Virus record (IMG/VR): IMGVR_UViG_3300001848_000574 | Location: 1-31,223 of that record | Source: a virus | Strand: one strand, 5' to 3' | DNA: 31,223 bases | In this document: piece after piece, positions 1 through 31,223 of the stretch | Numbering within the stretch: the first letter of the stretch is position 1 | Layout: each line of letters starts with the position of its first letter | Made by a program: the position numbers and the translations under genes | Notes under the pieces: generated by a model | What the model was told of the DNA's origin: nothing | The model's database searches: none | What the model saw: only the letters and a program-made list of their open reading frames with translations

Positions 1-331
1 CAATTACTTTGTATGGGAAATTGTCCCTGAGCTCTTGTTTGAATTTGGCAAGCATATCAAAAATCAAATGCCAATCCAAATCAGATTTTTCACGTGCTTT
101 TTTACGGTGCGCCTTGTATAAAGGAAAGAATTCCTTGCGCCAGTATTTACGGTTGTCACAACACAACACAACTTCGCCGTATTGTTCACGGAAGTTTTTT
201 AGGTGGGTCCTGATGATGTTCAAAACCATATGTCGAATCAGGCCTTCTTCCAACTGTAACTTTGGTTTCTGATTAGCAATTTGTGCCATCAGACCAGCAA
301 GGAGAACCTGGTTCAAATCAACGAGAATCAT
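1..331 (-). CDS. rnh: T4-type RNase H (5'-3' exonuclease), C-terminus cut by window edge
   Basis: This is the N-terminal ~110 residues of a FEN-1/RNase H-type flap exonuclease that removes RNA primers from lagging-strand fragments. The start ATG (329-331) gives MILVDLNQ, where Asp5 matches the first metal-binding Asp of the family. Further in, a CDNRKYWRK stretch followed by a KAHRKKARE stretch and an SDLDW motif resembles T4 RNase H (CIDNAKSGYWRR, KKNRGKARE, STWDW). An AAAAAGG ribosome-binding site lies 6 nt upstream of the start. The gene is the last of the nucleotide-metabolism/replication run in this window and continues past the left edge, so the second half of the active site cannot be checked. 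The assignment rests on motif similarity recognised by eye. Confidence 0.85.
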   Translation of the reverse strand, partial: MILVDLNQVLLAGLMAQIANQKPKLQLEEGLIRHMVLNIIRTHLKNFREQYGEVVLCCDNRKYWRKEFFPLYKAHRKKAREKSDLDWHLIFDMLAKFKQELRDNFPYKVI

Positions 332-361
332 AATATACCTTTTTCAGTTTTTCTTATTGTA

Positions 362-697
362 TCACAAAGCTGCCCATTTGGCAAACACATCCGTGGTAAG
401 TTTGTCGGATGTTGTTGTTTTTTTGGTAACCATACCATACCAATCATCTTTAATCATTCTAGTAACATATTCTCTCGGTTCAATTAAAATTCCTTCGAAT
501 TTATCCAAATCAGTAATATTACTTTCTTCATCCATTCTGAAAAGAATAATTTCATATAAATCACCTAATTCAGAACCACCAACCTTTTCACCAATTTCTT
601 TATATTTTGCTACTTCAATCTTTACTTGAGATTCATCGTCTGCTGGCACAAAAAAGATTGCATCATAATCTTTAATTTTTTCGAAAATATTTAACAT
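362..697 (-). CDS. hypothetical acidic protein, 111 aa
   Basis: I do not recognise this protein. It is small, soluble and acidic, begins MLNIFEKIKDYDAIFFV and has no membrane segment or cysteine pair. Residues 40-80 are rich in Glu and Asp, and the C-terminal third is more mixed (MIKDDWYGMV). The start is supported by AAAGGA five bases upstream of the ATG. It overlaps the 3' end of the GIY-YIG gene by 7 bp, so the two are probably translated together within the nrd/replication run. Placement between nrdB-associated genes and RNase H suggests an early or middle expressed accessory protein, but no function can be inferred. Confidence 0.65.
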   Translation of the reverse strand: MLNIFEKIKDYDAIFFVPADDESQVKIEVAKYKEIGEKVGGSELGDLYEIILFRMDEESNITDLDKFEGILIEPREYVTRMIKDDWYGMVTKKTTTSDKLTTDVFAKWAAL

Positions 698-1107
698 TGT
701 AATCCTTTAATGTGTGATTTTCTTACTCTTACCATAATCCAGGTATTGTAATAATCGTCACTCTCCAAAACACCATTAATAAATTGTTCTTTTGCTTCAA
801 GATAACCACACTCACCTTTTGATTTACATAAATGCAGTATCTCTCGCTTGAACAAATCACGTCCATGTATTATAACATGTTTTTTCAATTCCTCATTACT
901 ACCATAGTAGGATTCCCAGTCCGAGGAAACCTTTAATCGTTTCTTCTTTCCTTTTACCTGCTTTGTTTTGGTGCTGTAGAAAAATTTCTTACCTATGTAT
1001 TTTTTGCCATTGGCTAGATTGGTAATACAATATACGAATCCGTAATTGTCACCAATCATATCTTCGGTAAATTGTTGTTCTTTATATTTCCAATTCAATT
1101 GTTCCAT
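691..1107 (-). CDS. GIY-YIG nuclease-like protein
   Basis: This 138-residue protein carries the signature of a GIY-YIG endonuclease domain: GFVY at residues 23-26, KYIGKK at 36-41, an Arg at 88 in the helix FKREIL, a Glu at 104 (LEAKEQ) and an Asn at 121 (YYNTW). These match the order of the Tyr, Tyr, Arg, Glu and Asn catalytic set of the family. It has no recognisable DNA-binding module beyond a Lys-rich loop (47-57), so it is a minimal, free-standing version. Homologous small GIY-YIG proteins are common in T4-like phages and may be homing-type or repair-type nucleases; the sequence does not distinguish these. The start overlaps the upstream zinc-ribbon gene by 13 bp and its ribosome-binding site is weak, suggesting translational coupling. 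Confidence 0.7.
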   Translation of the reverse strand: MEQLNWKYKEQQFTEDMIGDNYGFVYCITNLANGKKYIGKKFFYSTKTKQVKGKKKRLKVSSDWESYYGSNEELKKHVIIHGRDLFKREILHLCKSKGECGYLEAKEQFINGVLESDDYYNTWIMVRVRKSHIKGLQC

Positions 1108-1280
1108 TCTTCATTGTCCATGTCATCCTCATCCTCTATATATTCGGATTCGGTTAACTCGTCTATGGGTTCACCACAAAACGGACAAAGTTCTGGATAT
1201 TCCTCTGAAACTAATTGTTCTTGATAAATTACATCATATGAAGATTCGCAGCTTGAACATTCTGCTGTTATTGTTTTCAT
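1095..1280 (-). CDS. small zinc-ribbon-like acidic protein, 61 aa
   Basis: This short protein contains two cysteine pairs, CSSC at residues 8-11 and CPFC at 32-35, spaced as in a rubredoxin-type zinc ribbon. A very acidic tail (ESEYIEDEDDMDNEE) follows. A strong AAGGAG site lies upstream of the ATG. Small zinc ribbons with acidic tails often bind RNA polymerase or other protein partners, but no partner is visible here. It sits directly downstream of nrdB and overlaps the start of the GIY-YIG gene. The coding call is supported by the ribosome-binding site, the paired cysteines and tight packing with its neighbours; the function is unknown. Confidence 0.65.
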   Translation of the reverse strand: MKTITAECSSCESSYDVIYQEQLVSEEYPELCPFCGEPIDELTESEYIEDEDDMDNEEWNN

Positions 1281-1290
1281 TTTTTTCTCC

Positions 1291-2277
1291 TTAATTGGCC
1301 CAAATATCTCCCCAATTTCCTGTCACGGCACCTTTTGCATAATCGGTTGCACGATTCTCAAAGAAGTTGGTGTGTGTTGGTGCATTAATCATTTCTTCAA
1401 CCCATGGAAGTGGATTTCGTTTAACTTTAAAGATGCCTTTCATACCAAGGCCAATCAATCTACGATCAGCAATGTAACGAATATATTTTTTAACTTCCTC
1501 GCTTGTTAAACCTTCCATATCTGTTACGCCAAAAGCTAGATCGATAAACTTATCTTCTAGTGCAACCATTTTTTCGGCGATAGTGTATATAGATGATTTT
1601 AATTCATCGGTCCAAATTTCAGGATTTTCGTTGATATATGTTTTAAATAACTTCATCATGTTTTCGGCGTGCATCGTTTCATCAACGATTGACCAGGTAA
1701 CAATTTGACCCATACCTTTCATCTTACCCTGTCGTGGAAAATTTAATAACATGATAAAAGATGAGAACAACTGCATACCTTCAGTAAATGCACTAAACAC
1801 AGCAATATGTCGTGCAGTATTCTCTTTTGTTCCATTTCTGCCAGCAATATCAAGCACATAATCGTGTTTATCTTTCATTTCCTGATATGCCAAAAATTCA
1901 TTGTATGTTGTTTCTGGTAGTCCAAGAGTCTCAATCAAATGTGAATATGCAGCAATGTGTAAAGCTTCACGTGCAGCAAAACCCATCAACATCATTCTTA
2001 TTTCGGGTTGTGGAAAATAAGGAAGATAATTACGGACATAGCCCCCAGCAACGTCAATATCACCTTGCGTAAAAAAGCGGAAGATATGCGTGAGAAATTG
2101 TTTTTCTTCATTTGATAGTTTTCTTTTCCAATCTTTTTCATCTTCTAACATAGGAACTTCTGTGTGAAGCCAATGTGATTGTTCGTGTTTCAACCAGGCG
2201 TCATATGCCCATGGATAGTTGAAAGGTTTAAACGAATTTCTATCATCAGTTAATCGTGAATCGTTCTTCTTAACCAT
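1291..2277 (-). CDS. nrdB: class Ia ribonucleotide reductase small subunit
   Basis: This is NrdB (R2), which holds the di-iron centre and tyrosyl radical used with NrdA to convert ribonucleoside diphosphates to deoxyribonucleotides for phage DNA synthesis. Iron ligands and the radical tyrosine can be traced: Asp73 (QGDID), Glu104, His107 and Tyr111 in AAREALHIAAY, a further Glu in FTEGMQLF, and Glu/His in VDETMHAE. I chose the ATG at 2275-2277 (MVKKNDSR, 328 aa) rather than an in-frame start 39 bp upstream, because a GGAGGA site sits about 8 nt before it and the start overlaps the thioredoxin stop codon. The gene is uninterrupted, unlike T4 nrdB, which has a group I intron. It is part of an nrdA-desaturase-thioredoxin-nrdB operon. 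Confidence 0.95.
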   Translation of the reverse strand: MVKKNDSRLTDDRNSFKPFNYPWAYDAWLKHEQSHWLHTEVPMLEDEKDWKRKLSNEEKQFLTHIFRFFTQGDIDVAGGYVRNYLPYFPQPEIRMMLMGFAAREALHIAAYSHLIETLGLPETTYNEFLAYQEMKDKHDYVLDIAGRNGTKENTARHIAVFSAFTEGMQLFSSFIMLLNFPRQGKMKGMGQIVTWSIVDETMHAENMMKLFKTYINENPEIWTDELKSSIYTIAEKMVALEDKFIDLAFGVTDMEGLTSEEVKKYIRYIADRRLIGLGMKGIFKVKRNPLPWVEEMINAPTHTNFFENRATDYAKGAVTGNWGDIWAN

Positions 2278-2521
2278 TGATCCATTCCTCCAACTCTTTA
2301 AGGGAACGAACACCACTAAATCTTTTAACTTCTGTGTTTCCGTCTTTCATCACAAGAGTGGGTACACTTCTAATGCCGTAATCCATTGCAACTTCTTGAT
2401 GTACATCAATATCAACAACTTCAATTGGAATACTGTATACATTATTAACGGATTCTAAATTTTTTGCTAACACTTTGCATGGTTGACACCACGATGCGGT
2501 AAATCTTAATACTCGTTTCAT
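2270..2521 (-). CDS. thioredoxin-like protein
   Basis: This 83-residue thioredoxin-fold protein has the WCQPC active site (Cys12 and Cys15) and the cis-proline motif SVPT in the second half. It is shorter than E. coli thioredoxin (~109 aa), in the size range of phage glutaredoxins, but the WCxPC signature is thioredoxin-like. Given its position between nrdA and nrdB, it most likely reduces the disulfide formed in NrdA at each catalytic cycle, as phage-encoded thioredoxin or glutaredoxin does in T4. The ATG overlaps the desaturase stop codon (ATGA), and the gene's own stop overlaps the nrdB start by 8 bp, so the operon is translationally coupled. Confidence 0.88.
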   Translation of the reverse strand: MKRVLRFTASWCQPCKVLAKNLESVNNVYSIPIEVVDIDVHQEVAMDYGIRSVPTLVMKDGNTEVKRFSGVRSLKELEEWING

Positions 2522-3228
2522 TCTGAACCTCTTATTTTTAACAATCTTAAAAAACTAAAAATTTTTATATACATCCAACCAATATCAAATTCAAACCATT
2601 TTCTACTCAATTTTGAATTGGCAGGATCTAAATGGTGGTTGTTATGTAGTTCTTCTCCACCGATTATAACACCAAATGGGATAATATTGCAACTTTTATC
2701 TTTGGTATCTCCGTTACGGTAACCAAACCAATGACCTAGACCATTTATAACACCAGCTGCCCAAAATGGAATCCATATCATTTGAATCAACCATATTATG
2801 GCGCCAACCCAATCCCAGACGGCAAGGTTGAACATAAGGAGAATAATAATGCCAAGTCTAGATTGAGTACTGTATACGTTTCGCTCAATCCAATCATCAG
2901 GAGTGCCAACGCCATAACTATTAACCATTTGATGATCTTTTGATGCTTCATGGTACAACATAGCTCCTTTAAATAAAACATTCCATATTCCAAAAACATG
3001 TGGACTATGTGGATCACCTCTCATATCACTATAACGGTGATGTTTGCGGTGAATTGCAACCCATTGTTTTGTGACCATACCGGTTGTTAACCACAACCAA
3101 AATCGCATGAAGTGTTCTAATATAGGATTGAATGTTAAACCTTTATGTGCTTGGCCACGGTGCAAATACACCGTGACGCAAATTATTGTTATGTGTGTTG
3201 CAACCAACAAGTATATTAGTTCTGACAT
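2518..3228 (-). CDS. membrane fatty-acid desaturase
   Basis: This 236-residue integral membrane protein has all three histidine boxes of the acyl-lipid/acyl-CoA desaturase family: HRGQAH at 23-28, HRKHH at 60-64 and HNNHH at 195-199, plus the GLGHW histidine at 166 typical of delta-9-type enzymes. Hydrophobic segments lie near residues 4-22, 38-52, 125-150 and 150-168. Such enzymes use a di-iron site and O2 to introduce a double bond into membrane acyl chains. The ATG at 3226-3228 (MSELIYLL) was chosen because GAAGG lies 6 nt upstream; an in-frame upstream start would overlap the end of nrdA. It lies 1 bp after nrdA and overlaps the thioredoxin start by 4 bp, so it is an integral operon member rather than a loose insertion. 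The likely effect is altered host membrane fluidity during infection, which is inference. Confidence 0.9.
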   Translation of the reverse strand: MSELIYLLVATHITIICVTVYLHRGQAHKGLTFNPILEHFMRFWLWLTTGMVTKQWVAIHRKHHRYSDMRGDPHSPHVFGIWNVLFKGAMLYHEASKDHQMVNSYGVGTPDDWIERNVYSTQSRLGIIILLMFNLAVWDWVGAIIWLIQMIWIPFWAAGVINGLGHWFGYRNGDTKDKSCNIIPFGVIIGGEELHNNHHLDPANSKLSRKWFEFDIGWMYIKIFSFLRLLKIRGSE

Positions 3229-3229
3229 T

Positions 3230-5044
3230 TTAACCTTCACAGGCAATACAATCATTGCCTTGAGCGATTTGCGTCATATCCAATTCTTTAATTACTTCAC
3301 GTTCAATTTTCTTAGAAACTTTATCAGCCTTAGCTAATTTTTCACTACGGCAATAATAAAGAGTTTTCAATCCTTTTTTCCATGCCATAAAATGAACAGC
3401 ATGAATATATTTGATGTTACTGTCGGGACGGAAAAATACATTTAATGACTGTGCCTGATCAATATATTGTTGACGGTCTGAGGCGTGTTCAATAACCCAA
3501 CGTTGGTCAATTTCCATAGAAGTTTTAAATACCGCTTTGGTGTTTTCATCCATCCAGTCTAGGTGTTGAACAGAACCATCATTGGCAATAATACTAGACC
3601 AAATTTGCTGATATTCATCTTCACCCTTTGGTGTCAATGGTGAACTATTAGGAGAAAGATAATCCATAATTACCTTGTCAAGATAACGATTCTTGTTCAA
3701 AAATGAGCCAGATAACGTATCCTGGCGATAAGCATTAGCACGATAAGGTTCAATACTAGGGCTAGTGTTTCCCATAATGATAGACGAAGAAGCATTTGGA
3801 GCAATAGCCATAAGATGACTAAAACGTTTACCGTAGCCAACAGCATCTGGAGCTTCACCCCTAATTTTTCCAAGAACCAAGTTAGCATCGTCAAGTCCTT
3901 CTCTAATATTTTTGAACATCGAATTGTTTAAAACTTTGGCCATCACTCCTTCGAAGGCCACACCTTTTCGCTGCAAATAAGCATGGAAACCCAAAGCACC
4001 AATGCCAATAGAACGTTCACGCATAGCAGAATGCTTGGCACGAGCAATAGCGTCAGGAGCATTATTAATAAAATATTCCAACACGTTATCAAGCATTTCT
4101 GCCACGTCCCGTAGAAAAACCATATTATCTTTCCACTCATCATAATACTCCAAATTTAAAGATGACAAACAACACACAGCAGTTCTTTCTTCATTTGTAG
4201 GAAGAATAATTTCAGAACATAAATTTGATTGGTGAATTTTCAAACCTTTTTCTTTTAACCATTGTGGCATTTCACGATTACTGGTGTCGATAAAATGAAT
4301 ATACGGTTCACCCGTGTGCATACGCAAGTCGAGCAACATCTGCCATAACATTTTAGCTGAAACAGTTTCACGAACTTCTCCTGAATTAGGATCAATTAAT
4401 TGCCACGCATCATCAGCGTCTTTATCAATCATACAGCGTTCAATGATTTCCATGAATGAATCTGGAATATTTACGCCATGATGAAGATTCAAACAACGCA
4501 AGTTTGGATCGCCTGTTGGTTTCCTCATCTCAAGGAAGGGAATAATATCAGGATGGGAAATATCAAGATAGGCAGCGTAAGACCCACGGCGAGTGCGGCC
4601 TTGGCGATACGCCAGACTAGAGGCATCGTAAATTTTGAGGTGCGGCATAACACCAGTTGATTTATCATCCGCCGAACGAATACCAAAACCAATCCCGACA
4701 CCGCCACCAAGCATAGAAAGCCAATTAGTTTCACTAAGATTATCAACTAAACCCTCCGCTGTATCTTCAATAAAATTTAAAAAACAAGAAATGGGTAGAC
4801 CACGTTTACTACGACCAAAAGAAAGAATTGGTGTGCTGTATGAAAGCCAATGCTGACTGGCATAATCATATAGTCTTTGAGCATGTGCTTTATCTGTGGA
4901 AAATTGTTTAGAAACAAATGCGAATCTATGTTGAGGACTTTGTTCATCTTCACGCATATAAGATTCTTTTAATCTTTTTATTCCAAGTTCATCAAATAGT
5001 TTATCTCTTTCTAAGTCAATTTTAATACCCAGATATTCTTCCAT
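3230..5044 (-). CDS. nrdA: class Ia ribonucleotide reductase large subunit
   Basis: This is NrdA (R1), the catalytic subunit that reduces ribonucleotides with NrdB. Key residues are visible: Cys87 (PISCFL), the thiyl-radical site NLCSEI with Asn274, Cys276 and Glu278, the partner cysteine at 291 in VCCLSSLNL, the radical-relay tyrosine pair in LYYCRSE, and the C-terminal redox pair CIAC (599-602). At 604 residues it is well short of E. coli NrdA (~760), and no N-terminal ATP-cone is seen: it begins almost directly with the core, so allosteric dATP inhibition is probably lost. A GAGGAG site sits close to the start ATG. It is followed 1 bp later by the desaturase gene. Confidence 0.95.
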   Translation of the reverse strand: MEEYLGIKIDLERDKLFDELGIKRLKESYMREDEQSPQHRFAFVSKQFSTDKAHAQRLYDYASQHWLSYSTPILSFGRSKRGLPISCFLNFIEDTAEGLVDNLSETNWLSMLGGGVGIGFGIRSADDKSTGVMPHLKIYDASSLAYRQGRTRRGSYAAYLDISHPDIIPFLEMRKPTGDPNLRCLNLHHGVNIPDSFMEIIERCMIDKDADDAWQLIDPNSGEVRETVSAKMLWQMLLDLRMHTGEPYIHFIDTSNREMPQWLKEKGLKIHQSNLCSEIILPTNEERTAVCCLSSLNLEYYDEWKDNMVFLRDVAEMLDNVLEYFINNAPDAIARAKHSAMRERSIGIGALGFHAYLQRKGVAFEGVMAKVLNNSMFKNIREGLDDANLVLGKIRGEAPDAVGYGKRFSHLMAIAPNASSSIIMGNTSPSIEPYRANAYRQDTLSGSFLNKNRYLDKVIMDYLSPNSSPLTPKGEDEYQQIWSSIIANDGSVQHLDWMDENTKAVFKTSMEIDQRWVIEHASDRQQYIDQAQSLNVFFRPDSNIKYIHAVHFMAWKKGLKTLYYCRSEKLAKADKVSKKIEREVIKELDMTQIAQGNDCIACEG

Positions 5045-5051
5045 ATTCTCC

Positions 5052-5402
5052 TCATTTCTTTATAAATTCTTTTAGTTGTGGTGGAGTCCATCCATCAGGC
5101 TTCAACACTTTACCATCTTTTCTCTTAACAACTTTACCTGTAGTGGAATCAATTTTCGAAAGATTTGATCGAGCAACTTCATTCCATGCTCCCTCAACAT
5201 CAAATTCTTTCATGTAACAATAACCAAGAATAACCCAAATTAAATCCATGCATCCATCAAGCTGTCCTTCATTATCATTTTCGTGATATGCTCTAATAAA
5301 TTCATCAAATTCTTCACGAATTAGATTCTTATATAGTGTGATGTTTTTTTCGTTTTTCTCTTGTTCGCAGGCTTCAATAAATTTTATTACATCGTTATTC
5401 AT
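5052..5402 (-). CDS. MazG-like NTP pyrophosphohydrolase
   Basis: This 116-residue, mainly helical protein carries the all-alpha NTP pyrophosphatase (MazG/HisE/dUTPase-like) metal-binding pattern: Glu30, Glu31 and Glu34 in REEFDEF, and Asp49/Asp53 in LDGCMDL. Such phage enzymes hydrolyse (d)NTPs to monophosphates, for instance dUTP or dCTP sanitation, or act on regulatory nucleotides. The tail KPDGWTPPQL is common in phage members of the family. It lies between thyX and nrdA; removing dUTP and providing dUMP for ThyX is a plausible role, but the substrate is inferred only from context. Its start overlaps the end of thyX by 8 bp. Confidence 0.78.
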   Translation of the reverse strand: MNNDVIKFIEACEQEKNEKNITLYKNLIREEFDEFIRAYHENDNEGQLDGCMDLIWVILGYCYMKEFDVEGAWNEVARSNLSKIDSTTGKVVKRKDGKVLKPDGWTPPQLKEFIKK

Positions 5403-6075
5403 TTACAAATTCCTTAATCATTGGAAAAATAGGTTCAATTGCATCAACACAAGCCAAAGCCACTTCACGATGTTCCTTTTGCGTTCCGTTAGCGGAGCGG
5501 AGTTGTATATAGTGGACCCACGATCTCATCGTTCCGTTCATATACAATCTAGAACCCATAATACCTTCAGGTAAAACTGCACGTGCTTGTTCTTTTGCGA
5601 TTCCATTTTGAATAGCCCATGCATACTCTCTTTGTGCAGCATATATCACTCTTTGTTGAGCACGAAACCATTCATTCTGTAATAGATTATCATCAACCTC
5701 AATACTGTTCTGACGATTCTTTGTATCTTGTAATCTAGCTTCACGTGTTACGAAATCCAAGTCTTTGGTTGGATCGGCATAACGTTGGCTGAACTCTTGG
5801 AAACTAAAAGAACGGTGTCTTAAAATTTGTCTAGCAATATCACGTGTAGTTTCAATTTCTAGACAAACGGAAACCATCTCCAACGGAGACCAGTGTTGAT
5901 TCTTAATCAAATAACGAACCAGTTTTTCTGATGTTTCCGTGTTGTTTTGGTTAGAGGGGTTTGACACTCTGGCGCAGTATGCAATCTGATCTAAAAGAGT
6001 TCTTTTTGACGGTACATCTACTCCTAAAATGTTTTCAGAGGGACCTTGTGAATAATTAATTAATGTTACTTTCAT
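5395..6075 (-). CDS. thyX: flavin-dependent thymidylate synthase
   Basis: ThyX methylates dUMP to dTMP using FAD, NADPH and methylene-tetrahydrofolate. The hallmark RHR-x7-S-x-R motif is exact at residues 86-98 (RHRSFSFQEFSQR). Other conserved pieces include HWSPLEM (61-67) and a region around EQARAVLPEGI in the second half, whose arginine and leucine are typical of the substrate site. I chose the ATG at 6073-6075 (MKVTLINY, 226 aa) because it makes an ATGA overlap with the primase stop, as for most neighbouring genes; an ATG 12 bp upstream (MEKS) is possible. T4 itself uses the unrelated ThyA-type enzyme (td), so this is a non-orthologous replacement. Confidence 0.94.
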   Translation of the reverse strand: MKVTLINYSQGPSENILGVDVPSKRTLLDQIAYCARVSNPSNQNNTETSEKLVRYLIKNQHWSPLEMVSVCLEIETTRDIARQILRHRSFSFQEFSQRYADPTKDLDFVTREARLQDTKNRQNSIEVDDNLLQNEWFRAQQRVIYAAQREYAWAIQNGIAKEQARAVLPEGIMGSRLYMNGTMRSWVHYIQLRSANGTQKEHREVALACVDAIEPIFPMIKEFVNE

Positions 6076-7097
6076 ACTTTTTTCCATTTAACAAATTCCA
6101 TTTTTGCTCTCAAATTCTGAAAGGTATTTTTACTTATGATATCTTGAATTTCATCCGGTGAAAATCCTGACAGAATCATTTCATTAATATCTTTTTCTCC
6201 AATCATTTCTGGCCAGATAACGATATTATAATGTTCTTCAATTGCTTGTTCCATTTGCCGACAAATATCTTTGTTTCTTGGTTCATTATCATAAACTAAT
6301 ACTAACTTCGATTTATCGATATGTTTGGCTGCTGTTCTGAGGTTTGCATCTGCTGTTGCTACAGCATTATCTAAGAAAAGTGAGTCAATAGGTCCTTCTG
6401 TGACATAGACCATTTTATCTTCATCATCCATGTCAACACTCACACGATCCATACCAAAAACTTTGTGATTGTCTTTATCAATTTTTACGGTAATGTATCT
6501 CAGTTTGGATTCACCAAGCGCTCGGCCTTGAAATGCCACAAGATTCTTTTCTTCATCATAAAAAGGAATAACCAAACGAGGATCTTCTTCTTTCAATCCA
6601 TCTTTTTCAATCCCGAGGCTTTCGACAAAGTTTTTAAAATCTTCGGCAAAATATAACGATGAAAAATGAGTTTCGGGAATTTTCCGGTTTTCCACGTATT
6701 CTTTTGCAAAATGGCCAGTTGGTAACGATTGTATGGACGGTAAAGATATTTTGGATTTAAATGTGGGAGTGCCTTTAACCAACTCAAATGTAGGTTTCGT
6801 ATAGTTTGCCTTGTTATCTTCGCCATTTTTGTATCTTTCAAGTGCATATTCTTTGAGTAGATTGGGATCAACTTTGTCCAAGAAATTATAAAACGACATG
6901 GATGCACCACAGTTGTGGCACATGAAGAAATAATTATTCTTTTTCTCGTAGATATAACCACGAGCTTTGGTTTTATTTTTGGAAGAATCGCCACAGATAG
7001 GGCATCTGAAATTGTAAAGATCAGATTTTTTCTGTGTGAATTTTTGAAGCTTAGGGGATACCCTTAGCAGAAAGGTTCTATCAATAAAAACGGACAT
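6072..7097 (-). CDS. 61: DNA primase (T4 gp61 family)
   Basis: This 341-residue protein synthesises RNA primers at the fork with the gp41 helicase. It has an N-terminal zinc-binding module (CPIC at residues 32-35 and CHNC at 60-63, with aromatic and basic residues between), then a TOPRIM-like core with YVTEGPIDSLF and LVYDNEP motifs that would hold metal ions. The overall size matches T4 gp61 (342 aa). It is the first gene after the lysis region and has a candidate sigma-70 promoter upstream, so it probably begins the early nucleotide-metabolism transcript. Its stop codon overlaps the thyX start. Its helicase partner is encoded about 19 kb away, in the other replication cluster. Confidence 0.92.
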   Translation of the reverse strand: MSVFIDRTFLLRVSPKLQKFTQKKSDLYNFRCPICGDSSKNKTKARGYIYEKKNNYFFMCHNCGASMSFYNFLDKVDPNLLKEYALERYKNGEDNKANYTKPTFELVKGTPTFKSKISLPSIQSLPTGHFAKEYVENRKIPETHFSSLYFAEDFKNFVESLGIEKDGLKEEDPRLVIPFYDEEKNLVAFQGRALGESKLRYITVKIDKDNHKVFGMDRVSVDMDDEDKMVYVTEGPIDSLFLDNAVATADANLRTAAKHIDKSKLVLVYDNEPRNKDICRQMEQAIEEHYNIVIWPEMIGEKDINEMILSGFSPDEIQDIISKNTFQNLRAKMEFVKWKKV

Positions 7098-7127
7098 AAC
7101 AAAGACAAAATGTTTACAAGAAACTCA

Positions 7128-7156
7128 ATTATATACTAATTAATGTAAAAATGCAA
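7128..7156 (-). promoter_or_regulatory. candidate sigma-70 promoter for primase-nrd transcript
   Basis: On the minus strand, a perfect TATAAT (7133-7128) is preceded by TTGCAT (7156-7151) with a 17-bp spacer. This fits a host RNA polymerase promoter with a weak -35. Predicted transcription would start about 24 nt before the primase ATG. It lies at the boundary between the lysis genes and the replication/nucleotide genes, where a separate early promoter is expected. No terminator hairpin is seen between the two gene blocks. Confidence 0.5.
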
Positions 7157-7445
7157 GCAACTTGTCCAGGTGACCCGAAAATATACCAGCCATGGCAACG
7201 GCACCGGCAACCATCCACATGGTTTTTTCTCGGATTTTTTCCAACTCACCAATTTTTTTGGCCATTTCGGCATGTTGGGAACATGATGTGTCATACATCT
7301 TTGCTAGTTGTTCTTTCAATTCATCACGTGTTCTATCCAAACAATCGTGCATATCTTTAACATCAACTTTTATGTCATCCAATTTTTCACTAAGATTTTC
7401 TACCTTAGTTTCAACGATGCCTAGTCTTTCGGTTGTAGTTGCCAT
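7140..7445 (-). CDS. coiled-coil protein with C-terminal membrane segment
   Basis: A 101-residue protein with a long heptad-like, charged helix (about residues 5-72, with repeating Leu/Val and Glu/Lys) followed by a single hydrophobic segment (about 75-92, MWMVAGAVAMAGIFSG) close to the C-terminus. Two cysteines lie in the helical part. The architecture, a coiled coil anchored by a tail membrane helix, suggests a membrane-associated lysis or envelope protein, and it is the last gene of the lysis block. The ribosome-binding site is weak. I cannot assign a family; a holin accessory or an anchor for another lysis protein are both possible. Confidence 0.62.
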   Translation of the reverse strand: MATTTERLGIVETKVENLSEKLDDIKVDVKDMHDCLDRTRDELKEQLAKMYDTSCSQHAEMAKKIGELEKIREKTMWMVAGAVAMAGIFSGHLDKLLAFLH

Positions 7446-7454
7446 TTTTTATTA

Positions 7455-7664
7455 TTATTTCTTTGGAGGAATTTCTGTGCCTTCTAATTTCTTATGCACT
7501 TTCATTTCCTTACAGTTTTGTTTGACATTACCTTTGGCGTCTTTGACTGGTTTACCATCTTTGTCTTTAACATCAACACAAACTTTTGTTTTTTCTGCTT
7601 CAGCGTAAACAGAAACTGAACCAAATGCCATCGCAATGGCTAAAAATATTGCATACATTTTCAT
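7455..7664 (-). CDS. small secreted protein with signal peptide
   Basis: This 69-residue protein starts with a clear Sec signal peptide (MKMYAIFLAIAMAFGSVSVYA) with a probable cleavage after AYA-like residues at about 21. The mature part is only ~48 residues, strongly charged (KDKDGKPVKDAKGN), with two cysteines (29 and 50) that could form a disulfide in the periplasm. An AAGGGG site precedes the ATG, which overlaps the previous stop (ATGA). An AATAAATA box lies about 26 bp upstream of the start. Located in the lysis block; its function is unknown. Confidence 0.65.
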   Translation of the reverse strand: MKMYAIFLAIAMAFGSVSVYAEAEKTKVCVDVKDKDGKPVKDAKGNVKQNCKEMKVHKKLEGTEIPPKK

Positions 7665-7897
7665 AGTAACCCCTTAGACTTTGTTTCTTTATTTATTGTT
7701 GTAAATTTTTCGGAAGCAGTAAATCCTAAACCGGCAACAACAATATACATTAATGAATTGAATAGTTCAGCATTTACTTTATGACCCATAGTGTCCGCAA
7801 CAAAACCCCATGCACACAATAAAAAAGTTAAAAATGTAATAACTCTTTTACTGCTTAATGTGCCATTATGACTATCGCTGAATAGACCTTGTAACAT
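7661..7897 (-). CDS. holin-like two-helix membrane protein
   Basis: This 78-residue protein has two predicted membrane helices (about residues 18-36 and 46-64), separated by a short charged turn, with charged termini (tail KETKSKG). This is the size and layout of class II phage holins, which time the release of endolysin. It sits four genes downstream of the endolysin in a lysis cluster that otherwise lacks an obvious holin, so it is one of two or three holin candidates here (see also 7898-8374 and 8645-8971). A GGAGAT ribosome-binding site lies just before the ATG. The holin call is inference from topology and context, not family recognition. Confidence 0.6.
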   Translation of the reverse strand: MLQGLFSDSHNGTLSSKRVITFLTFLLCAWGFVADTMGHKVNAELFNSLMYIVVAGLGFTASEKFTTINKETKSKGLL

Positions 7898-8374
7898 TTA
7901 AATCTCCGGTTGTGGTGCTGGTGCTGGTGCAGGTTTGCCACCAAATCCAGTAACTACTTGTGTAGTAACTAATGGTGGTTGTTGAACTTGAGGTTGTGTA
8001 CTTGTTGCTGGCGCAAACACAGGTTCAACCTTTTGTGGTGGCGGAGGTGCAGTCATGGCTTTCTTTGTCTCAGCAAAGTTGTCTTGTGCCATTTTTTGTG
8101 CTGCCAACATTGCTTCTTGATCTTCTTTCTTATTACCAGCCAACATGATACCCGACAATGTACCAGTCAAGAATGTGGCGATAGGAATAATCAACTCAAA
8201 GAATTTCTGGTCAATTGGAGAAATTGCATTAAGTGGTTGCGTAACAAAGATGATAGAATATAATACAACAAATACGATTCCTGTTAGTGTCAATGCAAGG
8301 CAAACACCAATGAAGAACTTCAGTCGAGCCATCAACTGTTCTTCTGTATATAAAAATGGTATATTATTTTCCAC
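7898..8374 (-). CDS. membrane protein with proline-rich tail (GTG start)
   Basis: A 158-residue protein with two hydrophobic segments near residues 20-42 and 60-80, then a charged helix (NKKEDQEAMLAAQKMAQ) and a long Pro/Ala/Gln-rich tail ending PAPAPAPQPEI. I chose the GTG at 8372-8374 (MENNIPFLYTEEQL) because a perfect AAGGAG lies 6 nt upstream. The longer reading from an upstream ATG adds a His-rich stretch and overlaps the previous gene by 59 bp, so it is unlikely. Proline-rich tails of this type may span the periplasm or cell wall. It lies in the lysis block and may be a holin or a structural membrane protein; no family was recognised. Confidence 0.7.
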   Translation of the reverse strand: MENNIPFLYTEEQLMARLKFFIGVCLALTLTGIVFVVLYSIIFVTQPLNAISPIDQKFFELIIPIATFLTGTLSGIMLAGNKKEDQEAMLAAQKMAQDNFAETKKAMTAPPPPQKVEPVFAPATSTQPQVQQPPLVTTQVVTGFGGKPAPAPAPQPEI

Positions 8375-8645
8375 AATTAACTCCTTGTGCTGGTGCAGGT
8401 GATGCTGATGGTAATGGTCCATTTACGCCATCTTTTGGTGGACCTAATCTAGGATCACGTTGTCCTTTAAATACATGTTCTGGACAAGTCCTTGTCACAT
8501 CACATATTGGCGCTTTACAAATATCTTTGTCCCAATTTGCTGGATCTTGGCAAGGATAACGAAATTTATCACCACCAAAAAAAGCAAGGCCAACAGGTAA
8601 CATAATCAATATTACCAACCATTTCATCATTTTTAAATCATGCAT
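8364..8645 (-). CDS. small secreted Cys-rich protein
   Basis: A 93-residue protein with an N-terminal hydrophobic signal or anchor (residues 7-23, MKWLVILIMLPVGLAFF) and a mature part with five or more cysteines (YPCQDP, DICKAPICDVTRTCPE, VNCGK), likely forming disulfides in the periplasm, followed by a proline-rich stretch (PLPSASPAPAQG). The ATG used overlaps the preceding stop (TAATG) with AAGG upstream; the methionines at 6 and 7 are alternatives. It is packed between a coiled-coil membrane protein and the proline-rich membrane protein of the lysis block. I recognise the layout as typical of phage lysis-region accessory proteins but not a defined family. Confidence 0.65.
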   Translation of the reverse strand: MHDLKMMKWLVILIMLPVGLAFFGGDKFRYPCQDPANWDKDICKAPICDVTRTCPEHVFKGQRDPRLGPPKDGVNGPLPSASPAPAQGVNCGK

Positions 8646-8971
8646 TATTTTCTGCCTTCTAAAACTTTTATTCGTTCTTTAAGAACGGCAATCTCTTGTT
8701 GGTTTGTTTGAATACTGTCTCTATTCTTTTGAATAGCTTCAGTTAAATCTTGACGCAACTTTTCTCGAGCCAGTTCACTACCAGTATTAGATGCTTGTTT
8801 ATTATCTTGTGTAACTACTAAACTCACTTTGCTTTCTAGTATAGTTACTTGATGATTTAATTGTGCCACAGAACTAAGCAAATACCCTACGCCTGCTATA
8901 ATTAATGGTAATAGAGCAAACAGTAATTTTTCTACAAATGCACCTTTAGCGTCTTGTTCTTGTTGTGCCAT
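8645..8971 (-). CDS. membrane-anchored coiled-coil protein
   Basis: This 108-residue protein has an N-terminal transmembrane helix (about residues 14-34, LLFALLPLIIAGVGYLLSSV) followed by a long coiled coil (40-108) ending in VLKERIKVLEGRK. The layout resembles an inner-membrane spanin or a holin-associated protein. It begins one base after the endolysin stop codon and has a GGAGC site before its ATG. A more convincing two-gene spanin pair exists upstream of the endolysin (9596-10314), so this one may have another lysis or envelope function. It mirrors the 7140-7445 protein, which has the same elements in reverse order. Confidence 0.68.
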   Translation of the reverse strand: MAQQEQDAKGAFVEKLLFALLPLIIAGVGYLLSSVAQLNHQVTILESKVSLVVTQDNKQASNTGSELAREKLRQDLTEAIQKNRDSIQTNQQEIAVLKERIKVLEGRK

Positions 8972-8972
8972 T

Positions 8973-9596
8973 TTATGCTCCTAAAACATGTAATGCATGT
9001 TCATAGTGTTTAATACGATCTTCCAGACCAATTGTGCCACCGTTGATTCGTTTTGTTAGTGTAAGAATATCTCCCTTATCGGCCCATTGGTTTAAATTAT
9101 TATTTTCCCAAAACCAACAAGCAGATTGTGCGGCACCTTCAAATGTGTGCATATATTCTGCGGCTTCTTCTACGGAAATACCAAGTGAACCTGCAAAGAA
9201 TGTATAGTTGTCTTTGCCGGTCAACTGGATTAAGCCACGACCTTTGTATTTGAAACCATCACCAGATGCTTCATCACCGTTACCCATGCGGTTTGCATAA
9301 ACTTTATTTGCAATCGCTTGTTGTTTATTGGGCAAACTAGCAAATTGATTTGCAATCTCATCTGTAGGAAAATACTTTGGAAATATCTTGCGTAGTGTTG
9401 CAGCTTTATAATTTAAGTTTTCTTCCAATGCGGTAAATCCACCAGATTCATGTGAGCATTGTGCAATAAAAGCCGCAATACGTTTTGGTGTATTGATTTC
9501 ATAATCAGGCAATAACTGTGATAGAGCATTGTACCAATAATCGATATATGGATTTTTTGGTAGTAATTGTTTTAGTTGTTCTTTTGTCAGTTCCAT
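8973..9596 (-). CDS. endolysin, GH19 chitinase-like
   Basis: This 207-residue enzyme belongs to the glycoside hydrolase 19 (chitinase-like) endolysins, which cut the glycan strands of peptidoglycan. The catalytic region CSHESGGF with Glu50, the second acidic site around Glu59 (EENLNY) and the hallmark GRGLIQLTGKDNY (about 118-130) are all present. There is no signal peptide or membrane anchor, so it should depend on a holin for release. It lies immediately after the spanin pair and before small membrane proteins, a classic lysis cassette. T4 uses an unrelated lysozyme (gp e), so this is a replacement. The ATG overlaps the o-spanin stop by one base. Confidence 0.93.
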   Translation of the reverse strand: MELTKEQLKQLLPKNPYIDYWYNALSQLLPDYEINTPKRIAAFIAQCSHESGGFTALEENLNYKAATLRKIFPKYFPTDEIANQFASLPNKQQAIANKVYANRMGNGDEASGDGFKYKGRGLIQLTGKDNYTFFAGSLGISVEEAAEYMHTFEGAAQSACWFWENNNLNQWADKGDILTLTKRINGGTIGLEDRIKHYEHALHVLGA

Positions 9597-9883
9597 TATT
9601 TCACACTTTCAAAGATTTTCTTTTGAATTTGATACCATTCAATCATTGCATCATGTTTCACAGCACAATCATAGTAAGTGGAATAATTCACAGTTACAGT
9701 TTTTGCAACTTCACTTAATTTAGAATCATCATTTAGTTTTTGTAGATTTGGGCATTGTTCCAAAAGTTTGTTTGGCACATCAGGAAATTTAGCGGTAACT
9801 GGTACTGTAGTTGAACAACCAGAAATGAAAAACATAACTAACAATATTAATGTTAATACCATATATGATCTAGTTTTATTCAT
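9596..9883 (-). CDS. outer-membrane lipoprotein, Rz1/o-spanin-like
   Basis: A 95-residue protein with a signal peptide ending in a lipobox (FFISGC, lipid-modified Cys23). The mature part begins STTVPVTAKFPDVP and has a CPNLQKL motif, a conserved VTVNYSTYYDCAVK segment and a charged tail. It resembles the Rz1-like lipoproteins of many phages, which pair with an inner-membrane partner to disrupt the outer membrane at lysis. The gene overlaps its likely partner upstream by 4 bp (ATGA) and the endolysin by 1 bp. Lack of an inner-membrane retention Asp at position +2 (Ser instead) suits outer-membrane sorting. Confidence 0.8.
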   Translation of the reverse strand: MNKTRSYMVLTLILLVMFFISGCSTTVPVTAKFPDVPNKLLEQCPNLQKLNDDSKLSEVAKTVTVNYSTYYDCAVKHDAMIEWYQIQKKIFESVK

Positions 9884-10314
9884 TTTGGTGGCTCCGCCGC
9901 ATCATTATGTGCTTTTACAAACTCTTTTGGTATCACACATGTATTATCATATTTAACAACTTCTCTGTCGATGTATTTGATTCCAACATCAGTTCTATCT
10001 CGTATAACTTGAATCTTTGTTACAACTTTTTCAACTATCTTTACATTCTCTTCCGCAGATTTTGCTTGTGCTTCAGCAACTTTGGCTTCCATTTCTTTCA
10101 CTCTTGCAATCCAAGATTCTTCATTGTATATTGCACCTGACATGAAAACACCAAATACAATAAAAGCAATAGACACCAATTGAATTGGTGTCTTGTACAT
10201 ATAGACTGCGGGAATTGGAATGTATTTGAGTAAATATGTGGCTGCGTAACCTATTACACCTATGAATAGGATGCCATAAAAAATCCAATCAGGTAACCAT
10301 TTTAATATCCACAT
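9880..10314 (-). CDS. inner-membrane spanin-like protein
   Basis: A 144-residue protein with two N-terminal hydrophobic segments (about 9-32 and 41-62), then a coiled coil (about 68-105, VKEMEAKVAEAQAKSAEENV), and a C-terminal globular piece with a single cysteine in NTCVIP. In its position directly before a lipoprotein gene and an endolysin it fits an i-spanin (Rz-like) protein, whose periplasmic coiled coil binds the o-spanin. Two membrane segments rather than one is unusual for Rz; the first could be the true anchor with a signal-anchor topology. The gene starts a few bases after the preceding stop. Confidence 0.68.
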   Translation of the reverse strand: MWILKWLPDWIFYGILFIGVIGYAATYLLKYIPIPAVYMYKTPIQLVSIAFIVFGVFMSGAIYNEESWIARVKEMEAKVAEAQAKSAEENVKIVEKVVTKIQVIRDRTDVGIKYIDREVVKYDNTCVIPKEFVKAHNDAAEPPK

Positions 10315-10497
10315 TTACATTTTTGGCGGTTTTCTTCTAGCCAACCTCGTCATTATAGGATTTCTTTTTTTACTTACGCCTGGTTCTCTTTGTGATGCTG
10401 GCAATCTAGAATCACCAGAACCTGCAACGGCAGCAACAGTCATTCCACCACCAACTGCACCACCATCTTCAACAAAGAACTGTTTGAACGATTTCAT
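10315..10497 (-). CDS. small basic protein with capsid-targeting-like N-terminus
   Basis: A 60-residue protein read from the ATG at 10495-10497 (the open frame could extend 12 bp to a GTG, but the ATG overlaps the previous stop). The first ten residues, MKSFKQFFVE, resemble the T4 internal-protein capsid targeting sequence (MKTYQEFIAE type). The rest is Gly/Ala-rich (GGAVGGGMTVAAVAG) then strongly basic (KKRNPIM, RLARRKPPK), consistent with a small DNA-binding protein carried within the capsid. If a gp21-type protease cuts after Glu10, a 50-residue basic peptide would remain. Cleavage and packaging are inferred. It lies between a modular core-like protein and the spanin pair. Confidence 0.66.
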   Translation of the reverse strand: MKSFKQFFVEDGGAVGGGMTVAAVAGSGDSRLPASQREPGVSKKRNPIMTRLARRKPPKM

Positions 10498-11459
10498 CAG
10501 CAGTTCCACTTTCTCAATGATTTATTGATGCGTGAATTTGGATCGTGTGCGGTCTTAGCTGATGTTAAACGTTTTTTCATGCCACTCATTCTCGCACAGA
10601 ATGATTTGCGGCGATTGGCAGCTTTTGATCCCGGTTTTAGTTTAGAAGGTTTTGTTGTAACAGCTGTCTTTAGTGTGGAACCAGGATGTTCTCTACGATA
10701 AGACATTACGCCTTTTTGATTTAAACCACCAGAAGGATTCTTGCCTTCTTTGCGTTGCCATGCTGGAGTTGATTCATCAACTTGTTCAACATCTTCACCC
10801 CAGTATGGACGATTTGGATTTTCACGCTTCCATTTTGCTTCGGCTGATTCTGGTGGCTTTTTTGGACCTTGAGTTGCTTTTGCAATTTCAGCATTTTGTT
10901 TTTGATTTAATTTATTACCAGCCTTCAGATAACCTTTATCACGTTTAGCAATAGTAACTGCTCTTTTAACTGAACGATCACCTGCTTGAAAATCCGCAGA
11001 TAGTTTGTCGGCATGTGCTTTAGCTTTTGTTCTGTATGAAGTTAATGTTTCTTTACTGATTTCATCAATCTGTTCAACTTCTTCATTTACATCTTCGTTC
11101 TTGCTGGACAAATATGTTCCAACAGTATTGATGTAATCAGCAGCCAAAGTCACTTTTGATTGTACCCATGCTGGCATTTGCTTTTCATAATCTTTACCAA
11201 CATATTCACGGATCATTTTTGAACAACGATCAATATCATCCAGTTGATTTAATATCATACTGCCTTCGTCATCCAACATTTTACCCATAGCAATAGCAAT
11301 ATGATTTTCTTCTAATTCAACTTCTTCTGGTACGCAATTGGGAACCTTGCGGCCGCCTTTCATTTTCATTCCGACAGCAGTATAACCAGACCAGCAAGCG
11401 TCTTTTAATTGACCTGTTGGTTTTTTGACTTCGTTAATATATTCTTTAAATTTTTTCAT
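10497..11459 (-). CDS. modular internal/prohead-core-like protein
   Basis: This 320-residue, Lys/Glu-rich protein begins MKKFKEYINE, like T4 capsid targeting sequences with an I-x-E cut site. It is built from modules that recur across T4-like phages: KDACWSGYTAVGMK..GGRKVPNCVPEE (about 20-46), a helical AWVQSKVTLAADYINTVGTYL segment (97-116), a VEQIDEISKETLTSY module with ADKLSADFQ (128-158), a second VEQVDES (225-230), and a basic C-terminal block (RKSFCARMSGMKKR..DPNSRINKSLRKWNC). Each VEQIDE/VEQVDE offers an I/V-x-E site for the prohead protease. Likely a virion internal or scaffold protein that is processed; no enzymatic motif is seen. Start and stop overlap neighbours by 4 and 1-3 bp. 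Confidence 0.75.
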   Translation of the reverse strand: MKKFKEYINEVKKPTGQLKDACWSGYTAVGMKMKGGRKVPNCVPEEVELEENHIAIAMGKMLDDEGSMILNQLDDIDRCSKMIREYVGKDYEKQMPAWVQSKVTLAADYINTVGTYLSSKNEDVNEEVEQIDEISKETLTSYRTKAKAHADKLSADFQAGDRSVKRAVTIAKRDKGYLKAGNKLNQKQNAEIAKATQGPKKPPESAEAKWKRENPNRPYWGEDVEQVDESTPAWQRKEGKNPSGGLNQKGVMSYRREHPGSTLKTAVTTKPSKLKPGSKAANRRKSFCARMSGMKKRLTSAKTAHDPNSRINKSLRKWNC

Positions 11460-11842
11460 ATCTTTAATAATACCTCTGCGATATTTGTATTTAATGGTAT
11501 CTCGGAAGAATATATGTTCTTTCCTCGAATTCCGTAAACTGCTTCTGGCATAATATTGAGATATTCTAAAAATGTTTTAAGAATATCATAGTCACGTTCA
11601 TCTATCTTATAGAACAATATTCTTGCTGTGACCTCTGGTCCAAAAACATTGTTCAATAAAATAAGGTGGTTCAATATCAAGCGTTCTTTAAGTGATTTCG
11701 TCACTTTGTATCTTCTAAACAATCTTTTCAGATACTTGGTACGCTTGATATCTCCCTCAAATTCTGACATAATGCATTGTGGTGAATTATAGTGTTTCAC
11801 CGCATACATCACGAAATTTTCTTCATTCAAATCATCAAACAT
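11456..11842 (-). CDS. conserved hypothetical phage protein, 128 aa
   Basis: A soluble, mostly helical protein beginning MFDDLNEENFVMYAVKHY, with a basic centre (KRTKYLKRLFRRYKVTKSLKERLILN) and a conserved LLNNVFGPEVTARILFYKI segment. This pattern is familiar from structural clusters of T4-like phages of aquatic bacteria, where it is annotated only as hypothetical. The start codon lies immediately downstream of the UUCG-loop terminator hairpin, so the gene depends on terminator read-through or an unseen promoter. Its stop overlaps the start of the modular core protein (ATGA). No catalytic or metal-binding motif is visible. Confidence 0.75.
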   Translation of the reverse strand: MFDDLNEENFVMYAVKHYNSPQCIMSEFEGDIKRTKYLKRLFRRYKVTKSLKERLILNHLILLNNVFGPEVTARILFYKIDERDYDILKTFLEYLNIMPEAVYGIRGKNIYSSEIPLNTNIAEVLLKI

Positions 11843-11865
11843 GATTAAAAGGGGCCGAAGCCCCT
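11843..11865 (-). terminator. rho-independent terminator with UUCG tetraloop
   Basis: On the minus strand, AGGGGC-UUCG-GCCCCU (11865-11850) forms a six-pair stem with the very stable C(UUCG)G loop, followed by UUUAAUC. It lies just after the Ig-like protein gene and directly in front of the next ATG (11842). It should end most of the transcript from the Ig-like gene's own promoter and may pass a reduced amount to downstream genes. Confidence 0.85.
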
Positions 11866-11870
11866 ATTGA

Positions 11871-12581
11871 TTAGGCTGAAATTAGAATTCGGCCATTGGC
11901 AGAGGTTGCTGTAGCACCTGTACCTGTTGCAGATACAACTGCACGGAACACATAGTTGTTTGCATCCACATTTGTTGGATCAACAGTCAATGTTGCGGTT
12001 GTAGCGCCACTAATAATTGTGTTAGCAGGAATACCAGAACCATTCTTGTTACCGTTGGTCAAATCAACCCAAACACCACCGGCGTTGTTGTTAACTTGCC
12101 ATTGATATGTCAATGGAGCCGCAGTATTGCCAGCAGTAATTGAAGCTACAACAGAATATGAAACGGTATTTGCACTAGCAGCACTTACTGGACCTGCAAC
12201 TGAATCTGGTTGTGTGCTAATTGTAATGATGGCGTCTTGATAAATTGTATCTTCACCATCACCATTAACGCTAGCCAATGCAACTAAAGTTTCTGTTTGT
12301 ATACGACCTGCACGACCACCAGTACCAACGGTTCTCAAATTCCATCCTTTATGAGCACCCATGCCATGGCCTTGTGCTTGAATTTCATTTCCGTCAATAT
12401 TGAAAAGACCAATGGTTTCATTTGTAATATATGCGTCAGCTGTCGTATTGTTGTAAAGAATCGCAACATTGGCTGCTGTTGGTGCAGAATTTGCTGCTCC
12501 AGCTGCTGATTTTGCAATTGCTGAGCTAACTGCCCAATATGGAGCGTTAGCTGCGTTGTCGTTATTTCCCCAAGATGACAT
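11871..12581 (-). CDS. Ig-like domain virion structural protein
   Basis: A 236-residue Ala/Thr/Asn-rich beta-type protein. The N-terminal half (MSSWGNNDNAANAPYWAVSS, then GNEIQAQGHGMGAHKGWNLRTVGTGGRAGRIQTETLVAL) is a type seen in phage structural proteins. The C-terminal half (about 120-236) has an Ig-like fold pattern: ISTQPDSV, LTYQWQVNNNAGGVW with the core Trp, and TATLTVDPTNVDANNYVFRAVVS with the typical D-x-x-Y. Such domains decorate phage heads or tails and may bind surface glycans. It has its own AATAAATA late box, a strong AAGGAG site and a terminator directly behind, so it is an independently and probably abundantly expressed late unit. Head decoration protein is the best guess. Confidence 0.82.
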   Translation of the reverse strand: MSSWGNNDNAANAPYWAVSSAIAKSAAGAANSAPTAANVAILYNNTTADAYITNETIGLFNIDGNEIQAQGHGMGAHKGWNLRTVGTGGRAGRIQTETLVALASVNGDGEDTIYQDAIITISTQPDSVAGPVSAASANTVSYSVVASITAGNTAAPLTYQWQVNNNAGGVWVDLTNGNKNGSGIPANTIISGATTATLTVDPTNVDANNYVFRAVVSATGTGATATSANGRILISA

Positions 12582-12612
12582 TTTATTCTCCTTTTAACCG
12601 AGGGTTATATTG

Positions 12613-12620
12613 TATTTATT
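12613..12620 (-). promoter_or_regulatory. T4-like late promoter (AATAAATA)
   Basis: Minus-strand AATAAATA, one base different from T4's TATAAATA and matching the NATAAATA form known from T4-like cyanophages. It is placed about 32 bp before the Ig-like gene start, overlapping the stop of the upstream gene. Together with the terminator after that gene it defines a single-gene late transcript. Confidence 0.55.
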
Positions 12621-13722
12621 TAATTGGTTTCTCTGAACCGAAAGTTGCTTGTTTTTTGGTTTTCATCATCGGATCAATCTCAATGGTGTCTCTTGGAGCA
12701 CCAGTCATAGTCTTACCACCACTTAAAACTGCTGCGGCTTGTGGTGCTTCTTTAGTCATAGCGTCAACGCCAGGTTTTTGCAACTTGGTCTTTTTACCGG
12801 GTGATGCAACAGGTTTATCTTCTTTTTCATGGTCAAACATATCTTCTTTAATGCCCTTCTTTTTATAGATGGACTTAATGATTCTTGCTGACTTTGACAT
12901 TTCTTTCATATTCTTGCGTTTTGCAGGAATTACATCATCAGGATTATTTGCACCGTCAAATGGCATTTGTGTGGCTGCGTCGGATCCATGGAAAACATCT
13001 TCTTTTTTAAACATCTTTTCGATTTGTTTTCCAGTAGATTTCATATGCCCCATCCAACGTTTGTTGGATTTTTTATACTCACCTTTTGATGCCAAATCCT
13101 TGGCTGATTGACCTGCTTTATCTCTGTAACGATTCAATAGTTCTGGTGACAATTCATTTAGATACTCAACGGCTTCTTTGATGTTGGCTACTGTATCGTA
13201 ATCATCCATCGTTAACATACCTTTTTTGCGAATTTCAATCAATTTTTCCACAACACGGTGTAGATCCATATCAGATTTTAAATCTTCACGTGCAAGTTCC
13301 AAAACACGAATCAATAAAGGAATATCAAATGTAACAGTATCTTTTTTGTCTGTTGCCTCAGAGTGTAATTGTTTATGGCCATCAGCAACACGAATTTCTT
13401 TATTCATGTGTTGTGCCTTTTTCAAAGCGTGTAATCTTTTTTGTGTTGGTGTGTGTTGAGAAGAAATAGATTCTTTCACAGGATCATTTAAATGCTGTGT
13501 CGCCCACATTTTATATGCATTTGTCTTAGAATGTGCAACTTTAATATCTTTTGTTGCAAATTCTGGATTAATACCCCTTGATTTCAGGTATTTGTCTAAC
13601 AAAGCAGTTTCTGTTATGTTTGCTTTGGCTGACCAAGGATCATTAGGATCGGTACCGAATGTTGGCTTACTACAACCACATCCTTTTACCGTATCCTTAA
13701 CTATTCTTGCTTTTCTGCTCAT
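12616..13722 (-). CDS. modular virion-associated protein with internal repeat
   Basis: A 368-residue Lys-rich protein, start chosen at the ATG 13720-13722 (MSRKARIVKD) since it overlaps the previous stop (ATGA) and an AAGG lies at suitable distance; an ATG 6 bp upstream is less suitable. Modules seen: a Cys-containing N-terminus (GCGCSKP), a HALKKAQHMNKEIRVADGHK stretch, a conserved helical FDIPLLIRVLELAREDLKSD region (about 133-152), and LNELSPELLNRYRDKAGQSA (188-207), which parallels the IDELSKSTLGSYVKSAA module of the next protein upstream. MSKSARIIKS near residue 275 repeats the N-terminal MSRKARIVKD. Probably a head or core structural protein; it has no targeting sequence of its own. Confidence 0.72.
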   Translation of the reverse strand: MSRKARIVKDTVKGCGCSKPTFGTDPNDPWSAKANITETALLDKYLKSRGINPEFATKDIKVAHSKTNAYKMWATQHLNDPVKESISSQHTPTQKRLHALKKAQHMNKEIRVADGHKQLHSEATDKKDTVTFDIPLLIRVLELAREDLKSDMDLHRVVEKLIEIRKKGMLTMDDYDTVANIKEAVEYLNELSPELLNRYRDKAGQSAKDLASKGEYKKSNKRWMGHMKSTGKQIEKMFKKEDVFHGSDAATQMPFDGANNPDDVIPAKRKNMKEMSKSARIIKSIYKKKGIKEDMFDHEKEDKPVASPGKKTKLQKPGVDAMTKEAPQAAAVLSGGKTMTGAPRDTIEIDPMMKTKKQATFGSEKPIK

Positions 13723-15110
13723 TTCCATGCCTTATCTTCGGTTGTACCTGTTTTGCCAAGCATTTCAGTTTTCATTCTTTTCATTGCTTGTTTAGCCAAA
13801 TGTTTAACTCTGGACATTGGTGTGTGTTTTGCACCAGATTTGTCTGTAACAGTTGCTGGTTTGGATGTTGGATTATATGGACCTTCAAATGGAACGTTAT
13901 CAGTTTCTGGTCTTTTAGACTCAGTTACTTTTTTTTTATCTTCTGGTTCATCATGTTCTGGTTTGCTTTTTTGTGCAGCACCACCATATGCACGACCAGC
14001 TTTAACGCCTGATCCACCTTTTGATTCTGGTGGTTTTGGTTTTTTCCAATCAAATGCATTTTCTTCTACTTGTTCGGTATCTTCTTTGGTCAAACGCTCA
14101 ACTGCCTTACCAATACCTGCATGACGTTTTTGGGCCGTAGCCATGAATTTTTTAGAAAGACTGGATGATGCTGCTTTTGAGCTAGGTTTTCTAGCTTTAT
14201 CTGCCTGATTCTGGAAATCGGCGGAAAGTTTACGAGAAGCACCAACATCTCTTGCTGCACTTTTCACATAAGAACCTAAAGTTGATTTTGACAATTCATC
14301 AATCTGTTCAACTTCTTCTTCAATATGATTTCCACCACATACGCATGGATCTTGCATACAGTCTGGACAAATATCGGTTTCAACTTCTTCGTTGCGTTGT
14401 TTTGCATAATAAGCGGCTAAAGCCATCTTTTTACGCATTTCTGTTGATTTGCCTTTAAACTTAGGATTATCAGAATGAACAAAATCGTGAATCCAATCAC
14501 CAGCTTTTGCATCTTTAGATAATACTTCTTGGATCATTTGATCGAAAATTGAATGTTCTTCGTATTCTTCTTTGAACTTCTTCAATGTCATGGCCAAATT
14601 GGCACGCTTACCTAATTTACCACCTTTTTCTGCTGCGGCTTTTAGTTTTTCGGCAGGAATCTTTTTGTCAGCAGGAACATGTAGTTGTTTGTGTAGGGCG
14701 CCTGGCTTTTTGATAGCCTTTTGGATCCATTTTTCTTTTTCTTCAATCTGTTCAATTTCTTCTTTTACATCACCAGCAATCTTAACTTTCTTAGACAAAT
14801 AAGGATCAGCAGATTTCTTTTCACGACCTTTTAATGTGTCTGTTACTTCTTCTTTCATTTTGGCTTGTTTGGCAGCTTGTTTCATTGGTTCTTTTTTATT
14901 GCCGTCTTTATCTAGATCCAAGAAATCTGGCTTAGCTGCTTCTTTAACTGGTTTCTGACCAGCACGAAGCTTAGCTAAATCACCAGCATCAATCTTATCT
15001 GCTGGAGGAGACATTTTAGCAATTTGCTTTTGTTTTGGAGAAAGTTCTTTTTTCTCTAAAATGGATTTTACTGAATCTGCAACAGAATCTTTTTTGTTAA
15101 GATTGATCAT
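13719..15110 (-). CDS. modular prohead-core-like polyprotein with Cys knuckle
   Basis: A 463-residue protein composed of short modules common in T4-like phages: SPKQKQIAKMSPPADKI (24-40), the EF-hand-like DFLDLDKDGNKKEP (62-75), KKPGALHKQLHVPADKKIP (134-152), STEMRKKMALAAYYAKQ (222-238), a cysteine knuckle CPDCMQDPCVC (248-258), and IDELSKSTLGSYVKSAA..LSADFQ (270-300). Three EQ(I/V)(D/E)E sites (120-124, 268-272, 346-350) fit prohead protease sites. The protein is very charged, with likely coiled-coil and disordered regions, consistent with a scaffold or internal core protein diced during head maturation. It overlaps neighbours at both ends through ATGA or similar. No enzymatic residues are seen. 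Confidence 0.72.
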   Translation of the reverse strand: MINLNKKDSVADSVKSILEKKELSPKQKQIAKMSPPADKIDAGDLAKLRAGQKPVKEAAKPDFLDLDKDGNKKEPMKQAAKQAKMKEEVTDTLKGREKKSADPYLSKKVKIAGDVKEEIEQIEEKEKWIQKAIKKPGALHKQLHVPADKKIPAEKLKAAAEKGGKLGKRANLAMTLKKFKEEYEEHSIFDQMIQEVLSKDAKAGDWIHDFVHSDNPKFKGKSTEMRKKMALAAYYAKQRNEEVETDICPDCMQDPCVCGGNHIEEEVEQIDELSKSTLGSYVKSAARDVGASRKLSADFQNQADKARKPSSKAASSSLSKKFMATAQKRHAGIGKAVERLTKEDTEQVEENAFDWKKPKPPESKGGSGVKAGRAYGGAAQKSKPEHDEPEDKKKVTESKRPETDNVPFEGPYNPTSKPATVTDKSGAKHTPMSRVKHLAKQAMKRMKTEMLGKTGTTEDKAWK

Positions 15111-16969
15111 TTTTTGCCTGCCTTTTTTCGTTTTATTGTATCGTAGGTATAACCAACTTTATCTTTAGGATTTTCAATCGGTTCTTTATTATCTGCACCG
15201 CTTAGTGTTCCAGCAAATCCAGATTCTTGATCGTTTTGAAATCCATTATACTCATTAATTGTTTTTCTAAACTTACCAAAATTTTTATCTTCTCTGTAAG
15301 TAACATCGCCCAATCCAGACATAGGGTATACTGTTCCCTGTTGGCGAGTGTCAAATTCAGGACCAATTCCAGATTGGTTTCTCAACCTTTGATTAACTGT
15401 AGGAGAGTCAACAAATCTGTTTTTTTTACTCTTTACTTTTTCTTTGTCTTGCTTGAAGTTGCTTTCTTTTGGCTCTGGGAAGATTTTGATCGACCCTTCT
15501 TTGGACTCGGAGTAGGTTCTGAAGGTGTAACTTCCACGCTTGGCGTTTCTGTCCCACTTGATGTTGTCTGCGTTTGGATCTCCTGCTCGATTATCGGCTG
15601 GGATATCTCCTGGACGGTCTGCTGTGGGGCCTGCTCCTGCACGGAGTTTTGGTTCGGAACCGCTGCTGTCCTTTCCGTAAAGTCCAATGGATGGCTTTCT
15701 TCTACTTTCTTTGAGCTTCTGAATAAATCTAGAATCTTTCTTAACATAATTTTGTTCCTCAACAAAAGACTGGTGAATATTATTATTTAGCTTACCGTGA
15801 TTCTCTAACCACAGGTATGCTTCCTCATTTAGAATCTTGATATCAATAAAATCGTTGATACTTTGGTATATATCTGTAATATCTTCTTCTATTTCTTCTA
15901 ACGAACCACTATTATTCAAATCAATAAAGTGTTCAAATTTATTCTGGTATAGTTCTTTGTTTGTTTGTGCTTCTTTCCACTTCTTCTGTCTTATGGATTC
16001 AGCAATCATTTTTGTCAGTTTTTCGTTGCGTTCTTTACTTGTTTCATTTGAAGTTTCAACGAAAACCATTAATGTATCGTATCCTAATTCTTCCAGTTCT
16101 TCCTTGATCCAGAACATCTCATTTTGTTTATCGGCAGGACCATTAATAATCAATGGTTTACGAGTTCTAATTGCTTCTCTACGATAATCAGCCGTTCTTT
16201 CTGTTAATTTTTGCTTATCGGCTAAGTATTCAAAGGCCTGAACCGAATTGATTTCCACAGCTCTGCTTTCGGCAATTGCTTCACGCAAAATAACATCTTT
16301 ACCAGAACCAGGTCCACCAGTAACAAAAATGGCTTTGAACATGCCACGATTGACATTTTCGTGTAGACCCATACCACGACGAACATCATGCATCAATTCT
16401 TTTGCATGTGTATCGGAAACATGATGTGGGACACCTTGACGGAAAGATGAAAAATCTTTGTTTTTAGCATGTTCACGCATTTTAGAACCAGACATGCCCT
16501 CTGTACCTTCTGCATCTGGGTCACGATGGCCAGCAGAATGAACGGTTATCTTTTTGAAATGGTACAATGCACCTTTGTGTGTACCATTATATTGGTGTAG
16601 TTTATCATGGTATTCTTTGACACGGTCTGAACCAGCAACCATATGTAAATGAGTTACACCTTTTTTGTGTAACTCAGCTGCATGGTGCAAAAATGTTGGA
16701 TGCTCTTTTGATGAAGTTGCAAAGTTTGTTCCAGGAGAATAACGCTTTAAGTGTTTGAGTTTTTGTTCTCCACTTAGAGGATTCTTTTTTGTGTCTTGTG
16801 AATGTGAAACAACAACGGAATGCTTTCCGCCGACCTTTTGTGCAACACCTTTAACTTTGTCGATTAGTTTCAAGTGTCCTGTGGTTGGAGGATTCATGCG
16901 GCCAAAGGCCATCACATGATGGTTTTCTTTAGTTTCTTCTTCTCTTAATAACTGTGAAAATGATTTCAT
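15107..16969 (-). CDS. nucleotidyltransferase-P-loop kinase fusion with capsid-targeting-like N-terminus
   Basis: A 620-residue protein with two enzyme domains. Residues 1-10 (MKSFSQLLRE) resemble a T4 capsid targeting sequence with an L-x-E cut site. Residues ~18-200 form a cytidylyltransferase/adenylyltransferase-like domain with GRMNPPTTGH (23-32, holding the T-x-G-H motif) and MSGSKMR (159-165, ISSTxxR-like). Residues ~208-380 form a P-loop kinase domain with GGPGSGKD (218-225). The rest (380-620) is disordered, including an unusually G+C-rich Gly/Pro/Asp/Arg stretch that overlaps a second open frame (15433-15747). Substrates are unknown; an NMN/CTP-type transferase and a nucleoside, polynucleotide or small-molecule kinase are possible. 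It overlaps the ligase-like gene upstream (ATGA), suggesting a joint function. Confidence 0.82.
   Translation of the reverse strand: MKSFSQLLREEETKENHHVMAFGRMNPPTTGHLKLIDKVKGVAQKVGGKHSVVVSHSQDTKKNPLSGEQKLKHLKRYSPGTNFATSSKEHPTFLHHAAELHKKGVTHLHMVAGSDRVKEYHDKLHQYNGTHKGALYHFKKITVHSAGHRDPDAEGTEGMSGSKMREHAKNKDFSSFRQGVPHHVSDTHAKELMHDVRRGMGLHENVNRGMFKAIFVTGGPGSGKDVILREAIAESRAVEINSVQAFEYLADKQKLTERTADYRREAIRTRKPLIINGPADKQNEMFWIKEELEELGYDTLMVFVETSNETSKERNEKLTKMIAESIRQKKWKEAQTNKELYQNKFEHFIDLNNSGSLEEIEEDITDIYQSINDFIDIKILNEEAYLWLENHGKLNNNIHQSFVEEQNYVKKDSRFIQKLKESRRKPSIGLYGKDSSGSEPKLRAGAGPTADRPGDIPADNRAGDPNADNIKWDRNAKRGSYTFRTYSESKEGSIKIFPEPKESNFKQDKEKVKSKKNRFVDSPTVNQRLRNQSGIGPEFDTRQQGTVYPMSGLGDVTYREDKNFGKFRKTINEYNGFQNDQESGFAGTLSGADNKEPIENPKDKVGYTYDTIKRKKAGKK
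15433..15747 (-). CDS. candidate nested gene in alternative frame, 104 aa
   Basis: Inside the nucleotidyltransferase-kinase gene, another minus-strand frame is open for 104 codons from ATG 15745-15747, with GAGGA eight bases before it. The product starts with a possible amphipathic helix (MLRKILDLFRSSKK), has a Gln/Thr/Pro-rich centre (VQEQAPQQTVQEIS, TTSSGTETPSVEV) and ends in a basic Ser/Lys tail (SSKTKKK). G+C is high here: by hand count 31 of 60 bases at 15541-15600 and 36 of 60 at 15601-15660, against 14 of 60 at 15841-15900, as expected if two frames constrain the sequence. It could instead be chance openness in a G+C-rich low-complexity segment. Function unknown. Confidence 0.45.
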   Translation of the reverse strand: MLRKILDLFRSSKKVEESHPLDFTERTAAVPNQNSVQEQAPQQTVQEISQPIIEQEIQTQTTSSGTETPSVEVTPSEPTPSPKKGRSKSSQSQKKATSSKTKKK

Positions 16970-18162
16970 TTACGTACTTTTAACAGATTTATCTTACTGA
17001 ATTCTTTGCGATTTACTAACTTTGTTGGTTCACCTGCATGATGAACAACAAATCCTTCTGGATCTGTTCTTTTTAGTTTACCACCTTCAACTTCTACGTG
17101 ATGTTCTAATCCACCTTCATGTTGATTTAATGTTCTAACTAACACATCTTTTGCTTGTTGTAGATGGTGATGCATCTTTAATAAATTATCATATTGTTGT
17201 TTATTCTTTTTAATATGATCGACATGTAATTTTGCTTCAGCTTGTTTTCTACCTTGAGCAGCAGGAGTCTTTAATTTTTCACCGGCCTTTTTATACTTAT
17301 CCTGTATGAATTTTGATAGACCTTCTGCGTTTGGTTTTTCGTCTGTTCTTACTGTATGGTTAATATATTGTTCTAGATGACCGCCTTCACCACTATGTGG
17401 ACTTACAGCAGAATACATCTTTTGACCATTTTTATCGTGAATTTCTTGTGCGGCTTTAATATGTTTATTGAATTCACCTTGGTCATCAACAGAATAGTGT
17501 ACTTGTTTGGTATCATGGTTTGGTGAAATTCTCCAAACGTCTGGGTGATTTTTGAAGTTGTGTAGGTCTGGATGCGGATCGGCACTCATGGCTTTTGCAG
17601 AATCACCATGATATTGCGTGTGTACCACTACTCCAAGCTTTGCTTTTCTAACCTTATCAGCTTCTTCACCCTTTGCCGTATACTGAATAGTGTTTGGTGT
17701 AAAAGAAACTCCTTGTTTTGTTTCTTTCTTATCATCACCAGAGAACATCAAATCACCTTGATAAACACCAGTTTTTGGTGCGACTTTCTTTAGGTGATTC
17801 AAAGCATCATGTAACTTGGCCATTAAACCTGGTGCGTGACCATGGTTTTTTAATATATCGGCATGTGTATAGTTAACTTTTGGTGTTTTGTTGAAAGCGG
17901 ATTTTGACGCAACAAAAAACTTACCTGTTTCTGGGTGATGACCAAACACGATAGATGGTGAACCATCATATTTCATAGTCAAATGCGAACTGTTGCCACC
18001 AGACTTAATATGCTGGTGTGCTTGTTTTAATGCGGCTACGGCATGGTCGAAACCTTCTGCACCTTTTTGCAAAGGTCTATCTTCCGCATGAGTAATGTGT
18101 TTTAATTTTCCGCCTTCGGCTTCTTCAGCCTGTTCACGGATATATGTGACGAAATCTCTCAT
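16966..18162 (-). CDS. ligase-like covalent nucleotidyltransferase with capsid-targeting-like N-terminus
   Basis: A 398-residue protein starting MRDFVTYIRE, resembling T4 capsid targeting sequences with an I-x-E cut site. The body shows nucleic-acid-ligase-like motifs: motif I KYDGS (Lys64 as the AMP-accepting lysine), a GVYQGDLMF strand (132-140) in the motif III region, LGVVVHTQY (177-184), motif IV EGFVV (369-373) and motif V KLVNRKEF (381-388). The ~185 residues between are an unusual His-rich helical insertion. It may be an RNA or DNA ligase or another adenylating enzyme; a conserved phage family of this kind exists without a defined role. It is the first gene behind a TATAAATA late promoter, so it is made with virion proteins. 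AAAGG lies upstream of the ATG. Confidence 0.75.
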   Translation of the reverse strand: MRDFVTYIREQAEEAEGGKLKHITHAEDRPLQKGAEGFDHAVAALKQAHQHIKSGGNSSHLTMKYDGSPSIVFGHHPETGKFFVASKSAFNKTPKVNYTHADILKNHGHAPGLMAKLHDALNHLKKVAPKTGVYQGDLMFSGDDKKETKQGVSFTPNTIQYTAKGEEADKVRKAKLGVVVHTQYHGDSAKAMSADPHPDLHNFKNHPDVWRISPNHDTKQVHYSVDDQGEFNKHIKAAQEIHDKNGQKMYSAVSPHSGEGGHLEQYINHTVRTDEKPNAEGLSKFIQDKYKKAGEKLKTPAAQGRKQAEAKLHVDHIKKNKQQYDNLLKMHHHLQQAKDVLVRTLNQHEGGLEHHVEVEGGKLKRTDPEGFVVHHAGEPTKLVNRKEFSKINLLKVRK

Positions 18163-18201
18163 TGATACCTTTTGAAATGCAACACACTTTGGTTGCCTGC
18201 G

Positions 18202-18228
18202 GTATATTTATATAAGATTTAAATATAC
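18202..18228. repeat. inverted repeat surrounding late promoter
   Basis: GTATATTTA (18202-18210) and TAAATATAC (18220-18228) are perfect 9-bp inverted arms with a 9-bp spacer. The left arm contains most of the late promoter box. It may be a regulator site or a consequence of the AT-rich palindromic box; a similar arrangement exists at 31038-31055. Confidence 0.55.
18205..18212 (-). promoter_or_regulatory. T4-like late promoter (TATAAATA)
   Basis: A perfect minus-strand TATAAATA, the T4 late promoter box read by gp55-type sigma with gp33 and the sliding clamp. It lies about 43 bp before the ATG of the ligase-like gene (18162), in the 105-bp gap between the glycan genes and the capsid/lysis genes. 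It marks the start of the late transcript. No terminator is recognised for the glycan genes in this gap. Confidence 0.8.
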
Positions 18229-18267
18229 GGTTCTAAACTAAACAAATATTGAAACTGATATATAGCG

Positions 18268-18960
18268 TCAATAATATTCAATATTGCCATTTCCAGACAA
18301 CCATCCAAAACAATGAATTTGGTCCAATTCGACCAGATATTCTTTTGGAATATTATGGAAATGTGCATGTTCAGTATCAAAACCTTGTTGAATTACTGGT
18401 ATGTTTTTTCTAATGACTTCAAGGTACGTGTCTATTAATGATGGACACATAGAAAACATTCTGGTGATTAGAAGATCCGATATTTCTTTATTGTGCATCC
18501 AAGTTGGTATTCTTTTCTTAAAAACGAATTTACCAAAAATATCATGTTCTTCTGCATTAAAACCTTCCAACAAAACACTTCTACCAGAAAACTTAAAGAT
18601 TCTTTTAACCGAACTCATCATTTTTGATGTGTCTGGATTCTGTTTAAGTGTAAGTAATGTTTTGTATAACATTAGATTTTCAGCAAGACCTTTTTGACCA
18701 ACTTGAGATAGTTTTAAAACATCAGCATCTTGCGTCATATCAATAAAATAATTTGACTTTTCTGCAACTGAAGTTCTTTCTAAATCTGTCAATGCACGTA
18801 TAGAAGCATCAGTTGTTACGATAATTGCATCAGGAACAATCTTGCGAATTGATCTTAGACCATCTACTGTTTGTTGAAATCTTTCACCGTCACTAAAAGG
18901 ACTTACCAAAGGTTTTAACGCTGAAGTAACGATGAATAGGTTTTTGTCAGGCATAATCAT
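18268..18960 (-). CDS. glycosyltransferase-like protein (hypothetical)
   Basis: A 230-residue alpha/beta protein that opens with a beta strand and loop (NLFIVTSALKPLVSPFSDGERFQQTVDGLRSI; IIVTTDAS), reminiscent of GT-A glycosyltransferases, followed by a helical region (GLAENLMLYKTLLTL) and FKFSGRSVLL, KKRIPTWM and a GFDTEHAHFHNIPKEY segment rich in His. No clear DxD motif is seen, so the call rests on general pattern and gene context. It is the last gene of a seven-gene glycan block. The ATG makes an ATGA overlap with the preceding nucleotidyltransferase-HAD gene. It may transfer a sugar to the activated product made upstream. Confidence 0.55.
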   Translation of the reverse strand: MIMPDKNLFIVTSALKPLVSPFSDGERFQQTVDGLRSIRKIVPDAIIVTTDASIRALTDLERTSVAEKSNYFIDMTQDADVLKLSQVGQKGLAENLMLYKTLLTLKQNPDTSKMMSSVKRIFKFSGRSVLLEGFNAEEHDIFGKFVFKKRIPTWMHNKEISDLLITRMFSMCPSLIDTYLEVIRKNIPVIQQGFDTEHAHFHNIPKEYLVELDQIHCFGWLSGNGNIEYY

Positions 18961-19988
18961 AAAAAATCACTTAATTTATCATCATTTCTATAAAGATTGA
19001 TTGCAACTGCCCTTGGATATGGATTTGATTCATTATAATCATTAATCAGTATGCGTTTTGAATTCTGCAAACCACAAATGAGATTGAAACTCATAAACCC
19101 AAGGTCATACAACATTTGTCTGGTGATACTGGTATATTCGTTTGGTCTTGCTGATGTAAAGATAAATTGAGCACCTTTGGCTTGTAATTCTAACAATCGT
19201 TTGATATTCTTATGCAAAGGAATAGGTTTGCTCTCATAACTATTTGAACCAACACGTGTCTGGTTCTGTATGATTGTTCCATCAATATCACAGAAAATGA
19301 CTGGTTTATCATTATATTCAAACCAATCATTTGCAGTACCAACATCAACATAATCTGTAATATACTTGTTAGTAAAGATTTGTAGATTATTGATGCAACG
19401 ACCAATTACATCTGAAACAAACACTTCCCTATTAGTGTTTAATTCTTCAAAAGCCTGTTTATATAACATTGCTGATGAAAACTTATAACCACCGACACAA
19501 AAGGTGTCAGACACAACTTCTTTCTCTACGATATCCGTTATTATACCATTATTGTTAGCAATTGTAAAGCTTTTTGATGCCAACTTCTTTAGGATTTCAT
19601 GTTGTGAAATTTTTGTAACACAAACGTAGTTGTCGCCTTCGGTAATATCATGCTCAAAAAAACTATCACAATCTTTAATGAATATCTCGGAAGTGTGTAA
19701 TCCTGCGGATTTAATGATTTGATATACTGTGTCGGCCGGACCTCTGGTTGGTTTATCAATAATCACATAATTGATATTGTCAGCCCATTCATGTTGTATC
19801 TGTTCAATAACACCATACTTTTCTTCGTGTTCTTTTAATATGCCTATATGAATTCTAAATCCTTTCTGTCTAAAGGTTCTCAAGGCATTCATCAACATCA
19901 TTTCACCCTTATAATCATATAATAGATATTTGGGCTTCATATTTGGAAATCTGGTAGAAAGACCAGCTGCTGGTACAATTACTTCCAT
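18957..19988 (-). CDS. sugar/alcohol-phosphate nucleotidyltransferase fused to HAD phosphatase
   Basis: A 343-residue two-domain enzyme. Residues 1-~225 are a nucleotidyltransferase with VPAAGLSTRF..KPKYLL (5-23, the NTP-binding G-x-x-x-R and Pro-Lys) and KDCDSFF (105-111, the metal-binding acidic site). Residues ~228-343 are a HAD domain with the nucleophile motif CDIDGTII (233-240: Asp234, Asp236) and FTSARP as motif II. Such enzymes activate a sugar-1-phosphate or phosphocholine-type compound to its NDP/CDP form. The attached phosphatase may trim or supply the substrate. Its overlap with the APH-like kinase suggests that the kinase phosphorylates and this protein activates the same small molecule, as in LicA/LicC; the substrate cannot be read from sequence. 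Confidence 0.82.
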   Translation of the reverse strand: MEVIVPAAGLSTRFPNMKPKYLLYDYKGEMMLMNALRTFRQKGFRIHIGILKEHEEKYGVIEQIQHEWADNINYVIIDKPTRGPADTVYQIIKSAGLHTSEIFIKDCDSFFEHDITEGDNYVCVTKISQHEILKKLASKSFTIANNNGIITDIVEKEVVSDTFCVGGYKFSSAMLYKQAFEELNTNREVFVSDVIGRCINNLQIFTNKYITDYVDVGTANDWFEYNDKPVIFCDIDGTIIQNQTRVGSNSYESKPIPLHKNIKRLLELQAKGAQFIFTSARPNEYTSITRQMLYDLGFMSFNLICGLQNSKRILINDYNESNPYPRAVAINLYRNDDKLSDFL

Positions 19989-20722
19989 AATCTATGAATC
20001 TCTTTCATTAAAAAATTGTAATTATTATCACCACGTTCACAATATTGAATTACTCTCAATAACATTAATATTAATAGTGAATCGTCAATATCTTGTGAAA
20101 ATGAATGTTTGATTTTTGAATTTAATATCTCTAACTTGGTATCTAGTTTAACTTCCGAGTTGCGTAAAAACCATTTACATTCTATGTCTTGTCTTAGTTT
20201 TGCAAGATCGAACACATAAGAATCATATTCTGTCGTGACAGGATCAATCATAACAAAACCTGTGTTTGTGTGCAATATATTTTCTAGTGTAAAATCGCCG
20301 TGATATGTGGATTTAGGAAGAACTTTTGGTAATTTTGCAATTAAATCATACTTTGTGAATGGCATATCTTTTGATTTGTCCAACCAAGCCAATTTATTGT
20401 AGTATGTTTCTGTGTAATCTTTCATTTCAGATTCATTAGAAAAACTATCCATTGTTTCGTTGATGAAATTGAACAACTGATTGATATTATTATGAATCAA
20501 ATAATTCTTCATGTCCAAACCATGGATATATTCCATCAGTAGACTATCATCGATTGATAGGTATACTTTTGGAACATGATATCCCAGTTTTGTTAATTCG
20601 GACATTCTTTCAAGATTGCGTTTTGTGTTACCGATCTTTTCGACACAATAAACACCTTCAATCTCTTTCAAATAAACTTTTGAACCAGAATGACCTTGTA
20701 ACTCTTTAATTATTTTTTCCAT
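19979..20722 (-). CDS. APH/choline-kinase-like small-molecule kinase
   Basis: A 247-residue protein of the aminoglycoside phosphotransferase/choline kinase fold. It has a short N-terminal lobe (GSKVYLKEIEGVYCVEKI), the catalytic loop HGDFTLENIL (141-150: Asp143 as base, Asn148 for metal) and the metal-binding MIDP (158-161) followed by YDSYVFDLAKL. In bacterial glycan loci such kinases phosphorylate choline, ethanolamine or sugars before activation. The gene sits immediately before and overlaps the nucleotidyltransferase-HAD gene by 10 bp, and overlaps the upstream gene by 13 bp. Antibiotic resistance is unlikely given the context. Confidence 0.8.
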   Translation of the reverse strand: MEKIIKELQGHSGSKVYLKEIEGVYCVEKIGNTKRNLERMSELTKLGYHVPKVYLSIDDSLLMEYIHGLDMKNYLIHNNINQLFNFINETMDSFSNESEMKDYTETYYNKLAWLDKSKDMPFTKYDLIAKLPKVLPKSTYHGDFTLENILHTNTGFVMIDPVTTEYDSYVFDLAKLRQDIECKWFLRNSEVKLDTKLEILNSKIKHSFSQDIDDSLLILMLLRVIQYCERGDNNYNFLMKEIHRLWK

Positions 20723-21393
20723 TGTTCTATATCATCACGAATCAAAGAGTGCCATGTTCCATTATATGGTCCTGGTGGAAATGGATTATTCATATTGACA
20801 TAGACGAGATTCTCACCACAAAGACCATGATATCTCAAATTGGCTTGCATCAGATTTTCACCAATAAAGTTTGCACCATTTTCATAGTATTCATCTATAC
20901 GTTCAAAAGTGGACATATACTTTTTCATGTTTTTTTGTGAACTAAATGCAAATTGATCGTTGCCAAAATCTCGTTCTGGTACCATACGACAGTTTGGTAT
21001 ATACAGTTTTGAATTATTCAGTTCTGAAAAAGGTATTACCACATTTAACGCATAGTCGGTCCTTGTAGAAATGACCCAATCATATTGCCCATCAATAAGT
21101 TTCAACACCTCATTCTTTGAGTAAAACATTGAATAGGTGAATCGTGGTGGGTGTTTAACTGCATCCGGTGTTCTGGTGTAAATTGAATCGTAATCACACA
21201 TCAACTTATCTTCAAAAAGATAATCTTTAGGTTTGTATAGTCCATTTACACAAGACACACCTTCAGTTGCGGTTCTTTTCCAACTATGGATATAAACATC
21301 AACATCATAGTGATCCAAAAGATTGCGCTTGAAATATTCGTAACCTTTTTCAAACGATCTGGTTTGACCAGAAAAACATAATGCAATTTTCAT
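20710..21393 (-). CDS. glycosyltransferase-like protein
   Basis: A 227-residue protein beginning KIALCFSGQTRSFEKGYEYF, then a DVDVYIHSWKR strand, features of a family of glycosyltransferase-like proteins found in phages and large viruses. A later YDWVISTRTDYAL (D-x-x-like acidic turn), NDQFAFSS and LMQANLRYHG strengthen the GT-A-like impression. It would transfer a hexose or similar unit to glycan or protein. It lies between the methyltransferase and kinase genes with ATGA and 13-bp overlaps. Donor and acceptor cannot be predicted. Confidence 0.7.
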   Translation of the reverse strand: MKIALCFSGQTRSFEKGYEYFKRNLLDHYDVDVYIHSWKRTATEGVSCVNGLYKPKDYLFEDKLMCDYDSIYTRTPDAVKHPPRFTYSMFYSKNEVLKLIDGQYDWVISTRTDYALNVVIPFSELNNSKLYIPNCRMVPERDFGNDQFAFSSQKNMKKYMSTFERIDEYYENGANFIGENLMQANLRYHGLCGENLVYVNMNNPFPPGPYNGTWHSLIRDDIEQWKK

Positions 21394-21959
21394 TTAATCC
21401 AATACCAAACATCACATTCTGTTGTTAGAATTTCTTTGCCTACTTTAACAGCAAACTCTTTGGCTGCACGATTGACACCTTCGATGGCGGTAAAATCGTG
21501 GCCAGCAAAAATGCCTCCAGGTTTAACCTTGGAATAATAGTTTGCACAGTCAATCGTTAATTGTTCATAGGTGTGTAAACCATCAATAAAGACCAAATCA
21601 TATTCACCATCACCAAATAATCCGGATGCATCATCAGATGTTTTACGAATGTGTGTAAATCTGTTTGAATAACCTTTTAATCTGTCATTCATTCTTTTAC
21701 ACATTTCTTCACGTTCGTTCATCATTCTGCCGTTCCAGTCTTGGTATTCCATATAAGGATCAACAGAAGTTAAATTCAAAGTGGGATTTGAATCTAATAG
21801 AAAATTGGCTGTGTCTCCAATATCACAACCAATTTCAATTGCTCTTGGATTTTTCAAATCTTTAATCAATGCACCTAGACCGTAACCAGAACATTTAAAA
21901 GATTGTTGTTGAATACCAAATGCTTGGTTTTCTGTATTAAAAACAATCACATCATTCAT
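21390..21959 (-). CDS. class I SAM-dependent methyltransferase
   Basis: A 189-residue Rossmann-fold methyltransferase with a SAM-binding motif I (AIEIGCDIGDTANFL, about 40-54), an acidic SVDPYMEYQD end of strand 2, and the DLVFIDGLHTYEQ segment (about 120-132) typical of the Methyltransf_24 type, then KPGGIFAGHDF. Members in glycan loci methylate sugar hydroxyls or amino-sugar precursors. The position between two glycosyltransferase-like genes suggests capping or decoration of a glycan. The gene is only two bases from the upstream stop and overlaps downstream by ATGA. Confidence 0.85.
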   Translation of the reverse strand: MNDVIVFNTENQAFGIQQQSFKCSGYGLGALIKDLKNPRAIEIGCDIGDTANFLLDSNPTLNLTSVDPYMEYQDWNGRMMNEREEMCKRMNDRLKGYSNRFTHIRKTSDDASGLFGDGEYDLVFIDGLHTYEQLTIDCANYYSKVKPGGIFAGHDFTAIEGVNRAAKEFAVKVGKEILTTECDVWYWIK

Positions 21960-21961
21960 GA

Positions 21962-22819
21962 TTAAACCTTGTAGACGAACGAACCACTATCGTCTTGTTG
22001 ACCAAACTTTTCTTGGACGAACTTTTTCCATTCGGGAACACGATCATATTGGTGAACGATTGGATATACATATTGATCGTGTGTTTTTACCAGTCCATCC
22101 TGGAATACAGGTTCAGCCGAAAGCAATTTTGGTCTAAAATCGTTGATCTTTGTAGGATCAGCAACAGTTCCAGCTTCGCAAGCCCAATGATATGAAGCTA
22201 CAATACTATCTTTAAATGGTTGTGTGTTGATTAAAACATTGAATACTGCCTGATCACAAATTGGAATCGGTCTGTTGATGGCGTTTGTGAAAATGTGAAA
22301 AACCATATCCATAACATAATCTGCATGACCACCAAAAGTTCCAACATTATAGATTGGCATATTTTTAAATAAACCATGAACGTATGGTCCATATGATTTG
22401 AAAAGATTTTCGTTACCCCAAGGTTCATCACAATATCTTAGAGCTTCACCTGCAATCACTAGTCTTAAATTTCCTGGTGAATCAAAAGCTGTTTCAAAGA
22501 AATCGAAAGGACTCTTTTGGAAATAAACATCTTTAACATCTGTCACTACAACATAATGATAGTTTGCCCAAAAGTTTCTTAGATATTCATAGATATAAAG
22601 AAAACGATATACGTGAATAGGAATATTATCGTTTTTGGCCATAGGAAAAACAATTACTCCTTGTTCTTCCAACCACTTAGTAGTTTCTTCGGTAGTTTCA
22701 CCCGCACACAATACAACATCGCAATTTTCACCGCCATGTTCTTTCGCAGATAAAACCCAAGGTTTTAACTCGTTAATACCATATCTTGTAAAACCACCAA
22801 TAATTAAATTTTTATCCAT
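21962..22819 (-). CDS. glycosyltransferase-like protein, GT-A type
   Basis: A 285-residue protein of GT-A fold appearance: an opening strand with LIIGGFTRYGI, then CDVVLCAGE, the probable DxD metal motif in VVVTDVKDVYF (about 90-100), YNVGTFGGH and a catalytic region CDQAVFNVLI, typical of glycosyltransferases that check acceptor position with a D-Q. Its C-terminus contains HQYDRVPEW. It overlaps the family 2 glycosyltransferase by 16 bp. Likely adds one sugar of the phage-directed glycan; the donor is unknown. Confidence 0.75.
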   Translation of the reverse strand: MDKNLIIGGFTRYGINELKPWVLSAKEHGGENCDVVLCAGETTEETTKWLEEQGVIVFPMAKNDNIPIHVYRFLYIYEYLRNFWANYHYVVVTDVKDVYFQKSPFDFFETAFDSPGNLRLVIAGEALRYCDEPWGNENLFKSYGPYVHGLFKNMPIYNVGTFGGHADYVMDMVFHIFTNAINRPIPICDQAVFNVLINTQPFKDSIVASYHWACEAGTVADPTKINDFRPKLLSAEPVFQDGLVKTHDQYVYPIVHQYDRVPEWKKFVQEKFGQQDDSGSFVYKV

Positions 22820-23514
22820 GGGAACTCTCCATTATATTTTTGTTTCATAATTTCATTGCCTTTTAAAAAGAATTCTGCATTAACAGAACCCGGATTTCCA
22901 TCAACACGATAGTTAACTGTGTATTTACCAGTACAATCAAATTTAGGAAAATGTTGAGATAACACAGAAAGAAAAACTCTGTCTTGGCCCCAACCGCCAT
23001 GCCATACACTTGCTAATTTTATCGCAACCGATGTTTTTATGCAATAGCAATTAGTATCTATGTGATTTACTCCATGATACGTTTGCCATTTACCAAGAGA
23101 TTCGCAATCATCGTTACAAATATAATTGCCTTCTTTGTCACATATCTTACGGAGTGAATAGGACCAATCCAGGTCTTTCTCTTTCATGATTTCGATACAT
23201 TGTTCTACGTGATCTGGTTCGAACCAACAGTCTTGATCCAGGTAAAGAACATAGTCGGTATTGATTAGGTGTGTAAATGCTGCATAAACACGATGGCCAT
23301 AGAATCCGTTGGCACCGACATTAATTGGTAGAAAACACTTTTCTAATTTTTTTCTTGATAGAAAATTATCGGTAATAATTCTCGTTTTTGAATGTGTTTG
23401 AATACCATCAGCTACAACATAGCACATGGTATCATATGTTTGATTCATCACACCTTTTACAGCATCTTCCAACTCTGGAGAACCCGTGGTTGGTATAATC
23501 ACAGTTGCACTCAT
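22804..23514 (-). CDS. glycosyltransferase family 2
   Basis: A 236-residue GT2-type protein: SATVIIPTTGSPELEDAVKGVMNQTY at the N-terminus is the classic nucleotide-sugar-binding start, and YLDQDCWFEPDHVE (about 95-108) contains the D-x-D motif. A Cys-rich stretch (KICDKEGNYICNDDCESLG) may bind a metal. GGWGQDRVF resembles the acceptor/catalytic E/D-D motif. It begins the seven-gene glycan block after the PD-(D/E)XK gene. It probably adds the first sugar of a glycan to a lipid carrier, host lipopolysaccharide or a virion protein. Confidence 0.88.
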   Translation of the reverse strand: MSATVIIPTTGSPELEDAVKGVMNQTYDTMCYVVADGIQTHSKTRIITDNFLSRKKLEKCFLPINVGANGFYGHRVYAAFTHLINTDYVLYLDQDCWFEPDHVEQCIEIMKEKDLDWSYSLRKICDKEGNYICNDDCESLGKWQTYHGVNHIDTNCYCIKTSVAIKLASVWHGGWGQDRVFLSVLSQHFPKFDCTGKYTVNYRVDGNPGSVNAEFFLKGNEIMKQKYNGEFPWIKI

Positions 23515-23535
23515 AATATCCTTTATTCAATTATT

Positions 23536-24282
23536 TTATACGAAACAACCCAAATTCATTTGATTCTTAATTATATTAACCGATTTTCCATCCACCGGTG
23601 CAATATTAAACGGAGATTTTTTAGAAGAAGGAATAGAAAACTGCATTTCAAAGGTAAATTGATAGTTGTCGCTGCCCTTATATTGTACACGAATACGATA
23701 TATTGCTTTTGCTGATTGTCCAAAACGAGGAACATCTTTAAGTTTCAAAGGGTTTGAACTTCCCATCAAATAAAATCCATGTGTTCCAACGTTTACATAG
23801 TATGTATCTTTCTTGTTATAGTATTCTTCAATTTTAGAAGCAGAAATTTCACCTTTAATATCAGGAAAAGTATCTCTGTCTCTTTCGTATATTTGTTTTT
23901 TAGACATACCTTTTGTTTGTAAAGGTAATAAATCGTCCTTCTCTCTTTTCAGAGGAATACTTTTCCAGTTTTTCTTAAGCAAATCATACACACCAATTTC
24001 TTCCGCAAGATTTTTGATGAACATTTTTTCTGCATCATCTTCTTGAATTTTATTGAAAGACCATGGGTTTCTTTTATTTTTCCCGTCATACTTTAACACA
24101 AGAGAACCTGCTGATGCAGCTGAAATTTTCAATTCGCAACCTGATTTCTTATTGTTATGTTCCAACATCAAATCAGGCTGGTCATGGCCTGCGCCAGCAG
24201 GAACAAAAGATTTTGGAACCAAACCTAATGGTTTTAAAACTTTTGCTGCGTTCTTTTCGTATTCGAAACCTTGTTGTGCCAT
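23536..24282 (-). CDS. PD-(D/E)XK nuclease-like protein
   Basis: A 248-residue protein with a candidate PD-(D/E)XK nuclease core: Asp37 in HDQPDLML and Glu50-x-Lys52 in GCELKIS, spaced 13 residues apart as in many restriction and repair nucleases, with an upstream helix (GFEYEKNAAKVLK) containing a Glu. The C-terminal half has no recognised domain (PVDGKSVN, FEMQFSI). A GATAAATA late-like box lies ~20 bp upstream, suggesting late expression, perhaps a host-DNA or recombination-intermediate nuclease. The identity of the active site is inferred from the motif alone. Confidence 0.6.
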   Translation of the reverse strand: MAQQGFEYEKNAAKVLKPLGLVPKSFVPAGAGHDQPDLMLEHNNKKSGCELKISAASAGSLVLKYDGKNKRNPWSFNKIQEDDAEKMFIKNLAEEIGVYDLLKKNWKSIPLKREKDDLLPLQTKGMSKKQIYERDRDTFPDIKGEISASKIEEYYNKKDTYYVNVGTHGFYLMGSSNPLKLKDVPRFGQSAKAIYRIRVQYKGSDNYQFTFEMQFSIPSSKKSPFNIAPVDGKSVNIIKNQMNLGCFV

Positions 24283-24301
24283 TATTGACCTTAAATAGAA
24301 A

Positions 24302-24309
24302 TATTTATC
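24302..24309 (-). promoter_or_regulatory. candidate late promoter (GATAAATA)
   Basis: A minus-strand GATAAATA, matching the NATAAATA late box, about 20 bp upstream of the PD-(D/E)XK gene and overlapping the end of the DUF4338 gene. The leader would be only about 10 nt but includes the AAGG site. If active it would place the nuclease and the glycan genes under late control. A short match in AT-rich DNA, so uncertain. Confidence 0.35.
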
Positions 24310-25411
24310 TGATGATTTGAATATCTTTTCCTGAAGTCCATACTTCTAATTCAGTTCTCAATCGACCTTCATTATATAAAGTTTCATACCGATTGCAAGC
24401 TTTGTTTCGCCACCACTCAATCAAATTCTTCAAATGATGTTTTTCATAATTTTCACCAGGTGATAATTTATCAGTTTTACAATTAATATAATCTTTCATA
24501 TTTTTAAAACCATAGTCAGAATGGTAATATCGCTTCTGTTCTGTCAACCCTTTAGCCTTCTCAATCGTTGATATGAATGTCCGTCCTTCATCAGTATCCT
24601 TTAGGGCTGATTTAGTTAGAGCTATAATTCTCATTGTAATCTTAAGCTTTTTACTTGAGGCTTCCGGATCGATAATCTCACCAACTTTACTTTCCACAAA
24701 GTTTTTTAGATTCTCATAGGGTTTACCATGCATCATGGGAACAAAGTCACTATCGGTTAATCCATTATAACGTATATATGGTTTCATACCATCATATTGT
24801 GATACAGTTTTTGATGATCCATATAGACTTGTTGTTTCAAACAGACACAGATTCATTCCATATTTCTTATTCACAATCTCTCTGACTTCATGTGAGGTAC
24901 AGATACCTGCAAGTAACTTTCCGCCAAGATAATTGAAACCGAAAGGTTGTGATGGAACAATCACAAAACCCATCAAAGCAGAATCGTTGAATCGTTTGGA
25001 CCATTCAGGTTGTTGTGTAAAAACCTGACCAAGTAATTCATTACGAGGTTTCATATTGATAACAGGAGAACCAAGGCGGATAAATCCAACCCATTTATCT
25101 GTATTGGTTTCTTTTACACCCAATCTTATTTGCCGGCCAACAGGTGAAATGTTGATGTGTGAAGAGGTAATATTCAGTAGTGTTTCCCATTCTGATTGTG
25201 CCATACCAACAACTTCAAAATTCATATCTTTTGGATGCATTTTGAAATCAGAAAACAATTCATCTTCCAATGGAAATAAAGGATTAGTTGGCAACTCAGA
25301 AAGAGAAGCCAACTTTTGGTCTCTCATGTATTCATCGATGCGATTAAAATTACCAAAGTAATCTTCAAACACCTTTGCACAATATAGTGCATCATCAAAC
25401 TTTAAATCCAT
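24305..25411 (-). CDS. DUF4338 (Druantia DruA-like) domain protein
   Basis: A 368-residue protein (ATG 25409-25411; a TTG one codon earlier is less likely). Residues ~108-215 match the DUF4338 pattern: VGFIRLGSPVI, RF..MGFVIVP, FNYLGGKLLAGICTSHEVREIVNKKYG, and FETTSLYG followed by a YDG. DUF4338 is the domain of DruA in the Druantia anti-phage system, and also occurs alone in mobile elements and phages. The molecular function is unknown. The C-terminal ~150 residues hold a basic tail with KHHLKNLIEWWRNKACNRYE. It overlaps the helicase gene by 17 bp, so it belongs to the replication operon, which suggests a DNA-related role. Confidence 0.72.
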   Translation of the reverse strand: MDLKFDDALYCAKVFEDYFGNFNRIDEYMRDQKLASLSELPTNPLFPLEDELFSDFKMHPKDMNFEVVGMAQSEWETLLNITSSHINISPVGRQIRLGVKETNTDKWVGFIRLGSPVINMKPRNELLGQVFTQQPEWSKRFNDSALMGFVIVPSQPFGFNYLGGKLLAGICTSHEVREIVNKKYGMNLCLFETTSLYGSSKTVSQYDGMKPYIRYNGLTDSDFVPMMHGKPYENLKNFVESKVGEIIDPEASSKKLKITMRIIALTKSALKDTDEGRTFISTIEKAKGLTEQKRYYHSDYGFKNMKDYINCKTDKLSPGENYEKHHLKNLIEWWRNKACNRYETLYNEGRLRTELEVWTSGKDIQIIR

Positions 25412-26789
25412 CAAAGCTCTTCTTCATTGGTTTTTCACGATTGCCAAAAGTATTCAGGGGTTTATCTGTAATGCCAGCATCAGCCAGACCATCTTGTGCT
25501 GATTGTTCAACATCATATAGTTTCATTTTTGATCTGTCAACACCTATGGTAAATCTCTTATACATTGTTGGATCGGAGTAACGATTCTTCAACTGTTTGA
25601 CCATAATTTGGCCAAGTTCTTCTAGTTCTTCGGATGTAATCAACGCAAACATCAAGTCGGCGGTAGCTGGCAAACCAAAAGACTCACTTGTGTCCTCAAG
25701 TCCGGGATCGGAACTTGTATAACCTGACCGAGTTGTCTGTGTAGCAGAAACAATTGGAACTCCGAATTCAACGGCAAGACCTCGCAATTCTTCGGCAATT
25801 GCCTTGACATAGGTATAAGAGTTGACATTAGCTCCGGCTTTAATACGAGAACTACAACAAATATTGAGGTAATCCACAAAGATAATATCAGGAACAAAGC
25901 TTTTCTTGAGATTGAGTTCATTTAACAAAGTCCTAAAGTGTGTAACAGATGCGGCCGCAGTTGGATATTCTTTGATAATAAGTTTACCCACAGTCTTTGA
26001 ACGAACCTTTTCTATCTTTCTATCATACATTTCTTTTGGTAGACTAACCAAATCATCTACTGTTACGTTCAGCAAGTTTGCATCTATGCGTTCAGCAATT
26101 TTTTCTTCAGCCATTTCCATAGTGATATACAGTACATTTTTGCCTTGCACCATACAACCAGCGGCAACGTGACACATAAAGAGAGACTTACCAACACCGG
26201 TACCAGCAAGAGCGATATTAAGAGTTTTAATAGGAAGACCGCCTTTTGTAATTTTATTGAAGTATTCCAAATCAAAAGGAATTCGTTCTTCTTTTCTATG
26301 ATAAAATTCAAAACGTTCATCACTATTCTCCAAATAATCGTGGCCTACAGAACTATCAAAACTTACTGCGAGGGCATCGGAAAGTAACTTAGGTATGGAC
26401 CCCTTATCTTGGGTTTTGTCCTTCCCATCGAGGATTGAAATAGACCCCAATACTGCATTGTATATGGCCTTCTCTTGACAGAATTTTTCGGTTTTATCAA
26501 CCAACCAGTCAATCTTGGATTGTTCATCCTTAAATTTGACAATCTCCTGTAAACAAGTTTCGCACTTCTCCACTTCATCATCTGAGAGATTTCGCCTTTC
26601 TTTGACGGCCAATTCAAGTGCTTCAATCGTTGGTGTAGAATTATAGTCCTCAACGAATTTGGAAATTTCATTGAAGATTGTTCTATCGGTCCTATCCGTG
26701 AAGTAGTCGGCTTTAATAAAAGGGAGTACTTTGCGTAAGTATTCATCATTGTAAATTAGATTCTTCAGAATCATTTGTTCCAGTTTCAT
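25395..26789 (-). CDS. 41: replicative DNA helicase (T4 gp41 family)
   Basis: A 464-residue DnaB-like hexameric helicase. The N-terminal domain (1-140) is helical. The RecA-like C-terminal domain has Walker A AGTGVGKS (195-202), Walker B in DIIFVDYLNIC, and downstream TTRSGYTSS and ATADLMFAL motifs characteristic of gp41. It unwinds the fork 5' to 3' and recruits the gp61 primase. The ATG at 26787-26789 was chosen; an in-frame TTG precedes it. It overlaps the small protein upstream by 44 bp and the DUF4338 gene downstream by 17 bp. Length is close to T4 gp41 (475 aa). Confidence 0.94.
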   Translation of the reverse strand: MKLEQMILKNLIYNDEYLRKVLPFIKADYFTDRTDRTIFNEISKFVEDYNSTPTIEALELAVKERRNLSDDEVEKCETCLQEIVKFKDEQSKIDWLVDKTEKFCQEKAIYNAVLGSISILDGKDKTQDKGSIPKLLSDALAVSFDSSVGHDYLENSDERFEFYHRKEERIPFDLEYFNKITKGGLPIKTLNIALAGTGVGKSLFMCHVAAGCMVQGKNVLYITMEMAEEKIAERIDANLLNVTVDDLVSLPKEMYDRKIEKVRSKTVGKLIIKEYPTAAASVTHFRTLLNELNLKKSFVPDIIFVDYLNICCSSRIKAGANVNSYTYVKAIAEELRGLAVEFGVPIVSATQTTRSGYTSSDPGLEDTSESFGLPATADLMFALITSEELEELGQIMVKQLKNRYSDPTMYKRFTIGVDRSKMKLYDVEQSAQDGLADAGITDKPLNTFGNREKPMKKSFDGFKV

Positions 26790-27072
26790 CAATTATGTCC
26801 TGTTCCATATTTTGTGACATTAGTTCGACCAATAGGTCACCAATGTAGTTTTTAAAATCACCGTCTTTTTCTAACTTACCTGGTTTCTTAACTGGTGATT
26901 CTATCACATCATAAGCAAAAAGTAAATAGACCTGTTCATTTTCTTCTTTGAATTTAACTTTACCATATTTGAATACGGTATCTTTATATGGTCCATCTAA
27001 AAACCTAATGTGAACTGCCGCACCATCTTCTTTTGGATAAATGAAGCAGTAATCTAAACCTTCAATCATCAT
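26746..27072 (-). CDS. conserved small phage protein between uvsX and helicase
   Basis: A 108-residue protein, mixed alpha/beta: MMIEGLDYCFIYPKEDGAAVHIRFLDGPYKDTVFKYGKVKF.. suggests a small beta domain, with an acidic C-terminal tail (DIIDETGTNDSEES). Genes of this kind commonly separate uvsX from gp41 in aquatic T4-like phages; in T4 itself gene 40 lies in this place, but I see no similarity. The start overlaps the uvsX stop (ATGA), and the gene overlaps the helicase by 44 bp. Its role could be in replication or recombination; unknown. Confidence 0.72.
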   Translation of the reverse strand: MMIEGLDYCFIYPKEDGAAVHIRFLDGPYKDTVFKYGKVKFKEENEQVYLLFAYDVIESPVKKPGKLEKDGDFKNYIGDLLVELMSQNMEQDIIDETGTNDSEESNLQ

Positions 27073-28130
27073 TCACTCTCTGCAAATGTTTGTTCAATAT
27101 CGGAATCTTGTAAAATTTCCGATGCAGCAACACGATATTTGCTTTCAACAAAATCACGGAACGATTGTTGTTTTAAAACAGGAATCCAAAACTCAGATGT
27201 GTTGGTGTCTTTCTCACGATATTTCTTTTCTTCAACTTCACCAGTTTCAATATTTACTTTTGAATACCACCCATTACTTGGCTTAATAACATGTCCAGAT
27301 TCAAGAGCAAGGTCAAGTAAACCAGACCACCTATTAATACCACCATCAAAAGATACATTGACAGGTATTTTAGATTTTTCTTTAACATAACGGGATTTTT
27401 CTACGTTGATGATGAAATTGTAACCTGTGATTTCGGTTCCGTCTTTTTCTTGTTGACGGCCAAGAATAAAGATGTTATCAGCAGAATAATAAGAACCTGT
27501 ACCACCACCAACAATATCTTTAGGAAACATGCCAATTTCTTTGTATGTGTGGTTGACAACAACCATTGGAACATCTTTCATGGTTAGGTGCGGCGTCACC
27601 ATACGAAACAAACTTTTAACTTGTTTAGCACGGCTCATATCAGCAACAGACTTTTGATCCAAAGCATCTTCAACTTCTTTCTTAGAAGCAAGATTACCAA
27701 TCGAATCAACAACAATAATGACATGTTCACCACGTTCAATATTTGTGAGTTGATTCATAATATCAAATTTCAACTGTTCAATGTCTGTAATAGGAGTATG
27801 GAGCACCCTGTCAGTATCGATGCCGAAGCTATCAAAATAAGACTGCGGAGTACCGAATTCAGAATCGTAAAAAAGCAATGCAGCATCTTCATATTTGTCC
27901 ATATAAGATTTGGCCATCAATAAGGAAAATGCAGTCTTAAAATGTTTGGATGGACCTGCCCACATTGTAAGACCAGGAGTTAGGCCCCCATCCAACTTAC
28001 CAGACAACGCAATGTTGACTGCTGGTACGGATGTAGGAATCATATCCTTTTGTGTGAAAAATTTTGATTTGGATAGAATAGCAGAATCTTTGATAGAACT
28101 ATTCTTTTTAATTTTGTCAAGTATACTCAT
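27069..28130 (-). CDS. uvsX: RecA-like recombinase UvsX
   Basis: A 353-residue strand-exchange protein driving recombination-dependent replication and repair. Walker A is the T4-type GPSKHFKT (UvsX in T4 has GPSKSFKS), Walker B appears in HVIIVVDSIGNL, and the VVNHTYKEIG and GGGTGSYYSAD segments are typical of the UvsX nucleotide- and DNA-binding loops. An AAAGGA site lies upstream of the ATG. It sits between DNA polymerase and helicase genes as in related phages. Length is slightly below T4 UvsX (391 aa). Confidence 0.95.
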   Translation of the reverse strand: MSILDKIKKNSSIKDSAILSKSKFFTQKDMIPTSVPAVNIALSGKLDGGLTPGLTMWAGPSKHFKTAFSLLMAKSYMDKYEDAALLFYDSEFGTPQSYFDSFGIDTDRVLHTPITDIEQLKFDIMNQLTNIERGEHVIIVVDSIGNLASKKEVEDALDQKSVADMSRAKQVKSLFRMVTPHLTMKDVPMVVVNHTYKEIGMFPKDIVGGGTGSYYSADNIFILGRQQEKDGTEITGYNFIINVEKSRYVKEKSKIPVNVSFDGGINRWSGLLDLALESGHVIKPSNGWYSKVNIETGEVEEKKYREKDTNTSEFWIPVLKQQSFRDFVESKYRVAASEILQDSDIEQTFAESE

Positions 28131-28139
28131 ATTAATCCT

Positions 28140-30713
28140 TTAAGCAAAAAAATCTTCCAATGAAGAACTCTTTTCTGTTTTCCAACCCATGCAATCTAGA
28201 ATAATGCGGATTGGTTCAAGAAACGCCTTTTCGAATTGTACATCATAATCAATATATTCGTCAAGCTGAAATTCTTTTGGAATTCTGGTAGGGAATGAAA
28301 TCACATCTTCTTTCATAGGATTCGGCATTTTGAGATAGGTAAATTTGATCTTTTCACCTTCTTGAATTTTTTGGTATTTCTTTTCTAGACCAAATTGTTT
28401 CAGGTGTTGATTGTATACAAGAGCACCACGAACATGAATTGGTGTACCTTTTTTGTAAAGAGTTACCGAATCGGAATAAGTATTTAGCCCATTCAGACCA
28501 CGTGGAAAAGATATTTCTTCTGGTGGTAACTTTTTAAATTCCTCTCTGAATTTGGCAATATACTCCTGCACTTCCGTTTCAGTACCAGTCATCATCAGTT
28601 GGATGGTAGACTTCATCTTTTCACGGATAGCAGATGGTGTGGAAGATTTAATCATTTCCAATCCCATGACTTTCATCTTAGGTTCAGAATAATGAACACC
28701 TTCATTGTTATACACATTTAGAATATATCGTTTCTTGGCCGTCCATACGCCTTTGTCGGACAAACCTTCACGTTTCATTTGCATCTTCTGATCGTAAGCC
28801 TTGACATAATCTGCCAATTCTTTATATGATTTATCAATATATGGTTGAATCTTTTCTTCACAAACTTTGTCCATGAAGTTGATAATTTTTTGTCTGTCAA
28901 TATTAGGAGAAACAGAATTCTTTTCGCCGGTGCCATAGACTTTATCAACCAAATCACCCATACGTAGATAGATCGAATCGGTATCAGATGCAATAACATA
29001 ATCACGGTTTTCTGTTTGTAGAACCTTGTTCATCCATTCGTTGATTTTGCCTTCGATCCAACGAATTGAGAGTTGACCCGCAGTAGTGACTCCCAGAGCC
29101 ATGCGTAGGTCATAAAACCTAAAATACTGGCTTCCCAAAGCACCGTAGGCAGAGTTGAGGGATACTTTCTTTGCAAGTTGTAGGTTGTTGTATCTGGCGA
29201 TTCGTTTTTCGTGTTCGTAGTAATTCGATTTATCTTTTTCATTCTCTTTCTCCTGTTGTGCTTTCAACATCATCTTTTTAAATTTCTTGCGATCTTCATA
29301 CATTTCTTCCAACATCTTTGGTAAGAAACCTTGAATATCGGTACGGAAAAATTGTCCGTTAGGTGTGATAGTTGCATCAGTAAGATTCGATGTATCAACA
29401 CCTTTCTTCAACATCTTTTCAACAGAAACACCTTGTGAAAGAATGTTTCGCATTTCTTGTGTATAATTGGAAGGATCAATTAATGTTTCGGGTGAAATAT
29501 TATACTGCATCATTAAGTGTGGATACAGACTGTTCAAGTCAAACGAAGCCACCCAATCGTGTTTTCCAACCTGAGGATCTTTTACATATGCACCTTCAAA
29601 TGCCGAATCTTTATCCTGCACTTCTCTTGGTGGCACAATAATGCCTTGGTTGTAGAGATATGAATAGGTCATTGAATCCCACATACGAGTCTGTGCAAAG
29701 ATATCTTCATAGTTGCATTTCGTATCATAGGCCAAAGTTAAACCAAGTTCAATCAACTTCAGTTTATCTTCCATCTTTTCAATCAGCAAAACGTCTTTGA
29801 TGTTATACTCAATGAATTTCTGGAAGTTCAACCTATAAAGTTGATGAAGGTTATCATACTCATCATATGATATTTTACTTTCGCCAATTTCCACGTTGGC
29901 GATATTATCCAAACGATATGATTCTTGTGATTTACCACCCGGCGCATACCATTTGTATAGTTCAATATAATCTAGTTGTTCAACACCAAGGAAACCATAT
30001 GCCGTCATTGCACGACCATTGATAACGGTCTTGCGTTCCGAAATAAAGTTCCAAGGTGACATTTTCTTGGCTTCATCTTCACCAAGAATTTTACGAAAAC
30101 GATTCACAAGATAAGGTACATCAAAGAACTTGGTGTTCCAACCAGTCAATACATCTGGTGTTCTGGCAATCCAAGCTGTGATGAAAGATTTACACAAAGA
30201 CCACTCATCTTTGCATTTGTGATATGTAATTGCATCAGGAGTTTCATTATTAAATTCACCACAACCCCAAACATGCATATGGCCACCAAGGGTTTTCCAA
30301 GCAATCGCAGTAATTGGTTCGTTAGCTAGATACGGATCAGGGAAACCATTTTCTGAACCAACCTCAATATCGATGATGGCCACATCAATTTTGTCTTGGT
30401 CCCACTCGACCATATCGGTGTGCTGTTCAGCAATGAAAGCATATTCATATCTGGTTTGACCATAAATTTTTGGTCCACCAGAAACACCATCAAATTTTTT
30501 GATGTAGTCTCTTGCATCATAGATAGAATCAAACTTCTTCTCTACCAGAGGTAGACCTTCAAGTGATCTATGTGTGGTTACTTTTGTGGCAGGCAAATAT
30601 AACTTAGGCTCGTAATCAATCTTGACCTTTACTTTTTTACCGCCACGAACACCACGATAAAGAATTTTGCCGCCAATAGATTGAACGTTTGTATAGAAAT
30701 TTTTTGTCATCAT
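28140..30713 (-). CDS. 43: family B replicative DNA polymerase (T4 gp43)
   Basis: An 857-residue polymerase with an N-terminal 3'-5' exonuclease and a C-terminal polymerase. Exo I Asp115/Glu117 (IIDIEVG), Exo II GWNTKFFDVPY (191-201), and Exo III YNIKDV (Asp307) are intact. The palm carries motif A SFDLNSLYP (Asp392), motif B KVSLNSAYG (516-524) and motif C ASDTDSIYL (Asp577, Asp579). The extreme C-terminus SSLEDFFA resembles a sliding-clamp-binding peptide. The gene is uninterrupted, without introns or inteins. It follows a small Sm-like gene with an ATGA overlap, under the perfect early promoter at 31058-31086. Confidence 0.97.
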   Translation of the reverse strand: MMTKNFYTNVQSIGGKILYRGVRGGKKVKVKIDYEPKLYLPATKVTTHRSLEGLPLVEKKFDSIYDARDYIKKFDGVSGGPKIYGQTRYEYAFIAEQHTDMVEWDQDKIDVAIIDIEVGSENGFPDPYLANEPITAIAWKTLGGHMHVWGCGEFNNETPDAITYHKCKDEWSLCKSFITAWIARTPDVLTGWNTKFFDVPYLVNRFRKILGEDEAKKMSPWNFISERKTVINGRAMTAYGFLGVEQLDYIELYKWYAPGGKSQESYRLDNIANVEIGESKISYDEYDNLHQLYRLNFQKFIEYNIKDVLLIEKMEDKLKLIELGLTLAYDTKCNYEDIFAQTRMWDSMTYSYLYNQGIIVPPREVQDKDSAFEGAYVKDPQVGKHDWVASFDLNSLYPHLMMQYNISPETLIDPSNYTQEMRNILSQGVSVEKMLKKGVDTSNLTDATITPNGQFFRTDIQGFLPKMLEEMYEDRKKFKKMMLKAQQEKENEKDKSNYYEHEKRIARYNNLQLAKKVSLNSAYGALGSQYFRFYDLRMALGVTTAGQLSIRWIEGKINEWMNKVLQTENRDYVIASDTDSIYLRMGDLVDKVYGTGEKNSVSPNIDRQKIINFMDKVCEEKIQPYIDKSYKELADYVKAYDQKMQMKREGLSDKGVWTAKKRYILNVYNNEGVHYSEPKMKVMGLEMIKSSTPSAIREKMKSTIQLMMTGTETEVQEYIAKFREEFKKLPPEEISFPRGLNGLNTYSDSVTLYKKGTPIHVRGALVYNQHLKQFGLEKKYQKIQEGEKIKFTYLKMPNPMKEDVISFPTRIPKEFQLDEYIDYDVQFEKAFLEPIRIILDCMGWKTEKSSSLEDFFA

Positions 30714-31018
30714 CCTGTAATAATTTTTTTGTCGCCGGGAAGAATTAGACCGAGACCAAAAATTTGTTCGTAATTTTTACAAAAGTCTGCGGCAGGAACA
30801 TAACAGTATACAACGTGTTCAAGCCTAAAGTCAATAGTTGCATCTTTGACTTCTTCAACGTATGTAGGAAAGGGTGCGAATCCAACATTTGGTTGTCCAT
30901 CTTTTCCACGCATAACTGCAACAAGCACAGGATTTTTAATGGTAATTTTACCACCATCACCAATCAATTCACCAATGATTTCTTCACCTGTAACCAATTT
31001 TAAAATACGAATATCCAT
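30710..31018 (-). CDS. Sm-like small protein upstream of DNA polymerase
   Basis: A 102-residue beta-rich protein: MDIRILKLVTGEEIIGELI, then ITIKNPVLVAVMR, PFPTYVEEV and VVYCYVPAADFCKNYEQIFGLG. The opening LKLxTGEEIIGE followed by I.NP matches the LSm/Sm-like small beta-barrel type known from T4-like phages of aquatic bacteria. Sm-like proteins bind RNA and assemble in rings, so a role in RNA binding or regulation of the following polymerase gene is possible, though not shown. AAGGA lies 7 nt upstream of the ATG. In T4, regA and the clamp genes are near gene 43; this protein is not similar to RegA. Confidence 0.75.
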   Translation of the reverse strand: MDIRILKLVTGEEIIGELIGDGGKITIKNPVLVAVMRGKDGQPNVGFAPFPTYVEEVKDATIDFRLEHVVYCYVPAADFCKNYEQIFGLGLILPGDKKIITG

Positions 31019-31037
31019 GATTATTCCTTTTTGTTGA

Positions 31038-31055
31038 GATATAAATACTTATATC
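31038..31055. repeat. inverted repeat at early/late promoter junction
   Basis: Perfect 7-bp arms GATATAA (31038-31044) and TTATATC (31049-31055) with a 4-bp spacer. It overlaps the plus-strand late box and the expected start of the minus-strand early transcript, so it could be an operator or an RNA hairpin in the leader. Confidence 0.55.
31040..31047 (+). promoter_or_regulatory. T4-like late promoter (TATAAATA), plus strand
   Basis: An exact TATAAATA on the plus strand, 57 bp before the ATG at 31105. It faces away from the replication operon and probably drives late synthesis of the secreted protein that leaves the window. Confidence 0.75.
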
Positions 31056-31057
31056 AC

Positions 31058-31086
31058 ATTATACAGTAAATGAATTTATTTGTCAA
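31058..31086 (-). promoter_or_regulatory. consensus sigma-70 early promoter
   Basis: On the minus strand, TTGACA (31086-31081), a 17-bp spacer and TATAAT (31063-31058): both hexamers are perfect. Transcription should begin around 31051 and read the Sm-like gene, DNA polymerase, uvsX and helicase. This is a strong host-type early promoter. Confidence 0.88.
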
Positions 31087-31104
31087 TACCTAAAAGGGAA
31101 AAAA

Positions 31105-31223
31105 ATGTTCAAGAAGTTCACCACTTTGGTGCTTTTTGTCATGGCTACATCATCGATGGCACAGACCATTGTAACTGATTCGACTTCAAATAGTAACACC
31201 AATAGCACCAGTTACTCAAAATC
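31105..31223 (+). CDS. secreted protein, C-terminus cut by window edge
   Basis: Only the first 39 residues are visible. They form a Sec signal peptide (MFKKFTTLVLFVMATSSMAQ, cleavage after SMA) followed by a Thr/Asn/Ser-rich mature start (TIVTDSTSNSNTNSTS). AAAAGGG lies before the ATG. It is the only plus-strand gene in the window and is under the late box at 31040-31047. Related proteins in T4-like aquatic phages often carry such Asn/Ser/Thr stretches; their role is unknown. The right edge of the window interrupts it. Confidence 0.7.
   Translation, partial: MFKKFTTLVLFVMATSSMAQTIVTDSTSNSNTNSTSYSK

Follow-up and report, generated by a model that had tools for sequence, protein, structure and literature searches.

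Gene and family

Does a T4-like freshwater phage send a ligase-like enzyme into its host inside the capsid? The question is raised by an open reading frame at 16966-18162 on the minus strand of a 31,223-nucleotide stretch of this phage's DNA (the window), which encodes a 398-residue protein beginning MRDFVTYIRE. All features described below lie on the same strand. An initial annotation, made from the letters of the window, had given this position and N terminus correctly, leaving out the strand, and had proposed a nucleic-acid ligase made late and delivered with the genome. Its observation is confirmed and its interpretation is partly supported: the best explanation as a whole, to which we give a probability of about 0.7, is an injected ligase-like enzyme packaged by means of a capsid-targeting sequence (CTS).

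The protein (44 kDa; pI 9.3, thus basic) matches Pfam PF19782 (DUF6267) over its full length (E = 1.6e-98), scoring 330.9 bits against a curated cut-off of 27, and also matches PHROG_455 (E = 6.5e-94). DUF6267 is a Pfam family of unknown function that is widespread in T4-like phages, with relatives in 471 phage records, nearly all of them from T4-like phages that infect marine and freshwater bacteria. In the cyanophage literature the family is called T4-GC71, and the name DUF6267 appears nowhere in the literature that we searched. Taken together, the Pfam, PHROG, AlphaFold2 and Foldseek results describe the product of 16966..18162 as a DUF6267 protein that resembles covalent nucleotidyltransferases, and its leader is of the capsid-targeting type.

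Predicted fold and ligase-like motifs

An AlphaFold2 model of the protein, built on an 89-sequence alignment, has a mean pLDDT of 91.5 and a pTM of 0.88, and is uncertain only at residues 1-18 and the last three. Foldseek returned mixed, weak matches overall for this long form, with a DNA ligase on top (E = 0.024, probability 0.85) and RNA editing ligase 1, Trl1, T4 DNA ligase and LigA amid weaker noise. To take away the effect of a large insertion, we also folded a naturally short member of the family, which is homologous to the long form over its length (hhalign E = 3e-48). For this model (pLDDT 90.1), all 50 of the 50 PDB matches listed are DNA ligases, RNA ligases, tRNA ligases or mRNA guanylyltransferases. 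Since the TM-scores are low and no single E-value is significant (the best are 0.024 for the long and 0.064 for the short form), we claim membership of the superfamily and not of a particular ligase family. At the level of sequence, neither phmmer with the 398-residue protein nor the 89-sequence profile found a ligase or other solved covalent nucleotidyltransferase in the PDB; the matches that did arise, such as ACE2, are coiled-coil noise.

The model reveals how the conserved residues are arranged. Invariant across the 89 sequences are K64, D66, G67, Q135, G136, D137, P368, E369, G370, V372, K381, V383 and R385, and these motif residues fall in the expected strands. Motif I (K64-Y-D-G67; 17962..17973), with the predicted adenylated lysine, lies at the end of strand 57-64, and the motif III-like Q135-G-D137 (17752..17760) lies in strand 133-141. 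A motif IIIa-like strand runs from G177 to G186 (17605..17634), where H181, Y184 and G186 are invariant. It is followed by the large, mainly helical insertion (residues 187-367, with helices at 225-345; 17062..17604), which is shorter in members of the S-SM1/S-SCSM1 type, as seen when long and short forms are aligned by profile. The chain then continues with motif IV (P368-E-G-F-V372; 17047..17061), in which P, E, G and V are invariant, and a motif V-like K381-L-V-N-R385 (17008..17022), which lacks the usual second lysine, having KLV.R in place of KxK. The model closes with one helix and has no OB-fold domain after motif V, as a DNA ligase or capping enzyme proper would have. Near the N terminus, H22, H25, E27 and D28 (H..H.ED) are also invariant in the 89 sequences.

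The KYDG, EGFVV and KLV motifs named in the initial annotation are therefore present as K64-Y-D-G, E369-G-F-V and K381-L-V, with their key positions invariant among relatives. Its insertion of ~185 residues before motif IV also holds, at ~180 mostly helical residues, but not as a His-rich feature, because the whole protein is His-rich (9.9% histidine in the insertion versus 8.9% in residues 19-186). The comparison with ligases that it suggested places a nucleotidyltransferase fold of the ligase superfamily around Lys64, with weak single matches; the absence of that fold was one of two grounds that it had named for abandoning the idea.

DUF6267 shares motifs I, III and IV, a partial motif V, and the predicted motif order and strand placement with T4 Rnl1/Rnl2, Naegleria RNA ligase, ATP-dependent DNA ligases and mRNA capping enzymes. 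It differs from them in that motif V is followed by no further domain, OB or otherwise, and in the ~180 residues between motifs IIIa and IV, the KLV.R form of motif V and the conserved N-terminal H..H.ED. With the KxDG lysine, the motif III acid, the EG of motif IV, a motif V lysine and the common fold all in place, and single matches non-significant, the models indicate that DUF6267 very probably adopts the fold of the covalent nucleotidyltransferase (ligase/capping enzyme) superfamily. Polynucleotide ligation is a plausible activity for such a fold, which we put forward tentatively.

Late promoter and leader hairpin

A T4-type late promoter, TATAAATA, is located 50 nt upstream of the ATG (18205-18212), in agreement with the earlier description of the gene as the first behind a perfect late promoter. 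The window holds two such sites where 2.7 are expected, which is not above chance, so mere presence in the window does not make the element special and the argument for it is one of conservation. The same element stands within 90 nt upstream of the gene in 63/79 relatives, and all of the DNA of these relatives (817 kb) holds 73 sense-strand copies. This conservation supports late expression of the DUF6267 gene, as is required of CTS cargo.

Between the promoter and the start codon, the 5' leader contains a hairpin, GCAAC-CAAAGTGT-GTTGC (18179..18196), that adjoins the ribosome-binding site. Its five pairs (consensus GCAAC-CAWAGTGT-GTTGC) show covariation, both partners having changed in four of the five; 99.4% of cells are paired, and none of 500 shuffles scored as high. 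In the loci it occurs only before the DUF6267 gene, save for one unrelated match, and Rfam contains no family matching the window, hairpin included.

Capsid-targeting leader

The first ten codons (MRDFVTYIRE; 18133..18162) resemble the leader of the T4 internal proteins, with a predicted gp21 cut after Glu10 (I-R-E|Q). According to a review (PMC9026906), mutations in T4 IPIII assign targeting to residues 4 and 7 and processing to residues 8 and 10, and gp21 of T4 cleaves after L/I-X-E. At all four mutation-defined positions (F4, Y7, I8 and E10) the leader is that of a T4 CTS. In the clade of the window, F4, F/Y7, L/I8 and E10 are each present in 41/41 distinct leaders, while positions 2, 3, 5, 6 and 9 vary. 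The likeness to a T4 targeting sequence first noticed by eye is thus borne out position by position, and the pattern of conservation supports MRDFVTYIRE as a T4 CTS equivalent in which selection holds exactly the functional residues.

We defined an exact CTS as an aromatic residue at 4, an aromatic at 7, I/L/V at 8 and E at 10. This pattern has a chance rate of 1.4e-4 per position, so that ~0.006 would be expected among the window's 40 genes, versus two seen. The second is MKKFKEYINE, on a protein with DUF6321 at its C terminus (10497..11459) that shares a motif with the virion protein S-SZBM1_139. The pattern scan also found a relaxed CTS, MKSFKQFFVE, at an internal ATG of a small open reading frame (10315..10497).

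Among 160 DUF6267 members from environmental contigs, the CTS is present in 106; 30, forming one clade, have FxxF but no Glu10, while the leader is of a short LxE type in eight and missing in 16. In a tree whose root is arbitrary, the CTS appears in several deep branches with repeated loss or change, and exact CTS leaders begin the DUF6267 proteins of Stenotrophomonas phage DLP6 (MMKFTQFLAE) and phage C48C1. The cyanophage members of Pfam DUF6267 (T4-GC71) that we checked, from S-SM1, S-SZBM1, S-CRM01 and S-PM2, lack the CTS, whereas the clade of the window has it throughout. Because Glu10 or the whole leader is missing in many marine members (30 and 16 of the 160), packaging is not a family-wide trait.

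The machinery that would read the tag is encoded by close relatives, which have gp21, gp22 and gp23; their gp23 has an LNE site that is conserved at about residue 50. A gp21-type protease (PF03420) is present in the records of 9/11 relatives, the other two being fragments of 53-56 kb, and is absent from the 31-kb window itself. The 398-residue protein is therefore like T4 IPI, IPII and IPIII in its ten-residue leader (aromatic at 4 and 7, I/L at 8, Glu at 10), and the late promoter, the basic protein and gp21/gp22/gp23 in related genomes are common to both cases. The T4 internal proteins, however, are small phage-specific inhibitors, whereas the DUF6267 cargo is a 44-kDa protein with an enzyme fold whose packaging is predicted here from sequence. 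Beyond one T4 review, nothing in the literature searched links capsid targeting to cyanophages.

Operon neighbors and a possible link to NAD

The next gene (15107..16969) encodes NMNAT/cytidylyltransferase-like (PF01467) and P-loop kinase (PF13671) domains behind a relaxed CTS, MKSFSQLLRE. The NMNAT specificity of this partner is putative. One open reading frame of S-PM2 encodes both the C-terminal half of DUF6267 and the cytidylyltransferase, and BFVD contains a 591-residue fused protein of this phage. The counterpart of the partner in T4-like cyanophages is T4-GC190, a virion NMNAT-like/cytidylyltransferase encoded in the same operon with the same type of CTS, whose fold differs from that of DUF6267; the literature searched makes no remark on its CTS. 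Also in the operon is a homologue (11871..12581; blastp E = 2.4e-6) of S-SZBM1_136, a virion protein detected by mass spectrometry.

Because of the fusion, an NAD-linked role competes strongly with strand sealing. The two genes, adjacent and naturally fused, would form a packaged NAD-metabolism module in which NAD+ is made by the NMNAT-like/kinase partner and DUF6267 is either a nucleotidyltransferase of the pathway or an NAD+-dependent enzyme with an NMN product that the partner recycles; immediate injection would restore NAD+ early or in the face of NAD-depleting defences. The combination of NMNAT and P-loop kinase domains in the neighbor and the repeated occurrence of NMNAT-like proteins in virions agree with this, and the invariant H22, H25, E27 and D28 lie outside what the six ligase motifs explain. 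Nonetheless, DUF6267 most resembles nucleic-acid ligases and capping enzymes and the partner is a putative NMNAT, so we consider such a module unlikely overall, if the best placed of the alternatives. A ligase that uses NAD+ and has its NMN recycled by the partner is speculation.

Tagged proteins in the virions of relatives

Whether the tag accompanies packaging can be judged from S-CREM2, for which a virion proteome is published (PMC10665884). We translated all 219 coding regions and scanned them for the exact CTS, which occurs in 3/219 proteins: a SAM hydrolase, an APH-like kinase and an NMNAT-like cytidylyltransferase. The virion proteome contains every one of them (Fisher p = 0.013 overall; p = 3.7e-4 among non-structural proteins), and 0.013 is the safer figure because the structural/non-structural split takes in hypothetical proteins of the tail and head region. 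The authors of the proteome caution that such enzymes may be contaminants of CsCl purification. A Cas9-like virion protein of S-CREM2 with LRFASFMAEA at residue 17 was left out of the count, since its codon, CTG, was not taken as a start.

The partner enzyme offers a wider comparison. NMNAT-like relatives of the 15107..16969 product are found in the virions of four cyanophages, three with an exact CTS (S-SM1 GC190, MKKFSAFLNE; S-SCSM1_91, MKSFLQFLKE; S-CREM2 gp154) and one, S-SZBM1_140, with the near-CTS MRFRQFIIEA. A kinase of S-CRM01, reported in virions according to PMC10665884, begins MISFDQFLSE. Across the 160 loci, exact matches lie nearly all at gene starts, on unrelated proteins, and in the long contigs of two relatives the tag marks DUF6267 alone (120 kb) or four operon genes (111 kb). 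The DUF6267 protein of S-SZBM1, S-SZBM1_141, is CTS-less (MAKNTHLEH) and is not among the 30 virion proteins identified by mass spectrometry, which counts against the packaging proposed here. S-SZBM1_139, which is a virion protein, was considered as the DUF6267 member and rejected.

The lack of a leader in many marine relatives would also suit a late cytoplasmic enzyme that is never packaged and whose first residues resemble a CTS by chance or form some unrelated amphipathic start. Against this, selection acts on exactly the CTS residues and the same tag, with a chance rate of 1.4e-4, begins unrelated virion enzymes, so that we regard an unpackaged enzyme as quite unlikely for the window.

Proposed mechanism

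For the DUF6267 protein of the window, capsid delivery is likely on the sequence evidence. It is made late and bears a T4-type ten-residue tag, and for these reasons it is probably in the particle and injected with the genome. In the proposed sequence of events, DUF6267 would be transcribed late as the first gene of an operon that includes the similarly tagged NMNAT-like/P-loop-kinase gene. The CTS would send the protein into the prohead, where gp21 would free it by cutting after Glu10, and it would be packaged with the DNA and then injected. After entry, the enzyme would probably form a Lys64-AMP intermediate and cooperate with the NMNAT-like protein that some phages have fused to it. From the fold, strand sealing or nucleic-acid repair would be the most likely reaction. 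The gene, its late promoter, the fold class, the invariant residues of catalytic type, the conservation of the CTS and the association of the tag with virions in a relative are the observations beneath this scheme.

An inactive nucleotidyltransferase fold, serving inside the head in a structural or DNA-binding role, would fit the basic protein (pI 9.3), the long helical insertion and the unorthodox motif V. It is improbable, however, as K64, D66, G67, D137, E369, G370 and K381 are invariant in 89 divergent sequences and such residues would be superfluous in a purely structural role. Least probable is that the enzyme works on phage DNA ends or nicks in the prohead during maturation, where by analogy with T4 the CTS would place it ahead of DNA filling, because IPI, described in PMC9026906 as a T4 CTS cargo of known function, works after injection. 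The alternatives overlap, in that the NAD-linked role also assumes packaging, and thus their likelihoods need not total one.

Implications for T4-like phages

CTS cargo, virion NMNAT-like proteins and DUF6267 as a named family were already known. As far as the literature searched shows, the assignment of DUF6267 to the ligase superfamily, its CTS and a rule by which the tag marks virion enzymes of these phages are new. We lean towards a broader reading, in which a portable ten-residue CTS would be a cargo code for a changeable enzyme kit in T4-like phages and DUF6267 a previously unrecognized nucleotidyltransferase, linked to nucleic acids or to NAD, that is injected and active during the opening minutes of infection. 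The kit in this reading comprises DUF6267, the NMNAT-like/kinase proteins, the SAM hydrolase and the APH-like kinase, in phages of fresh and sea water.

Through this analysis a cyanophage gene that is widespread (471 phage records) and of unknown function acquires a fold and a chemistry that can be tested. A second outcome is a suggested simple sequence rule, checked against a single published virion proteome, for predicting the enzymes that T4-like phages bring into cells. The CTS tag could also serve to equip these phages with proteins of choice. Enzymes loaded in this way would work ahead of any phage gene expression, when host defences strike.

Variation around the DUF6267 gene

The 5′ leader of the transcript of DUF6267, the gene for the ligase-like protein, carries a covarying hairpin (18179-18196, minus strand) whose constant loop is CAWAGTGT. 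Across all loci compared this hairpin is nearly exclusive to the DUF6267 gene, and it has no match in Rfam; possibly it serves translational control or mRNA stability. In phage S-PM2 (L082 5968-7765), DUF6267 is split near position 103530 of the record between two reading frames, the second of which continues into the cytidylyltransferase; the break reflects either a sequencing error or a genuine frameshift. Members of a marine clade (L110-L145) have MFSFKGF.T(K/Q) leaders that retain the targeting aromatics and lack the cleavage Glu, a pattern from which these proteins could be targeted yet uncleaved. A DUF6267 protein at 40% identity is encoded on a 104-kb contig (L304), probably of phage origin, that was binned in a Nitrosarchaeum MAG.

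In a minus-strand run of genes (18268-23514) that adjoins the late operon, the products look like nucleotidyltransferase/HAD, kinase/choline-type, methyltransferase and glycosyltransferase proteins; judged by the translations alone, the run resembles a surface-glycan cassette. The product of 23536-24282 (minus strand), which matches PHROG_26930 and has a PD..ExK-like pattern (QPDLMLEHNNKKSGCELK), is possibly a restriction-endonuclease-fold nuclease.

Possible processing sites and capsid-targeting leaders on other proteins

Several late proteins (10497-11459 and 13719-15110, minus strand) share the motif EEVEQIDE(L/I)SK.TL.SY. Since it holds I-D-E, a would-be gp21-type site, they may be cleaved core proteins.

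In phage S-CREM2 (L174), gp6, gp12, gp13 and gp14 form a block of virion-detected proteins with capsid-targeting (CTS) leaders. The block's SAM hydrolase begins MKDFDSFLEE, its APH-like kinase VKRFDAFLTE and gp13 MKDLHSFLTE; in the Cas9-like gp12, a CTS-like LRFASFMAEA lies at residue 17 and lacks a usual start codon.

Exact CTS leaders also occur on a HAD/5′-nucleotidase-like protein (L161:9054; MKKFTQYLKESTSA..LDMDETI) and an adenylate-kinase-like protein (L143:1261; MKRFKSYIKEE..GGPGSGKST), suggesting that the set of CTS cargo is changeable.

What the first reader, a model, noticed from the sequence alone, without database searches (positions are those of the whole stretch)
18268..23514. 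Seven-gene phage glycan block
A family 2 glycosyltransferase, three more glycosyltransferase-like proteins, a methyltransferase, a kinase and a nucleotidyltransferase-HAD enzyme are co-directional and overlapping, between replication and virion genes. This is enough for making and attaching a modified sugar. Possible targets: virion proteins (for instance the Ig-like protein), host lipopolysaccharide to block superinfection, or DNA bases.
Basis: inference. Interest (0 to 1): 0.62.

Follow-up and report, generated by a model that had tools for sequence, protein, structure and literature searches.

The report
Phage operon for host surface sugars
A freshwater T4-like virus of bacteria carries a compact, strictly conserved set of seven sugar-making and sugar-attaching genes, most likely used early in infection to alter the sugar coat of the infected bacterium, although no sugar product has been shown.

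Summary
The block is real and exactly where stated: seven minus-strand genes, 18268-23514, packed end to end. Sugar-related assignments hold: GT2 (w31), SAM methyltransferase (w29), APH-fold kinase (w27) and a nucleotidyltransferase-HAD fusion (w26) by sequence; w28 and w25 are GT-A folds by AlphaFold2 plus PDB comparison; w30 is GT-like only by weak matches. It is not hypervariable cargo. In 46 environmental contigs spanning it the order is invariant (36 have a second w28-family gene, 5 lack w29), dN/dS is 0.05-0.27, and 71 of 78 contigs fetched by neighbouring replication genes carry it. It ends the replication cluster: a T4-type late promoter (TATAAATA) follows w25 in 71 of 73 relatives, and in phage Melnitz that promoter directly follows the helicase, so the block was inserted before the early/late border. 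Homologues of the kinase + nucleotidyltransferase-HAD pair lie in a chromosomal fucose/O-antigen-type locus of a Burkholderiaceae genome, the host family hinted at by the phages' own tmRNA; relatives of parts of the block occur in cyanophage LPS clusters. No dCMP-hydroxymethylase-type gene was found in nine relatives. Best reading: a lineage-core, early-side operon remodelling the host surface glycan. Product, acceptor and purpose are unproven.

The parts
22804..23514 (-). w31: family 2 glycosyltransferase (236 aa), first gene of the block
   Evidence: PF00535 E 5.6e-9; invariant DQD and GQDR in 20 homologues; profile matches a glycosyltransferase structure, 5tze, E 5e-4
21962..22819 (-). w30: probable GT-A-type glycosyltransferase (285 aa)
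   Evidence: phrog_1579 glycosyltransferase E 0.0013; conserved TDVKDV-type acidic motif in 30 homologues; marginal PF25342/PF03407 in a few homologues; weak, fold not predicted
21390..21959 (-). w29: SAM-dependent methyltransferase, Methyltransf_24 type (189 aa)
   Evidence: PF13578 E 7.4e-16; invariant EIGxDxGxT and FIDGLHxY motifs; absent in 5 of 46 relatives
20710..21393 (-). w28: GT-A-fold glycosyltransferase (227 aa); most relatives have a second family member just before it
   Evidence: phrog_13607 E 2.7e-27; AF2 pLDDT 91, Foldseek best 4ayj E 2.8e-6, VIA Z 12.4
19979..20722 (-). w27: small-molecule kinase of the APH/RIO fold (247 aa)
   Evidence: PF01636 E 2.2e-6; invariant HGDxTxxN and ID motifs in 37 homologues; hhalign 96% with the kinase of a bacterial polysaccharide locus
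18957..19988 (-). w26: nucleotidyltransferase (N-terminal) fused to HAD phosphatase-like domain (C-terminal), 343 aa
   Evidence: PF00483 and PF08282; both catalytic motif sets invariant in 36 homologues; 4evw NDP-sugar pyrophosphorylase E 7.6e-8 and 4xrp HAD E 1.7e-4
18268..18960 (-). w25: GT-A-fold glycosyltransferase (230 aa), last gene of the block; no family-library hit
   Evidence: AF2 pLDDT 95.1; Foldseek glycogenin E 1.6e-7; VIA Z 13.7 to 1foa and 13.6 to metal-independent 4ayj
18205..18212 (-). T4-type late promoter TATAAATA, 55 nt after the w25 stop: border of the block
   Evidence: only minus-strand match in the window; present at the same border in 71 of 73 relatives, 0.004 expected per tested window
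16966..18162 (-). w24: DUF6267 protein, first gene after the late promoter (not part of the block)
   Evidence: PF19782 E 1.6e-98
23536..26792 (-). upstream context: w32 (function unknown), w33 (DruA-like, phrog_19197), w34 (DnaB-type helicase)

Best explanation
The block is one transcriptional segment at the end of the phage's replication (early/middle) cluster. It encodes a small self-contained glycan pathway. Inferred steps: the APH-fold kinase (w27) phosphorylates a sugar or sugar-like alcohol, the HAD domain of w26 removes a phosphate from an intermediate, and the nucleotidyltransferase domain of w26 makes the activated NDP-sugar. Three to four cytoplasmic glycosyltransferases (w31, w30, w28, w25) add sugars in sequence, and w29 methylates the product. 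The most likely acceptor is the host's LPS core, O-antigen or capsule intermediate on the cytoplasmic face, so that the envelope of the infected cell is changed before late genes are made; the likely benefit is blocking superinfection or re-adsorption of progeny. Shown: gene content, folds of w25 and w28, conserved catalytic motifs, fixed order, selection, the late-promoter border, polysaccharide-locus homologues. Inferred: time of expression, order of reactions, substrates, acceptor and benefit.
For: Families and folds; invariant catalytic motifs; fixed order in 46 contigs and presence in 71 of 78 contigs anchored on w34/w33, the negatives lacking w33 or ending too soon; dN/dS 0.05-0.27; late promoter directly after w25 in 71/73, and directly after the helicase in Melnitz, which has no block there; a Burkholderiaceae genome with kinase (294 aa) + NTase-HAD (351 aa, 34% identical to w26) next to ManC-like, GMD and Fcl-like genes, a chain-length-like protein and a GT25; other family genomes with w26-like NTases in polysaccharide and capsule loci; relatives in cyanophage sugar clusters. 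The 174.5-kb relative also has NDP-sugar dehydratase/epimerase genes. No block protein has a predicted membrane helix.
Against: No product, acceptor or phenotype is known. No flippase, ligase or lipid-linked sugar transferase is in the block, so it must plug into host machinery. Virion-protein glycosylation by enzymes made early is equally compatible with the timing. The bacterial homologues are distant (34% for w26, less for w27), and homologues of w25, w28, w29, w30 and w31 were not found in the bacterial loci examined. Host assignment rests on tmRNA type only, which can mislead (Melnitz carries an alphaproteobacterial-type tmRNA, PMC9004378). The HAD could act on something other than a sugar phosphate.
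Confidence: 0.58

Rival explanations
1. The enzymes make a glycan that is attached to virion proteins (capsid, fibres or Ig-like decoration proteins), not to the host surface.
For: All block proteins are predicted soluble; four GTs and a methyltransferase could build a short protein-linked glycan; the block lies just upstream of the late region.
Against: Closest bacterial relatives of the activation pair lie in surface-polysaccharide loci; relatives of w26 and w28 lie in cyanophage clusters annotated as sugar/capsule genes; the block is on the early side of the late promoter.
Confidence: 0.2
2. The block modifies phage DNA bases with a sugar, as in T4.
For: Phage-borne GTs can act on DNA (general knowledge); a methyltransferase is present; w29 matches PHROG models labelled DNA methyltransferase, though its Pfam match is a general small-molecule type.
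Against: No PF00303 hydroxymethylase/thymidylate-synthase relative in nine long relatives with a positive control; only ThyX is seen in the window; no T4 DNA-glucosyltransferase Pfam hit. A Tet_JBP search was empty but without a ringing control, so that route is untested.
Confidence: 0.06
3. Non-functional or dispensable cargo ('stuffer DNA'), the possibility raised for cyanophage LPS clusters in PMC3037559.
For: No phenotype is known for such clusters.
Against: Invariant order in 46 contigs, purifying selection, intact catalytic motifs, near-fixed presence.
Confidence: 0.04
4. The kinase/nucleotidyltransferase pair activates an amino- or polyol-alcohol (choline- or glycerol-like) rather than a sugar, and the block adds a phospho-substituent to the host glycan (LicA/LicC-like chemistry).
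For: w27 has the APH fold shared with choline kinases (fold relation from general knowledge) and w26 resembles general NTP transferases.
Against: No LicD-type phosphotransferase matched in the block; four GT-type proteins suggest NDP-sugar donors; the closest solved relative is called an NDP-sugar pyrophosphorylase.
Confidence: 0.12

Closest known systems
LPS/sugar gene clusters of T4-like cyanophages (Bellamy, SynMITS9220M01, S-PRM1, B23; PMC3037559)
   Same: GTs plus sugar-activation genes in a T4-like phage; share relatives of the w26 NTase fusion (about 25% identity, part-length) and of w28.
   Different: Those clusters lie near tRNA, plastocyanin or hli genes; here a fixed minimal operon sits between replication genes and a late promoter and is near-universal in its lineage.
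Glycosyltransferase/LPS genes of pelagimyophages (PMC7029224)
   Same: T4-like aquatic phages with GTs thought to alter the host O-chain.
   Different: There the genes lie often in the hypervariable host-recognition cluster or in groups of two or three, and freshwater (Fonsibacter) members are said to lack LPS genes.
Chromosomal kinase + NTase-HAD pair of a Burkholderiaceae genome (G359, L128)
   Same: Same two-gene order and domain architecture; w26 34% identical.
   Different: Part of a larger locus with GDP-fucose, chain-length and polymerase-like genes; none of the phage's GTs there.
Methylophilales phage Melnitz (PMC9004378)
   Same: Related replication cluster, DUF6267 gene and a TATAAATA border.
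   Different: No glycan block between helicase and DUF6267: comparator for the empty site.
Bacterial NDP-heptose route (kinase, HAD phosphatase, nucleotidyltransferase), from general knowledge
   Same: Same three kinds of activity in a row.
   Different: Kinase fold differs (APH here, GHMP/PfkB there) and no isomerase is seen in the block: an analogy only.

Membership tests
Phage-borne surface-polysaccharide (LPS) gene cluster of T4-like phages | Contiguous GTs with sugar-activation genes in a T4-like phage | tested here: met
Phage-borne surface-polysaccharide (LPS) gene cluster of T4-like phages | Gene families shared with known cyanophage clusters | tested here: met
   w26 and/or w28 relatives in Bellamy, SynMITS9220M01 and virus AG-345-E15; identities about 24-33%
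Phage-borne surface-polysaccharide (LPS) gene cluster of T4-like phages | Variable content and location in hypervariable regions (usual but not obligatory) | tested here: not met
   Order invariant in 46 contigs, fixed locus
Phage-borne surface-polysaccharide (LPS) gene cluster of T4-like phages | Host surface glycan altered during infection | not testable with these tools
   Needs infection and LPS analysis
GtrABC-type seroconversion module | Membrane flippase, lipid-linked glucosyltransferase and polytopic GT | tested here: not met
   No block protein has a membrane-helix-like segment (max KD19 1.08); no Gtr families
T4-type DNA glucosylation | dCMP hydroxymethylase (PF00303 superfamily) | tested here: not met
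   0 of 9 relatives, control rings in 9 of 14; records may be incomplete
T4-type DNA glucosylation | alpha/beta DNA-glucosyltransferase homologue | tested here: not met
   No such Pfam hit among the seven proteins at E 0.1
NDP-heptose pathway (HddA/GmhB/HddC or HldE) | GHMP- or PfkB-type sugar kinase | tested here: not met
   w27 matches APH/RIO-type kinases only
LicABC/LicD phosphocholine decoration | LicD-type phosphotransferase in the cluster | tested here: not met
   No LicD Pfam hit
GT-A glycosyltransferases (w25, w28) | GT-A fold | tested here: met
   Foldseek E 1.6e-7 and 2.8e-6; VIA Z 13.7 and 12.4
GT-A glycosyltransferases (w30) | GT-A fold | tested here: inconclusive
   Only phrog_1579 E 0.0013 and marginal Pfam hits; fold not predicted

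The most novel reading that the evidence does not exclude
A whole lineage of freshwater T4-like phages, probably infecting Burkholderiales, depends on a core, early-expressed glycan operon with its own sugar-activation pathway to rebuild the host envelope during lytic infection, unlike the variable LPS clusters known so far.
Probability: 0.4. Interest if true: 0.62.

Novelty: new variant of a known kind. Interest (0 to 1): 0.45.

Why it matters
Whether LPS-type genes of T4-like phages are functional or mere filler has been left open (PMC3037559). A minimal, invariant seven-gene set under purifying selection, placed before a late promoter, is a far better test case than the large variable clusters. 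It may show how strictly lytic freshwater phages re-coat their hosts, and it offers a small enzyme set for an unidentified activated sugar.

Tried and rejected
Bacterial relatives of w26 by degenerate-pattern scan of genome contigs: none; the profile search of 398 Burkholderiaceae genomes later found one full-length relative. w30 profile in the same genomes: one partial match only. PDB profile searches with w25, w28 and w30 gave nothing usable by sequence, with w29 nothing, hence the fold route. w28 against a WavE-type protein of a capsule locus: no similarity by hhalign, although both show an RTD motif by eye. w30 against w31 profiles: none. The bacterial kinase against PDB: nothing. Sigma-70-like promoter scan: no more sites than in shuffles, so no early promoter is claimed. 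Tet_JBP search empty without a working control, so no conclusion. Literature on phage glycan operons with these enzymes: only the cyanophage and pelagimyophage reports were useful.
Full report
What is there. The window is a 31-kb IMG/VR fragment of a T4-like phage; all main genes are on the minus strand. Transcription runs from w38 and DNA polymerase (w37) through UvsX (w36) and a DnaB-type helicase (w34) to w33 (DruA-like) and w32, then the block, then w24 (DUF6267) and w23 (cytidylyltransferase/ATPase), and later primase, ThyX, MazG-like protein, ribonucleotide reductase and a fatty acid desaturase. The DNA polymerase is about 50% identical to those of cyanophages and marine single-cell phages.

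What the proteins are. w31 is a GT2 (PF00535, E 5.6e-9), w29 a Methyltransf_24 protein, w27 an APH-type kinase, w26 an NTP transferase fused to a HAD domain. In alignments of 20-42 environmental homologues the catalytic motifs are conserved: the pyrophosphorylase signature and the HAD motifs FxDIDGT and ILINDYN in w26, HGDxTxxN and ID in w27, SAM motifs in w29, DQD in w31, TDVKDV in w30. The w26 profile hits an NDP-sugar pyrophosphorylase structure (4evw, E 7.6e-8) and the HAD part of Pnkp1. w25 matches no family library. Its AlphaFold2 model (pLDDT 95) is a GT-A glycosyltransferase: glycogenin by Foldseek, VIA Z 13.7 over 182 residues at 3.1 A to 1foa and 13.6 to a metal-independent GT6. w28 (pLDDT 91) gives the same answer.

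It is a lineage-core operon. A scan with w26 gave 80 contigs. In 46 that span w31 to w25 the order is always w31-w30-(w29)-w28(s)-w27-w26-w25; 36 have two w28-family genes, 5 have the window's arrangement with one, and 5 lack w29. The extra gene is a diverged w28 relative (hhalign 96%). Some of the 46 are near-identical populations, so they are not independent. Because that scan selects for w26, I also fetched contigs by the helicase and by w33: of 78 with at least 2.5 kb downstream, 71 carry block genes; six of the seven negatives lack w33 (three of them run from the helicase through other genes to DUF6267) and the seventh ends before the block could appear. Nei-Gojobori dN/dS against four relatives is 0.05-0.27 for block genes, against 0.03-0.09 for helicase and UvsX. 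Some synonymous distances are near saturation, so these are rough, but neutral drift is excluded.

Where it sits in the transcription programme. TATAAATA, the late promoter of T4 and near-identical to that of cyanophages (PMC2984593), occurs once on the coding strand of the window, at 18205-18212, in the 105-nt gap after w25. One match alone would mean nothing: the count in the window is no more than chance. But 71 of 73 relatives have it just after the w25 stop, mostly 55-57 nt after it, against 0.004 expected per tested window. In the 174.5-kb relative it occurs only six times; three sites are intergenic by my ORF calls, one of these before a prohead-core-like gene, and a fourth is the one after w25, which my ORF call for w24 overlapped because it took an upstream start. 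In phage Melnitz the same motif follows the helicase stop directly, then a gene of unknown function, then DUF6267, without the block. So the block was added on the early side of the early/late border, and the border was kept. Time of expression is inferred, not measured.

What it is related to. In Burkholderiaceae genomes a full-length w26 relative was found in one of 398 (E 3e-94). It is preceded by an APH kinase that aligns with the w27 profile, and the pair sits between GDP-mannose dehydratase/fucose-synthase-like genes and a set with a GT25, a chain-length-like and a polymerase-like protein (the last two and the ManC-like protein are named by eye). Other family members have w26-like NTases in polysaccharide or ABC-type capsule loci, one next to a WavE protein. 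The cyanophages Bellamy and SynMITS9220M01 have relatives of w26 and w28 in clusters with epimerases, GTs and sugar kinase genes. The single-cell virus AG-345-E15 has w26, w27 and w28 relatives together. The 174.5-kb relative also encodes an NDP-sugar dehydratase, an epimerase, a hexapeptide-repeat protein and cytidylyltransferases outside the block.

Host. Four relatives of 157-177 kb each carry a betaproteobacterial-type tmRNA above the Rfam threshold. In one the predicted tag ANDEKFALAA, used as a degenerate pattern, matched only Cupriavidus among GTDB genomes. This suggests Burkholderiales hosts. It is a hint only: Melnitz carries an alphaproteobacterial-type tmRNA (PMC9004378). That the phages live in fresh water is my reading of the sources and of the host hint, not a tool result.

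How it probably works. Kinase, HAD and nucleotidyltransferase are the three activities needed to turn a phosphorylated sugar into an NDP-sugar, as in the NDP-heptose route, with a different kinase fold. The GTs and methyltransferase would build and finish a short glycan. All proteins look soluble, so they would work on the cytoplasmic face and rely on host export. Surface remodelling is favoured by the polysaccharide-locus relatives and early-side position; virion glycosylation remains open; DNA modification is unlikely. Purpose (superinfection block, preventing re-adsorption, or escape from something else) is a guess.

Novelty. Sugar clusters in T4-like phages are known (PMC3037559, PMC7029224). 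New here, as far as the searches reach, are the minimal composition, the invariance across a lineage, and the fixed place ahead of a conserved late promoter.

Noticed in passing
window 18162-18204 (-), leader of w24: Just after the conserved late promoter the leader of w24 holds a small hairpin, GGCAACCAAAGTGTGTTGC, nearly invariant in relatives, with a matched change on both sides in 12 of them (GACAAC...GTTGT); its core occurs once in the 174.5-kb relative. Possibly a regulatory leader of the late transcript.
   Followed up: partly
L096:17532-17895 (G001 169532-169895); also G002, G003, G004: Relatives carry a permuted betaproteobacterial-type tmRNA (RF01850, RF04321), predicted tag ANDEKFALAA in G001, plus 28 tRNAs in G001.
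   Followed up: partly
window 24305-25414 (-): w33 resembles the DruA protein of the Druantia defence system (PF14236 E 4e-10, PADLOC DruA E 1e-8) but sits in the phage replication cluster; its presence tracks the glycan block.
   Followed up: partly
window 2518-3255 (-): Fatty acid desaturase (PF00487 E 2.5e-13) between ribonucleotide reductase subunit genes; a desaturase is also reported in freshwater pelagimyophages (PMC7029224).
   Followed up: no
L093:12404-13093 (G001): Most relatives carry a second, diverged w28-family gene that the window and its closest kin lack, suggesting loss of one glycosyltransferase and a different glycan.
   Followed up: partly
L093:1148-5429 (G001): The DNA polymerase gene of the 174.5-kb relative is split into two frames separated by about 1.6 kb of other ORFs, looking like an intron or homing insertion.
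   Followed up: no
L099, L102, L104, L106 (Cupriavidus pinatubonensis HN-2): Several copies of the same tmRNA tag pattern on the chromosomes and a plasmid of one strain, perhaps traces of islands integrated at tmRNA genes.
   Followed up: no
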